This document shows positions 1 to 64,000 of a stretch of DNA of 64,000 nt, one piece after another. Each line of letters starts with the position of its first letter. Positions within the stretch are counted from its first letter, which is position 1. The notes under the pieces were generated by a model. It made no database searches. It was given only the letters and a program-made list of their open reading frames with translations, and was not told the DNA's origin. Source of the stretch: Nitrospira sp. (GTDB taxonomy: Bacteria; Nitrospirota; Nitrospiria; Nitrospirales; Nitrospiraceae); contig CP060502.1 of the NCBI GenBank assembly GCA_024760545.1, forward strand, positions 62,001-126,000, read 5' to 3'. Made by a program: the position numbers and the translations under genes.

Positions 1-630
1 GGACCGCTCTTGTTCATGGCGCTGATGACGACCTCTGTTGTCATCAGCCCGCTTCCCGATCTCCCCCTGGTTATCGCTGCTGGCGCCACTTTCGGAACGA
101 TACTGGGAACAACCTACTCCGTCATCGGTGCAGAGATCGGCGCGATTGCGAGCTTTCTCATCGGACGCACGTTGGGGCAGGAGATCCTCACCAAACTGCT
201 GCGGACCAATGTTGTATTTTGCGAACGATGTTCGGACCGCCATCTGGCGATCTTTGTTCTGCTGGCCCGGCTGGTCCCGCTCTTCTCGTTCGACGTGATC
301 AGTTACGGCGCCGGCTTGACGAACATGTCCCTCCGGACCTTCGCCCTGGTTACTTTCGTGGGGATGATTCCGCCGACGTTCGCGCTGACCTATGCCGGCA
401 GTCAAGTGATTTCAGGCGCGTGGCTGATGATTCTGTCGGGGACGGCCATGGTGACGGTGATGCTGCTCCTGCCGAAGCTGGTGCTCCGCTACCCCACGGC
501 GCGCTGGGTTCGTTTGCTGCGCGGCGACATGCCGGTGGCGGCTCACGTCCATCTTGCACCCGGCCAGCCGGGATGTCCTGTTGTAGACGGTGCCCCACGA
601 TGCGATTCCTGTGGGGGACCACTGACCTAG
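1..630 (+). CDS. TVP38/TMEM64 (DedA-like) membrane protein, 5' partial
   Basis: The reading frame is open from the first base, so the N-terminus is probably outside the window; the first ATG inside is at base 10. The product is a hydrophobic multi-pass protein with several membrane segments and the family-type core around ARLVPLFSFDVISYGAGLT followed by a GMIPPTFALTYAG segment, as in SNARE-associated (DedA/TVP38) proteins. The C-terminus ends in a Cys-containing tail (CPVVDG..RCDSCGG) that could bind metal. A second member of the family lies at 4011. Members act in the inner membrane; some are thought to be lipid scramblases or transporters, but the substrate cannot be read here. The family call is confident; the function is not. 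Confidence 0.82.
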   Translation, partial: GPLLFMALMTTSVVISPLPDLPLVIAAGATFGTILGTTYSVIGAEIGAIASFLIGRTLGQEILTKLLRTNVVFCERCSDRHLAIFVLLARLVPLFSFDVISYGAGLTNMSLRTFALVTFVGMIPPTFALTYAGSQVISGAWLMILSGTAMVTVMLLLPKLVLRYPTARWVRLLRGDMPVAAHVHLAPGQPGCPVVDGAPRCDSCGGPLT

Positions 631-655
631 GGGTGTCAGTGGTCTTGGTTTCTGC
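617..655 (+). terminator. hairpin overlapping the TVP38 stop codon
   Basis: A perfect 10-bp stem (GACCACTGAC at 617-626, GTCAGTGGTC at 635-644) encloses an 8-nt loop that contains the stop codon of the preceding gene. It is followed by a T-rich but interrupted tail. It looks like an intrinsic terminator. Confidence 0.7.
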
Positions 656-804
656 TTTATCCAACAATCCTGACCGTGCTCGCCGCCGTCACCACTTCCC
701 CGCAATGCAGGCCCTGCTCTCAACAGCCATCGATTCGGCACGCTTCTCTATCATCCGCCTCGCCTCAGCCCCTGGGCCCTACCATGGTGCAATCTCTCGA
801 TGAT

Positions 805-820
805 TGTGAGGTACCTTACA
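805..820. promoter_or_regulatory. Crp-like palindrome (site 1)
   Basis: TGTGAGGTACCTTACA is a near-perfect dyad of the TGTRA-N6-TYACA type, 78 bp upstream of the DUF2934 gene. It matches the other sites in this window at 1184, 3875, 16629, 25793 and 35631. A Crp-family regulator is encoded at 2974-3717. That this regulator binds here is inferred. Confidence 0.6.
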
Positions 821-898
821 GCCAGCAGATTGAAAAGGCTGGTAAAAGGACGGGTAAGCTGGAACATTCGGTCCACCTTACACAAAGAAGGAGGGTGT

Positions 899-1099
899 AT
901 GAGCAAAAAGAAAAAAGAAGCCAACAAAGGAAACTCGTCCGAGACAAACCGTGAGGCAGCGCAAGAAGACATCCGCGCTCTCGCCTACCAGCTCTTTTGT
1001 GAACACGGATGTGAACATGGACACGATGTGGAGCATTGGTTGGAGGCCGAACGACGGATACTCACACGGGATCAAGGAAATGGAGAAGGAATCTCGTAG
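899..1099 (+). CDS. DUF2934 small protein
   Basis: A 66-residue protein with a Lys-rich start (MSKKKKEANKG) and a C-terminal block DIRALAYQLFCEHG..HGHDVEHWLEAERRI. This is the helix-turn-helix-like signature of DUF2934 proteins (IR..AY.L......HG.D..HWLEAE). The function of the family is unknown. The start at 899 is chosen because a strong ribosome site (AAGGAGG) lies just upstream; an upstream in-frame ATG at 800 would run through the Crp-like palindrome at 805-820. It stands alone between the hairpin at 617 and the next gene. Confidence 0.75.
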   Translation: MSKKKKEANKGNSSETNREAAQEDIRALAYQLFCEHGCEHGHDVEHWLEAERRILTRDQGNGEGIS

Positions 1100-1183
1100 C
1101 TCTTCGCTCCACTAGACAATACCCGCGCCACTCCTTCCCAGCTCTTGCATGGGGGTGCTAATAGGTTGGGGCTGGTTGCAAAC

Positions 1184-1199
1184 TGTAATCCACCTCACA
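1184..1199. promoter_or_regulatory. Crp-like palindrome (site 2)
   Basis: TGTAATCCACCTCACA fits TGTRA-N6-TYACA and lies about 105 bp upstream of the small ORF at 1304, which precedes the outer-membrane protein at 1779. It belongs to the same motif family as the other sites in the window. The regulator assignment is inferred. Confidence 0.5.
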
Positions 1200-1303
1200 G
1201 TTCTTTTCTTCCATCTCTCGTAGAACGGCGCCAGAAACGACAAGAAGCCGATGGATGCCCTTATCGTGGATACGGCTTCTTTGACTGAGGAACCTCTCCG
1301 TCT

Positions 1304-1606
1304 ATGTGCGCTCCATTCCGATTGCCTCTCATGATCGTGCTGGCAGGGGTGCTGTTCGCCTCGACCGTCTTGGTCGGCCCTCACCTGATCGTGCACGAGT
1401 TCGAGCACGGGAACCATCACTCGAACAGCCATTCGAATTCTCTCTGTGCCTGGTTCTGTGCAGCCGGTCAGGCCATGAATACCTCCTTCTCCCTGGCCGG
1501 CGCTCAGCTTGCAGAGGCAGCGGTTCTCGACTGCAACCATCCGCCCCCAAGGCGGAATGTCCCACCGTCTCACTCGTTCACCCGAGGACCGCCCTCCGAG
1601 GCCTGA
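1304..1606 (+). CDS. small His-rich membrane-anchored protein, unknown
   Basis: A 100-residue protein that I do not recognise by name. The N-terminus is one hydrophobic segment (about residues 8-28), followed by a His-rich stretch (HEFEHGNHHSNSHSN) and then a Cys pair (CAWFCAAGQ). This suggests an exported or membrane-anchored metal-interacting protein. It has no strong ribosome site, and an internal start at 1331 is possible. It lies downstream of Crp-like site 2 and upstream of the outer-membrane protein, perhaps in one transcript. Another frame overlaps it (1306-1788), but its composition looks like a shadow. That the ORF is real is likely but not proven. Confidence 0.5.
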   Translation: MCAPFRLPLMIVLAGVLFASTVLVGPHLIVHEFEHGNHHSNSHSNSLCAWFCAAGQAMNTSFSLAGAQLAEAAVLDCNHPPPRRNVPPSHSFTRGPPSEA

Positions 1607-1778
1607 CCGGTTTCAGCAACAGATCGTTCGTCAGCCCGAGTGCGACCTCGCGTGGACTGGTATCCGTGCCCCTGGCACGTCCACCCAGGGAGGATCACGG
1701 GCGGGCGCTCTCGTCATTCTCTCGGGACGTCTTCGTTTCGGCGGAAGACGCGAACCGACCATTGAAGGAGCTCGTACC

Positions 1779-2876
1779 ATGCGATTGACTCGACACGTGT
1801 CATTTCTTTTCTTCCTGGCACTCCTCACCGTGTTTCTCCGATCGGAGGCGCTGGCCTCCTGTGGCGCCGTGAGCTGCTTTGTGGTGATCGGAGCACAGCA
1901 ACAGGTCCCGCAACAAGGCGTGCTGACGGTGAGTGGGATCTACAACTATACTCCGATGCGGTTGCTGAGCGGCGCCACAGGGATTATTCCGGCGGCGGAT
2001 CAGGCGCAGCAACGGTTGATTCTAGATCACCACCAGGAAATTCGAACCATCACCCAGACCTATACGCTCGACTTGAACTATGGCCTCACGGACCGGCTTG
2101 CTCTTCAAATGACCGTGCCCTATCTCAAGCGAACGCATCTGCACATCGATGGGCTCGGCGAGTCGGCAACGGAGGCCGGCGAGCCCGTCAACTTTTCAGA
2201 TAACGGCTTCGGCGACGTGCGGATCACGGCCAAGTACAATGTGTTGCCGGCGCTTCGCCACGCTATCGTCATGGGGTTCGGCCTGGAATTACCGACCGGA
2301 GACACCCAAGCACGGGACAGCTCAGGGCAGATTTTGGAATCCCCGGGGCAACTGGGGCGTGGCCAGGTTGGTCTCATCGGTTCGATGTACCAAACCTATG
2401 AGCTGATTCCCCACCGGTTGAGCCAGTTCGCCTTCGCCAGCTATCGCCATACCTTCCGCAATCGGGATGGGTATCAGTTTGGAGACGAATATCAGTTCAA
2501 TGCCGGCGTGAATCTGGTCACGACCCCCTGGCTGGTGTTGTCTCAGCAATTCAACTTCCGTTATCTCACGCACGACAACGTCACGGCCAATCTGGAGCAA
2601 TCGGCCGCACCGTTTTCAGGGGAGGAACCGATCGTGATTGACTCCCGCGTCCTCGATCGACGAGTCCCGAATACCGGATCGACCTACTTGGCCTATACGC
2701 CAGGATTCCAACTCGATATTGGACAACTCTTCAACTCTCGATATACGGAAGCGACCTCATTGTATTTTATGGCCCAAATTCCCTTGGCACGGGATGCCAA
2801 CAACAACCTTGCGCAGGGAACCAGTTTTGTCTTTGGCATGACCCGTTCGGTTCAACTTGTGAAACCGAAATCCTAG
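1779..2876 (+). CDS. outer-membrane beta-barrel protein (MetA/transporter-like)
   Basis: A 365-residue precursor with a clear signal peptide (MRLTRHVSFLFFLALLTVFLRSEALA). A Cys-containing mature start follows, then repeated amphipathic strands with alternating Tyr/Phe residues (TYTLDLNYGLTDRLALQMTV, FGDVRITAKYN). It ends in a typical barrel strand pattern (SFVFGMTRSVQL). It resembles the transporter/phenol MetA-pathway group of outer-membrane channels. The start at 1779 is chosen over the far upstream frame because AAGGAG sits 8 bp before it and the signal peptide begins there. It is convergent with the Crp-type gene. The substrate is unknown. Confidence 0.72.
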   Translation: MRLTRHVSFLFFLALLTVFLRSEALASCGAVSCFVVIGAQQQVPQQGVLTVSGIYNYTPMRLLSGATGIIPAADQAQQRLILDHHQEIRTITQTYTLDLNYGLTDRLALQMTVPYLKRTHLHIDGLGESATEAGEPVNFSDNGFGDVRITAKYNVLPALRHAIVMGFGLELPTGDTQARDSSGQILESPGQLGRGQVGLIGSMYQTYELIPHRLSQFAFASYRHTFRNRDGYQFGDEYQFNAGVNLVTTPWLVLSQQFNFRYLTHDNVTANLEQSAAPFSGEEPIVIDSRVLDRRVPNTGSTYLAYTPGFQLDIGQLFNSRYTEATSLYFMAQIPLARDANNNLAQGTSFVFGMTRSVQLVKPKS

Positions 2877-2907
2877 GCTTGGGCAACGGGTCTAGGTCCT
2901 TGCAGGT

Positions 2908-2932
2908 GATGGGAACAGCGTCTGATCCCATC
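2908..2932. terminator. hairpin between convergent genes
   Basis: GATGGGA (2908-2914) pairs with TCCCATC (2926-2932) across an 11-nt loop, placed between the ends of two convergent genes. There is no good T-run, so it is only a plausible bidirectional terminator. Confidence 0.4.
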
Positions 2933-2973
2933 GCCCGCAAGAAGCCGGCTGACTGAAGGGCGGAAGACAATGG

Positions 2974-3717
2974 TCAGGAAGCGAGGCGAGAAAGTGTGTC
3001 TGGTTTCAGAAGGGTGATCGTTCGTCCGTCCATCTGGATGAGCCTTTGATCCCGAAACTGTCCGATGATGGTGCTCACGGTTTCGCGGCTACAGCCGATC
3101 AGGTTCGCCATTTCTTGGTGGGTCAACTTTGCCTTCAGGCGAATCCCCTGCTGGTCTGTCACGCCATCGGTCTTGCTCAACTCTAATAGGAGATGGGCCA
3201 AACGCGCCGGGACATCCCGAAAGACGAGGTCTTCGACGCGGCTCTGGATTTTTCTCAGCCGTAGGCCGATAAGCTTGGTCAACTTCACCGTTACGTTCGG
3301 ACGCATCGCTAGATACTGGTCGAAGTCTTTGCGTGGGATCACGCAAATCAGTGTGTCATCAAGGGCCTCCGCTGAGGTCGAGCGGGGGGTATCTTCCAAC
3401 ACCTCCAACTCACCGAAGACTTCGCCAGGCTCCAGGATTTCAAACGTGACCTCTTTCCCGTTTGGCGCCGTGTTGGCAATTTTGACGCGTCCCTTTTTCA
3501 GCAAATACACACTGCTGCTCGGATCACCGGGAAGATAGAGAGGCTGCCGTTTCTTGACTTCCTCCATACGCGTAATCTTCTCCATCTCTTGCATGTCAGA
3601 CGAAGAGATCCCGTCGAACAAGCGAATGTGCTTGAGGTACCACAGCTTATTCGTGGATGAGGAAGGCTGTTCCATGTGCTCTACCGCCGGTTCAGACCGA
3701 AAGTCTAATGATTTCAC
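2974..3717 (-). CDS. Crp/Fnr-family transcription regulator
   Basis: A 247-residue cyclic-nucleotide-binding-fold regulator. The effector domain spans about residues 25-145, with the phosphate-binding-cassette-like segment GEVFGELEVLEDTPRST at 98-114. The dimer helix is near 150-165 and a winged helix-turn-helix spans 196-245 (LTHQEMANLIGCSRETVSTI). The recognition helix keeps the Arg-Glu-Thr-Val of Crp, but Thr replaces the third Crp contact Arg. There is no Fnr-type N-terminal Cys cluster, so an iron-sulfur sensor is unlikely. The start is a GTG; an ATG at 3675 is an alternative. A perfect TGTGA-N6-TCACA dyad lies in the divergent intergenic region and further copies are scattered through the window, so this is the best candidate for their regulator. 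Confidence 0.85.
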   Translation of the reverse strand: MKSLDFRSEPAVEHMEQPSSSTNKLWYLKHIRLFDGISSSDMQEMEKITRMEEVKKRQPLYLPGDPSSSVYLLKKGRVKIANTAPNGKEVTFEILEPGEVFGELEVLEDTPRSTSAEALDDTLICVIPRKDFDQYLAMRPNVTVKLTKLIGLRLRKIQSRVEDLVFRDVPARLAHLLLELSKTDGVTDQQGIRLKAKLTHQEMANLIGCSRETVSTIIGQFRDQRLIQMDGRTITLLKPDTLSRLAS

Positions 3718-3874
3718 CTACCATAAGGCAAGACATCTCTTGATGCCACAGTCCTTCGGTGGCATCGTCTGTTCGAAAAGGGTCTGTCATCTACCTGACA
3801 CATTCGTGCGAAAGAACAACGACATCGTGCCGTGTGATGGGGCTGTTCTCCTGGCCGTCCTCAACCTATCACAC

Positions 3875-3890
3875 TGTGAACTGGCTCACA
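3875..3890. promoter_or_regulatory. perfect Crp-type operator (site 3)
   Basis: TGTGAACTGGCTCACA is a perfect TGTGA-N6-TCACA site, between the Crp-family gene (starts at 3717, minus) and the TVP38-oxidoreductase operon (starts at 4011, plus). It could serve autoregulation, operon control or both. Confidence 0.7.
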
Positions 3891-4010
3891 GAATCTCAAC
3901 GGCACGTCGGTTATTGTGAAGTCATGTTGAGAGGTGATACTTCCGGAAAGCCTGATGTGCAGGAGAACCTCCATCAGGTTTCGCTCAGCCACACGAAGGG
4001 AGTCCAGTCC

Positions 4011-4787
4011 ATGGAAACACAGTGCGTAGACGAGCCTCAGAATGACACACCCCATCCGATGCCCCCTTTGAATCAGGGCACGTTACCCGTTACGCCCGCT
4101 AAGGCGCATCCTTCGGGCAAGGTGATCATCGCTCTGGTGATCGGACTGGCCATCGGGGCGTTCTTCTATTTTGATCTTGGACGGTTCTTATCGTTAGCTG
4201 CCCTGAAAGACAATCGGAACCATCTGCTGGCATTTACGGACTCGAATTATGTCGCAGCGGTCGGTATCTTCATTGTCGCCTATGCGATCGTCACCGGCTT
4301 ATCGCTGCCTGGTGCGGTCATTCTCACGTTGGCTGGAGGGTTCGCGTTCGGTGCCGTCCTTGGTACGCTGTTCGTCAATCTCGGGGCGACAACCGGCGCC
4401 ACCCTGGCGTTTCTGACCGCACGGTATGTGTTGCGGGACACCGTGGAGCAGAAGTTCGGGAACTCGCTGAGACCGTTCCAAGAAGGCTTCGCCAAGAATG
4501 CGTTCAGCTACCTGCTGACCCTCCGGCTAATTCCACTCTTTCCGTTCTTCGTGGTCAACCTCGTATCCGGGCTGACTCGCGTCAGCGCGGGAACCTATAT
4601 CGGAGCCACCGCGCTCGGCATTATTCCTGGTTCCTTCGTCTATGCCTATGCGGGACGCCAACTCGGCACCATCAACTCACTGAAGGAAATCGCATCGCCC
4701 AATGTCATCGGCGCCTTTATCCTCTTGGGACTGCTGGCCCTCGTGCCGGTCGTCTATAAAAGGTTTGCGACCAAACCGGCGTCATGA
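4011..4787 (+). CDS. TVP38/TMEM64 family membrane protein
   Basis: A 258-residue protein with a polar N-terminus of about 35 residues, then several membrane helices. It has the family core GAVILTLAGGFAFGAVLGT, a FLTARYVLRD loop, and LRLIPLFPFFVVNLVSGLT followed by GIIPGSFVYAYAGRQLG. This is a typical full-length TVP38/DedA-like protein of the inner membrane. The start at 4011 has a GAAGGG site about 8 bp upstream; an in-frame ATG at 3924 is less likely. It is followed after 46 bp by a mercuric-reductase-like flavoprotein. This TVP38 plus pyridine-nucleotide-disulfide oxidoreductase pairing is common in bacteria and is often annotated as mercuric-reductase-like. It is probably under the Crp-type site at 3875. 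Confidence 0.85.
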   Translation: METQCVDEPQNDTPHPMPPLNQGTLPVTPAKAHPSGKVIIALVIGLAIGAFFYFDLGRFLSLAALKDNRNHLLAFTDSNYVAAVGIFIVAYAIVTGLSLPGAVILTLAGGFAFGAVLGTLFVNLGATTGATLAFLTARYVLRDTVEQKFGNSLRPFQEGFAKNAFSYLLTLRLIPLFPFFVVNLVSGLTRVSAGTYIGATALGIIPGSFVYAYAGRQLGTINSLKEIASPNVIGAFILLGLLALVPVVYKRFATKPAS

Positions 4788-4833
4788 AGAGGTCATCGAT
4801 CAACCGATAACTTATAACAAATGGGGCTACGCG

Positions 4834-6417
4834 ATGATGAAGCCTGTCTCAGAAACCGTTGCAATGAGTGCGCATGGACAGTCGTTGGTTCTTCCCCATG
4901 ACGAGTACAACCAGCAGCTCGTCACCAATGTGCATCCTGCCGATTGGGTCAACCCAGAGCCGACCGGTCGCTACAACATGGTGGTCATTGGAGCCGGCAC
5001 GGCGGGACTCATCACAGCGGTCGTTGCGGCAAGCCTGGGGGCCAAAGTTGCGTTGATCGAAAAGCATCTCATGGGCGGAGACTGTCTGAATGTGGGATGT
5101 GTGCCGTCGAAAGGGGTGATCCGAGCCGCCAGGGCCTGGGCCGACCTCCGGAAAGCAACGGAATTCGGTCTGCATATCCCAGCCGGCGTGACATATGACT
5201 TCGGCGCAGTCATGGCGCGCATGAGAAAGTTGCGCGCGCGGATCAGTCACAACGATTCAGCTCATCGCTATACCACACTCGGCGTGGACATCTACATCGG
5301 CAGCGGGCGCTTTCCCGGTCCCGATACCATCCAAGTCGAAGGACCGGCGGGTGATCGGACCCTGACGTTTGTGAAAGCCGCCGTCTGCACCGGCGCACGA
5401 GCATCGGCTCCTCCAACACCCGGACTGCAGGAAGCTGGCTACCTCACGAACGAAACCGTCTTCTCTCTAACTGAGTTGCCACAGCGAATCGGTGTGATCG
5501 GAGCCGGTCCCATCGGATGCGAACTGGCCCAGTCGTTCGCCCGCTTTGGAAGTCAGGTCTATTTGATCGAGGCGGCCCATGGCATCATGCCGAACGAGGA
5601 CCGCGACGCGGCGGACCTTGTCGAGCACCAGATAGTGCGTGATGGAGTGAAGCTGCTGTGTTGTGGAAAACAGTTGCAGGTCGGAAAGACCGAGGGCGGC
5701 AAACGCCTAACGGTCGGGTCGCATGGCCAGCAGTACGATGTGACCGTCGACGAAATTCTTGTCGGGGTCGGACGCACACCGAACGTGGAGGGGATTGGGT
5801 TGCAAGCAGCGGGAGTCGCCTATGACAAGAACGGGATCACGGTGAACGCGCGATTGCAAACGACGAACCCCAAGATCTTTGCGGCCGGCGATGTCTGTTC
5901 ACGCTACAAGTTTACCCATGCAGCCGATGCCATGGCACAGATCGTCATCCAGAATGCGTTGTTTCCTCATCCGTTTGGGTTGGGCTACGCCAGTGTCGAC
6001 TCGCTCGTCATGCCCTGGTGCACGTTCACTGAACCGGAAGTCGCCCATGTCGGGATGTACGAGCAGGATGCAAAAGAGAAAGGCATCGAAGTCGAAACCT
6101 ACACCTACAAGCTCGACGAGGTTGATCGGGCGATCCTGGACGGAGAGGACGAAGGCTTTGCGCGGATTCACATCGAAAAGGGGACCGATACGATCCTTGG
6201 CGCGACGATCGTGGCCAGCCATGCCGGCGACATGATCAGCGAATTTGCCGTCGCCATGAAGGCAGGAGCAGGGGCCAAGACAATCGCGGCGACCATCCAT
6301 CCTTATCCCACACAGGCTGAGGTTACCAAGAAAGTCGTCAATCTCTGGCGAAAAGCGCATTTCACGCAGAGGACCAAAGATCTCTTGATCAAATTGTTTA
6401 CCTGGATGCGGCGATAG
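4834..6417 (+). CDS. FAD pyridine-nucleotide-disulfide oxidoreductase (MerA-like)
   Basis: A 527-residue flavoprotein. The first Rossmann motif (VVIGAGTAG, 50-58) is followed by the redox-active disulfide segment GGDCLNVGCVPSKG (C84, C89). A second dinucleotide motif is VIGAGPIGCE, the FAD-binding block is IFAAGDVC, and a dimerisation domain ends with IHPYPTQAE, which supplies the usual His. It resembles mercuric reductase and lipoamide dehydrogenase. However, there is no N-terminal HMA domain and the C-terminus ends in FTWMRR without the vicinal Cys pair MerA needs, so I do not call it merA. The role may be thiol or quinone reduction for the neighbouring TVP38 protein. Start at 4834 or 4837. 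Confidence 0.85.
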   Translation: MMKPVSETVAMSAHGQSLVLPHDEYNQQLVTNVHPADWVNPEPTGRYNMVVIGAGTAGLITAVVAASLGAKVALIEKHLMGGDCLNVGCVPSKGVIRAARAWADLRKATEFGLHIPAGVTYDFGAVMARMRKLRARISHNDSAHRYTTLGVDIYIGSGRFPGPDTIQVEGPAGDRTLTFVKAAVCTGARASAPPTPGLQEAGYLTNETVFSLTELPQRIGVIGAGPIGCELAQSFARFGSQVYLIEAAHGIMPNEDRDAADLVEHQIVRDGVKLLCCGKQLQVGKTEGGKRLTVGSHGQQYDVTVDEILVGVGRTPNVEGIGLQAAGVAYDKNGITVNARLQTTNPKIFAAGDVCSRYKFTHAADAMAQIVIQNALFPHPFGLGYASVDSLVMPWCTFTEPEVAHVGMYEQDAKEKGIEVETYTYKLDEVDRAILDGEDEGFARIHIEKGTDTILGATIVASHAGDMISEFAVAMKAGAGAKTIAATIHPYPTQAEVTKKVVNLWRKAHFTQRTKDLLIKLFTWMRR

Positions 6418-6473
6418 CGTGGCGTACCGTGAACAAGGATGTTTCACTTCATCACGTGAAAAGGATTCACCCT

Positions 6474-7241
6474 ATGGCACCGTCTATTTCTTCCGTGCTC
6501 GTCGGTCTCGCGTCGTTCGTGGTGGTCGGGATGATCCTCGGCGATCCGAACCGGCTACAAGCCGGATCCTCCGCCACCGTAGAGGTCGGTCCCTTTTCGA
6601 CCACTGCTCCGAGTGGACCCTGGCCGGACGGCTGGAAACCACTCACCTTTCCCAAAATTCCCCAACACACGACCTATAGCCTGGTACGCGATGGGGAGCG
6701 CGTCGCCGTCAAAGCCGCCAGTCATGCCTCCTCGTCGGGGTACACGAAAGAAATTCTGATCGATCCGAAGGAATATCCCATCCTCCAATGGCAGTGGAAA
6801 GTGTTGAACACCTTGAACGCCGGCAATGTGGCGAAGAAAGAGGGCGATGATTATCCAGCCCGCATCTACGTCACCTTTCAATATGACAGCGCGAAAGTAG
6901 GCCTCTTTGGCAAGGCGAAATACGAAGCGGCCAAACTCATCTATGGGCGCTATCCACCGCTCGGCGCCCTCAATTATATCTGGGAGAGTCGGGCGCCGGT
7001 GGGGACGGCGGTGCCCAACCCCTACACCGAGCAAGTGCACATGATTGTGGTGGAAAGCGGGCCGACCAAGCTCAATACCTGGATGACTGAAGAGCGCAAC
7101 GTCTATGACGACTACAAACGGGCATTTGGAGACGAGCCGCCGATGATTTCCGGTATTGCCATCATGACGGATACTGACAACACTGGCGAATTTGCAGAAG
7201 CCTACTATGGAGACATCGTGCTCAAGAAACTGTCTCCCTGA
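6474..7241 (+). CDS. DUF3047 exported protein
   Basis: A 255-residue protein with an N-terminal hydrophobic signal (residues 6-27). It matches DUF3047 features: WPDGWKPLTFPKIPQHTTYSLV near the start, SGYTKEILIDPKEYPILQWQWKV in the centre, DDYPARIYVTFQYD, and a Trp-rich LNYIWES before VHMIVVESG. It is probably a periplasmic beta-sandwich protein, with no known activity. The start at 6474 is chosen for AAGGA 8 bp upstream; an ATG-less extension to 6429 (GTG) exists. It follows the oxidoreductase closely and probably shares its transcript. Confidence 0.75.
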   Translation: MAPSISSVLVGLASFVVVGMILGDPNRLQAGSSATVEVGPFSTTAPSGPWPDGWKPLTFPKIPQHTTYSLVRDGERVAVKAASHASSSGYTKEILIDPKEYPILQWQWKVLNTLNAGNVAKKEGDDYPARIYVTFQYDSAKVGLFGKAKYEAAKLIYGRYPPLGALNYIWESRAPVGTAVPNPYTEQVHMIVVESGPTKLNTWMTEERNVYDDYKRAFGDEPPMISGIAIMTDTDNTGEFAEAYYGDIVLKKLSP

Positions 7242-7297
7242 TCTGCAGCGTGTTCTTCTGCTGTTTCTTTAGCTGCGAATGGCATGTCACACCGGAA

Positions 7298-7738
7298 CTA
7301 CTTCGACTCTTTGGGCTGTTTGGCTCGTAACTGAGCAAGCGTTTCTTGTATCACGGCTGATCGATCAGACTTCAGCCGATCAATGAAGGCCTTGGGGGCT
7401 GCGGACTTCGGGTCATACGTGGCTCCCCAAAGAATTACCTCAAGGAGCACCGGTAACAGATCCTCCCCTTTGTTCGTCAGCTGATAGAGATACTTCTTCT
7501 GATCCTTCGGATCGACCCGTTTGGACACAATCCCCTCAGACTCAAGACGACTGAGTCGATCGGCGAGCACATTGGTCGCAATACCTTCGCCTGAGTCCAA
7601 GAACTCGCCATAGTACCGTTTCCCCATAAAGATCAGATCGCGAATGATCAGCAACGTCCACCGATCTCCGAGGACATCGAGAGTGAACGCGATCGGACAT
7701 CCAGTGTGTCGGCACTTCTTGGATGACGGTTTAGGCAT
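7298..7738 (-). CDS. HxlR-family transcription regulator
   Basis: A 146-residue winged-helix regulator with the HxlR signature. CPIAFTLDVLGDRWTLLIIRDLIFMGKRYYGEF is followed by GIATNVLADRLSRLESEGIVSKR and a wing at KKYLYQLTNKGEDLLPVL. A conserved Cys (CPIAF, residue 14) is where redox- or quinone-sensing members carry their reactive thiol. The start at 7738 has GGAGG only 2 bp before it, so initiation could instead be at an upstream ATG. It is divergent from the membrane protein at 7857. Two ACTTG-N7-CAAGT dyads lie between them and probably form its operators. Confidence 0.85.
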   Translation of the reverse strand: MPKPSSKKCRHTGCPIAFTLDVLGDRWTLLIIRDLIFMGKRYYGEFLDSGEGIATNVLADRLSRLESEGIVSKRVDPKDQKKYLYQLTNKGEDLLPVLLEVILWGATYDPKSAAPKAFIDRLKSDRSAVIQETLAQLRAKQPKESK

Positions 7739-7756
7739 GGCCTCCACCGCAACCAT

Positions 7757-7814
7757 ATACTTGCAAAACACAAGTAATGGTGCTACCCTCCCAATACTTG
7801 CAGTTAACAAGTAA
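7757..7814. promoter_or_regulatory. tandem HxlR operators
   Basis: Two copies of the dyad ACTTG-N7-CAAGT (7759-7775 and 7796-7812), start-to-start distance 37 bp, each in the context ATACTTGCA..ACAAGTAAT. They sit between the divergent HxlR gene and the DUF1761-like membrane protein. This arrangement fits cooperative binding of a dimeric regulator to both promoters. Confidence 0.7.
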
Positions 7815-7856
7815 TCTGTCAACGGCGTTCTCGCTCCACACAACAGAGGAGGGCTT

Positions 7857-8282
7857 ATGACGAGGACATTTCTGTTGGCCACATTTGTCTATGCAGCGAT
7901 CACGCTCGTTTTGGGCATGACATGGCATTTCATCCTGTTTAAAGATCTCTATGACAGCTTGGGGATCTACAATCGGCAGGAGCCGATCATCCCGCTGGGA
8001 TTTACCTCCATGCTCCTTCAAGGCTTGATCATCGCCTATCTTTACCCATCGTTTAACAAGGGTGGTCACCCGATCGGCCAGGGGATCAAATTCGCGCTGC
8101 TGATGGGTCTGTTCATGTTCAGTGTCTCGACACTGGCGAACGCAGCGAAGATTCACGTCGCCTCCATGTCCACGTGGCTGATGGTGCAGACTGCCTTTCA
8201 CCTCATTCAATTCACAGTTGTCGGGGTTGGGATTGGGCTGATTTACGGTCCTGCCCCACGGGAGCACGCACATGGCCTTTGA
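7857..8282 (+). CDS. four-helix membrane protein, unknown (DUF1761-like)
   Basis: A 141-residue protein with about four membrane helices: FLLATFVYAAITLVLGMTWH, LGFTSMLLQGLIIAYLYP, IKFALLMGLFMFSVSTLAN and FHLIQFTVVGVGIGLIYG. The layout resembles small DUF1761-type inner-membrane proteins, though the family assignment is tentative. It is divergent from the HxlR regulator and downstream of the paired dyads, so it is the probable regulated target. The next gene begins inside its last codons, so the two are translationally coupled. Confidence 0.68.
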   Translation: MTRTFLLATFVYAAITLVLGMTWHFILFKDLYDSLGIYNRQEPIIPLGFTSMLLQGLIIAYLYPSFNKGGHPIGQGIKFALLMGLFMFSVSTLANAAKIHVASMSTWLMVQTAFHLIQFTVVGVGIGLIYGPAPREHAHGL

Positions 8283-8592
8283 TCAGGATCTGGCCATGCG
8301 CGTTCGTCGACTCCTGGAGAAACAGGATGGGATTTCAGAGCGAAAGATGTTTGGTGGGCTGGCGTTCTTGCTGAAGGGGAAAATGTTCTGTGGTGTGCTC
8401 GGTCACGATCTCGTCGCGCGGCTTGGAGCTGAGCAAGCGCAATCGGCATTGAAACGATCGTATGTGCGGCCAATGGATTTCACCGGACGCCCTATGAAGG
8501 GATATGTCTATGTGGTCCCCGACGGGTTAAAGACGGATCGCGCACTCCAGACCTTTCTCCGTCACGCCATTCGCTTTACCTCTTCCTTGTAG
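8272..8592 (+). CDS. TfoX N-terminal domain protein
   Basis: A 106-residue single-domain protein matching the TfoX N-terminal domain. It has RVRRLLEKQDGISERKMFGGLAFLLKGKMFCGVLGHDLVARLG and then PMDFTGRPMKGYVYV, a layout typical of stand-alone family members, which are far shorter than full TfoX/Sxy. The stand-alone domain has no settled function; in TfoX it contributes to competence regulation. It overlaps the preceding membrane-protein gene by 11 bp, so the two form one HxlR-controlled unit. Confidence 0.85.
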   Translation: MAFDQDLAMRVRRLLEKQDGISERKMFGGLAFLLKGKMFCGVLGHDLVARLGAEQAQSALKRSYVRPMDFTGRPMKGYVYVVPDGLKTDRALQTFLRHAIRFTSSL

Positions 8593-8681
8593 AGAATGAA
8601 CGGGCTTCCGATAGAAGGGGCATAGCCTGGCATCGGTGAGACGTTCAAGCCGGCCTATTTCAGGGAGCGGAAGGAGGTGGC

Positions 8682-8852
8682 AATGCTGGATTTGTCACTA
8701 GTCCTTCATCGGCAGCCAGTCCCTTCCCTTCCCTCTCATCGGACCGTTGCGGGGAGTGGAATGATCGTTCCGCAACAAGGACCCGGCAGACGCGTGATTG
8801 GAATTGGTCGAGGTGTTCTTCAACGAGTGGGAAAAAACGGAGGGATCAAATG
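8682..8852 (+). CDS. possible 56-residue ORF, weak
   Basis: Within the 257-bp stretch before the pseudogene at 8850, one short frame begins at 8682 behind a strong AAGGAGG site. It ends in a TGA that overlaps the ATG at 8850. The predicted peptide (MLDLSLVLHRQPVPSLPSH and onward) matches nothing I know, and its composition is undistinguished. An alternative reading frame ending near 8852 reads VEVFFNEWEKTEG, faintly like the tail of an inorganic pyrophosphatase. The region may therefore be gene debris. Confidence 0.25.
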
Positions 8853-9334
8853 AGTGAACACTCTGAAACCTGGGTCGTACAAGGGGCAGACGAGATCGTC
8901 ATCAACGTGGCTCCTGATCACATCTGGGGTATCCTTGGACACTCGCAACTCCTTCCGCAGTGGATGCCTGCGGTACAGCATACCAATGGTCACCATGAGT
9001 CTCTTGGAACGGTACGAAGATGCGACGTAAACCTTGAGGGGCAGTGTGGACATGTTGTTGAACGGTGCGTCGCATATGAAAAACCGCACCGGTTGGGTTG
9101 GCTCATGATCGAAGATTCTCTCGGTGTTTCCAGATGCTCAAACACTTTAGGTTCGACTTCGCGCTGAAGCCGGTAGACCCCCAGAGGACTGACCTCGTCC
9201 ATACGTCCTACTTCGAGCCGCAGAATTAGTTTGCCCGCATGATGATTGCGCTCATGATTCGTAAGAAGTTTCAATCCTTGCGGCAAGAAGTCTTGATAAA
9301 CATCAAGCGGCTTGCCGAAACAGGACAAGCGTAA
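8850..9334 (+). pseudogene. SRPBCC-family protein, frameshifted and interrupted
   Basis: Residues from 8850 (ETWVVQGADEIVINVAPDHIWGILGHSQLLPQWMPAV) are a clear START/SRPBCC N-terminal half. The frame then fails near 9125. The continuation reads in another frame as MLKHFRFDFALKPVDPQRTDLVHTSYFEPQN, then a TAG stop (9227-9229), then FARMMIALMIRKKFQSLRQEVLINIKRLAE to a TAA at 9332-9334. A typical polyketide-cyclase-like protein would span all of this. At least one frameshift and one nonsense change therefore separate it from a working gene, unless the assembly is in error. An ORF of 105 codons (8850-9167) remains as a truncated product. Confidence 0.65.
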
Positions 9335-9514
9335 CCCACGGCCATGAGGAGTTGAACATGAGCCATTTTGGGGTAAGGAGAAATAGGCGCAGTCACTTGA
9401 ACTGGCATTATGGCGGAACGTTCCTTGATGGAAGATCTCAGAGAGCCTCAGTCCTGTCCGCAATCTTGGGGACGGTGCACCGAGAAGCCTCCTTCGACGG
9501 AAGGCTTGCAATAC

Positions 9515-9530
9515 TAGAACGATCATTGTA
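9515..9530. promoter_or_regulatory. TetR half-conserved operator
   Basis: TAGAACGATCATTGTA closely matches the perfect dyad at 10138 in its left arm and overlaps the promoter region just before the TetR gene. It is probably the autoregulatory operator. Confidence 0.6.
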
Positions 9531-9541
9531 TATTGTGCCCC

Positions 9542-10120
9542 ATGGGACGGACCAAAGAATATGATCGGCGGGGCGTGTTGAACCGGGCGATCTCCGTGTT
9601 CTGGAAGAAGGGCTTTGAAGCCACATCGATGAGTGAACTCATCAAGACAACGGGGCTGAATAGCGCCAGCCTGTACAAAGAGTTTGGAAGCAAGGATGGG
9701 TTGTACGAAACTGCTCTGGAGGAATATCGCCAACAGGAGCTTGAGCCCTTCATTAGACCGCTGATCGACGAGCCGAACATGCAGGGCATCGAGACCTTCT
9801 TGCAAGGCGTGATCAAGAATGCCACGAACCCTGATTTTAACGGTTGTCTCATGATGAATACCCTTGTCGAGAAGGAAGTGGTCAGCACGGGAGCCGTCAG
9901 GCGTGTGGAGAAGTTTTGCACCAGGTTGGAAACCATCCTTGAAGGGGCCATACGTGCCGCGCAGAAAGCAGGTGAGATCCCGGCTAAGAAAGATCCGGTG
10001 GCGCTCGCACACTATCTCCTTTGTCTGATCCAAGGCATGGTGCTGTATGGACGGGTCGAGGATCATAAGCCGCACATCGAAGCGGTCATAAGGACCGTCA
10101 AGCAGACGCTTATGGCATAA
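9542..10120 (+). CDS. TetR/AcrR-family repressor
   Basis: A 192-residue regulator. The N-terminal helix-turn-helix (residues 4-50: RTKEYDRRGVLNRAISVFWKKGFEATSM, then SELIKTTGLNSASLYKEFGSKDGLY) is typical of TetR. The C-terminal ligand domain contains a single Cys pair region (NGCLMMNTL, KFCTRLE), as in YxaF/NemR-like members that respond to electrophiles. The ATG at 9542 gives the canonical length; it has no ribosome site and may be leaderless, and an in-frame TTG lies 9 bp upstream. Related operators flank it: an imperfect one before it (9515) and a perfect one after it (10138), before the lipoprotein gene. Confidence 0.88.
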   Translation: MGRTKEYDRRGVLNRAISVFWKKGFEATSMSELIKTTGLNSASLYKEFGSKDGLYETALEEYRQQELEPFIRPLIDEPNMQGIETFLQGVIKNATNPDFNGCLMMNTLVEKEVVSTGAVRRVEKFCTRLETILEGAIRAAQKAGEIPAKKDPVALAHYLLCLIQGMVLYGRVEDHKPHIEAVIRTVKQTLMA

Positions 10121-10137
10121 CTTTTTTTGCCACAATA

Positions 10138-10153
10138 TAGAACGATCGTTCTA
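10138..10153. promoter_or_regulatory. TetR operator, perfect palindrome
   Basis: TAGAACGATCGTTCTA is a perfect 16-bp palindrome, extended on both sides by AT-rich ATAT. It lies between the TetR stop (10120) and the lipoprotein start (10202). It shares the AGAACGATC arm with 9515. Confidence 0.75.
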
Positions 10154-10201
10154 CTATATAGGTATTTCCACATCACACTTCACCGCCCGACGGAGGTTCT
10201 T

Positions 10202-11071
10202 ATGAGAAGGGGTATTACGACATGTCTCATCCTGGCCGTAGGCATTCTGTCTGGTTGTCTCGCTGATATCAGGCCAGATTCCCTCAAATCGACTACGAGG
10301 CTTGACGCCGACGCACGCGGGCGACAACTCCTAACGGAAGTGATCACCGCGCACGGAGGCCTCGATCGCTGGAAGCAGGCCAAGACGGTGGAAGTGACGG
10401 CGCGGGACCATTGGGAGCATTGGATGGGAAGGCTGATGTTCATGCCGCAGAAGGAGAGCGGACAGTTGATGCGTTGGCAAACGAGTCTCGGGGGGGACCA
10501 GGTGTCTATCGAAATGCAGGAGGGCCCCAACAAGGGTGAGAAATGGGTGATGCAGGACTGGCCCCTGTATCGAGCCGCCCTTGGCGATCAGCCTGACTAT
10601 GGAGCCGGGAAGAAGATTCATTTCTATGTTGCCACGATGAATTATGCACTGCAGCTGCCGTTCCGGAGCGCCAATGCTGAGGTCATCCGCTATGGAGGGC
10701 AAGGCTCGCTACGGGGGAAACGATATGACCTGATCTACACCACCTGGCATACGGCAGAGCCGCAGAAAGACACGAATCAGTATGTCCTCTGGGTCGATCC
10801 CCTGACCCATGAACTTGCCTACCTCCAATTGACCGATCGCGAGCTGATGAAGGGAGCTGCCGGCATGATGGGATTCAGCGACTGGAAAATGATCGATGGG
10901 CTCAAAGTTCCGTCTCAGATCACGTCCTACCACAATGCGGAAAAGAACGTCGTGCTGCATGACCTGCGCATCGAGTCCGTGGTGTTTGGCGTTGACCTGC
11001 CCCGTGAGGCACAGGCGAGCGCGCCTGCCTCGATCTCAAACGAATTTGGCGAGAGGAAGACACGCTTTTGA
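10202..11071 (+). CDS. lipoprotein, unknown function, TetR target
   Basis: A 289-residue lipoprotein precursor: signal MRRGITTCLILAVGILSGC with the lipobox LSGC, so the mature protein is anchored by Cys19. The body has ARGRQLLTEVITAHGGLDRWKQAKTVEVTARDHW, a pattern of LolA-like or outer-membrane sorting folds, then several Trp-rich strands. No enzyme motif is seen. The start at 10202 is chosen for CGGAGG upstream and a sensible signal peptide. A perfect TetR operator sits immediately before it, so it is the likely regulated target. It is followed by an AhpD-like gene 79 bp downstream, possibly in the same transcript. Confidence 0.75.
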   Translation: MRRGITTCLILAVGILSGCLADIRPDSLKSTTRLDADARGRQLLTEVITAHGGLDRWKQAKTVEVTARDHWEHWMGRLMFMPQKESGQLMRWQTSLGGDQVSIEMQEGPNKGEKWVMQDWPLYRAALGDQPDYGAGKKIHFYVATMNYALQLPFRSANAEVIRYGGQGSLRGKRYDLIYTTWHTAEPQKDTNQYVLWVDPLTHELAYLQLTDRELMKGAAGMMGFSDWKMIDGLKVPSQITSYHNAEKNVVLHDLRIESVVFGVDLPREAQASAPASISNEFGERKTRF

Positions 11072-11150
11072 ATGGCTTGCGCGATGTGAGAAGCACCATG
11101 ATCGCGTTATGCGTGTCTGGACCTGCTGAAATAGAAAAGGAGAGCCAGGT

Positions 11151-11711
11151 ATGAGTCTCTTTACGAAACACACGGATGCAACTGCGCCGAAGGGCGCAGC
11201 CGCAGTGCTGGCAAAAGCAAAGGATCGATACGGATTTATCCCCAATCTCGCCGCCACCCTCGCGGAGAGTCCGGTGACGCTCGACGCTGTGCTGAATCTG
11301 AGCGGTGCGTTCGATAAGACCTCGTTCACAGAGGCCGAGCGGCAAGTCATCCTGATCACGAGCAGCGTGGTGAACGGCTGTAACTATTGCAAGACCGTCC
11401 ATGCCGCGCTGGGTCGAAAGGCGGGAATCGATGACACGACACTGAAGGCGCTTGTAGCACTCGCTCCGCTTTCTGACGCAAGACTTAATGCGCTGCGGGA
11501 TTTCACCAAAGCGATGGTCGAGCAGCGAGGCCGGATTCACGAGCAGCGAGTCCGGCAGTTTCTCGATGCTGGCTATACGAACGCGCAAGTGTTCGAAGTG
11601 GTGATGGGAGTCGCCCTCAAGACGTTAACCAATTACAGCAATCATCTGACGGGTACTCACCCGAATCCCGAGTTTGTGGCAATGGCCGAACCGGGCGAGA
11701 AAGTGGCGTGA
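11151..11711 (+). CDS. carboxymuconolactone-decarboxylase/AhpD-like protein
   Basis: A 186-residue alpha-helical protein with the AhpD-type catalytic segment TSSVVNGCNYCKTVHAALGRKAG, carrying Cys-x2-Cys and a following His. The C-terminal FEVVMGVALKTLTNYSNHLTGTHPNPEF is typical of peroxidase-related CMD proteins. Such proteins reduce peroxides or act as thiol disulfide reductants. It follows the TetR-controlled lipoprotein and could share its control. It is one of four CMD-fold genes in the window (also 21932, 24382, 33644). Confidence 0.85.
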   Translation: MSLFTKHTDATAPKGAAAVLAKAKDRYGFIPNLAATLAESPVTLDAVLNLSGAFDKTSFTEAERQVILITSSVVNGCNYCKTVHAALGRKAGIDDTTLKALVALAPLSDARLNALRDFTKAMVEQRGRIHEQRVRQFLDAGYTNAQVFEVVMGVALKTLTNYSNHLTGTHPNPEFVAMAEPGEKVA

Positions 11712-11790
11712 TTCTTTGGAGGGAGACTTTTCTGGTCCCTTCATTCAGTACGTGATCGAGACACGTTGAGTCTTAGAACGTGAGGACAAG

Positions 11791-12471
11791 ATGCCGACAA
11801 ACCAGACGGGATTTCTGGGGTTCCCGAAAGAAACCTTCTCATTTCTTTCCAACTTGTCGTCTAATAATCGGAAAGCCTGGTTTGATGCGAACAAGGATCG
11901 ATTCCGACGCGTGGTCGAACAACCGGTGCAGGAATTCGTTTCTGCCCTGTGCGCTTGCCTGATTCATACGTTCAAGGACATCAAGCATCTGGAAGGCAAG
12001 GTCTTCCGGATCCATCGAGATATTCGGTTCAGCAAGGACAAGAGGCCCTATAAGACCCACATTGGCATTCGCTTCAGCAACAATGCCTCGAAGAACTGCA
12101 TGGCGCCATTTTTCTATGTTCAGCTGGAGGCAGAGAAGCTTCTCTTTGCTATTGGGCAAAAGGAGTTCGAAGGTACTACCCTAGATCGGTATCGTGCGGC
12201 GGTGATGGATACTGAAACGGGCCGAGTCCTCGATGCTGTGGTGAAGAAGATGCGACGCGACGGTGCAAGTTTTCAAGGAGAACCGTTGCAGAAGGTGCCT
12301 CGAGGATACCCCACCGACCACGTCAGAGCCGATCTCTTGCAGCTCAAAGGCCTATACGTCGAGAATTGTCTGCCTGTAACCACACAGGTTTATGGCCCGG
12401 AATTTATGGGAATGTGCCTTGATCAGTTTGCGAAAGGAAAGCCGCTGTACGATTGGTTGAAAGCACTTTGA
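11791..12471 (+). CDS. DUF2461 protein (TIGR02453 family)
   Basis: A 226-residue soluble protein with the DUF2461 hallmarks: GFPKETFSFLSNLSSNNRKAWFDANKDRF at the N-terminus, VFRIHRDIRFSKDKRPYKTHIGIRFSN in the centre, and a PRGYPTDHVRADLLQLKGLY motif. Members are conserved and widespread, but their biochemical role is unknown. The gene is complete and of usual length. It stands alone with its own weak ribosome site, 79 bp downstream of the AhpD-like gene. Confidence 0.85.
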   Translation: MPTNQTGFLGFPKETFSFLSNLSSNNRKAWFDANKDRFRRVVEQPVQEFVSALCACLIHTFKDIKHLEGKVFRIHRDIRFSKDKRPYKTHIGIRFSNNASKNCMAPFFYVQLEAEKLLFAIGQKEFEGTTLDRYRAAVMDTETGRVLDAVVKKMRRDGASFQGEPLQKVPRGYPTDHVRADLLQLKGLYVENCLPVTTQVYGPEFMGMCLDQFAKGKPLYDWLKAL

Positions 12472-12555
12472 ATATCGCTTAACCGTGCATCGGCGGACTT
12501 TCGAAGGCAACACAGCAGGGAGATCCTTGTGATACAGAGCAAGGGAGAAGCCGCT

Positions 12556-12945
12556 ATGTTCAGCGTCCTGGCAGGTCTAGCCTTCCTGTTCATGGTTGGC
12601 ACGGCATCCAGCGAAGAATTCCGAACAGATGATCCGCTGAAAGCGTTTGTGTACGGAGAATATCCACTTGGCGATGATTACTTTATAAAGGGGAACGCTG
12701 ACACACAACTATTCCGGTGTATCCTAACGAAAGCAACAGATGGATTTGAAGGCATCGCGCTGTCGGAAGTTTCGATCTGGGGGTATCGAGGACCGTGGGA
12801 GATATTCCGGAAAGAACCAACGGGTTCATATCTATATGCGGGGACGGACCATTTGAGGAGCACTGCATGTCTCGAGTCATGCCAATCAAACACCTACCTA
12901 CGAACCGGTCAGTGTCAGTGGCGGCGCGGGTGGCCTCAGCAGTAG
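12556..12945 (+). CDS. exported small protein, unknown
   Basis: A 129-residue protein with a signal peptide (MFSVLAGLAFLFMVGTASSEE) and a mature region rich in aromatics (GEYPLGDDYFIKGNADTQLFRCILTK). It also holds Cys residues near its end (CLESC, TGQC). I do not recognise the family. The start at 12556 has an upstream GGGAG; a GTG at 12529 is an alternative. Its 3' end overlaps the next gene by 79 bp in another frame, which is unusual. Either gene could be shorter, or a frameshift may lie here. Confidence 0.45.
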   Translation: MFSVLAGLAFLFMVGTASSEEFRTDDPLKAFVYGEYPLGDDYFIKGNADTQLFRCILTKATDGFEGIALSEVSIWGYRGPWEIFRKEPTGSYLYAGTDHLRSTACLESCQSNTYLRTGQCQWRRGWPQQ

Positions 12946-13469
12946 CCATTGGTTGCCTCGTGGCTGCCGGAATTCTTGAGTGCTCGGAGCGGAGCTACCA
13001 GTTGTTCATGGCATCCCATGACGCCATTCGTCCGGGCATGACCATGGGCGAAGTATTTGGTTCCGGTTTAGCCGACTACATGGTCGACATGGGGGTCAAA
13101 AACGTGCCGGGCGCAACGCAGCCTGAGAATCAGCCGGCCAGCGCAGCCTGCAAGCGACATGTGCTCGACGTAACTTATGTGGCGGGTTTCCCTGCTTCCC
13201 CAGTGTTCCGGATCCGGCTCTATTGCAACATGAACGAACCATCGGCTGGACAGGTTATCCCAGAACATTCGTTCAAGACCAAGCAGGAGTTTCTAGAGGC
13301 GCTCGACTCGATGTACGCTTCTTGGGCAAAATATATGGAATTCAGAATCGAGTCGCCTCCCTTGGAGGCATTTGGAGCTTATGACCACTATCTCTTTACC
13401 ACCGATCAGCAAGGACGGGTCGCTACGGTGTCACCCATCCTTCTGGCTCAATCCAAGAAGCAACAATAA
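12867..13469 (+). CDS. single-membrane-anchor protein, unknown
   Basis: A 200-residue protein. A basic N-terminus is followed by one membrane segment (RVASAVAIGCLVAAGILECSE) and then a soluble domain with no motif I can name (CKRHVLDVTYVAGFPASPVFRIRLYCNMN). GAGGAG lies 6 bp before the ATG, which supports the start. It overlaps the end of the previous small gene by 79 bp. Cys in the soluble part suggests a periplasmic domain with a disulfide, which is inference. Confidence 0.5.
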   Translation: MSRVMPIKHLPTNRSVSVAARVASAVAIGCLVAAGILECSERSYQLFMASHDAIRPGMTMGEVFGSGLADYMVDMGVKNVPGATQPENQPASAACKRHVLDVTYVAGFPASPVFRIRLYCNMNEPSAGQVIPEHSFKTKQEFLEALDSMYASWAKYMEFRIESPPLEAFGAYDHYLFTTDQQGRVATVSPILLAQSKKQQ

Positions 13470-13533
13470 CAACCTTCTCCTATTGAATTGAAACGTGCAA
13501 TCATCAACGGAGAGCTTTACGGGAGGATGGATC

Positions 13534-13755
13534 ATGAACCACACCAAGAGACGAATCCACGATGGGATCGTCGGGGCGGTGATCACCCTTGGTATCACAT
13601 TGGGCTATAGCCTGCATCCGGCTTGGCTATTCCTACCTGGCGCGATCGGAGTCACTCTGATTCAGAGCGCATTCACCGGGTTCTGCCCCGTGCATTTCCT
13701 GCTGGAGAAGGCCTGTGCGCCGGAAACAGAAGCCGGCGGCCTCCGAGGCATGTAG
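13534..13755 (+). CDS. DUF2892-type inner-membrane protein
   Basis: A 73-residue two-helix membrane protein: HDGIVGAVITLGITLGYSLHPAWLFLPGAIGVTLIQSAFTGFCPVHFLLEKACAP. This matches the DUF2892 (YgaP-like) pattern, including the TGFCP motif. In some proteins the domain is fused to rhodanese, and here it stands alone. The start at 13534 follows a GGGAGG site. It is followed by a 194-bp stretch (13756-13949) in which I see no gene. The function is unknown; related domains occur with sulfur-handling proteins. Confidence 0.75.
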   Translation: MNHTKRRIHDGIVGAVITLGITLGYSLHPAWLFLPGAIGVTLIQSAFTGFCPVHFLLEKACAPETEAGGLRGM

Positions 13756-13949
13756 AGGCAAGCACCCGAGGACCCGTGTGACACTCAGTCCGAAGGAACT
13801 CCCTAGACCCATTAGTTGCCTCCCACGGAACTACTTGAGCTTAGACGTGGTCCGAGGATCCAGCCCACCCAACCTTCCCTGTTTCACACGTAGCCTGCCC
13901 GGTTATCCCTACATGGCAAGCCCACCTTCCTCTCTGCGTCCGATGCATT

Positions 13950-14483
13950 CTAGACACGGTGAGGAGCAGTCTGTTCGGAAAGATCGGACTCGGTATTGCT
14001 CTTCGAGTGCCGACGTCGAATGAGGTGGCTCAACAGCCTGTCGGCGGAGAGCAGTCCTGGTCCATGTAGGACGAAATATAGGAACAAAATCCCGACATAG
14101 AACGCTTCTTGGAGCGCAGCATCAGACAATTGTCCGTACGAGATTGAAGCGACGATATTGAGGCCGAACAGCGAGAGGGCTGCCCACCGACCTGCCAGGC
14201 CGATGGCCAGCAGGAACGAGCCGCCCAATTCAACGGCGGTGGCCACGTAAGCGGCCATCTCCGGCGACAGCAACGGCACATCGTAGACCATGGTGAAGAG
14301 CATCACCGTGGACATCCAACTGGAGAGCTTGACCATCCCGCCCTTCCAGAAGATATGCGCCAGGTACAGACGGACGGACAAGTCGAAGAACGGGAGCAAG
14401 GCCTCCAGCCCCCAGACCAATCGACCGTACATCAGAGCAGCACGATTGACCGTCCATGCAAAGAATCCGTCGTCCTCTTTCAT
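13950..14483 (-). CDS. DoxX-family membrane protein (bufferin operon)
   Basis: A 177-residue protein with four membrane helices and the DoxX signature (LPFFDLSVRLYLAHIFWKGGMVKL, ELGGSFLLAIGLAGRWAAL). It is the last gene of a four-gene minus-strand operon with bufA, bufB and bufC, overlapping bufC by 4 bp. DoxX proteins are a recognised companion of bufferin and HvfABC clusters. Its role there is unknown; it may concern membrane redox or export. A tail of about 25 polar residues follows the last helix. Confidence 0.82.
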   Translation of the reverse strand: MKEDDGFFAWTVNRAALMYGRLVWGLEALLPFFDLSVRLYLAHIFWKGGMVKLSSWMSTVMLFTMVYDVPLLSPEMAAYVATAVELGGSFLLAIGLAGRWAALSLFGLNIVASISYGQLSDAALQEAFYVGILFLYFVLHGPGLLSADRLLSHLIRRRHSKSNTESDLSEQTAPHRV

Positions 14484-15256
14484 AAGCGCACCTCCGTCTC
14501 AATGCTGCTCAGCAGGCCTAGCGCGAGGACGGATGCCATGAAGCGATTGAAGTCAAACCGGGGATCGCACTGTGTGGCGATCTGCTCGATCTCGGCCACG
14601 GTCTTTCGATCGGCCATGGCTTCGACCAACCGGTAGTCGAGATCAGCGAGCGTTTCCACGCGGATTCTCCCTTCGGCCCTTACGACCACGACGCAGGTTT
14701 CCTCGTCCGGCAGCGGCAGGTCGACTCCGATGTCCGTCGGAGCGTCCGGTTGCAATGCCACCCACACGCGTTGGATCGGCAAGGAGAATCGATGCAGTCG
14801 CACAGCCGCGTTCAGACGGAACGTCACGTCCGACGGATCGGCCGATGCGATGGCATCGAGTTGGTTATGGGAGAGCGGTGGAGCATCGGCAGCCTGATAC
14901 GCTTCATGGCAGGCCCATTCCAGTCGTACCAATTCGATCAACAGGGGAGAAAGCTGCAACTCGCTGAGAAACGCGGGAAAGTGGCACCCGTAGAGAAACA
15001 GATCACCGGTGGTCGAGGGAGAGCACCTGACATAGCCTCTCGCCAGGATGTGGAAATAGGCGTCGCCGATGAACCGACGCAGCACCGGGTAGGTGATCGT
15101 GAGCGTGTGGACGTAATTGTTCCTGATGAGTCGTCGGTAGAGGGCCAGGCTTCGCCGGGCCATCCTATCCAGTACCAGCTCCGCCGCGACTGGAGATGAC
15201 GTCCCTTCCGAAATCGATGCCGCGAACGCGTGCTGGAGTTCACGCAGTGAGGACAT
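14480..15256 (-). CDS. bufC: HvfC/BufC-family protein (DUF2063)
   Basis: A 258-residue protein with the BufC/HvfC N-terminal domain. It reads LRELQHAFAASI at residues 4-15, MARRSLALYRRLIRNNYVHTLTITYPVLRRFIGDAYFHILARGYV, and LEWACHEAYQAADAPPL. The C-terminal half is less conserved. In bufferin operons this protein partners BufB to bind the precursor peptide and install the cysteine-derived modification. It overlaps bufB by 17 bp and the DoxX gene by 4 bp, so the three are tightly coupled. The identification rests on both sequence and neighbours. Confidence 0.85.
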   Translation of the reverse strand: MSSLRELQHAFAASISEGTSSPVAAELVLDRMARRSLALYRRLIRNNYVHTLTITYPVLRRFIGDAYFHILARGYVRCSPSTTGDLFLYGCHFPAFLSELQLSPLLIELVRLEWACHEAYQAADAPPLSHNQLDAIASADPSDVTFRLNAAVRLHRFSLPIQRVWVALQPDAPTDIGVDLPLPDEETCVVVVRAEGRIRVETLADLDYRLVEAMADRKTVAEIEQIATQCDPRFDFNRFMASVLALGLLSSIETEVRL

Positions 15257-16085
15257 GACAGGCTCCTACAACGGCATCGGCGTGGATGGCTTGTTCCACT
15301 AGCACCGAGAGCGGGGGGAGATTCGTATCCCATTCAATCAGCGTCGGACGCGGACCGACGTGGTGGATGGTCCACTCATAGAGACTCCAGACTTCCGGAT
15401 AGACGGGCTGGCCATGCGTATCGACCAGGACACGCCCGGACTGATCGAAGCCGGCCAGATGGATTTCGTGCACCGCCTCGCGCGGCAGCGCATCCAGAAA
15501 TTTTACAGGATCCAGATGGAAGTTCACGGCATTGACATAGACATTGTTGAGATCCAGCAGAATCCCACAGCCAGTTCGCCTGACGACTTCGGCCATGAAC
15601 TCACCCTCCGGGATTGTGGAACCCCGCCATGTCAGGTACCGGGTGATGTTTTCGATCAGGAGGGTCCGTTGCAAGACAGTCTGAACTTCGTCAATCCGTG
15701 AACAGACATGTTTCAGGCTTTCCTCGGTCGAGGGCAAAGGGAGTAGCTCGTTCAGGAAACGCCCCCCAACGGAACTCCATGACAGATGTTCGGAGACAAA
15801 CGTCGGTGCGAATCGATCGATCAAGAGTTTGAACTTACCCAGATGGGCGCGGTCGATCGGATCGGTGGAACCCAACGAGAGCCCGACTCCGTGAAAACTC
15901 AATGGGTAGTTGGCTCGAATCCGCTCAAGGATGCGGAGCGCGACGCCTCCCTCGCCAAAATAGTTCTCCGGATGGGTCTCCATCCAGGCCACTGGCGGCG
16001 GCGATTCCAATATCTCGCGATAGTGATGCGACCGCAGTCCGATCCCGGCTCGAGCCGGGATCGGGGCGGAAGATTGAAAAGACAT
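15240..16085 (-). CDS. bufB: BufB multinuclear iron-dependent oxidative enzyme (DUF692)
   Basis: A 281-residue TIM-barrel protein of the DUF692/MbnB group. Metal-ligand-type segments include HPENYF, SFHGVGLSLG, SEHLSW, LLDLNNVYVNAVNF, EIHLAG and IEWD, which carry the His, Asp and Glu ligands of the family. It is expected to oxidise precursor cysteines, with BufC, to heterocyclic products that bind copper. The start at 16085 gives the usual length; a 32-residue upstream extension in the frame would overlap bufA and is rejected. It begins 11 bp after bufA. Confidence 0.88.
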   Translation of the reverse strand: MSFQSSAPIPARAGIGLRSHHYREILESPPPVAWMETHPENYFGEGGVALRILERIRANYPLSFHGVGLSLGSTDPIDRAHLGKFKLLIDRFAPTFVSEHLSWSSVGGRFLNELLPLPSTEESLKHVCSRIDEVQTVLQRTLLIENITRYLTWRGSTIPEGEFMAEVVRRTGCGILLDLNNVYVNAVNFHLDPVKFLDALPREAVHEIHLAGFDQSGRVLVDTHGQPVYPEVWSLYEWTIHHVGPRPTLIEWDTNLPPLSVLVEQAIHADAVVGACHVLTA

Positions 16086-16096
16086 CGGGTGTCGTC

Positions 16097-16429
16097 CTAC
16101 ATCTTCTTCATGTCTTCTTTCATCTTGGCCATGTCTTCTTTCGTGATTGTCAGCACGGTGCTCTTCGCAACCTTGGCGCACAAGCCTTTCGGCAGGAACA
16201 CATACGAATCAGGCTCGTTGTCGCTCTTGGCCATGCCTGCACAAGAATGGAGACTGGTTCTGACGGCACAGTCGTTCATGCCCGCCTTCGCGACCCCGCC
16301 GCACGCTTCCCACCCAGCCGGCAGTTGTGGGGCCTTGGGCTCGGCGTTGGCAGCCTGGGTCCCGGCAAAACTCAAGGCAATCAACAAGGCTGAATGGATC
16401 ACGGCGTTCTTCTTTGTCTTCGCGTTCAT
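16097..16429 (-). CDS. bufA: bufferin precursor (DUF2282)
   Basis: A 110-residue precursor: signal peptide (residues 1-29, LLIALSFAGTQAANA), then a DUF2282 core with four Cys (C43 in EACGGVAKAGMNDC, C54, C63 in HSCAGM, C84 in KGLCAK). The segments HSCAG and DSYVFLPKG match the bufferin family. It is followed by a charged tail rich in Lys, Met and Glu. This is the copper-binding RiPP substrate of BufB and BufC and would be exported to the periplasm. The tail repeats MK.DM.KM, which is longer than usual and could bind metal. A Crp-like site lies about 200 bp upstream. Confidence 0.87.
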   Translation of the reverse strand: MNAKTKKNAVIHSALLIALSFAGTQAANAEPKAPQLPAGWEACGGVAKAGMNDCAVRTSLHSCAGMAKSDNEPDSYVFLPKGLCAKVAKSTVLTITKEDMAKMKEDMKKM

Positions 16430-16790
16430 GTGATACTCCTGTTAAAAGTGTTTTGTTGACACGGCTCTCTTGTTGACCTCGCGCACCTGCTCTCCGTCCA
16501 ACCGTACGTCACCACAGGCTTATCGAGTTCCCTCCTTTCTGCAATACGAGAATATCGTATTCCCGACCGAGTGTGGTTTCACGGCACAGTGGCACACTCA
16601 CATCCTACTGATCGAGCGAATACCCCGCTGTGAGGCAGCTTACAGTTCGGAAAAAGAGTCGAGCGATTAGTTCTCTTGATTCGAACTGCTCCGTCCGCCT
16701 GAATCCATTCCCCGTTTCATGCCTCTGACTTCCTAGAACGGGTGGATGATCGCCTGGTGCGTAGAGTGTGATCGGGAGGAGGGGAAACCG
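16430..16790. other. divergent intergenic region, bufferin operon / desaturase
   Basis: A 361-bp stretch without a gene between the divergent bufA (minus) and the desaturase-like gene (plus). It holds one clear signal, the Crp-like dyad at 16629-16644. I see no convincing coding frame or hairpin. Confidence 0.5.
16629..16644. promoter_or_regulatory. Crp-like palindrome (site 4)
   Basis: TGTGAGGCAGCTTACA is a TGTRA-N6-TYACA dyad. Read on the other strand it is nearly identical to the site upstream of arsM (35631). It could control bufA or the desaturase-like gene. Confidence 0.6.
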
Positions 16791-17603
16791 ATGGAGTCTG
16801 TGGATCTCATTCGGATTGGATCGTACGTGTCCGTCCTCGGGGTGATGGCGACGTGGGAAGTGTTGGCGCCGCGGCGGAAGCTGACGGCATCAAAGCTCTG
16901 TCGTTGGGGCGGCAATCTGACGATCGTGGTCTTGAATACAGTCCTCGCCCGTCTGCTGTTCATGGGCGGTGTCGTGACAACAGCGGCGATGGCGCAGGAC
17001 CATAGCTGGGGACTCTTGAACTGGGTCGAAGGGCCGGCCTGGCTCGAACTCGCCCTGGCGATTGTAGCCCTCGATTTCATCATCTATTGGCAGCATCAGG
17101 TCTTCCATAACGTGCCGATCCTGTGGCGCTTTCACATGATGCATCACTCCGATCTGGATCTGGATGTGTCCAGTGGGGTGCGTTTTCACCCGGTGGAGAT
17201 CATCATCTCGACGGGAATGAAGGCCCTGTCAGTACTCGTGCTGGGAGTGGCTCCGCTTGCGGTCGTGATCTTCGAGATCGTCCTCAACAGCACAGCCCTG
17301 TTCAACCACAGCAATGTCCGAATGCCTGTAGCCCTCGATCGGATGCTCCGGTGGTTCATCGTCACGCCGGACATGCATCGGATTCATCATTCGACGGATG
17401 TACGAGAAACCAACAGCAACTACGGATTCAACGTGCCCTGGTGGGATCGCCTGTTCGGCACCTATTGCCCCCAACCGGCCTTGGGGCAGACGGGCATGAC
17501 GATCGGCCTGGAGCATCTCGGTCCGCCGGTCTGTCTGAACCTGTTCATGATGCTCCGCTTCCCATTCGTGACGCAGTTAGGGCGTGATACAACCCGCACA
17601 TAA
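16791..17603 (+). CDS. sterol desaturase / fatty acid hydroxylase family enzyme
   Basis: A 270-residue membrane diiron enzyme. It has the His-box pattern HQVFHN, HMMHHSD and HRIHHST, each with paired His, and several membrane helices around them. The length and order of boxes fit the family, which hydroxylates or desaturates lipids in the membrane. The start at 16791 follows GGAGGAG; an earlier ATG at 16746 lies outside the good ribosome site. The substrate is unknown. It stands alone, convergent with the SDR gene, and may be Crp-controlled via 16629. Confidence 0.85.
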   Translation: MESVDLIRIGSYVSVLGVMATWEVLAPRRKLTASKLCRWGGNLTIVVLNTVLARLLFMGGVVTTAAMAQDHSWGLLNWVEGPAWLELALAIVALDFIIYWQHQVFHNVPILWRFHMMHHSDLDLDVSSGVRFHPVEIIISTGMKALSVLVLGVAPLAVVIFEIVLNSTALFNHSNVRMPVALDRMLRWFIVTPDMHRIHHSTDVRETNSNYGFNVPWWDRLFGTYCPQPALGQTGMTIGLEHLGPPVCLNLFMMLRFPFVTQLGRDTTRT

Positions 17604-17612
17604 TCGTGACTA

Positions 17613-17672
17613 CTGTTCAGGCCGGCATCACTGCTGGAGGGAAAATACCAGTGAGTTCTCCAGTCCGAACAG
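17613..17672. terminator. branched hairpin between convergent genes
   Basis: CTGTTC (17613-17618) can pair with GAACAG (17667-17672) around an inner CTGGAG/CTCCAG stem. It is placed between two converging genes and followed by a pyrimidine-rich tail. Weak candidate bidirectional terminator. Confidence 0.35.
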
Positions 17673-17694
17673 GGTCCTTCTTTCCCGCCGCTGA

Positions 17695-18462
17695 TTAGTT
17701 GCGTCCCGCCATCACACCGCCGTCGACATCCCAAATCGCCCCGGTCACCCACGCAGCATCGTCGCTCAGTAAAAACTGGATGACCCGCGCCACGTCGTCA
17801 GGCGTCCCAATCCGGCCGAGTGGGTGAAACCCGTTGAAGGAGGCCAACGTCTCGTCGACTTGACTTGGCTCGATGAACGCCTGGTAAATCGGAGTGTGTA
17901 CCACGGCCGGTGACACGGCATTGACACGGATGTTGTGGCCCGCCAGCTCCATCGCCATGTGTTGGGTGAGCGCATGCAGTCCTGCCTTGGCCATCGAATA
18001 GGCAGAGGACGGCGTTGCCTTAATCGCTTGTCGCGCCCACATGGATCCGATATGCACGATCGAGCCACCGCCGTTGGCCGCCATGTTCGTGGCGACAGCT
18101 TGCGAAATGAAGAAGAGGGCTCGATTGAGATCCAAATATCTATTATAGTCTTCGTGTGTATGTTCGAGGAATGGGGTGGGCTTGAAGTACCCTGCCGCAT
18201 TCACCAGATATTTGATATGGCGGCTGTGGTGCTCGGCAAACGCAATAATACGCCGGACATCGTCCGGTGCGTACAAGTCAGCGAGGATTCCTTCAACGGT
18301 CCCGAGCGCCGACAGCTCGCGTAGCGCCGTTTTCAGTTTATCTTGCGACTTGCCGACCATCGCGACGGGGATGTGACATTCCAATACGCGCTTCGCGGTG
18401 GCAAGCCCGATTCCGCTGGAGCCTCCTACAATGAGGGCGATGGGGTGATTCGACGGTTCCAT
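17695..18462 (-). CDS. short-chain dehydrogenase/reductase
   Basis: A 255-residue SDR with the cofactor loop GGSSGIG (13-19), NAAG (88-91), the catalytic Ser in GSMWARQA (S140), and YSMAK (Y155, K159). It is a classical, complete Rossmann enzyme with a C-terminal [16 protein letters not shown] typical of the fold. An NAD(P)-dependent oxidoreductase of unknown substrate. It is the last gene of the minus-strand train that starts at 22501, though the 164-bp gap upstream leaves its membership uncertain. Confidence 0.87.
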
Positions 18463-18626
18463 TGATAACCTCCCGTGAATAGAGTCTCAGTCAAGAGGCA
18501 ACTCGAGACCGTGACGTACGATGCATGATGGACTGCTAAACCACGAGGGAGTTGAACACATGGCAATTCCGACCTGTTCTTGTTCGCCCCTCCTTTGAGG
18601 TGTGGATGCATCGTCATAATGGGAGC

Positions 18627-19874
18627 TCACGCCACCCAACAGCCCGGCTGATTGGGCGTGCCTGCAACCGCCTCGCCCGGGACTGTGGCCAGCAGTTGGT
18701 AGTGGCCCAGGCCCAGCTCCTTACCATAGGCTTTCCCCACGAGCACGTCCTGCACATGTTGGTGATCCGAGGCGCGGAAGTAGGAGCGGCCCTCCTTCAG
18801 CCCGTCGAACTCATGGCCCTCCAGCGCCCTGATGACCGCCTGCGTGTCGGTCGTGCCGGCCCGTTGGATCGCTTCCAGAATCTGCGTCATCGCCGCATAG
18901 CCGTGGTAGCAGCGGGAGGTCGGAGTATGTTGATACTTGTCGATCACCCCTTGGATAAATCGTCGAGAGCTGTCGCTCGGGACTTTCGGGTCCCAGATCA
19001 ACCCCCAAATCCCCGCGTTGTGGGCATAGCCGAGCGGGCGGCCAATCTGTTCGCCGCTGATCATTCCACCGACACCGATGTGCTCTTTGGCTAACCCTGC
19101 TGTTGTGTAGGCCTTCAGCGCGTGAACTAGATCCCAGCCGTAGAGATTCAGAATCACGGCGCTGGGGTTTGCAGATTTGGCTTGAGCCAACGGTGCGGCG
19201 AAGTCGGTGGACCCGAAGGGTGTGCTGACCGAGCCAAGCACGTCGCCCCCTGCGGCCAGGAGGGTGTCGGCCATGGCCTGTTCTGCGGCCCGCCCGTCCA
19301 TCGTCTCAGCCGTAACCATGAACCAGCGATTCCCGTAGGTCTTCACGAGATGGGGCGTGATGGCCCTGGACAACATCCGGGCACTCGGCATGAAGACGAA
19401 CGTGTGCGAGTTGCACCCGGCCCCTGTCAGCTCCTGCACATGCGCGCCGGTCACCATGAAGAGCGTATTCTCCTTCTTGGCCAGGTCAGAAACGGCGAGT
19501 GCGACCTCTCCATTGAAGGTGCCCATGAGGACATCCACGCGGTCTTCCTTGATAAACGTGGTGGCGGCTTTCAATGCGGTCTGAACGTTCGAGGCGTCGT
19601 CGGCTTCCAGAATCGCGATCTGACGTCCTAACACCCCGCCATCCTTGTTGAAGCGATCCACTGCCACGGTCGCCCCATGAACGTCGTGGACCGAGGAGGT
19701 GTTATAGGGGCCGGACAGCGGGTCGAGGATGCCGATCTTGATGGATTCGCCTGCGTAAGCGACGCGTGGTCCGGGTGGCAGTCCCAACCCCTGCGCGGCT
19801 AGATTGCCGAACGCGAGTGTGCCGCCGGTCGCCGCCGCCAGCTGCAAAAATTGCCTGCGAGACATCGTATCCAT
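18627..19874 (-). CDS. ABC-type periplasmic binding protein, amide/branched-amino-acid type
   Basis: A 415-residue type-1 periplasmic binding protein. The Tat signal SRRQFLQLAAATGG is near the start, then SIKIGILDPLSGPYNTSSVHDVHGATVAVDRFNKDGGVLGRQI, the usual entry of the UrtA/LivJ/FmdD group. A later FVFMPSARMLSRAI segment and a C-terminal ALEGHEFDGLKEG complete the fold. No permease or ATPase gene is nearby, so it is an orphan or is used as a sensor. It lies in a train with an isochorismatase-fold hydrolase and an AhpD-like protein, hinting at uptake or sensing of an amide-like or nitrogenous compound. Confidence 0.87.
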   Translation of the reverse strand: MDTMSRRQFLQLAAATGGTLAFGNLAAQGLGLPPGPRVAYAGESIKIGILDPLSGPYNTSSVHDVHGATVAVDRFNKDGGVLGRQIAILEADDASNVQTALKAATTFIKEDRVDVLMGTFNGEVALAVSDLAKKENTLFMVTGAHVQELTGAGCNSHTFVFMPSARMLSRAITPHLVKTYGNRWFMVTAETMDGRAAEQAMADTLLAAGGDVLGSVSTPFGSTDFAAPLAQAKSANPSAVILNLYGWDLVHALKAYTTAGLAKEHIGVGGMISGEQIGRPLGYAHNAGIWGLIWDPKVPSDSSRRFIQGVIDKYQHTPTSRCYHGYAAMTQILEAIQRAGTTDTQAVIRALEGHEFDGLKEGRSYFRASDHQHVQDVLVGKAYGKELGLGHYQLLATVPGEAVAGTPNQPGCWVA

Positions 19875-19973
19875 GGGTCATCGCTCTGATTGTGAGGCGC
19901 GGTTGTGTACGCATGCAGAACCTGTATATGCCAGCCCGCCCGGATCACAAGCGGGCTGTCGCGCCGGTGCCGT

Positions 19974-20573
19974 TCATGTGTTATGGGCTCGCAGTTGCGT
20001 CTCGAGTTCGAGTATCCGCTTTCGCAGCGGCTCTGCCAGTTCTTCGACCTCACCAATCGAGTAGCGGGGTGTGATGTATTTCGGGCAGTTCCAGTCGAAC
20101 GAGACGACATCGATAAAGACCAGGCGCTCCACGCTCGACCGCATGGTCGAATCGGCGATCTGCGCGACGAGTTCCAAATGGAGGCGGGCGTCCTCGACGC
20201 GGGCATGACCAAGGATTTTCAGCCGCGCGCGGTTCTTGTAGTCCATGAGAAACAACGCGACGCGGTCGTTCACGGAGACGTTGCCGGTCGTGAGCAATTG
20301 CCGATTTCCTTTGTAATCGGCGAACGCCAGAGTTGTTTCGTCGATGACTCGCACAAATCCCTGAGGGCCCCCGCGATGCTGGATGTAGGGCCATCCGCTT
20401 TCGCTGATGGACCCCAGATAGAAGCTGTCTCGCGTCGCAATGAACTCGACCTCGGCCTGGCTGAGCGGGTCCCGTTCGGGTGCGCCGGTGATCACGCCCG
20501 TGCGCCCATAATACTGCTTCTGTGCGCGGCACACTGAATCCGTAAACATCAGATCGAGATATTTTGTTGCCAT
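19974..20573 (-). CDS. pyridoxamine 5'-phosphate oxidase-like flavoprotein
   Basis: A 199-residue protein of the PPOX split-barrel fold. RDSFYLGSISESGWPYIQHRGGPQGFVRVIDETTLAFADYKGNRQLLTTGNVSVNDRVALFLMDY matches FMN-binding members. A C-terminal coiled-coil-like tail (RKRILELETQLRAHN) follows. Of two adjacent in-frame ATGs, the second (20573) is placed better behind the AGGGGG site. Such enzymes use FMN or F420 to reduce diverse substrates. It sits 72 bp after DsrE in the minus-strand train. Confidence 0.82.
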   Translation of the reverse strand: MATKYLDLMFTDSVCRAQKQYYGRTGVITGAPERDPLSQAEVEFIATRDSFYLGSISESGWPYIQHRGGPQGFVRVIDETTLAFADYKGNRQLLTTGNVSVNDRVALFLMDYKNRARLKILGHARVEDARLHLELVAQIADSTMRSSVERLVFIDVVSFDWNCPKYITPRYSIGEVEELAEPLRKRILELETQLRAHNT

Positions 20574-20645
20574 CATTTTCCCCCTTGCAGGTATCAGCCC
20601 TCTGGCGGCCAAGAGTCCGCTCCTGGCCGCCTCACAGAGCGAGTC

Positions 20646-21020
20646 TCAAAATACGATCGTCTGCCACCCGTCCGCCATATATTGGCGCAGGCTCAAGAGT
20701 CCGGACGTTCCGGCTAGGGCATTGTCTTTCTTCAGCGGCACACCGCACGCCTCCACACCGTCTTTGGCCCCAAAGACATCTGCGCATCCGCAGGAGGCAC
20801 CCTGCACGACGTCACGCACCGCGTTATAGAGGCCGTTGGCCGGGTGCGTCAGCTTCGTAAGTTCCGCCGGCCACCGCGTGCCGGCACCGTTGAACATCAC
20901 GGCCACCTCGTCTCCCTTCTGTTTGCTTTCGGCTGCGAGCGCCAGCGCGTTAAAGACTCGCCCGAGCGCTTCCTCTGAGCCGCTCTTCGGATCCGACACG
21001 ATAATGATGGCTGTTTTCAT
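20646..21020 (-). CDS. DsrE-family protein
   Basis: A 124-residue DsrE/F-like protein: KTAIIIVSDPKSGSEEALGRVFNALALAAE, VMFNGAGTRWPAELT, and a Cys-containing loop GASCGCADVFGAKDGVEACGVP. Members handle sulfur relay or small thiol compounds. A second, closely related gene is at 25972, across the operon from the regulator. The start at 21020 is chosen because of AAGGAG and because it matches the other family member. The Cys at CGC and ACG could carry persulfide, which is inference. Confidence 0.85.
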   Translation of the reverse strand: MKTAIIIVSDPKSGSEEALGRVFNALALAAESKQKGDEVAVMFNGAGTRWPAELTKLTHPANGLYNAVRDVVQGASCGCADVFGAKDGVEACGVPLKKDNALAGTSGLLSLRQYMADGWQTIVF

Positions 21021-21064
21021 GGGTTCTCCTTGGTTAGAGATGGTGAGACTATTGATGCGAATCA

Positions 21065-21868
21065 TTACTTGAGCGCCGAGAGAATCTTGACCGTCTGCGC
21101 TGTGCTCCATACATCACTTGCAATCAAGCGGAAGTTCACAAATGCCGCTTCATAGCCATCGAACCCTGGCAGCTTGGCGGCTGCCGTGGCATCGGTGACC
21201 ACGACGACCGCGAATCCCTGTTCCAGCAGTTCGCGCAGATGCGATTCCGTGCAGAGATTCGCCGACATCCCGGCGAGGATCACTTGGCTGATATCGGCTT
21301 TGCGGAGTTGCAGAATCAGATCGTTCGTCTCGGGCCCGTACACTTTGTGCGGGCTGGTCACGACCGTACGGCCGTCTTCGATATAGGGTTTGTAGCGGTC
21401 CAGCCAGTCGGCGCCCGATCCGGCCAACCCCTCCTGCGTCAACGCTCCCTTACGATCGAACATCCCGATGTTGTGCATGAGTACTTCCAAGGCGCCGCCG
21501 AACTTCCACTGGTGGTCATGCGGATAGTAATAGTGCGGGCTGACGAAGACCGGCACGTCGCTCGCTTTGGCTGTTTTGAAGAGACTCTCAATGTTCTCGA
21601 CCGTGTGGTTCTCCTGCACACTCTGGCCGACGACGCCCCAGGCCACTCCCTTCGGGCTGAGGAAATCGTTGTGGGGATCGGTGATCACCACGGCCACCCG
21701 GCCCTTCTTGGGTGTCAGGCCGGGCCGAGGGATCGGTGCATCCTCCCGTGGCCCGGCATAGTGTGACACGGTCGGTGTCGGGTCCTGTGCGTACACAGCG
21801 GATGGTAGGGGAAGACTCACGACAACAGCCGTGAGGGACGAGATGATTAAACCAATGAACGGGGTCAT
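21065..21868 (-). CDS. isochorismatase-family cysteine hydrolase, exported
   Basis: A 267-residue protein with an N-terminal signal (MTPFIGLIISSLTAVVVSLPLPSAVYA). The isochorismatase fold follows: VAVVITDPHNDFLSP (catalytic Asp), SPHKVYGPET (Lys), and ILAGMSANLCTESHLRELLEQGF (nucleophile Cys). The Asp-Lys-Cys triad is intact, so it is a plausible amide or ester-type hydrolase. The signal peptide is unusual and implies a periplasmic enzyme. It is in a train between AhpD-like and DsrE genes, and the same train carries a binding protein of amide type. Confidence 0.85.
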   Translation of the reverse strand: MTPFIGLIISSLTAVVVSLPLPSAVYAQDPTPTVSHYAGPREDAPIPRPGLTPKKGRVAVVITDPHNDFLSPKGVAWGVVGQSVQENHTVENIESLFKTAKASDVPVFVSPHYYYPHDHQWKFGGALEVLMHNIGMFDRKGALTQEGLAGSGADWLDRYKPYIEDGRTVVTSPHKVYGPETNDLILQLRKADISQVILAGMSANLCTESHLRELLEQGFAVVVVTDATAAAKLPGFDGYEAAFVNFRLIASDVWSTAQTVKILSALK

Positions 21869-21931
21869 GATGGCATCCTTTCTAGGTATTGATGAAGGTA
21901 CATTCCTTGACACGCGACGCATTTTCCGCCT

Positions 21932-22501
21932 CTAGCTGCAGGCGCCAGAAGAAGCGGCGCACCCGCTCGTGAGCGTGACCTCCGGGAAGTCGATGACGGT
22001 CCCTGCCACATGATTGATGTAATTGCTGAAGATATTCAGCGCGACATGGGCGACCGTTTCCACGATCTCAGCGTCGGTCAGTCCGGCCTGACGCGCTTGT
22101 TTGATCTCTGCCTCCCCGAGTTCTCCCCGCTGCACCACGATGCTCTGTGCGAGTTTCAAGATGGCATCGGTGCGCGGGTCCACAGCCGCAGCCAGCCGGG
22201 CATCGGCGAGGTCCTGCTGGGTCAAGCCAAGCTTGCCGCCAATGAACGAGTGGGCGCTGAGACAATAGGCGCAGTGATTGGTCTCGGCGACCGTGAGCGC
22301 AATCTGTTCGCGAAGCTTTGGGGAGAAGCTTCCGTCCGCGAGCGCGGCATTGAAGCTGAGGTAGCCTTGGAGCGCAGCTGGAGCGTTCCCCAAGACTCGA
22401 ACGAGATTGGGGACCACACCCAACTTTTTCTGGACGCCCTCGAAGAGCGCCTTGGCAGGTCCGGTGGTTGTCTGTGGGTCAAGTTGTGCGATGCGAGTCA
22501 T
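21932..22501 (-). CDS. AhpD-like carboxymuconolactone decarboxylase protein
   Basis: A 189-residue CMD-fold protein with QIALTVAETNHCAYCLSAHSFIGGKLG, which holds the reactive Cys-x2-Cys and His. The C-terminal VAHVALNIFSNYINHVAGTVIDFPEV is typical, and two further Cys lie at the tail (GCAASSGACS). It is the first gene of the minus-strand train. AAGGAGG lies just before the ATG. A sigma-54-like promoter (22566-22581) and a palindrome (22651-22679) lie upstream, so the sigma-54 activator encoded divergently at 22714 is its probable regulator. Confidence 0.87.
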   Translation of the reverse strand: MTRIAQLDPQTTTGPAKALFEGVQKKLGVVPNLVRVLGNAPAALQGYLSFNAALADGSFSPKLREQIALTVAETNHCAYCLSAHSFIGGKLGLTQQDLADARLAAAVDPRTDAILKLAQSIVVQRGELGEAEIKQARQAGLTDAEIVETVAHVALNIFSNYINHVAGTVIDFPEVTLTSGCAASSGACS

Positions 22502-22565
22502 GATGCCTCCTTGGGTGGTTGCTAAGTTCGACCGCGTCGAGATTGTCGCGGTTCACCTTGACTTG

Positions 22566-22581
22566 AGCAGATAGGATGCCA
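22566..22581 (-). promoter_or_regulatory. candidate sigma-54 promoter
   Basis: On the minus strand the sequence is TGGCATCCTATCTGCT, with GG and GC elements separated by 10 bp, close to the consensus TGGCAYRN4TTGCW. It lies 65-80 bp upstream of the AhpD-like start codon. Confidence 0.6.
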
Positions 22582-22650
22582 TGATGGCCTGTGGTGATAA
22601 GCCTCTGATAAACAATGATTAGCATAGATTCAGACCAGCGTTGATTCGTT

Positions 22651-22679
22651 ACGAGTATTCGTAATCTACGAATACTCGT
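22651..22679. promoter_or_regulatory. palindromic upstream activator site
   Basis: A perfect inverted repeat with 13-bp arms, ACGAGTATTCGTA and TACGAATACTCGT, and a 3-nt centre. It lies between the divergent sigma-54 activator and its predicted target, about 70 bp upstream of the -24 element, as expected for an enhancer site. Confidence 0.75.
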
Positions 22680-22713
22680 TGCTTCTTCGGTTGAGATTTC
22701 GTAGTGTCGTCCC

Positions 22714-24312
22714 ATGGACACACAGCAACTTCCTCAGGTCATGGTCGCGACAGCGCGTCAGCGCGGTCTTTGTGATGTACTCAGGACGATCACCCATGGG
22801 ATCGCCCAATGCCCCAACACAGTCCTGATCCGCATCTGGCTTGCCGAGCCAGATATCCTCTGCGACCTGTGCCGAAGTCGGGAGGATGCCTCCGAAAGTC
22901 AGCGATCTCTGCACCTCGTCGCCAGTGCCGGCATTCCCCGTGATCCACAGGCCGACTATGGCCGTCTCGACGGCTCCTTTCACCGGTTTCCTATCGGAGA
23001 TCGCAAAATAGGGCGCGTGGCCGCAACAGGAGAACCTCTCTGGCTGGCCGGGCTGCAGGGCAACGAAGAGTGGATGGCGCACCCGGCTTGGTTTACGCGA
23101 GAGGGTGTCAGGACGTTTGCGGCGCAGCCCTTGATCTTCCAGGACGAGATCCTCGGAGTCCTGGGGCTCTTCGACCGCGGCTTGCTCAACGAGGAAGCCT
23201 TCGAGTGGCTCCGCATCTTCGCCGACTACGCGGCGGTGAGTATCGCGAACGCCAAGGCGTATGAAGAGATCGATGTCCTGCGGGCTCGTTTGGAAGAAGA
23301 GAACCTCTATCTGCGCGAAGAAGTGACCGCCGCCCTTGGGATGGGAGAATTCGTGGGCGAGAGCCAGGCCCTGCAGCACGTCCTGCGTCAGGTGGAGTTG
23401 GTCGCTCCCACTGACGCAGCGGTCTTGATTACCGGTGAGAGCGGGACGGGCAAGGAACTCGTTGCCCGCGCAATTCATGACCGCAGTCCACGCAAGGACC
23501 GGGCCCTAATCAAGGTGAACTGCAGTGCCGTACCGGATGCCCTATTCGAGAGCGAATTTTTCGGTCATGTGAAAGGCGCCTTTACCGGAGCGCTGGCCGA
23601 TCGCCCGGGCCGTTTCGAAATGGCCGATCATGGCACCCTCTTCCTCGATGAAATCGGGGAGGTGCCGCTCCCGATGCAGGCAAAGCTCCTCCGCGTGATC
23701 CAAGAGCGCGAATTCGAGCGTGTCGGCGACACCCGCACACGCCACGTGGATGTCCGAATCCTCGCCGCGACCAATCGAGACCTGAAGCACGAGGTCGACG
23801 CCGGTCGCTTTCGCCAAGATCTCTACTATCGACTCAGCGTCTTCCCGCTTCACATTCCTCCGCTTCGTGAACGCCGTGAAGACATTCCGAAGCTGGCGGC
23901 CCATTTCATCGCTCAGAGCGCCAAACGCATGAACCGCCGTGTCCCGCGCCTGACTCAAGGGGTCTTGAGCCAACTGGCCGCCCATAGCTGGCCGGGAAAT
24001 GTGCGCGAGCTCCAAAACGTCGTTGAGCGTGCCGTCATCCTTTCCCCAGGCCGCACCCTGGACATTCATCTCCAATCCGCTCCCTCCCGTGCCCCTGGGG
24101 CGCCATCCGCCCCGGCTCCCTCAGCAGCGCAGATAGCGACCCGACAAGAGTGGAGGGGGCACGAGCGGGAGAACATCGCGCAAGCCTTGCGCCTCACCAA
24201 GGGGAAGATATTTGGAACACACGGTGCCGCCGCGTTGTTGGGCATGAAACCGACGACGCTCGCATCGCGCATCAAAGCGCTCGGGATCAAGAAAACGAAA
24301 CCGGATCTCTGA
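22714..24312 (+). CDS. sigma-54-dependent activator, GAF-AAA-Fis
   Basis: A 532-residue FhlA-type enhancer-binding protein. The GAF sensor spans about residues 25-180. The AAA+ domain spans about 213-440, with Walker A GESGTGKE (241-248), GAFTGA (288-293) and Walker B LFLDEIGE (309-316). The C-terminal Fis-type helix-turn-helix is at about 475-530, after a Pro/Ala-rich linker. The Cys pair CDLC (50-53) in the GAF domain belongs to a Cys cluster common in this subgroup and could be a redox or metal switch. It is divergent from the AhpD-like gene, with a perfect palindrome and a sigma-54-like promoter between them. Confidence 0.93.
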
Positions 24313-24381
24313 TCTCCCAATCTCCGACCTGTGCGGCAACAGTCCGCAACGGCTTGGTTCCTGTTCAGCGACGTACGCGTC

Positions 24382-24945
24382 TCAGCCGACGGTCTTGGCC
24401 TGCGCCTTCCATGCTTGCGCTGAAAATTGTGGATCAAGCGGCGTGTGCGCGATGTGATTCACATAATTGCTCAACGTCTTGAGGGCCACGATCGTCAACA
24501 CGTCTAGCAGCTGTCGCTGTCCGTATCCCGCTGCTGCGAAGAACTCCAGATCGTCCTCTGGTACCCAACCGCGATGATGCAGAATGGACAGCACCAACGT
24601 GCGAAGCGCATTGAGTTTCCGGTCGGAAAGCGGGTGCTGCGAGCGCAGCGCGTCAAGCACATCCTCGGGCATGTGGACCATCTGGGCCACCGTGGAATGG
24701 GCTCCCACACAGTAGGCACAATCGTTCGCGGCGCTGACGGCCAGCGTCACGACCTGCTGTTCCACCGGCGTGAGGGCGCTCTGCTCCAGCGCCTTGTTGA
24801 TGGCCGCGTAGGCCTGGACCGCCGTGGGTGACTCGGCCAGCACGCCGTACAAATTTGGCACAAATCCGTATTTCTTTGCGGTGGCTTCGAGTGTCGCCCG
24901 CGATGCCTCCGGTGCCGTCTCCTCCGTATGAACCTGAAACTTCAT
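24382..24945 (-). CDS. AhpD-like carboxymuconolactone decarboxylase protein
   Basis: A 187-residue CMD-fold protein with VTLAVSAANDCAYCVGAHSTVAQMVHMPEDVLDAL (Cys-x2-Cys and His) and the tail LTIVALKTLSNYVNHIAHTPLDPQF. It is closest in layout to the 11151 product. It converges with the sigma-54 activator gene and starts 28 bp downstream of the tautomerase stop. It is one of a cluster of aromatic-pathway-like folds (CMD, tautomerase) in this part of the window. Confidence 0.85.
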   Translation of the reverse strand: MKFQVHTEETAPEASRATLEATAKKYGFVPNLYGVLAESPTAVQAYAAINKALEQSALTPVEQQVVTLAVSAANDCAYCVGAHSTVAQMVHMPEDVLDALRSQHPLSDRKLNALRTLVLSILHHRGWVPEDDLEFFAAAGYGQRQLLDVLTIVALKTLSNYVNHIAHTPLDPQFSAQAWKAQAKTVG

Positions 24946-24973
24946 GATGACCCTCCTTCGTGGTATTAACCGG

Positions 24974-25195
24974 TTACTTCCCCTGCGCAGCCATGTGTTT
25001 CAACGCCTCAGTCGTGACAGGTGAGCCGCCGACACCCCACTGACCCGACGGAACTTCCTCTACGATGACCCACGTGACGGGCCGCACCCCTTCTCCCTCT
25101 ACGGAGACGATCGCGTCCGTGACCTTGCGGATCAGCTCCTGTTTCTGCTCCAGACTGAGAAACCCGCTGAGCCCTTTCAATTGTGCAAGTGGCAT
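24974..25195 (-). CDS. 4-oxalocrotonate tautomerase-family protein
   Basis: A 73-residue protein beginning MPLAQLKGLSGFLSLEQKQELIRKVTDAIV, with Pro right after the initiator Met, the catalytic Pro-1 of the family. The middle TWVIVEEVPSGQWGVGG fits 4-OT. The frame is open much further upstream, but the ATG at 25195 gives the standard length and leaves Pro at position 2. It likely catalyses keto-enol tautomerisation or a related promiscuous reaction. It is 28 bp upstream of the AhpD-like gene on the same strand, so the two form an operon. Confidence 0.82.
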   Translation of the reverse strand: MPLAQLKGLSGFLSLEQKQELIRKVTDAIVSVEGEGVRPVTWVIVEEVPSGQWGVGGSPVTTEALKHMAAQGK

Positions 25196-25278
25196 ATGGT
25201 CACTCCCTTCTCTTGATATGTGAGCTTCTTGTTCTACAGCCCATGATTCCAGAGGTTTCGCAAAGCGGGACACTCGTA

Positions 25279-25476
25279 TTACCCGTATACCGGCACACTG
25301 CGATGGTCGAGATGATACCGCGTCCGGCACGCAAGGCATCGCACGATCCAGAGACATCCATCGGGGTAGTAATCGCACTGGAGCATCGGAACCAGCTCGT
25401 GCACGCCGCAGGCCGGACAGGGCAGTTCGTGAAGTTGAATGCGCAATGCCATGACCGTGTCGTCTTGGGCTGTCAT
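25279..25476 (-). CDS. small zinc-ribbon protein
   Basis: A 65-residue protein with LPCPACGVHELVPML and IVRCLACRTRY: two Cys-x2-Cys pairs that would form a zinc ribbon. No other motif is seen. It starts behind a strong GGAGG site. It lies between the tautomerase and another ribbon protein (25507), all on the minus strand. The function is unknown; such ribbons may bind nucleic acid, protein or metal. Confidence 0.68.
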   Translation of the reverse strand: MTAQDDTVMALRIQLHELPCPACGVHELVPMLQCDYYPDGCLWIVRCLACRTRYHLDHRSVPVYG

Positions 25477-25506
25477 ACGCCACCTCCTCAATGTGTCCGT
25501 CACATC

Positions 25507-25719
25507 TCATGCGGTCACGAGCCGTGGCATGCAAGGACTGGAACCCGTGAGCGGCGCGCACGCATTCGTCAAACGGCGTCTGTTTTCGAGAATCGCCGTA
25601 TCGACAATGTCACCGCAGAGCAGGCAACGATAGCCATCTGCGCAGAGATCACTGCTCATCCCTTGAAGATCGACAATCCGCTCGCTGACCATCAGACCAT
25701 TGCATCTCGTGCAAGTCAT
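25507..25719 (-). CDS. small zinc-ribbon protein
   Basis: A 70-residue protein that begins MTCTRCNGLMVSERIVDLQG, with a second pair YRCLLCGD, so two Cys-x2-Cys knuckles about 25 residues apart. AAGGAGG lies just before the ATG. A longer frame to 25755 exists but lacks a ribosome site. It probably binds zinc; its function is unknown. It is upstream of the first zinc-ribbon gene in a minus-strand run, and the Crp-like site at 25793 lies before it. Confidence 0.68.
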   Translation of the reverse strand: MTCTRCNGLMVSERIVDLQGMSSDLCADGYRCLLCGDIVDTAILENRRRLTNACAPLTGSSPCMPRLVTA

Positions 25720-25792
25720 GGCGCACCTCCTTGTGAGCGATAGATATGTTCGCATCCTGAGCGTGATCCTATGCGCAGTCTCGCCGATCTTC

Positions 25793-25808
25793 TGTAAGGC
25801 GCCTTACG
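25793..25808. promoter_or_regulatory. Crp-like palindrome (site 5)
   Basis: TGTAAGGCGCCTTACG has a perfect 12-bp inner palindrome, TAAGGCGCCTTA, and fits TGTRA-N6-TYACA with one mismatch. A weaker relative, TGTAATCCAGCCCACA, follows at 25836-25851. They lie between a minus-strand ribbon gene and the DsrE gene at 25972. Confidence 0.45.
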
Positions 25809-25971
25809 AGTTTCCGCAATATTCATCCGTTTACTTGTAATCCAGCCCACAGATCCTCTGGGTAGGCCTACAGTAGAGTGGAGATCATCGCAGCATGAGG
25901 CCGCTTTCTCACCACTCATGAGGCGGAGATCGTTCTCGTGATTCACCTGTTCGTGATGAAAGGAGTGCCGC

Positions 25972-26328
25972 ATGTCCAAAGTGGCGATTGTGGTATTAGC
26001 CGACACCGACACCCATGAAGGATTGGGGCGTGTGGTGAACGCGCTGGAAGCCGTCAAAGAGTTCAAGGACGGCCACGATGACGTGCAACTCATTTTTGAT
26101 GGAGCAGGCCCCAAGTGGATTCCGGAACTGGAGAAGTCCGATCACATGGCACACAGCCTTTATGTTGCAGTGAAGGACCGGATCGGAGGCGCATGCGAGT
26201 TTTGCGCGGGAGCCTTTGGCGTGAAGGAAAAAGTGGTTGCCTGCGGCGTGAAGCTGACAGGGGAGTATGACGGACATCCGAGCTTCAGGAAACTCGTGGC
26301 GCAGGGGTATCAGGTCATCACGTTCTAA
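25972..26328 (+). CDS. DsrE-family protein
   Basis: A 118-residue DsrE-fold protein: SKVAIVVLADTDTHEGLGRVVNALEAVKEF, DDVQLIFDGAGPKWIPELEKSD, and a Cys-containing loop GGACEFCAGAFGVKEKVVACGVKL. It resembles the gene at 20646 in length and loop design, so the two are paralogs. An AAAGGAG site precedes it. It stands apart from the minus-strand train and is convergent with cusA, with a small hairpin between. Its role in sulfur transfer or redox is inferred. Confidence 0.85.
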   Translation: MSKVAIVVLADTDTHEGLGRVVNALEAVKEFKDGHDDVQLIFDGAGPKWIPELEKSDHMAHSLYVAVKDRIGGACEFCAGAFGVKEKVVACGVKLTGEYDGHPSFRKLVAQGYQVITF

Positions 26329-26336
26329 GCTGGCCT

Positions 26337-26361
26337 GTCCGACGGGTATGCCTCGGACTTT
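26337..26361. terminator. hairpin between convergent DsrE and cusA
   Basis: GTCCGA (26337-26342) pairs with TCGGAC (26353-26358) around a 10-nt loop, followed by TTT. It lies between two converging genes. Confidence 0.5.
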
Positions 26362-26363
26362 GG

Positions 26364-29300
26364 CTACCGCCCGCGCCACAAAGCATAGAGAACTGGAATC
26401 ACCAGAAGCGTCAGAATAGTTGAGCTGACCATACCGCCGATCATCGGCGCGGCAATCCGTTTCATCACATCGGCGCCGGTGCCGGTGGTCCACATGATGG
26501 GGAGCAAGCCGCCCATGATCGCAGCCACCGTCATCATCTTCGGCCGCACTCGTTGAACCGCACCCTCCATGATGGCGTCGCGAAGGTCCTGAGCCGTTGT
26601 CATTCGACCTTCGCGCACGCGCCGATCATACGCTTCATCGAGATAGACGAGCATCACCACGCCCGTCTCCGCCGCCACACCGGCCAGTGCGATAATGCCC
26701 ACCCAGACCGCCACGCTGAGATTGTAGCCCAGGTAATGGAGATACCAGATCGCTCCGATCCCAGCGAAGGGGACAGACAAGAGCACGATCAGTGATTTCG
26801 CGAGCGATCGGAAATTGAGATACAGGAGCAACAGAATCACGGCGAGGGTCACGGGGATCACCAGCTTCAGCCGCTCTTCCGCGCGCACCAGATGCTCGTA
26901 TTGACCGGTCCAGATCAGCCGATACCCAGAGGGGAGTGTGACCAGTTCGCGAACTGCTCGTTGGGCATCATGCACATAGCCGCGCAGATCGCGGCCGTTG
27001 ACCGACACCGACACCAGGCCAGCGAGCGATCCCGCCTCATCCGCGATCGACGGGGGCCCCTGCGTGATCACCAGCTCCGCGATTTGTCCAAGGGGGATCT
27101 GCGCCCCGCTCGGTGTGGGAACCAACACCCGTTTAAGCCGGTCCGGATCATCACGTAATTCGCGCTTGTAGCGCACATTGACTGAATACCGTTCCCGTCC
27201 CTCGACCGTAGTCGTGACGGTCTCGCCGCCAATGGCCGAGGTGATGACAGCCTGCACGTCTCCCACCGTCAGACCGTAGCGGGCAGCTTCACGTCGATTG
27301 ACGGTCAAATCCAGGTAATAGCCCTCGTTGAGCCGTTCTGCAAAGGCGCTCTTGGTGCCAGGCACAGTGGCCAAGACTTGCTCGATCTCCAAGCCGATTC
27401 TCTCGATGGTCTTCAGATCCGGTCCCAGGACTTTGATGCCGACCGGGCTGCGCACCCCGGTGGTGATCATCTCGGTGCGAGTCTGAATCGGCATCCACCA
27501 GATGTTCGGAAATCCGGGAATGCGGAGCTTGGCATCCATCTCGTCCAGCAAACGATCCCAGGTCATGCCGGGCCGCCATTGCGATTCAGGTTTGAGGGTG
27601 ACTGTAATTTCTGCCATGCCGACAAAGGCCGGATCAGTGGCAGTCGGAGCCTTGCCCATTTTTCCGAAAACCCGTTCCACTTCCGGGAAGGTCGCGAGCA
27701 ACTGATCCTGAACCTGCAGCACCTTGGCCGATTCAGGAATGGAGAGACCAGGGACGGTGGTCGGCATGTAGAGAATGGTCCCCTCGTTCAGTGGCGGCAT
27801 GAATTCTGCGCCCAAACGTGAAAAGATCGGCGTCGTGAATCCGAATATCACGACCGCCAGACCGAGTGTCAGCCACCGGACCCGTAACGCACCGGCGAGG
27901 ATCGGCCGATACAAAGCGACGAGCAGCCTATTCAGCGGATTCTTGGCTTCCGCCCGGATGCGCCCCCGGATCAGGAGAACCATTAGTACAGGAGCCAAGG
28001 TTACCGAGAGTGCGGTGGCGAACAGCATCGAGAAGGTTTTGGTATAGGCCAAGGGCGTGAATAACCGGCCCTCCTGCGCCTCTAGTGCGAAGATCGGCAG
28101 GAACGACACGGCGATCACCAAGAGCGAGAAGAACAATGGACGGCCGACTTCTTTGGCTGCTGCGATGATGGTTTCAATCCGGTCCGCATTCGGTCCTTGT
28201 TCCAACCGCTTGTGCGCGTTCTCCACCATCACGATGGCTGCATCCACCATCGCGCCGATGGCAATGGCAATTCCTCCGAGCGACATGATGCTGGAGGTGA
28301 TGTTCAGGTACGCCATTGGGATGAACGCGAGCAGCACTGCTACGGGCAGGATGAGAATCGCCACCAGGGCGCTACGCAGGTGAAACAGAAAGACGACCGC
28401 GACCAGGCTGACAATAATAGACTCCTCCAGGAGTTTCTCGTGAAGTACTGCAATAGCCCGATGAATGAGATCAGACCGGTCATAGGTGGGGACGATGCGG
28501 ACGCCGTCGGGTAGAGCCGGCGTGATCTCTGCCAGCCTGGCTTTGACCTGCTCGATCACGGCAAGCGCGTTTTCACCGGCCCTCATGATCACGATCCCGC
28601 CGACTGTTTGGCCCTTGCCGTCCAACTCGGCAATACCCCGACGCTGGTCCGGTCCGATTTGGACATGGGCAATATCCCGGATCAAGATAGGTGTGCCCCG
28701 CCCATCCGTCCCGACAGGGATCAGCTCGATATCATCAATAGAACGCAGGTAGCCACGCCCACGAACGATGTATTCCGTGCCAGCCATTTCCAAGACACGG
28801 CCACTCACTTCAGCATTGCTGTTCCGAACTGCTTCGATGACCGTCTGAATCGGCAGCCGATAAGCCGCTAATGTGTTGGGGTCCACTTCGATTTGATACT
28901 GCTTGACGAATCCGCCGACTGCCGACACTTCTGCCACCCCCGGCACACTTTCCAGTTGGTAGCGCAGGTGCCAATCTTGAAGACTGCGGAGCTGCGCCAG
29001 ATCGTGCGCGCCAGACTCGTCGACCAATGCATACTGATAGACCCACCCAACACCGGTCGCGTCGGGACCTAGAGTCGGTGCGACTCCGGCTGGTAACTTC
29101 CCGGTCAGCTTCTGCAGGTATTCCAGCACACGACTGCGTGCCCAGTACAAGTCCGTCCGGTCTTCGAAGATCACGTAGACGTATGAGACCCCGTATTCTG
29201 AGACTCCTCGAACCCGTTTGACTTTCGGACCGGCCAGCAGAGAGGTGACGATCGGATAGGTGACCTGGTCTTCAATCAACGTCGGGCTGCGCCCCTGCCA

Positions 29301-29456
29301 CTCGGTATAGATGGTCACCTGGACATCGGACAGGTCCGGCACCGCATCCAGCGGAACCTTAAAAGCCGTCCACAGGCCCCAACCTGCCAGCAGCAACACA
29401 CAGAGGATGACGAGGACTGGATTGCGTGCACTCCCTTCGATGAGTCGTGCGATCAT
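26364..29456 (-). CDS. cusA: RND copper/silver efflux pump CusA/CzcA type
   Basis: A 1030-residue inner-membrane RND transporter of the heavy-metal (HME) subgroup. It has the N-terminal helix at 12-29, the large periplasmic porter domain, GGIAIAIGAMVDAAIVMVENAHKRLE in helix 4, and a second set of helices (PVTLAVILLLLYLNFRSL; IIALAGVAAETGVVMLVYLDEAYDR). Such pumps use the proton gradient to expel Cu(I)/Ag(I) or divalent metals through CusB and CusC. The metal cannot be told from sequence alone, but the Met-rich CusB partner favours copper/silver. It ends the minus-strand metal block. Confidence 0.93.
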   Translation of the reverse strand: MIARLIEGSARNPVLVILCVLLLAGWGLWTAFKVPLDAVPDLSDVQVTIYTEWQGRSPTLIEDQVTYPIVTSLLAGPKVKRVRGVSEYGVSYVYVIFEDRTDLYWARSRVLEYLQKLTGKLPAGVAPTLGPDATGVGWVYQYALVDESGAHDLAQLRSLQDWHLRYQLESVPGVAEVSAVGGFVKQYQIEVDPNTLAAYRLPIQTVIEAVRNSNAEVSGRVLEMAGTEYIVRGRGYLRSIDDIELIPVGTDGRGTPILIRDIAHVQIGPDQRRGIAELDGKGQTVGGIVIMRAGENALAVIEQVKARLAEITPALPDGVRIVPTYDRSDLIHRAIAVLHEKLLEESIIVSLVAVVFLFHLRSALVAILILPVAVLLAFIPMAYLNITSSIMSLGGIAIAIGAMVDAAIVMVENAHKRLEQGPNADRIETIIAAAKEVGRPLFFSLLVIAVSFLPIFALEAQEGRLFTPLAYTKTFSMLFATALSVTLAPVLMVLLIRGRIRAEAKNPLNRLLVALYRPILAGALRVRWLTLGLAVVIFGFTTPIFSRLGAEFMPPLNEGTILYMPTTVPGLSIPESAKVLQVQDQLLATFPEVERVFGKMGKAPTATDPAFVGMAEITVTLKPESQWRPGMTWDRLLDEMDAKLRIPGFPNIWWMPIQTRTEMITTGVRSPVGIKVLGPDLKTIERIGLEIEQVLATVPGTKSAFAERLNEGYYLDLTVNRREAARYGLTVGDVQAVITSAIGGETVTTTVEGRERYSVNVRYKRELRDDPDRLKRVLVPTPSGAQIPLGQIAELVITQGPPSIADEAGSLAGLVSVSVNGRDLRGYVHDAQRAVRELVTLPSGYRLIWTGQYEHLVRAEERLKLVIPVTLAVILLLLYLNFRSLAKSLIVLLSVPFAGIGAIWYLHYLGYNLSVAVWVGIIALAGVAAETGVVMLVYLDEAYDRRVREGRMTTAQDLRDAIMEGAVQRVRPKMMTVAAIMGGLLPIMWTTGTGADVMKRIAAPMIGGMVSSTILTLLVIPVLYALWRGR

Positions 29457-29507
29457 TGTTTTTCACCCCTCCCATCCCGCGGGTGCCGAGACGCCCGCTT
29501 TTCCCAA

Positions 29508-31235
29508 CTACAGGCCTCCCGCTACGACCGAAAACTGAAACTTCTCGGCAATGGGCGACCGTCCTGGCACTGCCACATTGACCGTTACTAGCCAAGTTCC
29601 GCCCATGCCGAACATCACCGTGCTTTCATAGAGTCCGTCTTTGGTATGGTGCGCCGTCACCTTGGAATCAGTCATGCCTGGCATCGGCATGGTATAGACG
29701 AACAAGACTTGCGCAGTGGTCACCGGCTGGCCGGTCTGATCTGTGACCTTGAGCCTGAGGAGAACCTCACCGACCTTGGGTGTTTCGGGAAGGGTTGTGA
29801 AGGTCAGAACATATCCTGCTACCTTGCGAGCTTCGGAGGTGGCTTTGGCTGAGTCCGAAGCCATGCCAGACATTCCGCTCATCCCTTTCATGCCCTCCAT
29901 CCCTTTCAAGCCTTGCATGCCTTCTATCCCTTCCATTTTGCCTTCATGGGCACCGCGCATTTGCCAGTCAGCCATGCCAATTTGGCCCATCATGGCCTGC
30001 ATACTCCCGGCCGAGGCCAGCTTGCTCTCGGCGTCCAACAAGAAATTGGCCGAGGTCACAACACGATCTCCTTCTTTGAGACCTTCGAGAACTTCCACGC
30101 GATCCTGGCTCTGTCGGCCAAGCTTGATCGGATAGGGCTGATAGATCCCTTGGTCTCGATCGAGAAACACCAGTTGCCGGAGGCCGGTATCCAGCACTGC
30201 CTCCTTCGGCACGACCAACGTCTTGACCGCAGCCGTCTGCAAGATCACGTTCCCATACATGCCTGGCTTCAGCTTCAGTTCAGGATTCGGAAATTCCGAC
30301 CGTACCCGCACGGTGCGGGCTTCGGTATTCAGGGTCGGATAGACATAGGCGACCTTGCCGTGGAACGCCTCTCCCGGATAGGCGGCAAAGGTAACCGTTG
30401 CCGGCTGACCGACCTTTGTGGCCGCCACTTCTGATTCATAAATATCGGCGTAGATCCAGACCGTGGAGAGATCTGCGACCTCATATAGTGTCGTGCCCGG
30501 CTCCACATATTTCCCCGGCAAGGCCTCCCGTTTCATCACGATCCCGGAGGAAGGAGCGTACACCGTGAGCACCGGCTCTGCTTTGCCACGACGCTCCAGC
30601 GCGGCGATTTGTGCATCGGTCACATCCCAGAGGCGAAGCCGTTCTCGTGCGCTCACGACGAGGGCGGCGGCATTCTCCTTTGCGTCGGCCAGCAGACTGG
30701 CAGCCAATTGAGCCTGCGTCCTGACTGCCAACAGGTATTCCTCCTGGGTTGTAAGGAGATCTGGCGAGTAGATGGTAAAGAGCGGTTCGCCCTTGCGCAC
30801 CGGCCGGCCGATCGAATCAACAAAGACCTTGCGGATCCATCCTGAAATTTTGAGAGTGACTTGGGTAAACCTACGTTCATCGTAGTCGACCGTCCCGACC
30901 GTGCGAATCTCTTGCTCCAATGTCGCGTAGCTCACCGGAGCACTGCGGACGCCGATCAACTGTCTCGCCACAGCCGGAACAGCCACAGCCCCGGACGGAG
31001 CGTCGGACATGCCTGGCATCGGTTCCAAGTCTCTCGTGGGCTTTGCGCCTTCCATCGACATCCCCTTCATGGACATATCTTCCAACTCATGGCCCTTCAT
31101 CTCCCCACTTCCCTTCATCCCCGACATATCGTTCATCGCCCGATGCGCGGCGAAGAACCCGGCGACGACTCCGACGAACAGGCCGGCTACTGCGACACCG
31201 ACAACAAGACTTTTTCTGCCTATGGCATGACTCAT
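29508..31235 (-). CDS. cusB: membrane-fusion protein CusB with Met-rich segments and C-terminal FixH/YtkA-like domain
   Basis: A 575-residue adaptor. It has an N-terminal membrane anchor and a Met/Gly-rich stretch (about residues 35-75, MSGMKG..MKG..MSMKGMSMEG). The barrel-sandwich, lipoyl and beta-barrel domains run to about residue 400. A second Met-rich linker (MQAMMGQIGMADWQM..MKGMSGMSGM) and a C-terminal beta-sandwich (about 475-575, YVLTFTTLPETPKVGEVLLRLKVTD) resemble FixH/YtkA domains. The Met-rich parts are typical Cu(I)/Ag(I)-binding sites. It is longer than ordinary CusB because of this extra domain. It is 51 bp upstream of cusA. Confidence 0.9.
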   Translation of the reverse strand: MSHAIGRKSLVVGVAVAGLFVGVVAGFFAAHRAMNDMSGMKGSGEMKGHELEDMSMKGMSMEGAKPTRDLEPMPGMSDAPSGAVAVPAVARQLIGVRSAPVSYATLEQEIRTVGTVDYDERRFTQVTLKISGWIRKVFVDSIGRPVRKGEPLFTIYSPDLLTTQEEYLLAVRTQAQLAASLLADAKENAAALVVSARERLRLWDVTDAQIAALERRGKAEPVLTVYAPSSGIVMKREALPGKYVEPGTTLYEVADLSTVWIYADIYESEVAATKVGQPATVTFAAYPGEAFHGKVAYVYPTLNTEARTVRVRSEFPNPELKLKPGMYGNVILQTAAVKTLVVPKEAVLDTGLRQLVFLDRDQGIYQPYPIKLGRQSQDRVEVLEGLKEGDRVVTSANFLLDAESKLASAGSMQAMMGQIGMADWQMRGAHEGKMEGIEGMQGLKGMEGMKGMSGMSGMASDSAKATSEARKVAGYVLTFTTLPETPKVGEVLLRLKVTDQTGQPVTTAQVLFVYTMPMPGMTDSKVTAHHTKDGLYESTVMFGMGGTWLVTVNVAVPGRSPIAEKFQFSVVAGGL

Positions 31236-31251
31236 GGCGGATTCCTCCCTA

Positions 31252-32541
31252 TTAGCTGTTTTCGTTCAGGTCGGTTCCGATCACTTGTTCAAGTTCCGCG
31301 AGTCGGTTCTCCCGCTCGACAAGCGCCCGGTAATACTCCAGCTGAAATCCTCGCAAGGATCGCTGGGTGTCAATAAGATCCAAGAACCCTCCTTTTCCCG
31401 CGCGATACCCCACTCGCGCCGCTTCCAAGTGCTGCACGGCCTGCGGCAGGATCGTGGTGTGATACAACGTCGCCACCTGTTCACTCGCCCGGACCTTGGC
31501 CAGGAGGTCGTTGATCTGAAACCGGGTCAGGTTTTCTAAGGTATGTTGCTGCGCCCGCGCGGCCGAGACCGCTGCCGCGGCTTCCTGCACGCCTGCGTCA
31601 TACTTCGGCTTGGTCCAAAACGCGAACGGGATGCTCATCGCCACGTAGGCGCCGAATCCGTTGTTGGCCTGATAGTTCTGGAAGCGCTGAAACGCCACGT
31701 TGAAGTCCGGGTAGTACTGACGCTGGGCCAGCTCGTGGGACTGCTCGTTCCGCAGCACCGTCAGTTCAGCGACTTTCAGCTCCGGCCTGTCGTTCAGCGC
31801 GAGGCGGTGCAGTTCCTCGATGGTCTTGTCGAACGGCTTCTGAGACGGCTCTGGAGCAATTCCCAAAGGTGATGCAGGATCCCGATCCAGGAGCGTATTC
31901 AGCAACGCTTCGGCGGTTTCGCGGCGCTGTTCCAGGACAGGAAGCTGCTGCTGGAGCAGGGATAGCTCGACGTGGGCCTTGAGGACATCGGCCTGCGATC
32001 CCTTTCCCGTGCGGAACTTCGCGTTCGCAATCTCTACGAATTGTCTGACCAGATCCACCTGTTCATGATGGATCTGAACCGCTTTTTGCGCGAGAAACAG
32101 TTCGTAGTAAGCCTGCTTCAGGCGGGCGACCAGTTCTCGTTCCTTTGCACGAACCACCTGCGCGGTCATGTCGGCTGAACGGCTTGCCACATCGCCTTTG
32201 AGCGCAAGTTTGCCAGGGAATGGGACATTCTGCGAAAAGCCGAAGATCGTGTTGCCCGTTTGCGTGACGTTGAAGGTCTGCGGGAAATTCCACAACTGAA
32301 CTGACAGGATCGGATCGTCCAATGACCGAGCTGGCGTAATCCGATTCGTGGCAGCTTCCCATTGCTTGCGCGCCGCCACAAGTTCAGGATTTTTGGCCAA
32401 GGCTTCCGGGATCAAGTCTGGTAACACCAAGGACGGTTGCGCAGTGTGTTCGACGGCATGGGCGATATGGCGCGCATTTATCGCGAAGGTCATGCTCACA
32501 ACTGTTATGGTCAGCAGCCAAAACCGAATTGATAGAGTCAT
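31252..32541 (-). CDS. cusC: outer-membrane efflux protein CusC/TolC type
   Basis: A 429-residue TolC-family channel with a signal peptide (residues 1-26, IRFWLLTITVVSMTFAINARHIAHA). Two coiled-coil halves carry the family patterns (EALAKNPELVAARKQWEAATNRITPARSLDDPILSVQ, then RAGKGGFLDLIDTQRSLRGFQLEYYRALVERENRLAELEQVIG). It forms the outer-membrane duct of the RND pump with CusA and CusB. It starts the cus part of the block, 147 bp downstream of an exported small protein. Confidence 0.9.
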   Translation of the reverse strand: MTLSIRFWLLTITVVSMTFAINARHIAHAVEHTAQPSLVLPDLIPEALAKNPELVAARKQWEAATNRITPARSLDDPILSVQLWNFPQTFNVTQTGNTIFGFSQNVPFPGKLALKGDVASRSADMTAQVVRAKERELVARLKQAYYELFLAQKAVQIHHEQVDLVRQFVEIANAKFRTGKGSQADVLKAHVELSLLQQQLPVLEQRRETAEALLNTLLDRDPASPLGIAPEPSQKPFDKTIEELHRLALNDRPELKVAELTVLRNEQSHELAQRQYYPDFNVAFQRFQNYQANNGFGAYVAMSIPFAFWTKPKYDAGVQEAAAAVSAARAQQHTLENLTRFQINDLLAKVRASEQVATLYHTTILPQAVQHLEAARVGYRAGKGGFLDLIDTQRSLRGFQLEYYRALVERENRLAELEQVIGTDLNENS

Positions 32542-32688
32542 GTGATGGCCCTCCCAAAAACTTTCCCGTCCACGATTGCCGCGGATCTCGGGCCCTGTCT
32601 TGCTCCAGAAGGAGCAGCTGAGTGAATCGCGGTCCGGCGTCGGGCCGGGAACGCGACGATGAGACAGTTGAAGGAAGAACCGAGGAGA

Positions 32689-33063
32689 TCAGATACGAAG
32701 CACGGTGCTTGCGAGAGACTGATGCGGAGGAGAACTCGATTCGAGAGACTGAGATGGGTGGAAAATACTCTTGAACTGGTAGCTCACGGCTGGGAGTGCG
32801 ACCGGAGCATGATCTGCCGACCAATGATGGTCCATGAGTAACGAAAAAGACTGAGAGGAGGACCCGACTCCTAGAGTTTTGAAGGCGTCGCACAACTGCC
32901 GAACCGGTTCCTCCACGGGAGTTGAACAGCCGTTTGCCATCGAGGCATCGGTGGTCCCCGATAGTGGCAGGAGACAGGCGTAGGCGTTGAAACTGAACGC
33001 CAGCAGAAACACCACGATCGTTGCGGCAAGAAATGATCGGGAGTGATAGGAACCTAATCGCAT
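32689..33063 (-). CDS. small exported protein upstream of cus operon, unknown
   Basis: A 124-residue protein with a signal peptide (residues 8-30, RSFLAATIVVFLLAFSFNAYAC). Cys residues follow (CLLPLSG, GCSTPVEEPVRQLC) and then His (MDHHWSADH), typical of small metal-handling proteins encoded next to Cus pumps. I do not know a family name. It lies between the DsrE-type gene and cusC in the minus-strand block, with 44 bp and 147 bp gaps, so it may be in the same transcript. Confidence 0.55.
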   Translation of the reverse strand: MRLGSYHSRSFLAATIVVFLLAFSFNAYACLLPLSGTTDASMANGCSTPVEEPVRQLCDAFKTLGVGSSSQSFSLLMDHHWSADHAPVALPAVSYQFKSIFHPSQSLESSSPPHQSLASTVLRI

Positions 33064-33107
33064 AGCGTCAGTCTATCCCTCGTCCAGGTCAAGCGTCAAC
33101 GGTATCT

Positions 33108-33647
33108 CTAATACACAATCACTCGGTCAGCGGATGCGAACATCTCCACCATGTTGGTCAGCGAAACAGGGGTCACTGAAGAGGCAACTCGCGCAGGATC
33201 GATGTTGTAGAGGAGCATCATGGTCTGATTTCCGTAGATTTCAACGCCCAACTTGTTCTTGAGAACATCGAAGTACTCGCCATAGTTGTGCGGCACCTGC
33301 TCCAGCGGCACGCCCATCTGCTCCGACAGGCTTTGTCGTTCTCGCTCAGGCAGGCCAGCGCGATCCAGCGCAGTGGACTCGGAGCCGACGAGCTTCCTGA
33401 ACCATCCGAATCCCTTGGTCACTGACGTGACGGCGCTCGCATCCACCAGAATCGTGACCTTGTGGCCCGCTTTCACCGCAGCCCAGGCCACATTCGGCAC
33501 GGCACAAATTTGCGCATCATCCAGCCCGAGGGATGTCTTCATATGGATCAGTAAGTTGGCTGCGGAGGCTTCTCTTACCCCTAATCCAACGCTTACCATG
33601 AGTGCCATGAACATTCCGATGACGAAGAACATAATTCGGTGATTCAT
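33108..33647 (-). CDS. periplasmic DsrE/F-like protein
   Basis: A 179-residue protein with a signal peptide (residues 1-29) and a DsrE-like fold: NLLIHMKTSLGLDDAQICAVPNVAWAAVKAGHKVTILVDASAV near the start and a C-terminal EIYGNQTMMLLYN. The fold usually acts in the cytosol, so the signal peptide is noteworthy. It overlaps the upstream AhpD-like gene by 4 bp (ATGA), so it is translationally coupled, and it precedes the cus genes. A periplasmic sulfur or metal trafficking role is inferred. Confidence 0.75.
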   Translation of the reverse strand: MNHRIMFFVIGMFMALMVSVGLGVREASAANLLIHMKTSLGLDDAQICAVPNVAWAAVKAGHKVTILVDASAVTSVTKGFGWFRKLVGSESTALDRAGLPERERQSLSEQMGVPLEQVPHNYGEYFDVLKNKLGVEIYGNQTMMLLYNIDPARVASSVTPVSLTNMVEMFASADRVIVY

Positions 33648-34048
33648 GATGCGCTCTCCTCACTCTTATGGCTCATAGATTGGTGGTCGCAGCAACCCGA
33701 CGCGGCCGAAGCCGGCCTACTATCGAGGCATTCCTTGTAAGCAGCAAAGGCCTTCAGCGCCCACTCCTCTCCGGGGCAGCCCTGCATGGTCATGGCGACT
33801 TCGAGGAACTCGATCAGTTCCTCCTGCGTGATGCCTTTGTCGTACGCCATCTGCACGTACGCACGAATGCAGGGTTCGCAGCGGATCGCGATTGAAATCG
33901 CCATGGACGAGAGCAGTTTATACTTCGCTGGGACCGCCGCGTCTCGATAGGCTTCCTGGCGCATACGCAGCAGTCCGCCAGTGACTTTCGGACTCAACTT
34001 CCTGAGTTCGGCGAATAGTCCAGCTTCAACATTGGTTGTCTGATCCAT
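33644..34048 (-). CDS. AhpD-like carboxymuconolactone decarboxylase family protein
   Basis: A 134-residue CMD-fold protein: LFAELRKLSPKVTGGLLRMRQEAYRDAAVPAKYKLLSSMAISIAIRCEPCIRAYVQMAYDKGITQEELIEFLEVAMTMQGCPGE. It has a Cys-x2-Cys core (CEPC) and a Cys-rich tail (GCCDHQSM). The start at 34048 is chosen for a strong GGAGG site. It is coupled to the DsrE-type gene and follows merP. The Cys/His-rich tail suggests metal or thiol chemistry and is seldom found in ordinary AhpD. Confidence 0.8.
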   Translation of the reverse strand: MDQTTNVEAGLFAELRKLSPKVTGGLLRMRQEAYRDAAVPAKYKLLSSMAISIAIRCEPCIRAYVQMAYDKGITQEELIEFLEVAMTMQGCPGEEWALKAFAAYKECLDSRPASAASGCCDHQSMSHKSEESAS

Positions 34049-34095
34049 GATGTTGTCTTCCTCCTCCCGCGCACCGCTCACCTCCTGCCCCTCGC

Positions 34096-34449
34096 CTACT
34101 TTTCGAGCACCCGCGCCTTGTATGCCGACAGCGGGCTACCAGCCCCTTCGATGGCCTTGACCAGCGCCTCCGTACCCACTTTGTTCGCATCGAACGTCAC
34201 CGAGGCTCGCGTATCCGAATAATCGGAGAAAATGACCCACTTTGTTCCCACCCTGAACTCGACCGTGCTGACGCCCGGAACCTTGGCGAGCGCTTCCTTC
34301 ACGTCCTTGACGCAAGCCCCGCACGTCATGCCGTCGATCTGCAAGGTCACCGTCCGAAGCCTCCGGTTCTCAGCCGCAAGACCATGGAACTCCGTCAGCG
34401 GAAGCGTCGCCACCCCAACAAGAAGACACGTCCGAATCACGTGCCACAT
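34096..34449 (-). CDS. merP: MerP-like periplasmic mercury/metal-binding protein
   Basis: A 117-residue protein with a signal peptide (CLLVGVATLPLTEFHGLAAEN). An HMA domain follows: VTLQIDGMTCGACVKDVKEALAKVPGV with the GMTCGAC motif, where the two Cys bind metal, then FEVGTK..KVGTEALVKAIEGAG. In mer systems it captures Hg(II) in the periplasm and hands it to MerT. It lies between merT and an AhpD-like gene on the same strand. Confidence 0.87.
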   Translation of the reverse strand: MWHVIRTCLLVGVATLPLTEFHGLAAENRRLRTVTLQIDGMTCGACVKDVKEALAKVPGVSTVEFRVGTKWVIFSDYSDTRASVTFDANKVGTEALVKAIEGAGSPLSAYKARVLEK

Positions 34450-34544
34450 GCCTGATCACCTTCCTCCAAGAGATAACTCAGAGCGAATAGTCGTGCCGGC
34501 CGCATCAGACCGATCCCTCACTGATCACCCGTCACCTCTCCCTC

Positions 34545-34907
34545 TCACAGAGCTAACCAATACGGTGCCAAGACCAACAGCAAGGCCAGGGCTGCTATCA
34601 GCCACAGCCACGTCCGGTTCGGCCCACTCGCTGATCGAGCAGCACTTCCGACCTCTGTCGCGCACGCGGCCGAGGGGTTCCGGTACGCGTAATAGAAACT
34701 CATGCCAAGTAAGAGCAAGGTCAGGCCGATAAACCACGGCCTGTAGGGCAACAAGGCTTTCAAGGTTCCGGCTGTGCCGGCCAGGAACCCTGTGGCCCCC
34801 ACACCCACACCGAGTGCTGCGAACACCACCGGCCCGATGCAGCAGATCGAGGCGAAAACCGAGGCCACCAGCCCGCCAATCATCGTTGCCGTCCCGCCTT
34901 TCGTCAT
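34545..34907 (-). CDS. merT: MerT-like mercuric transport protein
   Basis: A 120-residue membrane protein: TKGGTATMIGGLVASVFASICCIGPVVFAALGVGVGATGFLAGTAG, with the vicinal Cys pair of MerT (ICC) in the first helix, then a helix at PWFIGLTLLLLGMSFYYAY and one at WLWLIAALALLLVLAPYWLAL. A third Cys (AACATEV) lies in the loop. The start at 34907 is chosen for a GGAAGG-like site, rather than the far upstream ATG. It transfers Hg(II) from MerP to the cytosol. No merA is visible in the window, so the reductase step is not encoded here or is elsewhere. Confidence 0.85.
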   Translation of the reverse strand: MTKGGTATMIGGLVASVFASICCIGPVVFAALGVGVGATGFLAGTAGTLKALLPYRPWFIGLTLLLLGMSFYYAYRNPSAACATEVGSAARSASGPNRTWLWLIAALALLLVLAPYWLAL

Positions 34908-35039
34908 GTAAACAGCCTTCCGATCAGCGTCCATACCTGACTCACCACCGCGAACAGACAGAACCCCGATCATTCTTCATACGGACACATGGCCCTCACC
35001 TCGTTCACAACGCCGTCAATCGTCAGTATTGGCTTGCTC

Positions 35040-35480
35040 TCACTCATTCCCTGTACGACTTCTTCCTAACGCCTTGTCTTCACTGTCCAGGCTCGCCAGA
35101 ATAGGGCATCGATTCGTCGGCCGTCTGGCCCGGCAGGTTCGGATCAAGTGTCGCAGCGCCGTCGCCAGCGCTTGCAGATCCCGCACTTTCGCCCCCACGT
35201 GTTTCAACTTGGCCTCGGCTTTTCGTTGAACATCACCACAGCGGGCTTTCGAGCTGACCTGAAGATCAAGCAGTTCCTTGATCTCATGGAGCGTGAAGCC
35301 CAACGCCTGCGCATTCTTGATGAACCGCAGCCGCCTTTGAGCTTCTCTGTTGTAGAGCCTGTAGCCGGATGGCAGCCGAGAGGTGGGGCCGAGTATGTGG
35401 CGTCGTTCGTAGTAGCGAATCGTTTCGATATTCACCGCAGCAGCTTTTGCGAATTGTCCAATTGTGAGTTCGGTCGGCAT
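35040..35480 (-). CDS. merR: MerR-type mercury-responsive regulator
   Basis: A 146-residue MerR-family regulator: helix-turn-helix TIGQFAKAAAVNIETIRYYERRHILGPTSRLPSGYRLYNREAQRRLRFIKNAQALGFTLHEIKELLDL, then the dimer helix. Cys residues are placed as in mercury MerR: one in ARCGDVQ and a pair C-x8-C in IRTCRARRPTNRCPIL. The start at 35480 follows GAGG and gives the standard length. A TTGACT/TATCGT pair with a 20-bp spacer lies upstream (35497-35528). It is co-directional with merT, so the promoter probably drives merR and its downstream genes together. Confidence 0.88.
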   Translation of the reverse strand: MPTELTIGQFAKAAAVNIETIRYYERRHILGPTSRLPSGYRLYNREAQRRLRFIKNAQALGFTLHEIKELLDLQVSSKARCGDVQRKAEAKLKHVGAKVRDLQALATALRHLIRTCRARRPTNRCPILASLDSEDKALGRSRTGNE

Positions 35481-35496
35481 GTCCACCTCATCGATG

Positions 35497-35528
35497 ACGA
35501 TACACCCTGTACCATAGTACTGAGTCAA
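35497..35528 (-). promoter_or_regulatory. MerR-type promoter/operator upstream of merR
   Basis: Read on the minus strand, a -35 TTGACT (35523-35528) and a -10-like TATCGT (35497-35502) are separated by an unusually long spacer of 20 bp containing a GTAC dyad (AGTAC..GGTAC). This is the overlong-spacer architecture that MerR untwists. The exact -10 is uncertain. Confidence 0.6.
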
Positions 35529-35630
35529 GAGGGCTGTGTGTCTTTCATCCTCTTCCAAGCCATAAGGATCTCTTTCACGGGTGACTTTCCTCGACTGCCT
35601 CCACGGTCCAGAGACTGGTAATGGTGTGAC

Positions 35631-35646
35631 TGTAAGCTAGCTCACA
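35631..35646. promoter_or_regulatory. Crp-like palindrome (site 6)
   Basis: TGTAAGCTAGCTCACA fits TGTRA-N6-TYACA and lies 111 bp before arsM. It closely matches the inverse of site 4 at 16629. Confidence 0.6.
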
Positions 35647-35665
35647 GAAGCGAGAGGCTTTTCCC

Positions 35666-35683
35666 TGTATATGGACCTATACA
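35666..35683. promoter_or_regulatory. candidate ArsR operator before arsM
   Basis: TGTATA-N6-TATACA is an 18-bp inverted repeat (35666-35683) located 74 bp upstream of the arsM start, overlapping the likely promoter. It is a candidate for the ArsR encoded two genes downstream. Confidence 0.5.
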
Positions 35684-35757
35684 CGTATCTCGATAGACGT
35701 AGGATCGATATAAAAAGAACAGATCTTTCACGAAAAGTAGTGTCACAAGAGGAGACT

Positions 35758-36945
35758 ATGCTGATCGATGACATCACCCAGAAAGTCAGTGACCGGTATG
35801 CGCGGGCTGCCGCGACAGGCGAGCAGATGTGTTGTCCGACGAGTTACGACCTCCCAGAATTGAAGTCGTTTATTCCGGACGAGGTACTCAAGATTTCCTA
35901 TGGGTGCGGCACGCCAGCCGGTTTAAAGACCGTCCGTTCCGGCGAGACGGTCCTCGATATTGGTTCCGGTGGAGGAATCGACTGCTTCGAAGCCTCACGC
36001 CTGGTCGGACCATCCGGGCATGTGATTGGCATCGATATGACGGACACGATGTTGGAGATCGCGCGCCGCAATGCGCCGATCGTAGCAGTCAATCTGGGCT
36101 ATGCCTCCACGAATGTGGAGTTTCGAAAAGGGATGGCGGACGCGATGCCGGTGGACGACAACGTGATCGATCTCATCATTTCCAATTGCGTCATTAATCT
36201 GGCACCGGATAAGCACAAGGTCTTCCGTGAGATGTTCCGTGTCACGAATCCAGGGGGACGTTTTACGATTTCCGATATCGTGTCGGACCAGCAGGCCCCG
36301 CAATACCTGATTCATGATGCAGAGAAATGGGGTGATTGTCTCTCAGGTGCGTTGACGCTCGCGAACTATATTGCCGGTATGGTGGAAGCCGGGTTTCTCG
36401 GTATCCATCTCGTCTCATTCTCTCCCTGGCAGGTCATCGACGGCATTCACTTTTTCTCCGTAACGCTGACCGGCTATAAACTCGCGGCGCAACCCACGGA
36501 CCCGACCGCTTGTTACGCGACACTTCGGGGCCCCTTCAGCCGCGTGGTGGATGAATGTGGCATCAGCTACCCACGAGGGGTCTCACAGCCAATCGGGCCC
36601 GAGACGGCGCTGCTGCTGAGTCAGCCTCCGTTCGTCCCATATTTTGTGCTCTCCCATGAACCAATCTCGTTCGAACGATCCGATGCGCGCTGGTGGGCGG
36701 TGTTGCCCGCACAAGCCCCTTGCATGTGGAAAGGGGACTTCGCGCTATTCGCAGGACCGTTTCTCGAAGTGGCCGATGACGATCATCACGTCTATCGACG
36801 GGGAGCACCGCTGGAGGTGTGCTCCAAGACCCTCACGGTGTTGACAACCGAGGGGTACGCTCCGCATTTCGCGATCATCAATCGCGCTGGCCAACGTGTG
36901 AATGGCGGCGAGGTCACCTGTGCGCCCAATGGAGGCTGCTGCTGA
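35758..36945 (+). CDS. arsM: arsenite S-adenosylmethionine methyltransferase with C-terminal extension
   Basis: A 395-residue ArsM. SAM motif VLDIGSGGG (65-73) is followed by the three family Cys that bind arsenic: C50 (SYGCGTP), C143 (SNCVINL) and C193 (GDCLSGAL). The usual ArsM length is about 260-280, so residues after about 250 form an extra domain without an obvious name, and the protein ends in GGCC. It methylates As(III) in the cytosol. The start at 35758 follows GAGGAG. Its stop overlaps the arsR start by one base (TGATG), so the two are coupled. Confidence 0.92.
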   Translation: MLIDDITQKVSDRYARAAATGEQMCCPTSYDLPELKSFIPDEVLKISYGCGTPAGLKTVRSGETVLDIGSGGGIDCFEASRLVGPSGHVIGIDMTDTMLEIARRNAPIVAVNLGYASTNVEFRKGMADAMPVDDNVIDLIISNCVINLAPDKHKVFREMFRVTNPGGRFTISDIVSDQQAPQYLIHDAEKWGDCLSGALTLANYIAGMVEAGFLGIHLVSFSPWQVIDGIHFFSVTLTGYKLAAQPTDPTACYATLRGPFSRVVDECGISYPRGVSQPIGPETALLLSQPPFVPYFVLSHEPISFERSDARWWAVLPAQAPCMWKGDFALFAGPFLEVADDDHHVYRRGAPLEVCSKTLTVLTTEGYAPHFAIINRAGQRVNGGEVTCAPNGGCC

Positions 36946-37313
36946 TGAAGTCCGACTCCACCGGAATTATGCTCACCGTGGACCAATGCGCCCTGACGCT
37001 CAAGGCCCTGGCGGACCACACGCGGTTGCGCATCCTGGAGTCGTTACTGGTTGAGGAGAAATGCGTGATGGACCTTGTGCGGTACTTACACTGTCCACAA
37101 CCGCAGATCTCCCATCATCTCCGGATTCTCCGAGATGCCAGATTAGTTGAAGGAATTCGGGAGGGCCAGCAGGTGTGTTATCGCATTGCGCCACGGGTTC
37201 AACACGTGCTGGCCAATCGGCAAGGACGGGCGCTCAACTTCGGATGTTGCGAGCTGCGATTCCCGGACCCGGTGTTGAGCCATGGTAAGCATAGGACGCA
37301 CCTCCTGACGTGA
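36945..37313 (+). CDS. arsR: ArsR/SmtB-family repressor
   Basis: A 122-residue winged-helix repressor: LTLKALADHTRLRILESLLVEEKCVMDLVRYLHCPQPQISHHLRILRDARLVEGIREGQQVCYRI. Cys residues suited to As(III) binding are C15, C40 (EEKC), C50 and the C-terminal pair C101-C102 (FGCCEL). It is coupled to arsM through a TGATG overlap. The inverted repeat before arsM may be its operator. The next gene starts close downstream, so arsM-arsR-arsS form one operon. Confidence 0.87.
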   Translation: MKSDSTGIMLTVDQCALTLKALADHTRLRILESLLVEEKCVMDLVRYLHCPQPQISHHLRILRDARLVEGIREGQQVCYRIAPRVQHVLANRQGRALNFGCCELRFPDPVLSHGKHRTHLLT

Positions 37314-37357
37314 TGGTGGATTTTCGAGGTGCTTCTCGCGTGCTCACGGAGACACAC

Positions 37358-38395
37358 ATGCCACTGACTTTACTCGGACGACAGAATCCTCTGGCCTCCT
37401 CCAATGAACAGCTCAAGGTGCTTATGAGCACAGGTGGTTGTCCTCCGTTCGAACGGCGTCTCGAGCAGGCCAGCCTCTTTCCGCTCCATGCCACGGGGAT
37501 CACCATCCTTCAGATCAACGTCGGCAAACTCTGCAACCAAACCTGCGGACATTGTCACGTGGATGCGGGGCCGGATCGTACTGAAATCATGTCGGACGAG
37601 ATAGCCGATCTCTGTCTCGCGGCGTTGGCGAGGACAGACATTCCCACCATCGATATCACGGGCGGGGCACCGGAGCTCAACCCGAACTTTCGCCGCCTGG
37701 TCAAAGGGGCCCGTGCGCTCGGCCGTCATGTGATGGATCGATGCAACCTGTCCGTGTTGCTGCTTCCCTCCCAAGCGGATCTGGCTGAGTTTCTGGCCGC
37801 CCACCATGTTGAAATCATTGCCTCGCTTCCGGCCTATCTTGCCAGTCAAACTGATGCGCAGCGGGGGAAGGGAATCTTTGAGAAATCCATCGAGGCCCTC
37901 ACGCGTTTGAACAGACTCGGGTACGGGCGACCGGAGAGCGGCCTCGCCCTGAACCTTGTGTACAATCCGGTCGGCGCGTTTCTCCCCCCAAAGCAAGAGG
38001 CGATCGAAGCTCAATTTCGGAAAGAGCTCCGGAGGCGGTATGGTATCGAGTTTACCCGTCTCTATACCATCACCAACATGCCGATCAGCCGTTTTCTAGA
38101 GTTCCTGACCGAGAGTGGTAATTACGACGCCTATATGGAACGGCTGGTCACTGCCTTCAATCCTACCGCTGCGGCAGGCGTCATGTGCCGATCGATGATT
38201 TCCGTGGGGTGGGACGGCATCCTGTACGATTGCGACTTCAATCAGATGCTCACGCTGCCGGTCAAGGAAGAGATGCCGCGCCATATTCGCGACTTTGATC
38301 CGACCCGCCTCGGCACACGCAGGATTGTGATGGGCAATCACTGCTACGGGTGCACAGCCGGCGCTGGCTCGTCCTGCGGAGGAGCGGTCGCGTGA
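37358..38395 (+). CDS. arsS: arsenosugar biosynthesis radical SAM protein ArsS
   Basis: A 345-residue radical SAM enzyme with C59-x3-C63-x2-C66 (CNQTCGHCHVDAGP), the ITGGAPELNPNF segment, and a C-terminal Cys cluster CYGCTAGAGSSCGG. This is the ArsS pattern for building dimethylarsinoyl ribosides from methylated arsenic. I choose the ATG at 37358 because GGAG sits about 6-8 bp before it; an in-frame ATG at 37313 overlaps arsR like TGATG and is the alternative. It follows arsM and arsR and precedes pstS. Confidence 0.9.
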   Translation: MPLTLLGRQNPLASSNEQLKVLMSTGGCPPFERRLEQASLFPLHATGITILQINVGKLCNQTCGHCHVDAGPDRTEIMSDEIADLCLAALARTDIPTIDITGGAPELNPNFRRLVKGARALGRHVMDRCNLSVLLLPSQADLAEFLAAHHVEIIASLPAYLASQTDAQRGKGIFEKSIEALTRLNRLGYGRPESGLALNLVYNPVGAFLPPKQEAIEAQFRKELRRRYGIEFTRLYTITNMPISRFLEFLTESGNYDAYMERLVTAFNPTAAAGVMCRSMISVGWDGILYDCDFNQMLTLPVKEEMPRHIRDFDPTRLGTRRIVMGNHCYGCTAGAGSSCGGAVA

Positions 38396-38430
38396 TTCAT
38401 TCCGCATCTCTATTACATGGAGATATCTAC

Positions 38431-39279
38431 ATGCTGACATGGTTATGCTCGATCGTCCCCAAGAAGTCCCTGTTCCTGGCCGCATACTCGATCGCTGGCC
38501 TTCTGTCTCTCCCGGCATCAGCCGCCGATCAACTGACCGGAAAGCTCATCATCACCGGATCGAGTACCATAGCTCCGGTCATTTCCGAGATTGGGAAACG
38601 GTTTGAATCGGTACACCCCGGCACGCGGGTAGACGTGCAAACCGGTGGCTCCTCACGCGGCATCGCGGATGCTCGCCAAGGACTCGCTGATATTGGAATG
38701 GTCTCGCGTGCACTGAAGGAGGACGAGGGAGACCTCCATGCATTTATGATTGCCCGTGATGGTATCGGGATCATTGTTCATAAGGAGAACCCGGTCCAGA
38801 TTCTCACCGACGAGCAAATCATCGCGATCTATACGGGCAAGATCACCAATTGGACGGTGATAGGAGGGAAAGACGCGGCCATCACCGTCGTGAACAAAGC
38901 GGAGGGCCGATCTACACTTGAATTATTCTTGCATCACTTCAAGATCAAGAATGTGGACGTGAGGGCTCAGGTCGTGATCGGTGACAACGAACAGGGAGTT
39001 AAAACCGTCGCGGGCAATCGAAATGCCATCGGGTATGTCTCCATCGGCACGGCCGAATACGATGAATCTCAAGGCGTACCCATTAAACTCCTTCCGATCG
39101 GAGGAGTTGCTGCTTCCACCGAAAATGTGCGGAACGGAACCTTTCCCCTTGCCCGTCCTCTGCACATCATCACCCGGACTCCCCCTGTTGGATTGGCCAA
39201 GGCCTTTATCGGCTATGCACAGTCCAAAGCCGCGCATGACATCATCAAGGAGCAATACTTTGTCCCATTGGTCGACTGA
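38431..39279 (+). CDS. pstS: phosphate ABC transporter substrate-binding protein
   Basis: A 282-residue PstS-type protein with a signal peptide (IVPKKSLFLAAYSIAGLLSLPASAAD) and the binding fold: KLIITGSSTIAPVISEIGKRF, VQTGGSSRGIADARQGLADIGMVSRAL, IGIIVHKENPVQILTDEQIIAIYTGKITNW. The TGSST and GGSSRG loops bind phosphate or arsenate. The start at 38431 follows GGAG. Placement directly behind arsS links it to arsenic/phosphate discrimination; the actual ligand is not known. Confidence 0.92.
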   Translation: MLTWLCSIVPKKSLFLAAYSIAGLLSLPASAADQLTGKLIITGSSTIAPVISEIGKRFESVHPGTRVDVQTGGSSRGIADARQGLADIGMVSRALKEDEGDLHAFMIARDGIGIIVHKENPVQILTDEQIIAIYTGKITNWTVIGGKDAAITVVNKAEGRSTLELFLHHFKIKNVDVRAQVVIGDNEQGVKTVAGNRNAIGYVSIGTAEYDESQGVPIKLLPIGGVAASTENVRNGTFPLARPLHIITRTPPVGLAKAFIGYAQSKAAHDIIKEQYFVPLVD

Positions 39280-40114
39280 CGGTCTCCTGTGCTGGCTCTT
39301 GCGCGGCATTGCCACAATCGCCGGCGTGATCGTTGTGCTCATCGTGGCCTTCCTGATCGTGGAAGCGTTTCCCGTCCTCCATCACGTAGGTCTGCGACGA
39401 TTCTTTACCGATCCTTCCTGGCATCCAGCCCAGGGCTTGTACAACCTCACGCCGATGCTGTGGGGTACCCTGTTCGCCATGGCTGGGGCGGTGATGGTCG
39501 CCACCCCACTGGGCATTCTCTCTGCCGTATTCTGCCACTACTATGCGCCGCCAGCCGTTGCCCGACCCTATCGGCGCCTGATCGAGTTGCTCGCAGGCAT
39601 TCCATCTGTGGTCTATGGTTTGTGGGGACTCGTGGTGCTGGTCCCGCTGATTGGGGAGATACACCCCCCTGGACCCAGCCTATTGGCGGGTATCGTAATC
39701 CTCGCGATTATGATTCTTCCCACCATCGCCTTGATGGCAGACGCGAGTCTGGCTAACGTGCCGCCACATTACTTGCGTGGCGCGGCAGCATTAGGTCTGC
39801 CACGATGGGCAACGGTCCAAGGAATTGTGTTCCCTGCAGCGAAATCAGGATTGTTCACCGGAGTCATCCTTGAGACTGGTCGGGCCATCGGCGAGACGAT
39901 GGCGATTCTGATGGTCTGTGGGAACGTGGTCCAGACTCCTTCCAGCTTCTTCGACCCTATCCGGACACTGACCGCCAATATTGCCTTAGAAATGGCCTAT
40001 GCGCTCGGTGACCATCGTTCCGCGTTATTCGTCAGTGGGCTGGTCTTGATGGCCATGGTTGTGGCGCTTGCCGTCTCGGCGGAATGGATCAGTCGCGGGA
40101 GAATTTATGGCTGA
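39260..40114 (+). CDS. pstC: phosphate ABC transporter permease PstC
   Basis: A 284-residue inner-membrane permease with a single-helix N-terminus, then the binding-protein-dependent transport domain (LELLAGIPSVVYGLWGLVVLVPLIGEI, then the EAA loop LRGAAALGLPRWATVQGIVFPAAKSGLFTGVILETGRAIGETMAIL). The start is a TTG at 39260 with AAGGAG exactly 7 bp upstream. It overlaps the end of pstS by 20 bp. It is 30-40 residues shorter at the N-terminus than some PstC. It pairs with PstA and PstB. Confidence 0.9.
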   Translation: MSHWSTDGLLCWLLRGIATIAGVIVVLIVAFLIVEAFPVLHHVGLRRFFTDPSWHPAQGLYNLTPMLWGTLFAMAGAVMVATPLGILSAVFCHYYAPPAVARPYRRLIELLAGIPSVVYGLWGLVVLVPLIGEIHPPGPSLLAGIVILAIMILPTIALMADASLANVPPHYLRGAAALGLPRWATVQGIVFPAAKSGLFTGVILETGRAIGETMAILMVCGNVVQTPSSFFDPIRTLTANIALEMAYALGDHRSALFVSGLVLMAMVVALAVSAEWISRGRIYG

Positions 40115-40970
40115 GACTCTGAGCCAACCACAGAATTCCCGTGAATGGCTTGCATTCGTTCTCGTCTGGGGAGCGGCAGCGCTCGTGACCGCCACATTGT
40201 GCTGGCTGCTGGGGGACATCGTTCGGCATGGACTGAGCCACGTCTCCTGGACGTTTCTGACTGCCCCCCCGGAGAACGCTGGGCGCCGAGGCGGGATCGG
40301 CCCTATCCTGGTTTCGACATCCTTGATTCTGGGAGTCTGTCTCGCTGTATCCCTCCCCATTGGTATCGGCACCGCCGTCCTCCTCGCCGAATTTACATCG
40401 GACCAAAGCCTGTTCGGGCGGATGACCCGCCGTAGCCTCGACGTCCTGGCTGGTGTGCCGTCGATCGTCTTCGGCCTGTTCGGCAACGCGTTCTTTTGCA
40501 AGACGCTGGGGCTCGGCTTTTCGATCCTCTCCGGCGGGCTGACTCTGGCCTGCATGGTGTTGCCGATCTTGATCCGATCAACGGAGGAAGGGTTTCGCGC
40601 CGTGCCGACTAGTTACCGGATTTCCGCCGCGGCACTAGGACTGTCGCGCACCACAACCCTTGTTCACCTCTTGCTACCGGCAGCGGTACCCGGTCTCTTG
40701 GTTGGTCTGGTCCTTGGAGTCGGCCGTGCGATTGCCGAGACGGCTGCACTCATCTTCACAAGTGGCTATGTGGATCGGATGCCGGAGTCGCTGCTCGATT
40801 CCGGTCGCGCGCTGTCTATCCACATCTTCGATCTCTCCATGAATGTGTCCGGCGGAGACGCGAATGCCTATGCCTCAGCGCTGGTCTTAATTATCATGTT
40901 ACTCGCCATCAACGGTACCGCCTCCTGGCTGGCAACATACGGGCTCCACCGAAAGGTCGTGACAGTATGA
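40107..40970 (+). CDS. pstA: phosphate ABC transporter permease PstA
   Basis: A 287-residue permease: GIGPILVSTSLILGVCLAVSLPIGIGTAVLLAEF, LDVLAGVPSIVFGLFGNAFF, and the EAA loop SYRISAAALGLSRTTTLVHLLLPAAVPGLLVGLVLGVGRAIAETAAL. It overlaps the pstC end by 8 bp and the pstB start by 4 bp, so it is tightly coupled. It makes the membrane pore with PstC. Confidence 0.92.
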   Translation: MAETLSQPQNSREWLAFVLVWGAAALVTATLCWLLGDIVRHGLSHVSWTFLTAPPENAGRRGGIGPILVSTSLILGVCLAVSLPIGIGTAVLLAEFTSDQSLFGRMTRRSLDVLAGVPSIVFGLFGNAFFCKTLGLGFSILSGGLTLACMVLPILIRSTEEGFRAVPTSYRISAAALGLSRTTTLVHLLLPAAVPGLLVGLVLGVGRAIAETAALIFTSGYVDRMPESLLDSGRALSIHIFDLSMNVSGGDANAYASALVLIIMLLAINGTASWLATYGLHRKVVTV

Positions 40971-41806
40971 TGCCGGTCGAACCCATTACAGGGTCGCGCC
41001 CCCGACATCCGCTCGAAGATCGACCTGCTTGCTGTGAGCCTCAACCCTTCGTTGCAATAGATCGGCTCAGCTTGCACTACGGCAACAAGCCGGTGTTTGA
41101 GGACGTGACGTTGGCGATCAACAAGGGATGCATCACGGCTCTCGTGGGACCGTCAGGATGCGGGAAGACTAGCTTCCTCACATGTTTGAACCGCCTGACC
41201 GATCTGATCGCCGGGTGTCGTGTAGCGGGACGTATCACCATTGATACCTTCGATGTGTTGGCATCGGAGACCGATGTCATCCGACTTCGTCGTCGCGTCG
41301 GCATGATCTTCCAGAAACCAAATCCCTTTCCCTTATCGATTCGGAAAAACCTCGAATTCTCTTTGCGCGAGCATGGGCTACGGAATCGAGAGCAGATGGC
41401 GCGGACGATTGAGAGCACGCTCCACGATGTCGGATTATGGGACGAAGTCAAGGATCGCCTGGACTCGCCGGCCTTGGCCTTGTCCGGCGGCCAACAACAA
41501 CGCCTCTGTATTGCCAGAGCACTGGCCCTTTCACCGGAAGTGCTGCTCATGGATGAGCCGTGTAGCGCACTCGATCCGCTCTCCAGCGGCGTGGTCGAAG
41601 ATTTGATTGTGAGTCTGCGGGGACGCTATACCATCCTGATCGTCACCCACAACCTGGCGCAGGCTCGACGCATCGCGGACTATGCCGCGCTCTTCTGGGT
41701 TCAAAACGGAACGGGACGGTTGATCGAGACGGGAACCGCCAAGCAGATATTTGAAGAACCCCGTGATCCACTGACTGCGGCCTATGTCAGTGGAATGAGA
41801 GGATAG
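40967..41806 (+). CDS. pstB: phosphate ABC transporter ATPase PstB
   Basis: A 279-residue ATPase with Walker A GPSGCGKT, the PstB-type QKPNPFPLSI Q-loop, signature ALSGGQQQR, Walker B LLMDEPCSALDP and the switch His in VTHN. It has the extended N-terminus seen in some PstB. It is translationally coupled to pstA by ATGA overlap. It powers phosphate (or, by leakiness, arsenate) import. Confidence 0.93.
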   Translation: MMPVEPITGSRPRHPLEDRPACCEPQPFVAIDRLSLHYGNKPVFEDVTLAINKGCITALVGPSGCGKTSFLTCLNRLTDLIAGCRVAGRITIDTFDVLASETDVIRLRRRVGMIFQKPNPFPLSIRKNLEFSLREHGLRNREQMARTIESTLHDVGLWDEVKDRLDSPALALSGGQQQRLCIARALALSPEVLLMDEPCSALDPLSSGVVEDLIVSLRGRYTILIVTHNLAQARRIADYAALFWVQNGTGRLIETGTAKQIFEEPRDPLTAAYVSGMRG

Positions 41807-41923
41807 CCGCAGGCTGCTTCTTCGATCAAGCTCTATCGAGTAGAGGGCGGCATGGGTAGCCTATCTGGGCGGCCTTCGGCAGAAGTCACGGGAGGATATC
41901 GATTACGTGGAGGCCTGCGTTGT

Positions 41924-42646
41924 ATGAAAGCAACTAACAGAGCAAAATCCCTCGAGACGGTCGTCGCCTTCAAATCTCTTCAGATTCAGATAGTGGAGGA
42001 CAGCAAGCGCTCGAAGACTGCTCAATTAACGTTCGATCGGGAGCCGGATAGTTCTCGTAAAGCACGGACTATGATTGTGAGAGAGAAATCTTTAGAAGCT
42101 TTCGATCCGGCCTCCCATGATTTTTCAACGATGGCGCACGTTGTCATGCTTCCCGTATTAGTTGCGGCACGCGAAGACTTGTCTGAAACGGAGGGAGGGA
42201 GTTCGGTTCAAATGGATTCTGGTTCAGGTTTCGATCAAGGTGGCATCACCACTCCAGTCAGTTCGGAGGAAGATTCGAATGGTCCCCATTCGGAACGGTC
42301 TCGATATGTCTATGGCTCCCTGATTCTTGATAGATCCCGGCATGAAGTGGTAGTACAGGGTCGGGAAATCGTATTGACCAGAAAAGAATTTGATCTACTT
42401 GAGTGTCTGCTCAAGTATCCAGGACATGTGCGACCCCGAGAAGTTCTGCTGAACGCCGTATGGGGGTACGACTACTACGGAACGACCAGGACAATAGACG
42501 TCCATATACGCCGACTCAAGCAAAAGATTCCCATGCTGAATCGAGCGATCGTGAGTGTGAGAGGTCTGGGATATAAGCTTACAGACAGAGCCATCAATGT
42601 TGGTACAGACCCATGGTGCTGTGCCTGCGGCGATCTGAAAGATTGA
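41924..42646 (+). CDS. OmpR/PhoB-type winged-helix regulator with degenerate N-terminus
   Basis: A 240-residue protein. The C-terminal winged helix (about 128-220) is intact: GSLILDRSRHEVVVQGREIVLTRKEFDLLECLLKYPGHVRPREVLLNAVWGYDYYGTTRTIDVHIRRLKQKI, and SVRGLGYKL. The first 120 residues contain only scraps of a receiver (IQIVEDS; VVMLPVLVAAREDLSE) with no phospho-acceptor Asp, so a normal phosphorelay is not expected. It could be a decayed receiver or an atypical one. The start at 41924 has GGAGG behind it. It lies directly after pstB, so it might regulate phosphate uptake. A short Cys cluster (WCCACGD) ends the protein. Confidence 0.75.
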   Translation: MKATNRAKSLETVVAFKSLQIQIVEDSKRSKTAQLTFDREPDSSRKARTMIVREKSLEAFDPASHDFSTMAHVVMLPVLVAAREDLSETEGGSSVQMDSGSGFDQGGITTPVSSEEDSNGPHSERSRYVYGSLILDRSRHEVVVQGREIVLTRKEFDLLECLLKYPGHVRPREVLLNAVWGYDYYGTTRTIDVHIRRLKQKIPMLNRAIVSVRGLGYKLTDRAINVGTDPWCCACGDLKD

Positions 42647-42733
42647 AAGGCATAGGAGAGTGCTTGAACTGAACACGATCAGCTTGTCCTAGGAACTACG
42701 TCAATCAGGGCGGGAGAAGTGTGATTCATATGA

Positions 42734-43123
42734 GTGGCCCGGTCTGGCCAGGAACTGTGGGAGTTGCGCGGGATCGCCGATTATCGGATCACCATTCTGT
42801 GGGGAACGATCTGGACGACCATCGGCGCTGGGCTTTCGGGATGGGTCGCCACCGCGATGGTGAAGACCTTCAGACAAGGACTCCTGGCGCCAGACACTCC
42901 TTCATCGCCCATCCTTGCAGCCGGCGTGCTGGCTGGCGCAGTCCTGTGGGAGCTGGTTGCTTCAAGGAACGGTTTGCCTGTTTCCACCGCCCATGCACTA
43001 ACCGGCGCGATCGTCGGGGTAGGCCTCCTTACATTTGAGGCTGAGGGTCTAATGACGCGGGAGTTCCCCACCTGGGAGGGTGGGGGTGTGAGCGGGGAGC
43101 CGTCTGTTGGTCGCACGGTTTAG
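42734..43123 (+). pseudogene. PiT-family inorganic phosphate permease remnant
   Basis: The fragment ILWGTIWTTIGAGLSGWVATAMVKTF..ILAAGVLAGAVLWELVASRNGLPVSTAHALTGAIVGVGLL matches part of the N-terminal half of a PiT (PF01384) permease, with the conserved GLPVSTxHAL. The first helix and the whole C-terminal half are missing, and the tail after residue 105 (GGGVSGEPSVGRTV) is unrelated. So this is a truncated gene of about one third of the usual length. Its place next to pstSCAB suggests an earlier alternative phosphate uptake gene. Start and end are uncertain. Confidence 0.65.
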
Positions 43124-43382
43124 ACGACTGACTGGTCACAGGCGCTAAGTCATCACTCGTTCAGCATGTGCCGGCTGATGGCTACAGACTTGCCTCAAGA
43201 AAGACTGCCTCTGACGGGTAGGTGTTCGGCCTGTTCAGACCGTCACGGTTAGGCTTTGGAAAGCACCCAATTTCAATCCATCGGGAAGGACAGTATCGAG
43301 TTTTCAACAGAGGCATCGAGATGTGAGACTGCCCGAGGTATTGAACTGTTCTTTCTGTGGAGAAAAGCGATCAACTGTCAGT

Positions 43383-44105
43383 TCACATCGCGAGCCATTT
43401 GGCATAGGCCCGGACATCAATCATCGGAACGGTTGCGCTACTCTGAAGCCGTGCAATGAGCTCCAGCAGGAACGCGGTTGCAGGTTTCCCCTGGGGCGTG
43501 ATGGTGTAACACCCAGCCCTGTCCAAACCAAATATCCCATGCGCCGCCACACAGCCTAGATCCAAACGGCGATCCCCTTGGCTTCGCTCCAATGCGTCGG
43601 TCAGTGGCTTCCCAAGGGCCGGGCTCCAGTTGCTCTCAAAGGTCAACAGTCCGCCCAGAATATGCGGCAAGGGTTTCGGTGGATAGACCCCGCCGGCGTG
43701 AGGAATTGGCAGGCTGGTTCGGTGGAGTTTGCGCACGCTTTCAACCTTAATCTGAGCATACTCCACCTCGCCCGCGTTGATGGCCTGCTTCGCTTCGAAC
43801 ACGCCATAGACGCTTTCTGCAGGGACAACGATCTGACCTTCGTAGTCAAAGATAAATGGCGAGTACTGCCGGTCAAAGATCACGATGTCCATCTGCTGAC
43901 TGAAAACCCCCTCGCTGTCGACGACGTGAGACTTCTTGGCCTGATAGCGCTGGGGGAGATATTTTTGTAGCAGCTCAAGCCACACGTGCTCGCTGGCATC
44001 ACCCTTGGTCGTCGAGTGCCCGAACGACTCCCGGGCGCGCGCGAGGCGATGTTCGATGTCGTCGTGGAGATTCGCCAATAGTTTCGCAAGGGACCAGGTG
44101 TTCAT
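43383..44105 (-). CDS. nucC: NucC CBASS effector nuclease
   Basis: A 240-residue nuclease matching Escherichia coli NucC along its whole length as I remember that sequence. It reads WSLAKLLANLHDDIEHRL, KGDASE, a QQMDIVIFDRQYSPFIF block with D73, and VYGVFEAKQA with E104 and K106. The tail is GGLLTFESNWSPALG then TVPMIDVRAYAKWLA. The Asp-Glu-x-Lys active site falls at the same residue numbers as in E. coli NucC. In studied systems NucC is a trimer that binds cyclic tri-adenylate and, as a hexamer, cuts double-stranded DNA. It is the last gene of the CBASS operon, 11 bp after the CD-NTase. Confidence 0.92.
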   Translation of the reverse strand: MNTWSLAKLLANLHDDIEHRLARARESFGHSTTKGDASEHVWLELLQKYLPQRYQAKKSHVVDSEGVFSQQMDIVIFDRQYSPFIFDYEGQIVVPAESVYGVFEAKQAINAGEVEYAQIKVESVRKLHRTSLPIPHAGGVYPPKPLPHILGGLLTFESNWSPALGKPLTDALERSQGDRRLDLGCVAAHGIFGLDRAGCYTITPQGKPATAFLLELIARLQSSATVPMIDVRAYAKWLAM

Positions 44106-44116
44106 TCATCCACCCG

Positions 44117-45007
44117 TTATGAGAGGGGAAAATATTCCCCGAGAATCTCACGCCAGATACGTAGACTCTCGCCCTGGCGGCCGCTTTCCTCTGCTCGTCG
44201 CGCAATCGTAGCCTTGCGTTGCGCCTCCTGCAGCGCTTTCCTCGCGGCGGCACTAAGGGTTGGTGTCATCTGGTCAGACACAGGAGGGCCCAGACCGGCT
44301 GGATCCGGCCACGGTCGACCGATGTTGGCCTCTAGCGCAGCAAAGAGGTTGCGGATCTCGTCGGGATAGTTTGAGAATGGCGCTTCCACGAGCTCCAGGG
44401 CCATGACCTCAATGAGGAACGAAGGCTTAATCGGCTTACCACTCGTTCGGTTCCAGCCTTTTGCCATCTTCACGAGCGGCACCCAGCGCCCGCTTAGTTC
44501 CTTGTTCTTGGCCGTCGATCGTTCCTGGTGCACTTCTGGATTTGTCTTAATCCAAGTCCCCGTGATCTTGTCAGGGATTTCGTACTCGTCTTTACCGGAC
44601 TGAAATGCAGGGACCGAGTCGATGCTCAGCACCTTACCGTCATGTTCCTCGGGATAGTAGCTCTTCGCGAATTCCACCGTAACTGAGCGTCGCCCGATCT
44701 CCACCTGCCCCGGTTCGACGTACTTCTGCTTCAGGCACTTCTCAAACGCCTGCAGCGTGTCAATCGGAGGCTTTTCACGCCGCCAAAGTTCCGCTGGACC
44801 GAGGACAAACAGCACGTCCACGTCTTTCAGCGGTTTGGTCTTGGTATGGCGGCTGTACGAACCGGAGAGAAAATCTTGTGTCAGGTCAAACGATGACCGA
44901 ATGCAGTTCCGCACATCCTGTTGCCGGTTTGCGGCATCGTTTTTCTCGGTCTCACTCAGCTCGAGGCGTTGCCGGAATTTGTCGAAAGCCTGCGTGGTAG
45001 TCAACAT
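44117..45007 (-). CDS. CBASS CD-NTase (oligonucleotide cyclase)
   Basis: A 296-residue nucleotidyltransferase: GS motif with S50 (FLSGSYSRHT, 47-56), the catalytic Asp pair in LKDVDVLFVLG (D62, D64), and a third Asp in VLSIDSVPAF (D130). The C-terminal helical part, RPSFLIEVMALELV-like, completes the fold. With NucC as partner, cyclic tri-adenylate is the likely product, as in the CdnC/CdnD groups; the exact clade is not clear. The terminal segment is Lys/Arg rich. It starts 6 bp after the HORMA stop, and the genes are in one operon. Confidence 0.9.
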   Translation of the reverse strand: MLTTTQAFDKFRQRLELSETEKNDAANRQQDVRNCIRSSFDLTQDFLSGSYSRHTKTKPLKDVDVLFVLGPAELWRREKPPIDTLQAFEKCLKQKYVEPGQVEIGRRSVTVEFAKSYYPEEHDGKVLSIDSVPAFQSGKDEYEIPDKITGTWIKTNPEVHQERSTAKNKELSGRWVPLVKMAKGWNRTSGKPIKPSFLIEVMALELVEAPFSNYPDEIRNLFAALEANIGRPWPDPAGLGPPVSDQMTPTLSAAARKALQEAQRKATIARRAEESGRQGESLRIWREILGEYFPLS

Positions 45008-45013
45008 GGCTCC

Positions 45014-45520
45014 CTATCTCCAGTACGTGACGCCTGCAGTCATATGACCTGTGGCGATCACCGTGCCGGCTTGTCGTGCCGAAAGATGGCTCGTTGACAG
45101 GAAAGCGCAATCACAAAGGCCGTCCACCCAGGGTGCCCTATCGCTTGTGCAAAGCACAATACGATAGACGCAGTCGTTCGTAGGTCGACTGGCCTTCGCG
45201 ATGAGTTGCCGGAGATAGTTCTTGTCGAGCCACATATCGTCGTTAATCCCTGAGCCAGAGTAGCCAACAGGAAATTCCCAACGTGCGGCGACTGCCGTCG
45301 CGCCTGGCCTATAAAATTCGACAACGACGTTCGTCAGATGCCCGCTGCGCAGCCACGTCCGGATACCACGTTCGATCGTCTCCCAATCCTGCATCAGCTT
45401 TTCAGGGCTGAGGCCATTCTCGCGGATCACCTCGCGGAGCGTGTTACGAAGGTTGTCGCTGAGAAAGACGATGCTGTGGGTCTGCGTATAGGTCGTGGTC
45501 TGTGCATACGCGACGGTCAT
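45014..45520 (-). CDS. cap7: bacterial HORMA-domain protein (CBASS regulator)
   Basis: A 168-residue protein with the bacterial HORMA pattern: YTQTHSIVFLSDNLRNTLREVIRENGLSPEKLMQDWETIERGIRTWLRSGHLTNVVVEFY, then AARWEFPVGYSGSG, and a C-terminal seat-belt-like tail TAGVTYWR. HORMA proteins hold the CD-NTase active after binding a partner peptide and are released by the TRIP13-like ATPase. It is between the second HORMA-associated gene (45522) and the CD-NTase. An AAAGGAT site precedes it. Confidence 0.85.
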   Translation of the reverse strand: MTVAYAQTTTYTQTHSIVFLSDNLRNTLREVIRENGLSPEKLMQDWETIERGIRTWLRSGHLTNVVVEFYRPGATAVAARWEFPVGYSGSGINDDMWLDKNYLRQLIAKASRPTNDCVYRIVLCTSDRAPWVDGLCDCAFLSTSHLSARQAGTVIATGHMTAGVTYWR

Positions 45521-45521
45521 A

Positions 45522-45989
45522 TTATCCTTTCAGGTGCCAATCAACGACGATGGGACTGCTCGCTTTACTAGTTACACTGAATTCTTCGGTCTCGGCCCAC
45601 TCTTCTTCAGCCACGTCGAACACCCGTATGCGAGGCGACGTCTTCGCCAGTGACGCTGTGACCCATGCCATGTCCTCGCGGGCGCAGGGGACGTGCATGG
45701 TCCAATCCCCGGCGGTTGGGTTCCAGCCTAAAGAATCCACCGCACTTCCTTCCTCGATCGCCGCCATGCCATACCGGCAATAGATACGAAGCTGCGGGCC
45801 AACTCCCTCGAGCACAATGGGACGAGCCGCCGGATGCTCGTCGGTGATGAGCGAGCCCATGACTCCGCTAACGGCCTTAAGCTGCTGGATGTCGCGCGAA
45901 TCCACACCAGTAACGAGACCAATAATCTGCTGCCATGTCTCGGTCGCGGAACGGTGAGGGATGGAACTGATGTCGCGCCGTACTCTCAT
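45522..45989 (-). CDS. second HORMA-associated CBASS protein
   Basis: A 155-residue protein of unclear family: WQQIIGLVTGVDSRDIQQLKAVSGVMGSLITDEHPAARPIVLEGVGPQLRIYCRYGMAAIEEGSAVD, ending VTSKASSPIVVDWHLKG. It lies between the TRIP13-like and HORMA genes, where some type III CBASS loci encode a second HORMA-type protein or its closure-peptide partner. It overlaps the ATPase by 4 bp (ATGA) and ends 1 bp before the HORMA start. I call it HORMA3/Cap8-like by position and size only; the C-terminal tail could be the closure peptide for the first HORMA. Confidence 0.6.
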   Translation of the reverse strand: MRVRRDISSIPHRSATETWQQIIGLVTGVDSRDIQQLKAVSGVMGSLITDEHPAARPIVLEGVGPQLRIYCRYGMAAIEEGSAVDSLGWNPTAGDWTMHVPCAREDMAWVTASLAKTSPRIRVFDVAEEEWAETEEFSVTSKASSPIVVDWHLKG

Positions 45990-46864
45990 TGGCTTATTCC
46001 CTTCTGGACTTTCAGGGCCTGCCGGAACGAGGATTCAATCTGCGAGACCGTGAGCCGGTTGGGGTCTTTGGCGGTCTCAAGATCGGAGGCCATTGCGGCG
46101 AAAATCCCCTTGCGGATGCGTCGGCCATCAAGGCCATCAGCTGCTTTCGCCAAACGGTCTGCCTGCCCTTCGAGAGCCTTCACATTTCTCCACACACTGC
46201 CGACCGACCTCAGCGTATCGGCGATGATCTCTGAACGGGCGATCGCGTTTGGAAGACCGATCTCCTCCACATGGTCGGCGCGAGACAGCACCGCGGCGTC
46301 GAGCGCGTCCGGAAAATTTGTCGTTGCGATGAGCAGGATGTTACGGTGGTCGCGTGTGAGCCGGTCCATGCCAGCTAAGGCCGCATCTGTGGCCCGGTGG
46401 ACATCGATGGGATTGGCCTCAAGGCTGAGGCGATGGCGGGAAACGGCGAGGGTCTCCACCTCGTCCAGCAACACAATCGCAACGCCATCCATCCCCAGCT
46501 CGGGAATCGTCTGTTCGAACAGCTTGGCGACAGCCTGTTGACTGCGACCGAGGGCTGAGCTGGTCAGAGCGTGCGGATCAATCTCAGCAAATGTGGTCTT
46601 GGTTCCTGGAAGGCGCTCGGCGATCTGATTGGCCAGCCCTCGACCTAGCGTCGTTTTGCCTGTCCCGGGTGCGCCGGTCAGGAGGATCAGGCCGTGGATC
46701 GGGGCCTCGGCGAACGGGAGTTGCTGGCGCACCGTGAGTGCAAGGAGGGCCTGCGCGAGCAGGCGTTCGCGGACGCCTGCCTCCAGTTTGATCGATGTCC
46801 AGGCTGGAGAGAAGTCTTTATGAGGCAGCTGACACTGACGCGCCACGCCTACAGGATTGCTCAT
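45986..46864 (-). CDS. cap6: TRIP13/Pch2-like AAA+ ATPase (CBASS)
   Basis: A 292-residue AAA+ ATPase: Walker A GAPGTGKTT (64-72), Walker B IVLLDEVETLAVSRHR (D134, E135), sensor-1 IATTNFPDALD and sensor-2-type GLDGRRIRK. It remodels HORMA proteins and thereby limits CD-NTase activation. It is the first gene of the CBASS operon, divergent from the XRE-ImmA gene. Its N-terminus (MSNPVGVARQCQLPHKDF) is short compared with eukaryotic TRIP13. The operator-like repeats lie in the 112-bp region upstream. Confidence 0.9.
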   Translation of the reverse strand: MSNPVGVARQCQLPHKDFSPAWTSIKLEAGVRERLLAQALLALTVRQQLPFAEAPIHGLILLTGAPGTGKTTLGRGLANQIAERLPGTKTTFAEIDPHALTSSALGRSQQAVAKLFEQTIPELGMDGVAIVLLDEVETLAVSRHRLSLEANPIDVHRATDAALAGMDRLTRDHRNILLIATTNFPDALDAAVLSRADHVEEIGLPNAIARSEIIADTLRSVGSVWRNVKALEGQADRLAKAADGLDGRRIRKGIFAAMASDLETAKDPNRLTVSQIESSFRQALKVQKGISQ

Positions 46865-46906
46865 GTGGTGCGCTCACTCATAGCGTAAGAATGCCCAGCT
46901 TGAATC

Positions 46907-46967
46907 CACTTGCATTGCTTATGGTGGCAGTTTACAATACATACGGATTATATGCAAGTGTAAACTG
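46907..46967. promoter_or_regulatory. nested inverted-repeat operator between CBASS and XRE-ImmA
   Basis: CAGTTTACA (46928-46936) faces TGTAAACTG (46959-46967) as a perfect 9-bp inverted repeat. In addition CACTTGCA (46907-46914) faces TGCAAGTG (46953-46960). The right half therefore reads as one continuous site TGCAAGTGTAAACTG. It lies between the divergent TRIP13-like gene and the XRE-ImmA gene, as expected for an operator of the latter. Confidence 0.7.
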
Positions 46968-46976
46968 GGAGGTAAG

Positions 46977-48074
46977 ATGATCGGAGACCGCATCAGAGTC
47001 GCCAGGAGAAAAGCTGGCCTCTCGCTCCGTGCCCTCTCTTCTGCGATGGGGGAGAAGGTCACGGCGCAGGCCATCGGCAAGTACGAGCGGGGCGAGGACA
47101 TCCCAAGCTCTGGAGTTCTGCTCGCGCTTGCCGTAGCTCTCAAAGTGTCTGTGGCCTATCTGCTCGACACGCAGGGTATCCAACTAACCGGCGTCGAGTT
47201 TAGGAAGAAGGCTGACACCACTGTACGCGATAGGGCACATGTGGAGACGGAAGTGCTCGAATGGATCGAGCGCTACTTGCAGGTAGAATCCATCCTGGAA
47301 CTCGATAGTACGCATTGGCAAACCCCCATCTCGCCCCCTCAAAAGCTCAGGAGAGTGGAGGACGCAGAGCAGTTGGCCCGCGACGTGCGCAACGCCTGGA
47401 AGCTCGGTCTCGACCCGATTCCCAACATGACGGAGTTGCTTGAGGAGAAGGGCCTCAAGGTGCTGGTGGTCCCGCTTTCGAAACGCATCTCCGGGTTCAC
47501 CTGTCTAGTGGGACGGGCTGACTGTGAGCGGAAACTGCCCGTCATCGTGGTGAACAGTTACTTTCCGCTCGAACGCAGACGCCTGACGCTGGCGCATGAA
47601 CTGGCGCATCGACTCATCGACCCTGAGAGCCTGTCGGATAAGGAGGAGGAAAAGGCTGGTACGATCTTCGCCGGTGCTCTCATGATGACGCGCGAACACC
47701 TCTTGCTTGAGGTCGGCAAACATCGCCATGCCCTAGGATACCGAGAACTGATTGATCTGAAGCGACTGTATCGCGTCAGTGGTGCCGCACTCCTCATGCG
47801 ACTCTACCAACTGAACGTCATTAACGAGTCCACGCTGGTCTATGCGTTTCAGGGAATTGCGCGCGGGTGGCGAACGCACGAGCCGGAGGAGCTTGAGCTC
47901 GAATCCCAACGTGGGCAATGGGAGCGGCCTCGACGCTTTGAGCGCCTGTGCTACCGCTCCTTGGCGGAAGGATTGATTTCACTGACGAAGGCTGCCGAGT
48001 TATTGCGGCTTCCCGTCCCTGATGTGGAGGCGGGCCTGAAGGGGCCGCACGCGGATGAGGATCATCGTCAGTGA
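46977..48074 (+). CDS. XRE repressor fused to ImmA/IrrE-type zinc peptidase
   Basis: A 365-residue protein. An XRE helix-turn-helix occupies 1-65 (RIRVARRKAGLSLRALSSAMGEKVTAQAIGKYERGEDIPS). A metallopeptidase domain follows with TLAHELAHRLID, giving the HExxH zinc site at H207-H211. Proteins of this COG2856 type sense stress and cleave a repressor or themselves. It is divergent from the CBASS operon, with an operator between them. In some CBASS loci separate repressor and peptidase genes (CapH/CapP) have this role. Here the two functions are in one chain. It overlaps a PIN-domain gene by 20 bp, so a toxin-antitoxin pair is equally possible. Confidence 0.85.
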   Translation: MIGDRIRVARRKAGLSLRALSSAMGEKVTAQAIGKYERGEDIPSSGVLLALAVALKVSVAYLLDTQGIQLTGVEFRKKADTTVRDRAHVETEVLEWIERYLQVESILELDSTHWQTPISPPQKLRRVEDAEQLARDVRNAWKLGLDPIPNMTELLEEKGLKVLVVPLSKRISGFTCLVGRADCERKLPVIVVNSYFPLERRRLTLAHELAHRLIDPESLSDKEEEKAGTIFAGALMMTREHLLLEVGKHRHALGYRELIDLKRLYRVSGAALLMRLYQLNVINESTLVYAFQGIARGWRTHEPEELELESQRGQWERPRRFERLCYRSLAEGLISLTKAAELLRLPVPDVEAGLKGPHADEDHRQ

Positions 48075-48564
48075 CAGCAGTTGTTTGATCGACCTCAGGA
48101 AGGCCTCATTGCTCAATGCGTTCTTGAGCCTACCATACGAGATATGTATCCCTAATACACTGTTCGAGGAGGAGTTGCTCAAATTTACCGCCGCTCAGAA
48201 GGAAGCCCTGGTCCAGGGTGGGTTAAAAGTGATCGATATACCAGGTCCAGGTGTGCTGCGCGCGCAGGAAGTCATTCGCGCCAAGCCACGCCTCTCCATT
48301 CATGACGGGTTTGTCTTTGCACTGGCCGAGAGTCACCAGGAATCCATCTTGGTAACCGGTGACGGCGGTCTCAAGGCACTCGCTATACGACACGGCATTG
48401 AAGTTCACGGCCTGCTCTGGGTTGTGGATCAAATTCATATCCATGGGTTTCAAAACGCAACAGCACTGGCGACCACATTGCGCGTACTTGCGGACGATAC
48501 TTCTGTAAGACTTCCGCGTCGCGAGTTGTTGGCGGCGATCCGGCGCTATGAGAGCAAGGGATAA
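48055..48564 (+). CDS. PIN-domain ribonuclease-like protein
   Basis: A 169-residue PIN-domain protein. Acidic residues that would bind metal are D7 (IIVSDSSCLIDL), a Glu near residue 38-40 (LFEEEL), D84 (SIHDGFVFALAE) and D102 (LVTGDGGLKALA). PIN proteins usually act as RNases in toxin-antitoxin modules. It overlaps the end of the XRE-ImmA gene by 20 bp and is thus coupled to it. With the XRE protein as antitoxin it would match known Xre-COG2856/PIN-type modules. No other toxin is seen. Confidence 0.82.
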   Translation: MRIIVSDSSCLIDLRKASLLNAFLSLPYEICIPNTLFEEELLKFTAAQKEALVQGGLKVIDIPGPGVLRAQEVIRAKPRLSIHDGFVFALAESHQESILVTGDGGLKALAIRHGIEVHGLLWVVDQIHIHGFQNATALATTLRVLADDTSVRLPRRELLAAIRRYESKG

Positions 48565-48697
48565 GAGTTGCTGCAAAAATGAGATTCCTCCCCTCAATTG
48601 AGCTGACCCCCAATCCTTGGAAGAGTCAGATTCGACAGGGTAGCTTGCTGCTGTCTGGTTTGCCATTCCTAATCCGGCGAGCGGTTCCCATGCGGTA

Positions 48698-48735
48698 GGG
48701 GTCATTCGCCGATTCTGCCAAAATTATACGCTGAC
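48698..48735. repeat. candidate Tn3-family terminal inverted repeat
   Basis: A 38-bp segment opening GGGGTCATTCGCC and closing ACGCTGAC sits at the 3' end of the transposase fragment, overlapping its stop codon. Tn3 family elements have 38-bp ends that begin GGGG and place tnpA next to one end, so this is likely the end of an old element. The partner end was not found. Confidence 0.6.
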
Positions 48736-49030
48736 GGTTGAGTAGAGAACCGGGTAATTCGTGTATCGGTCTGATGGTCGGGCTTGACACCTCTATCTGT
48801 GGGCCAAATGTAATCTCCGGTCAAACTGATATGGGACCACGCCAGCGGGGACAGGTGAGTGGCCCGTTCTTCTAGAAATCGCAGTTTGAGTGCGTGCAGC
48901 TTCTCCACGGCGTGTTCGAGATAGACGGTATTCCACAGCACAATCCCCGCCACCACGAGATTGAGGCCACTGGCCCGATAGCGCTGATCCTCGTAACTGT
49001 GTTCACGGACTTCCCCGAGACGATATCCCG
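48702..49030 (-). pseudogene. Tn3-family transposase, C-terminal remnant
   Basis: YRLGEVREHSYEDQRYRASGLNLVVAGIVLWNTVYLEHAVEKLHALKLRFLEERATHLSPLAWSHISLTGDYIW is the C-terminal part of a Tn3-type transposase (the RASGLNLVVAxIVLWNTVYL and LSPLxWxHIxLTGDYxW segments). About 110 residues remain of a protein near 1000, so it is dead. The frame is open on to 49139, but that extension is not transposase. It lies beside a 38-bp Tn3-type end and before the WYL gene, so the defence genes to the right may once have been Tn3 cargo. Confidence 0.8.
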
Positions 49031-49128
49031 CCTCTGCGGGGATAGTACGGTCGAATGAATTGTGGCAAGGTAAGGCCCTACGGGGATCATCCAGGTCGCT
49101 GGGGATCGAACTGCGCCGAGGAGGGGCC

Positions 49129-50112
49129 ATGCCACGCAACGATCAAGTCACGCGCCAGTGGCACTTGCTGCAGCGGCTGAGCGGGGCACGTCACGGGCTT
49201 ACGCTGGCTGAGCTTGTGGACGCGATCCCGCCGGACCTCACCCGGCATCCTCGCACAGTCCGTCGGGATTTGGCCGCCCTCGAAGCCTCGCACTTCCCCC
49301 TCCTCACCGACCGGGTGAACGGGGAGGTGCGTTGGCGCTTGCTCGACGGCTTCAAGAATATTCCGAGCCTCCGCCTGTCCCCGCCGGAATTGATGGCCCT
49401 GGCCTTCAGCCGGCAGTTGCTGACGCCACTCCAAGGGACGCTCATTGCGGCCTCGCTCAATTCCGCGCTCACGAAGATCACCGCAGCCATCCCGGCGGGG
49501 GCCACTGAGTATCTCCTGCGGCTGGACCAGTGGTTTTCCGTCGGGCTAGGTCCGCACAAGACGTACCGCCACCATCGCGAGACGATCGATAGGCTCTCCC
49601 AAGCGATCGCTCATCACCATACGGTGCAGATGCGGTATTTCTCGGCAGGACGCCACGCGACCACCCGGCGCGAAGTGGATCCGTACCGGCTGCGATATGT
49701 TGACGGCGGGCTCTACCTGATTGCCTATTGCCATTGGCGCAAGGACGTGCGGATGTTTGCGGTGGAGCGGATCAAGTCGCTCACCATGACGGACCATCCC
49801 TACCAAATGCCGCTCCACTTTGATCTCGATGCCTATGTCGAAGACACCCTCGTCGTCATGCGGGGAAAGCGGATCACGGTCGAAATCAAGTTCGATAAGG
49901 CCACGGCCGCCTGGGCGAAAGACCGCATCTGGCATCCCAGCCAGCAGGCGACGCCGCTTAAGAACGGCCAACTGCTCATGACGCTCTCAGTGGCGGACAC
50001 GAGAGAACTGCTTGGATGGATCCTCAGCTTTGGCAGTGGGGTTCAAGTCCTGAAGCCTGACCATCTCCGGTATGCCGTTAAAGAGGAAGCCCAAAAGCTC
50101 CTGGCCCAGTGA
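49129..50112 (+). CDS. WYL-domain helix-turn-helix regulator
   Basis: A 327-residue regulator: N-terminal winged helix (LQRLSGARHGLTLAELVDAIPPDLTRHPRTVRRDLAALEASHFPLL, about 12-60). The WYL domain follows (about 140-220: VQMRYFSAGRHATTRREVDPYRLRYVDGGLYLIAYCHWRKDVRMFAVERI). The C-terminal extension (residues 230-327) is the WCX-type domain. WYL regulators often control defence loci, including BREX, as BrxR does. It starts behind GAGGAGGGG, upstream of the AddAB-like and BREX genes on the same strand. That it governs those genes is inferred. Confidence 0.85.
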   Translation: MPRNDQVTRQWHLLQRLSGARHGLTLAELVDAIPPDLTRHPRTVRRDLAALEASHFPLLTDRVNGEVRWRLLDGFKNIPSLRLSPPELMALAFSRQLLTPLQGTLIAASLNSALTKITAAIPAGATEYLLRLDQWFSVGLGPHKTYRHHRETIDRLSQAIAHHHTVQMRYFSAGRHATTRREVDPYRLRYVDGGLYLIAYCHWRKDVRMFAVERIKSLTMTDHPYQMPLHFDLDAYVEDTLVVMRGKRITVEIKFDKATAAWAKDRIWHPSQQATPLKNGQLLMTLSVADTRELLGWILSFGSGVQVLKPDHLRYAVKEEAQKLLAQ

Positions 50113-50141
50113 CCTCAGATGTCACACCGCGGCTGATGACG

Positions 50142-50178
50142 CTGGCAGCCTGGTCCGTCTAACTCACAGTGCTGCCAG
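50142..50178 (+). terminator. hairpin after the WYL gene
   Basis: Perfect 8-bp stem CTGGCAGC (50142-50149) and GCTGCCAG (50171-50178) with a 21-nt loop, followed by AATTTT. A likely terminator separating the WYL regulator from the genes downstream. Confidence 0.5.
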
Positions 50179-50274
50179 GGAATTTTGCCAAACCCGCTTT
50201 GACCTGCCTTGGGACCTCTCCTGTCCTTACCTCCTCGTAAGATGTGCGCGATCAAGCCCAAGCAGGAGGTGTCC

Positions 50275-50706
50275 ATGACACTCGCGTTGATTCTGCTCCC
50301 GGTACTGATGCTAGTGACAAGCGAGGCCCATGCTGAGGATCTGGGCAATTTGAGTGCGAATCCGTTTCTCTTCGAGTCCACGGCCAACTCGCTGGGGCAG
50401 GGCAGTCCCTTTGCGCCAAACGGTGTGAACAATCCGTTCAGCCCCTACGGCAGTCCATTCAGTAACCAATCGGCGACCAACCCTTTCGCGACCGACGCGC
50501 CCAGGCTCTATGACCAACAGGGAAATTACCGGGGTAAGCTGAGCGCGAGTCCCTTTGATCCAGATTCCACGAGCAACCCGTATGGCCGATACGGTTCACC
50601 CCTTTCGCCGGACTCGTTGAACAATCCCTATGGGGCCGGGAGTCCGTTCAGGCCCGATTCCCCGAAGAATCCGTATGGGCAGGGTTGGCGAATTGAAGGG
50701 AACTGA
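50275..50706 (+). CDS. exported N-P-F/Y repeat protein, unknown
   Basis: A 143-residue protein with a signal peptide (MTLALILLPVLMLVTSEAHA). A low-complexity mature part is built of NPF/NPY, SPF and DS repeats (SANPFLFES, NNPFSPYGSPFS, SNPYGRYGSPLSPDSLNNPYGAGSPF). Similar proteins are widespread in bacteria as hypothetical genes. A strong GGAGG precedes the ATG. It follows the WYL gene and lies before the 50.9-51.3 kb intergenic element. It has no obvious link to defence. An exported, possibly surface-associated or structural role is speculative. Confidence 0.65.
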   Translation: MTLALILLPVLMLVTSEAHAEDLGNLSANPFLFESTANSLGQGSPFAPNGVNNPFSPYGSPFSNQSATNPFATDAPRLYDQQGNYRGKLSASPFDPDSTSNPYGRYGSPLSPDSLNNPYGAGSPFRPDSPKNPYGQGWRIEGN

Positions 50707-50708
50707 TC

Positions 50709-50909
50709 GTGTCGGATGCGGAAGAGAAAACTAGGCGACCGTTCATTCGAGGCGCGATTCTCGGCAGGCTTATCACGGGCGGGCTTACGGTGGCCGGCAC
50801 CTTCTATGATTTCAAAGGCCAACCGGCGGCACCCCGCGGCAGTGCCCAGCAGTTCGACGACATCCGGCAGCGGCAGCACCAATTGGACATCACGCACATG
50901 CGGGAGTAA
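50709..50909 (+). CDS. small protein, unknown (weak)
   Basis: A 66-residue frame with a GTG start and a GAAGGG site 7 bp upstream: SDAEEKTRRPFIRGAILGRLITGGLTVAGTFYDFKGQPAAPRGSAQQFDDIRQRQ. It has one short hydrophobic stretch (LITGGLTVAGTFY). It begins 2 bp after the N-P-F/Y repeat gene, which supports co-transcription. No family is recognised. Confidence 0.4.
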   Translation: MSDAEEKTRRPFIRGAILGRLITGGLTVAGTFYDFKGQPAAPRGSAQQFDDIRQRQHQLDITHMRE

Positions 50910-51265
50910 CAGGACCGAGAGGCGCTCGATCGTAGACGTGGTACAAACCCATGCTGAGCAATCCCGCATGCGGTGGAGACGTCAGCGCAACGGCGGTTTG
51001 TCGCGAGGATCACGTTCGAGGCTGTCTGGCTAAGGTGCCCAAGATGGACAAGGTCCCGATGAGCGCTTGGAAGGATGACTGCAGCTCGGAAGGCGAAATA
51101 GCGAATGACTGCGGTTGTAAACAGAGGTATTCTGCGATGTGAGGCGCGCGGTGCGCAGGATATCCGATGCGCGAAAGGAATGCCGTGGTCGCCGGTTTGT
51201 GTCACCGGCGGAATTTGGTAATTGCGTAACGTGAACACGCACTTCTATCTGAACGAGTTCATCAC
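50910..51265. other. intergenic region with leader copy 1
   Basis: A 356-bp stretch with no supported gene upstream of the nuclease gene. It carries the first copy of the diverged repeat (50968-51137), whose second copy is upstream of brxA. ORFs crossing it on the minus strand look like chance frames. Confidence 0.6.
50968..51137. repeat. defence leader repeat, copy 1 (170 bp)
   Basis: Begins ATGCGGTGGAGAC and ends GAGGTATTCTGCGA (51124-51137). In between it shares scattered blocks (GGTTTGT, GCGAAAT.GC, TGACT.CG.TTG) with the 57085-57249 copy in the same order. It ends 128 bp before the AddB-like start codon. No protein is evident in it. Confidence 0.7.
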
Positions 51266-53896
51266 ATGAAGGTTGTGTTTGGACTTCAATTAGATGGGGA
51301 ACATGGCTGGCGGCCGGCCAATCGATTGGGAATGCCAGTCCTTGGCCCGCTCGGGTTCCTGAACCTGCTTGAGACCAGGCTTGGATTGCTGCGAGCGGAA
51401 TGTAGCCAGGCTCAACGAACAACTCAGTATCGAGAATGTCTCACTCGCGGCGACACCCCCGATCGCTTCTACCATGCCTCGTTTCAGATTGATCCTATCG
51501 GAGTCTCTGCAGCACTCCTGTCATGGCGTGATACGTGGCATCTCCATGGATGGACCGGCACGGCGCCTACTGGAGCGGGCAATCGTCTTACCGATCTGGC
51601 TGCCGTGGAAGAGACCGCCCATAATCTCCTATTTCCATCGATTGGAGAACGACTGGCTCAAGTGACCGAGTCTCTCTCGAAACAACAAGCGAAGATCGAA
51701 CACATTGAGTTAGCCGATCCCATCGAGGCATTCCCGAAGCGCTGGCGGGAAGTCCTCGCAAAGTTGCCGGTCCAATCTCGACGAACCTATGAACCTCAAG
51801 CGTCCGAACACACCGTTCTGGGGAAGCTTCAACGGGTCCTCACGGTGGCCCATGAGGGCAAGAATCCCAATGGGAAGGTTGCCTGGTCGGACGATGGGAG
51901 TCTCTTCGTGGTGCGCGCTGAGACCAGTCTGCTTGCTGCACGGTGGGTCGCTCAAAGACTTGTCGCGCACCAGCAGGAGGTGGCGATTGTCGCCGAGCAT
52001 GACCGCTCCTTACTGGATGCTACGATAGACGCCACGGATGTAGCCCGGCAGGGATTTCAGGATGCGAGCCCGTTGGCCCCGGCGCTTCAAGTGTTGCCCC
52101 TTGCGCTCGCGACAATGTGGGAACCGCTGGATGTCTACGCCCTCCTTGAATTGCTCTCTCACCCCATAGGACCTGTCCCAGGGTATCTCCGAGGGCGATT
52201 GGCTGAGGTTCTTGCGGAAAGCCCTGGAATCGGTGGACCGCATTGGCGGGACGCGGTCGAACACCTTGAGCGGCAGTATCCGGATCGTGTTGCGGATATG
52301 CGCGAGGCCCTGGCCGTGTGGGTCGAGCACCCTCGGTATCGCCCTGCGGAGGGTGCGCCTTTCGCGATGATCCTCGAGCGCACCCGGCGCGTTCGCGACT
52401 ACTTTCGGTCCGGCCTGTACGATCAGAACTCTGTTCTCAGTCAGGCGCATGCCAGTGGATACAGGCAAGCTATGGCGGTGGCTGCCGCCCTTGAAGCGTT
52501 GGTTGCTCAAGGGGAAACCTCCATCACACCCGTTGCGGTTCAAACACTGGTGGCTCAATGCACAGGGCGCGGCGCACCAAACTTCACGATGGATGCGCAG
52601 GTCGGCTGTGTGCCTTCTGTCTTTCACCCTGCCGCAGTGATCGAATCGTTTGATCAGGTGGTGTGGTGGCAGATGGGAGCACCCTCGCTGCCTGACCGCT
52701 ATCCGTGGAGCCGCAGCGAACTGGACATGCTCTCGCGCACCGGAGTCGAACTGCCGCCTCTTGATACGGTTCTGGCCCATCAAAGCCAGGAGTGGCTTCG
52801 TCCCATCCTCAGCGCCCGAAACCAGTTGGTGCTGGTACTGCCTCCTCCCGGTGCGGAATTGCACCCGATTTGGCTCGAAATGCAGGGGCTCATCAGCGAT
52901 CTCCGGCCGGAACTGCTCGAAGCCCTGATATCTAGTCAGGCAGGAAGAGACCTACAACACGTGGCCCATGCGCCGCTCCCGCAACGGAGGCGATGGTGGC
53001 AGCTCCCACGTGAGGTCACCATTGCGCGTCGGGCCAGTGAGTCCTATTCAAGTCTCAACCTATTCCTCAATGCGCCCCACCAATGGGTCTTGAAGTACGC
53101 GGCTCGACTCAATCCATCGAATCTTCTTGCCGTGACGGATCGGAATCGGCTCTATGGGAATCTCGCGCATCGAATCGTTGACCGATTCTTTCATGTCGGG
53201 AATGCGCATGAGCTGTGTGGGGATGCGCTGGCAGGTTGGTTGTCACAGGAATTCGAGTCTGTTGTGGCGGAGGAGGGTGCGGTCCTCCTGATGCCGGGCC
53301 GTCGTATGGATCGAGAGCGACTTCGCGCAGCGTTGGGCCGCGCGCTCGAAGAGATCCAGCGACAATTCTCTGCCGCTGGCATTGTTGAGGTCGAGTCCGA
53401 GCGCAGTTTGACCGGCACGTTTGCTGGAGGCAACCTTGAAGGGCACGCCGATCTCGTCGTGCGGAAGCCAGGGGGCGGCCAGGCCATTGTCGATATGAAA
53501 TGGGCTGGTGCCAATACACACAAGGACCGCCTCGCCAGCAATCGGCATCTGCAGCTGGCGCTCTATGCAGAGCTGTTGCGACAGGAAACAGGAACCTGGC
53601 CGGAGGTGGCCTATTTCATCCTTGAGGCGGCACGCCTGCTCGCGCTCGATGCAGCATTCTTTCCGCAGGCACACACGGTGCAATCCAACTCCACAGGGGG
53701 CACCCCGTACCTGTGGGAACAACTCGTTGCGACCTGGAGATGGCGCCGTTCCCAAATCGATGCAGGACACATCGAGATTGCCGTTGAACAGATCGCGCTG
53801 ACCCCGGAATCGGAAGCACCTCCAGGCGCCCTCGTGCCGGAAGCGCTGTCTGAAGAATATGATGAGTTCCGCTGGTTGGTTGGGTGGGAGAACTGA
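51266..53896 (+). CDS. AddB-like protein with PD-(D/E)XK nuclease domain
   Basis: An 876-residue protein. The C-terminal nuclease is recognisable: EGHADLVVRKPGGGQAIVDMKWAG (about residues 724-743), with Asp and the D-x-K core of PD-(D/E)XK nucleases, after FHVGNAHELCGDALAGWL. The N-terminal two thirds (residues 1-650) contain an inactivated-helicase-like layout without a Walker A I can identify, as in AddB. It lies 3 bp before the UvrD/AddA-like gene, so they form a pair that would bind and process DNA ends. A role in defence is inferred from the neighbourhood. A leader repeat precedes it. Confidence 0.82.
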   Translation: MKVVFGLQLDGEHGWRPANRLGMPVLGPLGFLNLLETRLGLLRAECSQAQRTTQYRECLTRGDTPDRFYHASFQIDPIGVSAALLSWRDTWHLHGWTGTAPTGAGNRLTDLAAVEETAHNLLFPSIGERLAQVTESLSKQQAKIEHIELADPIEAFPKRWREVLAKLPVQSRRTYEPQASEHTVLGKLQRVLTVAHEGKNPNGKVAWSDDGSLFVVRAETSLLAARWVAQRLVAHQQEVAIVAEHDRSLLDATIDATDVARQGFQDASPLAPALQVLPLALATMWEPLDVYALLELLSHPIGPVPGYLRGRLAEVLAESPGIGGPHWRDAVEHLERQYPDRVADMREALAVWVEHPRYRPAEGAPFAMILERTRRVRDYFRSGLYDQNSVLSQAHASGYRQAMAVAAALEALVAQGETSITPVAVQTLVAQCTGRGAPNFTMDAQVGCVPSVFHPAAVIESFDQVVWWQMGAPSLPDRYPWSRSELDMLSRTGVELPPLDTVLAHQSQEWLRPILSARNQLVLVLPPPGAELHPIWLEMQGLISDLRPELLEALISSQAGRDLQHVAHAPLPQRRRWWQLPREVTIARRASESYSSLNLFLNAPHQWVLKYAARLNPSNLLAVTDRNRLYGNLAHRIVDRFFHVGNAHELCGDALAGWLSQEFESVVAEEGAVLLMPGRRMDRERLRAALGRALEEIQRQFSAAGIVEVESERSLTGTFAGGNLEGHADLVVRKPGGGQAIVDMKWAGANTHKDRLASNRHLQLALYAELLRQETGTWPEVAYFILEAARLLALDAAFFPQAHTVQSNSTGGTPYLWEQLVATWRWRRSQIDAGHIEIAVEQIALTPESEAPPGALVPEALSEEYDEFRWLVGWEN

Positions 53897-53899
53897 CTG

Positions 53900-56800
53900 A
53901 TGCCTGGCAGGATCACCTTTGTCAGTGCCGGCGCAGGAAGCGGGAAGACCTACCGGCTGACGCAGATCCTTCATGACAAGCTGAGTTCGGGGCAAGTCTC
54001 GCCCAGTGGTGTCATGGCGACGACCTTTACACGGAAGGCGGCCACGGAACTGCGCGAACGAGTCCGGATCGCGCTCCTTGAGAAGGGGGAATTCGCCCTG
54101 GCTAATTCCATGGGTCAGGCACGCATCGGCACGGTCAATAGTGTGTGCGGGGGACTGCTGGAGCGATTTGCCTTCGAGGCCGGATTAGCTCCAGTGCAAC
54201 GTGTGCTTGAGGAGGCCCAAGCTGGCGCACTCGTGCGGGAAGCGCTCGATGCGGTGTCCGACTCCGAGACGGTACAGAAGATCAACTCGCTCGCTCGGAG
54301 ACTGGGCATAGACAACTGGGATGAGGAACTCACGTCGCTCATTGCCCAGGCCCGCGCAAACGATATCGCACCAGACCGTTGTGCAATCTTTGGTGCCCGC
54401 AACGCGATGGATCTGCTCGCGCACTTTCCCGCCCCGAGCGCGGAGGATCTTGATGCGGCGCTTGTTCGAACCATTGAGCGCGTGCTTCCCGACCTCGAAC
54501 AACGCGCAACCGGCAAAAAGAATACCGCCGAATACATCGCGCTGGCGCGCGACACCATACGTGTTGTGAAAAACGGTCACGCGGTCTGGGCCGATTGGGT
54601 CAAACTCTCCAAGAAAGCCCCCGAGGCAGGACTCAAGACACTGGCCCAACCAGTGACGGACATTGCGAGTCAATTTGCCGCCCATCCGCAACTGCGGCAA
54701 GAGATTGCGGCGTATCTGGCTGCCATCTTCGCGCTCGGGGCAACGGCGCTGAAGGCCTACGCCCAGAGAAAACGGGAACTGGGGGTCATCGACTTCGTGG
54801 ATCAGGAGCATCTGTTTCTTGGGTTGCTGGAACACCCCTCCGTGTGTGCCGTGCTTTCTGAGGAGTTGGAACTCCTGCTGGTGGACGAATTTCAGGACAC
54901 CAGTCCTATTCAACTCGAAATCTTTGTGCGGCTCTCACGCCTTGCGCGGGAAACAGTGTGGGTCGGGGACGTGAAACAGGCGATCTACGGATTTCGGGGC
55001 AGTGACGCCGAACTGATGAAAGCCGTCATTGGACATCTGCCCAGTCTCGGAGGCACCAAAGAGATTCTCGGACAATCCCGCCGCTCTCGACCTTCGTTAG
55101 TCCGATTGGTGAACGCTGCGTTCAGTGCGGCCTTTTCCCCCGGACTCTCACAGGAAGAAGTAGCGCTCATGCCCGTTCGGGAGGAGCGCGTCCCCGATCC
55201 GGCCTTTGCGGTGTGGACACTCAATGGCAAGAACGTAGAGGAAAGAGCGGCCGCCCTCGCCGAAGGCATGAAAGCATTGGTCGCCTCGGGTTATCGCATC
55301 GTCGATCCCAAAACAGGCAGTCCCCGAGTCGCGCATTTTGGCGATCTTGCCGTACTCTGCAAGACCAATGATCGCGTACAGACGGTGGCGGAAGCCCTTC
55401 GCGCCGCCTCCGTGCCATGGGCCACGCAACAATCCGGACTACTCTCGACCCCTGAGGCCGTACTGGCTCTTGCCTGCCTTAGACGGCTGAATGATCCGAG
55501 GGACACCGTGGCCAGTGCTGAGATCCTGTCGCTGGCAGACTGTGAGGAACCGGAGACCTGGCTGGCCGATCGGTTGCGATATCTGGAACACGATGGGGAC
55601 AAGGCACGGTGGCGGGATGGGGGCAAGGACGGGCATCCGCTGCTGACGAGAATTACAGAGTTGCGTGCGCAGGCACCCTTGCTGTCGCCGTATGCGGCGA
55701 TGGAGCTGGTCATCACGCAATGTGATCTCGCCGGCAGGGTCCTACGTTGGCGGCGGGACGAACTTGTGGCGAGAGTGCGTCTGGCCAACCTGGAGGCGTT
55801 GCGAAATATGGCACGATCCTATGAGGAGACCTGCCTGGCACGACGCGAACCGGCGACCTTGTCCGGCCTGATCCTCTGGTTCGGGGAGCAAGCACAGATG
55901 GAACTCGACATCCTCGCCGAGCCACCTGTTGATGCGGTGAAGGTCATGACCCATCATGCGGCCAAAGGTTTGGAGTGGCCGATTGTCATTCTCCTGGATG
56001 TGGAGAAAGACATTCGGGATCGGCTGTGGTCGGTGAGTACTCGGTCTGATACAAGCCTTGATGTGGGCGCCCCGCTCAAGGACCGGTGGATCCGCTATTG
56101 GCCCTGGCCGTTTGGGGCACAAAAGAAAGTTGAGATAGCCGAGGCGATCGCTCAATCCCCGGACGGGATCCGTCTACGAGCGGAAGCGATGGATGAGGCC
56201 AAGCGTCTTCTCTACGTGAGCATGACCCGGGCGCGGGACTTCCTCGTGCTCGGATTTCCGGAAAAGAGAGGAGATTGCGAATGGCTGGGAGCATTGAATG
56301 TGCCGTGGCTCGCACCAGAGAGTGCGAGAGACTCGGTTGATCTGCAGGATGGCTCCACGATTCCATTTCAGTACCGGAGTCTTCAGGCTCCTAGTGTGAT
56401 GACAGCCACGGTGGAACCAGATGTGGCCCTTCGATGGTTTCCCGTTCCTGCCTCGAGCACGGAACGCCTGCCGGCCACCTTTGCCGCGTCGGCTTCCGTC
56501 CGTCACCCATGCACAATTGTGGAAACCCTGCCACTTGGAGAACGGCTCAAGCTGAAGGCGGGAATCGACATGACGGCATTGGGCAATGCCATTCATGCTT
56601 GCATGGCAACCGCATTCACCGACCCAGACTGCCCAATCGACGAGACTCGGGCAGCACGCATCCTCAATGGTTTTGGCTTATCCGGTGCGGTCGATCCTAC
56701 CGAGCTTGTGCGGCAGATTGGCGCTATTGATCAGTGGATAACCGCTCGTTGGCCTGATTGTCGCCGACATGCAGAGATGCCCATCGAGTCAATTCTCTCG

Positions 56801-57043
56801 AACGGTCAAATCATGCAGGGGCGAATCGATCTGTTGCTGGATGGACCAGATGGGTGGGTGGTGTTCGACCATAAGGCCAATCCAGCATCCAGAGACAAAT
56901 GGAATGAAGTTGCCACCGAACACAGTGGGCAATTGTCCATGTACGCCAATGCACTGGTCCGTACGACCGGACGCTCAGTCAAAGAAGCCTGGATTGTTCT
57001 GCCGGTCGCGGCCGGAGCAGTTCGAATATCGATAGGCGAGTGA
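53900..57043 (+). CDS. AddA-like UvrD-family helicase-nuclease
   Basis: A 1047-residue superfamily-1 helicase with SAGAGSGKT at 9-17 (Walker A), ATTFTRKAATELRERV (motif Ia), LLVDEFQDTSPIQ at about 327 (Walker B), WVGDVKQAIYGFRGSD (motif III), VMTHHAAKGLEWPIVIL (motif V) and YVSMTRARDFLVLG (motif VI). A C-terminal PD-(D/E)XK domain reads GRIDLLLDGPDGWVVFDHKA at about 975-993. This is the AddA architecture. It follows the AddB-like gene by 3 bp and precedes leader repeat copy 2 and brxA. Confidence 0.88.
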   Translation: MPGRITFVSAGAGSGKTYRLTQILHDKLSSGQVSPSGVMATTFTRKAATELRERVRIALLEKGEFALANSMGQARIGTVNSVCGGLLERFAFEAGLAPVQRVLEEAQAGALVREALDAVSDSETVQKINSLARRLGIDNWDEELTSLIAQARANDIAPDRCAIFGARNAMDLLAHFPAPSAEDLDAALVRTIERVLPDLEQRATGKKNTAEYIALARDTIRVVKNGHAVWADWVKLSKKAPEAGLKTLAQPVTDIASQFAAHPQLRQEIAAYLAAIFALGATALKAYAQRKRELGVIDFVDQEHLFLGLLEHPSVCAVLSEELELLLVDEFQDTSPIQLEIFVRLSRLARETVWVGDVKQAIYGFRGSDAELMKAVIGHLPSLGGTKEILGQSRRSRPSLVRLVNAAFSAAFSPGLSQEEVALMPVREERVPDPAFAVWTLNGKNVEERAAALAEGMKALVASGYRIVDPKTGSPRVAHFGDLAVLCKTNDRVQTVAEALRAASVPWATQQSGLLSTPEAVLALACLRRLNDPRDTVASAEILSLADCEEPETWLADRLRYLEHDGDKARWRDGGKDGHPLLTRITELRAQAPLLSPYAAMELVITQCDLAGRVLRWRRDELVARVRLANLEALRNMARSYEETCLARREPATLSGLILWFGEQAQMELDILAEPPVDAVKVMTHHAAKGLEWPIVILLDVEKDIRDRLWSVSTRSDTSLDVGAPLKDRWIRYWPWPFGAQKKVEIAEAIAQSPDGIRLRAEAMDEAKRLLYVSMTRARDFLVLGFPEKRGDCEWLGALNVPWLAPESARDSVDLQDGSTIPFQYRSLQAPSVMTATVEPDVALRWFPVPASSTERLPATFAASASVRHPCTIVETLPLGERLKLKAGIDMTALGNAIHACMATAFTDPDCPIDETRAARILNGFGLSGAVDPTELVRQIGAIDQWITARWPDCRRHAEMPIESILSNGQIMQGRIDLLLDGPDGWVVFDHKANPASRDKWNEVATEHSGQLSMYANALVRTTGRSVKEAWIVLPVAAGAVRISIGE

Positions 57044-57333
57044 TGTGCAGGAACGTAATCTGAAGGCATGAATATATATAACGGATGCGGTGGAAACATC
57101 CGAGCAGCGGAGGTTTGTGTGCAGGAACGGTTGTCGCCCAGTAGGCGCGGGGTTCAAGAGCACCAAGCATCCAATGGCCGTGTGTAACGAAAGTTGACGG
57201 GAAAGCGAAATGGCAAGTGACTTCGCTTGCGAATGGAGGTATTCTGCGACGAGGTGATCTTGCAACGATATCAAACAGTTCCATATAGGGGTGACCAGAT
57301 CTTCCTATCCCATGCCATTGAATCTGGTAGTGC
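57044..57333. other. intergenic region with leader copy 2
   Basis: A 290-bp gap between the AddA-like gene and brxA. It contains the second copy of the diverged repeat (57085-57249). I see no convincing protein gene in it, although several short frames run on the minus strand. Confidence 0.6.
57085..57249. repeat. defence leader repeat, copy 2 (165 bp)
   Basis: Begins ATGCGGTGGAAAC and ends GAGGTATTCTGCGA (57236-57249), matching copy 1 at both ends and in several internal blocks. It ends 84 bp before the brxA start. Confidence 0.7.
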
Positions 57334-57969
57334 ATGTTGACCATAGCTGATTCGATGAAAACGGCCGAACTTACTGAAAGACACTATGGAGCAGAACTCA
57401 CAGCTGGGTCCTTAAAAGTTCCAGAGAGTCGGATTATTGCAGATCTGCTTCTCCGAGGCGTCGCGCCAGAAGAATGGCAGGAGACACTCTATAAACAGAA
57501 TGCACTCCAAACCCGTAACCTTGAGACAGCGAGGCGACTGGGCCGACTGATCCGACAAAGACTGGAGTTGATGGATGCCGAGCTCTGGCGGCTTATTCGT
57601 GATGGCTCAAAGACCGTGGCTACGCACGCGTGTCTCGCGGCTGCCATTAAGCATAGTGCCTTGCTGGGAGACTTCTTAGATTTGGTCATCAGGGAGCAAT
57701 ACCGACTCTTTGCCTCAACACTCTCACCAACACTCTGGGAAGGGTATCTGAATGACTGTCGAGGCCGTGACTCTCTGATGCCGCTCTGGAACGACTCGAC
57801 GAGGAGACGCTTGCGATCGACAGTGTACCAAACCCTTGCACAGGCAGGATTTCTAGACGGCACACGAACGCTACGGCTTCAACCAGTCCATATCGCCTCC
57901 GAAGTGCTTGGTTATTTGCGGGACCACCATGAAGAGTATGTGCTGCGTTGCATTCAGGTGTCTCCGTGA
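57334..57969 (+). CDS. brxA: BrxA (DUF1819) of type 1 BREX
   Basis: A 211-residue alpha-helical protein with the DUF1819 pattern: TAGSLKVPESRIIADLLLRGVAPEEWQETLYKQNALQTRNLETARRLGRLIRQRLELMDAELWRLI, then HSALLGDFLDLVIREQYRLF, ending LGYLRDHHEEYVLRCIQV. BrxA is a small DNA-binding component of BREX. The ATG at 57334 lacks a clear ribosome site; an ATG at 57355 is an alternative. The brxB start overlaps its stop (GTGA). Confidence 0.85.
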   Translation: MLTIADSMKTAELTERHYGAELTAGSLKVPESRIIADLLLRGVAPEEWQETLYKQNALQTRNLETARRLGRLIRQRLELMDAELWRLIRDGSKTVATHACLAAAIKHSALLGDFLDLVIREQYRLFASTLSPTLWEGYLNDCRGRDSLMPLWNDSTRRRLRSTVYQTLAQAGFLDGTRTLRLQPVHIASEVLGYLRDHHEEYVLRCIQVSP

Positions 57970-58580
57970 GTGATCTGCTGACCGACCGGCTTAACAAGAT
58001 TCTTCCACGGATCATCTCAGATGACTTCCTGAGCGGCAGCGGCATCGGGAACGAGATTTCTTTCTACATTTTTGACTACCCGCCTGAAGAGGAGCTCCGA
58101 GTACGAGCTCACCTTCGTTTCTTAGTAGACCACATTCCCAAACAAAAACCAGAGCTTCGTTTCACGCACATCAACCTGTTCGATCTCGTGCTGGACCACC
58201 TCAAGCGCCGGAAATTGCTCGAGAAGGCACTACAGATACAACGGGAGAAGGGTGACGAAGCTCTCAAGGCGGCGTTGGCTGGCCCCCTCCATCCTGAGAA
58301 GCTCGCATCGATCTTTTGTGAAGTGGCCAGGCCGGATCAGATCAAGCTTGTCCTGGTGTCAGGTGTCGGAAGCGTGTATCCGCTACTCCGAACCAGCGGC
58401 TTGCTCAGTAATCTGCAGAATGTGATGGGACCCATTCCTCTCGTGCTGTTTTATCCAGGAAAGTACGATCAACTGACCCTCAGACTATTTGGGAAGCTGA
58501 GCCTGTCCGCACACTTTGACGGTGTAGCAAAGAGCAAGAAGCCGGAACATTATTACCGCGCCTTCAGATTAGTGCCCTAA
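57966..58580 (+). CDS. brxB: BrxB (DUF1788) of type 1 BREX
   Basis: A 204-residue protein with the DUF1788 signature: LLTDRLNKILPRIISDDFLSGSGIGNEISFYIFDYPPEEELRVRAHLRFLVDHIP, then LVLVSGVGSVYPLLRTSGLLSNLQNVMGPIPLVLFYPGKYDQLTLRLFGKL and the C-terminal HYYRAFRLVP. It starts at a GTG that overlaps the brxA stop. It precedes brxC by 12 bp. BrxB is essential in known type 1 systems, but its enzymatic role is unclear. Confidence 0.9.
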   Translation: MSDLLTDRLNKILPRIISDDFLSGSGIGNEISFYIFDYPPEEELRVRAHLRFLVDHIPKQKPELRFTHINLFDLVLDHLKRRKLLEKALQIQREKGDEALKAALAGPLHPEKLASIFCEVARPDQIKLVLVSGVGSVYPLLRTSGLLSNLQNVMGPIPLVLFYPGKYDQLTLRLFGKLSLSAHFDGVAKSKKPEHYYRAFRLVP

Positions 58581-58592
58581 CAGAGGCTGACT

Positions 58593-61500
58593 ATGAACAT
58601 TCAGAATCTCTTCGAGCGAGACCTGTTCCGCTCCATCAACGGAGTCGTCAAGGCGGATCAGTTGGACGAATCGTCCGTCTGGCAGGAGTTGGACGAATTC
58701 GTGGTGACAAGAGAGCTCGATCAGCATCTCCGCCGCTTTTTCTCGACGTATGGTGATGCGATCAAGCATCCCCAAGATCCCGATGTCGCAGGGAAGATTG
58801 GCGTGTGGGTGTCAGGCTTCTTCGGGTCCGGCAAATCACACTTTATTAAGGTTCTTTCCTACCTTTTGCAGAACAAGACCCATACGCATCAGGGGCAGAC
58901 TAAGCGGGCGGTCGAGTTCTTCGAGAACAAGTTCAAAGATGCCATGCTGTTTGGTGACATCAAGCGAGCGATTGCCTCGAATACCGATGTCATCCTGTTC
59001 AACATTGACAGCAAGGCCGACCACCGCATTGGGCGCGATGCCATTCTTGCCGTGTTTCTCAAAGTACTGAACGAGATGCAAGGCTATTGCGGCGATTATC
59101 CTCAGATCGCGCACCTGGAACGCCATTTGGAAGGGAGAGGTAAGCTCACACAGTTCCATGACGTCTTTCGCAAGGCGACGGGTAGCGAGTGGGTGGCAGA
59201 CCGTGACGCCTACCATTTTCACCGGGACGAAATCGTAAAAGCGCTCGGCGAAACGCTAAAGATGAGCAAAGAGTCGGCGGAGAAGTGGGTCGATGGGGCG
59301 GAAGGCAGTTTTGCCTTAACCGTCGAAAACCTCTGTAAATGGGTCAAGGAGTATCTGGACTCGAAGGGAGAAGAGCATCGTCTTATTTTCTTGGTCGATG
59401 AAGTGGGGCAGTTCATCGGGACAGATTCCCACCTGATGCTGAATCTTCAGACCATTACCGAAGAGCTGGGAACTATCTGCAAGGGGCGTGCATGGGTCGT
59501 TGTCACTTCCCAAGAAGATATTGATGCTGTGCTAGGGGAAATGAAACAGAGCAAGGCCAACGACTTCTCGAAGATTCAGGGACGCTTCCGGACGCGCCTC
59601 TCACTCTCAAGTGCCAACGTCGATGAAGTGATCCAGTCTCGCCTTCTGGCTAAACGTGAAGAGGTCAAAAGCGACCTCCAGGAAGTCTTCCGAAAAAAAG
59701 GGGACATTCTCAAGAATCAGCTCACGTTCACCAATTGCGGAATGACCTTCAAGAACGTCAAAGATGGCGAGGATTTCGTCCAGAACTATCCATTCGTGCC
59801 GTATCAGTTCCAGCTCGTCCAAAAGATTTTCGAGGCGATCCGAAGAGCGGGGGCCACCGGTCTGCACCTATCCCGCGGCGAACGATCAATCCTCGATGCG
59901 TTTCAGTCGGCTGGCAAGGAGGTTGCTCTCAAAGAGGTCGGTATCCTAGTCCCTCTCTATCGGTTCTACCCTTCGATCGAAAGCTTTCTTGATACCGTCG
60001 TCAAGAAGACCATCGATCAAGCCAAGGACAATCCGAGTCTGGAGCATCCCTTCGATATTAGCCTTCTGCAGGTATTGTTTCTCATCCGCTATGTCGAGGA
60101 GATCAAGGGGAACGTCGATAACCTGGTGACCCTGTGCATCGCCGAGATTGATGCTGACCGACTGGCGCTTCGTCGCAAGATCGAAGGGAGCCTTCAGCGT
60201 CTCGAAAAGGAAACGCTCATTAATCGAAGTGGTGATCTGTATTTCTTCCTGACCAACGAAGAACGGGACATCAATCGGGAGATCAAGAATGTCGAACTCA
60301 GTAGTGGCGAGGAAGCCAAGCTCCTTGGAGAACTCATTTACAACGATGTCTTGAAAGAACAGCGAAAGCATCGCCATGCCGAGAATAAGATGGATTTTGC
60401 CTTCAATCGCTTCTGCGATTTGCTTCCGGTTGGAAATCGTCTCGACGGCGTATTACAGCTCTCGGTTATTACGCCACTGAATGATGAATACGGGTTGTAC
60501 GACAATGCCAAATGCCTTCTGGACAGCTCTACCGAAGGCGGCAGCATTCTGGTCCGCATGGGCAATGACGAGACTCTGGGCCGCGAGCTTCGGACATACC
60601 TTCAGACTGAGAAGTATGTTCGCCATAAGAATGATGGCACACTTCCGGAGTCGGCGAAGCGCATTCTCCGCGACATATCCGGAAACAACCAAGACCGCCG
60701 AGCCCGTCTAGTCACACTCTTAGGCGAGATGTTCGCCGGAGCCGACTTCTATGCTGCCGGCCAGCCCTTGAAGCTGAAAGCCTCCATGCCATTGGCCGCA
60801 CTCGACGAGTCGCTGGGGTATCTCGTCAAGAACACCTTCAATAAGATGGGGTACCTGAAGCGGCTGTCTCAGGAGCCATTGAAGGAAATTCAGGCCATCA
60901 TTCGGAGTAACGACATCGGTCAGCAGACGCTGGTCATGGCAACCGAGGAGGGGAACAAGCAGGCGATAGATGACCTACGCAATTATGTTGCCTTGATGTC
61001 ATCCAATAATAAGCAGGTCGTACTCCAAGACATGATCGACAAGCGGTACTCCCTGCGTCCGTATGGGTGGCCGGAAGAAGAAGTGGTGATCCTGATAGCC
61101 CGTCTCATGGTGCTGGGCGAAATCAGTCTCATGATGGATGGGACACTGGTTCCGCTCGATAAGGCCTACGACGCCATCACGACCCCTGCAAAACGTCGAA
61201 AGATCGTGATTCTCAAGCGGCAAACCACCGACCCTAAAGCCATTCAAGACGCCCGCACACTGGGGAAAGAATTGTTTCATGAGATGGGACCTGATGGCGA
61301 GGATGCCCTGTTTGCATTCCTGCAGAACAAGCTCAAGAGCTGGCAATCATCCTTGATGACCTACAGGCCGTTGGCGGAAACCGGCGATTACCCCGGAAAA
61401 GACCAGATCGCCGACGGGCTCCTGCGTGTGAAGAAGCTGCTCGCTTCCGATAACAGTTATAAGTTCATCCAGCAACTCAACGAACAGAAGAATGAACTTC

Positions 61501-62174
61501 TCGATTTCGCTGATCACTTTACCAATCTCGAACAGTTCTACGAACACCAAAAGTCCACGTGGGAAAGGTTACGGAAGGCGCATGGCCGTTTTCAGCGAAA
61601 TCGCCTTGAGCTTGAGAGAGATGCGCTGGCTGGAATGGCGCTCAAACGGATGCAGCAAATCCTGAACGCGTCGAGTCCGTACAGCCTGATCAAAGAGACC
61701 GAGGGGCTCATTGCCACAGTCAGTACCATTAATAGCGCCCTCGTGGCTGCAGCTCGCCAGCAGGCTCTTGCCAAGATTGACGTGCATCTCGTCACAGTCA
61801 CCAGGGATATTGAGGCAGCCAAGGGAGACGCAGGACTTCGCGCTGCCTGCATGAGGCCACTGGAAGAACTTAAGGGCGCAGTCCAGTCTGAAGAGAGTCT
61901 GGCTCACATCACACAAATAGAGACGGAGGCTCTGAAAGAATTCGATCTTGCAACCTCTCGGATAGAAGAATCTGTTCGGAAAGCCACAGAGCAGCCCAAG
62001 GAAAAAGGAGAGCAGCCCAAGCCTATTCTCAAGAAGAAACGGGTAGTGGAGCCGGCCAAGCTGGTCGCATCTCCCTATTTGGAAACGCAGGCGGATGTCG
62101 AAGCATTTCTTAAGACACTGCGATCGGAGTTGGAGCAGGCACTCACTAAGGACGAACGCATCGAGATCCGCTGA
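58593..62174 (+). CDS. brxC: BrxC P-loop ATPase of BREX
   Basis: A 1193-residue ATPase with the N-terminal P-loop GFFGSGKSHF (75-84) and a Walker B-like HRLIFLVDEVGQFIG at about 265-280. It also has AWVVVTSQEDID and a long C-terminal half rich in coiled coils, ending in Lys/Glu-rich segments (KEKGEQPKPILKKKR). This is the large ATPase of type 1 BREX and is usual in length. The upstream gene is 12 bp away and pglX starts 23 bp downstream. Confidence 0.93.
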   Translation: MNIQNLFERDLFRSINGVVKADQLDESSVWQELDEFVVTRELDQHLRRFFSTYGDAIKHPQDPDVAGKIGVWVSGFFGSGKSHFIKVLSYLLQNKTHTHQGQTKRAVEFFENKFKDAMLFGDIKRAIASNTDVILFNIDSKADHRIGRDAILAVFLKVLNEMQGYCGDYPQIAHLERHLEGRGKLTQFHDVFRKATGSEWVADRDAYHFHRDEIVKALGETLKMSKESAEKWVDGAEGSFALTVENLCKWVKEYLDSKGEEHRLIFLVDEVGQFIGTDSHLMLNLQTITEELGTICKGRAWVVVTSQEDIDAVLGEMKQSKANDFSKIQGRFRTRLSLSSANVDEVIQSRLLAKREEVKSDLQEVFRKKGDILKNQLTFTNCGMTFKNVKDGEDFVQNYPFVPYQFQLVQKIFEAIRRAGATGLHLSRGERSILDAFQSAGKEVALKEVGILVPLYRFYPSIESFLDTVVKKTIDQAKDNPSLEHPFDISLLQVLFLIRYVEEIKGNVDNLVTLCIAEIDADRLALRRKIEGSLQRLEKETLINRSGDLYFFLTNEERDINREIKNVELSSGEEAKLLGELIYNDVLKEQRKHRHAENKMDFAFNRFCDLLPVGNRLDGVLQLSVITPLNDEYGLYDNAKCLLDSSTEGGSILVRMGNDETLGRELRTYLQTEKYVRHKNDGTLPESAKRILRDISGNNQDRRARLVTLLGEMFAGADFYAAGQPLKLKASMPLAALDESLGYLVKNTFNKMGYLKRLSQEPLKEIQAIIRSNDIGQQTLVMATEEGNKQAIDDLRNYVALMSSNNKQVVLQDMIDKRYSLRPYGWPEEEVVILIARLMVLGEISLMMDGTLVPLDKAYDAITTPAKRRKIVILKRQTTDPKAIQDARTLGKELFHEMGPDGEDALFAFLQNKLKSWQSSLMTYRPLAETGDYPGKDQIADGLLRVKKLLASDNSYKFIQQLNEQKNELLDFADHFTNLEQFYEHQKSTWERLRKAHGRFQRNRLELERDALAGMALKRMQQILNASSPYSLIKETEGLIATVSTINSALVAAARQQALAKIDVHLVTVTRDIEAAKGDAGLRAACMRPLEELKGAVQSEESLAHITQIETEALKEFDLATSRIEESVRKATEQPKEKGEQPKPILKKKRVVEPAKLVASPYLETQADVEAFLKTLRSELEQALTKDERIEIR

Positions 62175-62197
62175 GAAGAGATCATGAGATTGGCAAT

Positions 62198-64000
62198 ATG
62201 AACCGCACCAAGCTCAAGACCTACGCCCCACAAGCTCGCCGGGATTTCATCCAGGCTGTCACAGATCGCGCTGCCTTCTATGGTCTGACTGAGAAGAAGA
62301 TCGAACCCATCACCGAGAACGGCGACGTGGCTATTATCGGTGGCCGCGCCTTTCCTCGCGCTATTGCGAGCAAACGCAAAGCCTTGGAAGAACGGATTGC
62401 CCAATACGGCTTCGGGCAGACCATGGACGCAATTGCCTACACCTGGTTTAACCGCTTGGTCGCTATCCGGTACATGGAACTGCATGGGTATCTTGACCAT
62501 GGCTACCGGGTACTGACCCATCCCGACGCATCGAAGTCGATTCCTGAGATCCTCGAACAGGCCGAACATCTCGATCTGCCGGGCTTGGACAAGCACAAGG
62601 TTATTGAGCTGAAATTGGAAGGCAGCAAAGAAGCTGAGCTGTACCGGATGCTGCTACTCGCTCAGTGCAACGCGTTGTACAAGACGATGCCGTTTCTCTT
62701 TGAGTGGATCGACGACGAAACAGAACTCCTCTTGCCCGATAACCTGCTCCACACAGACTCGCTGATCCGCAAGCTCGTCGGCGAGATCGACGAAAACGAC
62801 TGGCAGGAGGTCGAGATCATCGGCTGGCTCTACCAGTTCTACATCGCCGAGCGCAAAGACGAAGTTATGGCCCGCAAGAGCGCCGTGCCGACGGAAGACA
62901 TTCCGGCCGTCACCCAGCTCTTCACCCCGCATTGGATTGTCCGTTACCTTGTCGAGAACTCGCTCGGCCGCCTCTGGCTGCTGAACCGCCCCGGCTCCCG
63001 GCTTCGTGAGCAGATGCCCTACTATATCGAGGGGGAAACTGAGACCGACTTCCTCAAGATCACCAAGCCTGAGGACATCCGCCTGTTAGACCCCGCGTGC
63101 GGAAGCGGGCACATGCTCACCTATGCCTTCGACCTGCTCTTCCGTATCTACGAGGAAGAAGGCTACGTGCCAAACGAGATTCCTGCGCTCATCCTGAAGC
63201 ACAATCTCTATGGTCTGGAAATCTGCCCCCGCGCGGCGCAGCTCGCCGAGCTGGCCCTCGTCTTCAAGGCCCGGGAAAAATCACGGCGCTTCTTTCAGCC
63301 CAGCACTCTTGTTCAGCCCCACATTCTTGCATTGCAAGACATCCGCTTCGACGAAGGCGAACTCCGCGACTACATCGCAGCGCTCGAACTCGGCACTCTC
63401 TTTAATGAGCCCATGCTGAAACTCCTACATCAGTTCGAGCAAGCCACCACCTTTGGTTCGCTCATTCAGCCCTGCCTGGACGAACAGAACATCACCTTTG
63501 CCCGTCAGGCCATGAAGACCAAAGACCTCGGCGGCCAGCTCTTTCTCCGTGAGACTCACGGCAAAGTCCTCCGCGTCTTGGAACAGGCGGAGATGTTGTG
63601 CCAGAGGTATCACGTTGTCGTGGCCAATCCGCCATATATGGGCGGGGGAGCGATGAATCCTCTTCTCAAAGAATATGTGAAGAAACATCTGACTTTGAGT
63701 AAACAAGACCTAATGACGTGCTTTATGCAGCGGGCAACAACGTTGGCAGTCCCCTTTGGCACGATAGCAGTAATTAATCTTCCCTCTTGGCTTTTTCTTT
63801 CTTCTTTTGAAGCCTTCAGAATCTACCTCATAGCAAATGAGACCATCTCCAGTTTGCTACATCTTGGGCGCGGTATATTCGGCTCAGATTTCGGGACGGT
63901 TGCGTTTGTGCTCAAGAATTGCCCGGCAAACGGACGCAAGGGGATTTATCGAAGGCTTTTTGAACGGCATGTTGAGGTCGATTCAGTGAATGAAATAGAG
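62198..64000 (+). CDS. pglX: PglX (BrxX) N6-adenine methyltransferase, 3' partial
   Basis: The frame starts at 62198 and is open for 601 codons to the window edge. A full PglX is about 1100-1200, so only about half is present. N-terminal helices (LKTYAPQARRDFIQAVTDRAAFYGL) precede the SAM motif DPACGSGHM (298-306) and the catalytic NPPY at 477-480 (VVVANPPYMGG). It is the DNA methyltransferase that marks self DNA in BREX. Completion, and the expected pglZ and brxL, would lie beyond the window. Confidence 0.93.
   Translation, partial: MNRTKLKTYAPQARRDFIQAVTDRAAFYGLTEKKIEPITENGDVAIIGGRAFPRAIASKRKALEERIAQYGFGQTMDAIAYTWFNRLVAIRYMELHGYLDHGYRVLTHPDASKSIPEILEQAEHLDLPGLDKHKVIELKLEGSKEAELYRMLLLAQCNALYKTMPFLFEWIDDETELLLPDNLLHTDSLIRKLVGEIDENDWQEVEIIGWLYQFYIAERKDEVMARKSAVPTEDIPAVTQLFTPHWIVRYLVENSLGRLWLLNRPGSRLREQMPYYIEGETETDFLKITKPEDIRLLDPACGSGHMLTYAFDLLFRIYEEEGYVPNEIPALILKHNLYGLEICPRAAQLAELALVFKAREKSRRFFQPSTLVQPHILALQDIRFDEGELRDYIAALELGTLFNEPMLKLLHQFEQATTFGSLIQPCLDEQNITFARQAMKTKDLGGQLFLRETHGKVLRVLEQAEMLCQRYHVVVANPPYMGGGAMNPLLKEYVKKHLTLSKQDLMTCFMQRATTLAVPFGTIAVINLPSWLFLSSFEAFRIYLIANETISSLLHLGRGIFGSDFGTVAFVLKNCPANGRKGIYRRLFERHVEVDSVNEIE

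Follow-up and report, generated by a model that had tools for sequence, protein, structure and literature searches.

A predicted promoter-like motif recurs before unrelated defence operons in Nitrospira

Two related elements precede an AddAB-like gene pair and a BREX operon in a 64,000-nucleotide stretch of Nitrospira sp. DNA (GenBank assembly GCA_024760545.1, contig CP060502.1, positions 62,001 to 126,000 of the forward strand; hereafter the window). We consider it probable that the 3' part of both elements is a predicted sigma70-type promoter of about 60 bp, which is reused in Nitrospira before many unrelated defence operons and which moves, or is retained, when those operons are exchanged. 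Comparison across genomes documents the motif itself, its distribution, its position ahead of operons and the gradient of its conservation, along with the origin of the 5' block in a gene tail.

Results

The elements lie on the plus strand at 50968-51137 (copy 1) and 57085-57249 (copy 2), where a first-pass annotation made from the sequence alone had placed them, and have the ends it described. The gene distances it gave are also correct, the AddB-like reading frame starting at 51266, 128 bp past copy 1, and brxA at 57334, 84 bp past copy 2. Aligned globally, the copies share 109 identities over 170 columns, with a score of 151 against 50.1 +/- 8.0 in 1000 dinucleotide shuffles (z 12.6; 0/1000 as high). 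The pairwise likeness proposed in the annotation persists when the 10- and 14-nt end blocks are removed (z 8.1; again 0/1000). By part, the opening 50 nt reach z 7.0 and the closing 62 nt z 8.8; the middle, where 60 of the 1000 shuffles equal or exceed the real score (z 1.7), is not clearly above chance. Both copies are composite, consisting of a 5' gene tail, a weakly similar middle and a 3' motif of about 60 nt; the shared likeness thus held while the single 170-bp unit did not, each element being a gene tail joined to a promoter-like motif. Searches of the same genome (4.81 Mb in two contigs) by blastn and by a sequence-only model of the motif (R1, below) recovered copies 1 and 2 alone, and the scattered, defence-unrelated copies that the annotation had envisaged as a counter-indication were not seen. 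The 14-nt end block, with one mismatch allowed, matched three times in this genome compared with twice for a control, placing the third match at chance level.

Each copy opens with 40-50 nt of degenerate sequence from the tail of a protein-tyrosine-phosphatase (PTPase)-like gene. In a genome of the same species, G196, the block is intact as the 3' end of a gene whose 159-aa PTPase-like product (Pfam PF22785, PF22784) ends ETSEQRRFVGKIRF; in the window just the last 17-19 codons are left, degenerate in both copies. The remnant in copy 1 (50961..51017, plus strand; tblastn with the G196 PTPase, E 5.8e-4, and translation) starts 7 nt ahead of the element as annotated, reads IPHAVETSAQRRFVARITF and has lost its stop codon. 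That in copy 2 (57075..57125, plus strand; tblastn E 0.005, and translation) is a second remnant of the same tail, reads YITDAVETSEQRRFVCR and lies some 32 bp past the AddA-like stop. The earlier description of the elements as noncoding was, on the evidence of tblastn, translation and the Pfam assignment of the intact gene, mistaken for this block.

PTPase remnants also stand ahead of the motif in G057, G018 (site a) and G041 by tblastn, weakly in the latter two. At sites G018b, G031b and G001b the likeness to the tail exists at the DNA level only, as scored with a 39-nt tail seed; this seed was chosen by eye, mainly from G001b and G031b, so that the high scores of these two are circular, and by chance alone matches as good as 24/39 arise elsewhere in those contigs. 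In G056 another tail, read by eye as the end of a helicase-like reading frame, recurs ahead of four copies of the motif; two of these have it joined, again by eye, behind an apparent RadC gene end. Some promoter-operon modules would still carry a fragment, from the 3' end, of a gene that once preceded them, a PTPase gene in this genome and several relatives and a helicase-like gene in G056; copies 1 and 2 would share their 5' block because modules keep such a fragment.

The conserved 60-bp motif occupies 51080..51140 in copy 1 (logo; R1 E 3.1e-12) and 57192..57252 in copy 2 (0 pattern mismatches; R1 E 2.1e-14), both on the plus strand and both among the rows from which R1 was built. It comprises (A/G)TGACT, 17 nt and TATTCT, together with a conserved A/G-rich upstream stretch, the spacer and a G+C-rich discriminator. 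By motif coordinates, the predicted -35 and -10 hexamers, separated by the 17-nt spacer, are ATGACT (51105-51110) and TATTCT (51128-51133) in copy 1, and GTGACT (57217-57222) and TATTCT (57240-57245) in copy 2, likewise on the plus strand.

A blastn search of 196 genomes with copy 2 returned 17 places besides itself, of which 13 fell in the 3' part and carried the motif; the other four (L012, L015, L017 and L019) contained no motif and were dropped. Scanning with the pattern TGACTTCGNNNRNRAATGNAGGTATTCTG, at up to 3 mismatches, gave 23 sites, spread over 15 of the 79 Nitrospira genomes, and none in 96 genomes from other genera of the family, while the reversed pattern, used as control, gave none in any genome scanned, whether of the genus or of the rest of the family. 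Two diverged extra sites from a scan of fetched contigs raised the total to 25. Of 13 stretches in public records that share the motif, 12 belong to Nitrospira sp.; the lone match outside the genus (Lachnospiraceae, L048) was taken as chance. Neither a plasmid collection (blastn of copy 2) nor viral contigs (exact pattern) yielded a match. R1, built from 22 of the 25 sites, recovers 24 of them at E < 1e-10, which is no independent test since those 22 built the model; it misses G018b, adds one shortened relic (G016:C102:148319) and produced three matches near E 0.01 (G010, G050, G006) that we took as chance.

All 25 sites can be aligned from -26 to +34 without a gap, and a clear logo results. 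Logo and conservation counts use 21 non-redundant sites, four near-duplicates being left out. Non-consensus letters make up 3/231 in TGACT and TATTCT as opposed to 70/357 in the 17-nt spacer (Fisher p 3e-13), 198/546 at -26 to -1, 56/147 in the discriminator at 28 to 34, and 385/651 far upstream. Conservation declines at the place expected for a start site, and a same-strand reading frame begins within the motif or at most 300 bp away at 21 of the 23 listed sites, the exceptions being G016a and G001b, with a first long frame at +967 and +495 respectively. The 17-nt spacing falls within the 16-18 nt of sigma70 promoters, and the hexamers are nearly invariant. In a promoter consensus scan the motif attains 4+4 = 8 of 12 matches, under the threshold of 9, and the region as a whole gave one site against 2.1 in shuffles. 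The proposal of a duplicated promoter module draws support from position, hexamers, spacing and graded conservation, and promoter activity itself is a prediction from these features. That the spacer and the stretch upstream are conserved may point to a bound protein. The best dyad span in the motif scores 0.73 and is not significant against column permutations (mean 0.67, 95% point 0.79), and a palindromic operator was rejected. An uncontrolled list of direct repeats inside the motif was left unused.

Behind copy 1 follow an AddB-like PD-(D/E)XK protein (51266..53896, plus strand; PF12705, E 2.1e-20) and an AddA/UvrD-like helicase-nuclease (53900..57043, plus strand; PF00580, E 6.3e-44; PF12705, E 2.7e-8), the latter far under the cut-off of TIGR02785. 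Copy 2 heads a type 1 BREX operon, brxA-brxB-brxC-pglX (57334..64000, plus strand; Pfam and PADLOC), which runs on outside the window into pglZ and brxL, two genes that score above the cut-offs of TIGR02687 and TIGR02653. In all, a defence or nuclease-helicase operon, in some cases degenerate, is headed by the motif at 23 of the 25 sites, and the kinds represented are BREX, type I and III restriction-modification (RM), DrmD- and DruE-like helicases, AddAB-like pairs, C5 methylase and TIR-pAgo. These assignments rest on direct family matches at 12 sites, homology to those at six (G024a, G016c, G001a, G001b, G003a and G056a, the large reading frame after the last having no PADLOC match), AddAB-like pairs at four (copy 1, labelled OWN1, with G018a, G041a and G007a) and a degenerate HsdM-like gene, recognised by eye, at one (G016b); the remaining two, G013a (DUF4184) and G056e (no PADLOC match), are without a defence match.

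Besides BREX, the direct family matches are type I methylases at G064a and G056c, a DruE-like gene at G031a, DrmD-like genes at G031b and G018b, and the cargo described next. The cargo of G016a includes a type III methylase whose preceding gene is broken, that of G196a a C5 methylase and then a DruE, and that of G004a a type I R fragment. G056b carries PDC-S02, which we take to be of the DUF1016/YhcG type, and G056d carries PDC-S05 in its second reading frame, while at G057a TIR-pAgo is found in the second and third genes, the first having no match. Several motif-headed operons are broken or cut by contig ends.

The motif is tied to neither its cargo nor its vehicle. AddB homologs occur at six places in five genomes, four of them behind the motif: orthologs in G018, G041 and G007 follow it, whereas two 68-69% relatives in G057 do not, and the idea that the motif is intrinsic to AddAB was rejected on these two of six loci. 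Upstream neighbours vary as well, with relaxase genes at five loci, a permease locus (FtsX-like, by eye) at four, an MgtE_N-like gene at three (one by Pfam, the others by likeness) and a CinA-like locus (by eye) at two. A motif intrinsic to a relaxase element was likewise rejected, as the relaxase family is present in 31 of the 79 genomes and the motif adjoins it at just five loci, most relaxase loci lacking it. The best reading of this variation is that the motif persists even as its cargo, its vehicle and its place on the chromosome alter.

Motifs also occur in tandem, with two modules in the window and in G018, and three on one G056 contig; the G018 layout resembles that of the window, running element, AddAB, element, SNF2 helicase. 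The nearest relative of the copy 1 motif is that of copy 2 (0.72 identity), and those of the copy 2 motif are copy 1 and G056b (0.72 each). With classes assigned by hand, motif identity averages 0.66 for the same cargo beside different neighbours, 0.69 for the same neighbour with different cargo and 0.615 for neither, and 0.68 within one genome against 0.62 otherwise (25/2000 label shuffles as high). Part of the conservation may reflect recent common descent.

Discussion

The clearest evidence of exchange comes from G024a and G016b, whose sequences agree at 98% between -330 and +32 and whose cargo beyond that point differs; that of G024a is the type III RM system of G016a, and the changeover lies no more than a few nt from the right edge of the motif. 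From this identity and this cargo we infer a recent swap in which the location kept its motif while the operon behind it changed. Where DrmD-like cargo occurs at both the FtsX and the CinA locus, the sequence in common starts only at about -8, and G018a and G041a differ from G007a over some 150 bp ending near -9. Breakpoints of this kind might be produced by a recombinase acting in trans that joins defence operons at the motif, its promoter-like appearance being secondary or doubling as an outward promoter. The tandem arrays of the window, G018 and G056 suit such docking, as do tyrosine integrases of a single similarity cluster, which 7 of the 20 contigs compared contain, in four cases roughly 8 kb upstream of the motif (one member was confirmed as PF00589). 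However, no integrase of that cluster adjoins the motif in the 20 compared contigs, no inverted arms rise above chance, and fetched contigs show no convincing extra copy at the right end of a module at up to 8 mismatches. Moreover, left breakpoints in the gene tails vary and the junction itself shifts, from about +20 (the G016 relic) and +33 (G024a) to +34, +39 and +66 (among G056a, b and c). We regard docking as unlikely, and give slightly more credit, at the level of speculation, to a combined role in which the motif would serve as a promoter and also as the point of docking. Nitrospira would then exchange entire defence operons behind a single standard promoter facing outward, any captured operon would be expressed at once and under a common regulator, and the whole would amount to an integron-like platform for large defence operons that lacks a resident integron integrase. 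Exchange of modules around a retained promoter fits the swap pattern. A neutral origin, the motif being the leftover end of a mobile element or a dispersed repeat, could appeal to the five sites beside relaxase genes and to the several sites on contigs with integrases. Set against this are hexamers that stay nearly invariant while neighbouring positions vary, two copies only in the genome studied, relaxase loci mostly lacking the motif, and the blank plasmid and viral searches; we consider such an origin very improbable, and the annotation's alternative of a dispersed genomic repeat finds no support for the motif.

Regulation offers two further alternatives. The annotation had named a common regulator such as the WYL protein, and a WYL-WCX gene (49060..50112, plus strand; PF13280, PF25583) is indeed a candidate on co-occurrence, its distance upstream being about 1 kb in this genome and 3.4 kb in G196. 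A dedicated regulon of this protein, acting as BrxR does on its promoter, would accord with conservation in the motif of a counterpart to the region from -51 to -27 that BrxR of Acinetobacter binds over a promoter, as described in PMC9122589. An ortholog (at least 58% identity) accompanies the motif in 10 of 15 genomes compared with 23 of 64 others (Fisher p 0.04, ancestry ignored). Yet it is absent from G007, G004, G018, G013 and G057, which are 90-99% complete, G018 and G057 holding only 31-33% relatives, and on these five genomes an obligatory WYL partner was rejected. In other species the gene is not near the motif, the next nearest on a motif contig being some 35 kb away, and the motif has no inverted repeat above chance; specifically, inverted half-sites of about 10 nt over the promoter, as expected of a BrxR/WYL operator, do not stand out against column permutations. 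The common regulator is thus unproven, the WYL gene lying nearby only here and in G196, and we think a dedicated regulon improbable; with the cognate protein present in 10 of 15 motif genomes, another WYL protein is possible. A structured RNA leader or leader peptide would explain why A or G precedes TGACT in 20 of 21 non-redundant sites, whence most copies begin ATG or GTG, and why that frame continues into the DrmD-like protein at G031b, G016c and G001a. But RNAalifold finds 0 consensus pairs over 22 motif sequences, fold z values of the copies span only -0.3 to -1.0, and Rfam has no match in 48000-64000 even at a threshold relaxed to E 1, so that the suggested RNA element is not borne out. 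Third codon positions show no excess of change (28, 35 and 23 of 210 across the three phases), the frame of G056b stops at codon 4, and a leader peptide was rejected on the lack of a codon-phase pattern; we judge RNA or peptide leaders highly implausible.

On the promoter reading, the motif would initiate transcription, a regulator of host or element would read the conserved spacer and upstream positions, and modules would have accreted one behind another. Defence systems are usually studied singly, each with its own regulator; one promoter-like sequence before BREX, RM, DrmD/DruE-like, TIR-pAgo and AddAB-like operons would allow a newly gained system to be expressed immediately and co-regulated. 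The motif may control defences or help to swap them, and it provides a sequence tag for locating more defence operons in Nitrospira. Searches of an open-access library listed no report of a shared defence promoter of this kind.

Several known systems nevertheless invite comparison. Integron cassettes with attC form tandem modules, each with a short repeat in one orientation, and the modules described here are similarly arrayed and headed; unlike attC, the motif has no folding signal, and it heads large operons rather than single genes. P4-type phage-satellite hotspots likewise exchange diverse defence cargo at a fixed spot, and PMC9122126, in its passages on promoters, describes native ones rather than a shared one; in Nitrospira what stays constant is a motif of 60 bp instead of flanking genes, found at several places on the chromosome and beside relaxase elements. 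Promoters regulated by BrxR/CapW-type WYL proteins (PMC9122589) resemble ours in preceding a BREX operon, in having conserved positions both over the -35 box and ahead of it, and in the WYL-WCX gene near in this genome, but in our case one sequence stands before many unrelated systems and loci, no inverted repeat exceeds chance and the WYL ortholog is missing from 5 of 15 genomes. With RM systems under C-protein or shared promoters (PMC12707154), the motif has in common a control of the defence operon borne by its promoter; there, however, control is local to one system, whereas a single sequence recurs here before many.

The block of AddAB-like pair and BREX operon, each preceded by the conserved promoter-like motif, is bordered on each side by a small protein, and by eye the two resemble each other. 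The first (window 50209-50706), for which a family search gave no match, carries DLGNLSANPF ... NPYG, while the second, outside the window at G000:C2:132489-132908 (L079) on the same contig, carries DLGELSANPF ... NPYG. Also outside the window, at G000:C2:142695-145747, one protein is similar to the TIR protein, and the next one along to the pAgo, of the motif-headed operon at site G057a in a relative. By eye, these two genes look like a TIR-pAgo pair that shares its island with the AddAB-BREX block.

Among relatives, three motif-headed modules stand in tandem at L072 (G056:C358), their joints carrying, by eye, RadC-like and helicase-like gene tails. An apparent HicA-like toxin gene, likewise judged by eye, lies upstream of the near-identical motif sites G016b and G024a (L065, L075), in a stretch 85-86% identical to counterparts in G031, G040 and G076. 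An element family with a MobA/VirD2-like relaxase, several members also having a tyrosine integrase, occurs at L059, L060, L069, L070 and L077; the relaxase was found in 31 of 79 Nitrospira-genus genomes, frequently interrupted by internal stops.

Within the window, positions 46977-48564 encode an HTH-IrrE/M78 protein followed by a PIN-like protein; the latter matches PDC-S70 weakly, and PADLOC classes the former as RmrA-like.
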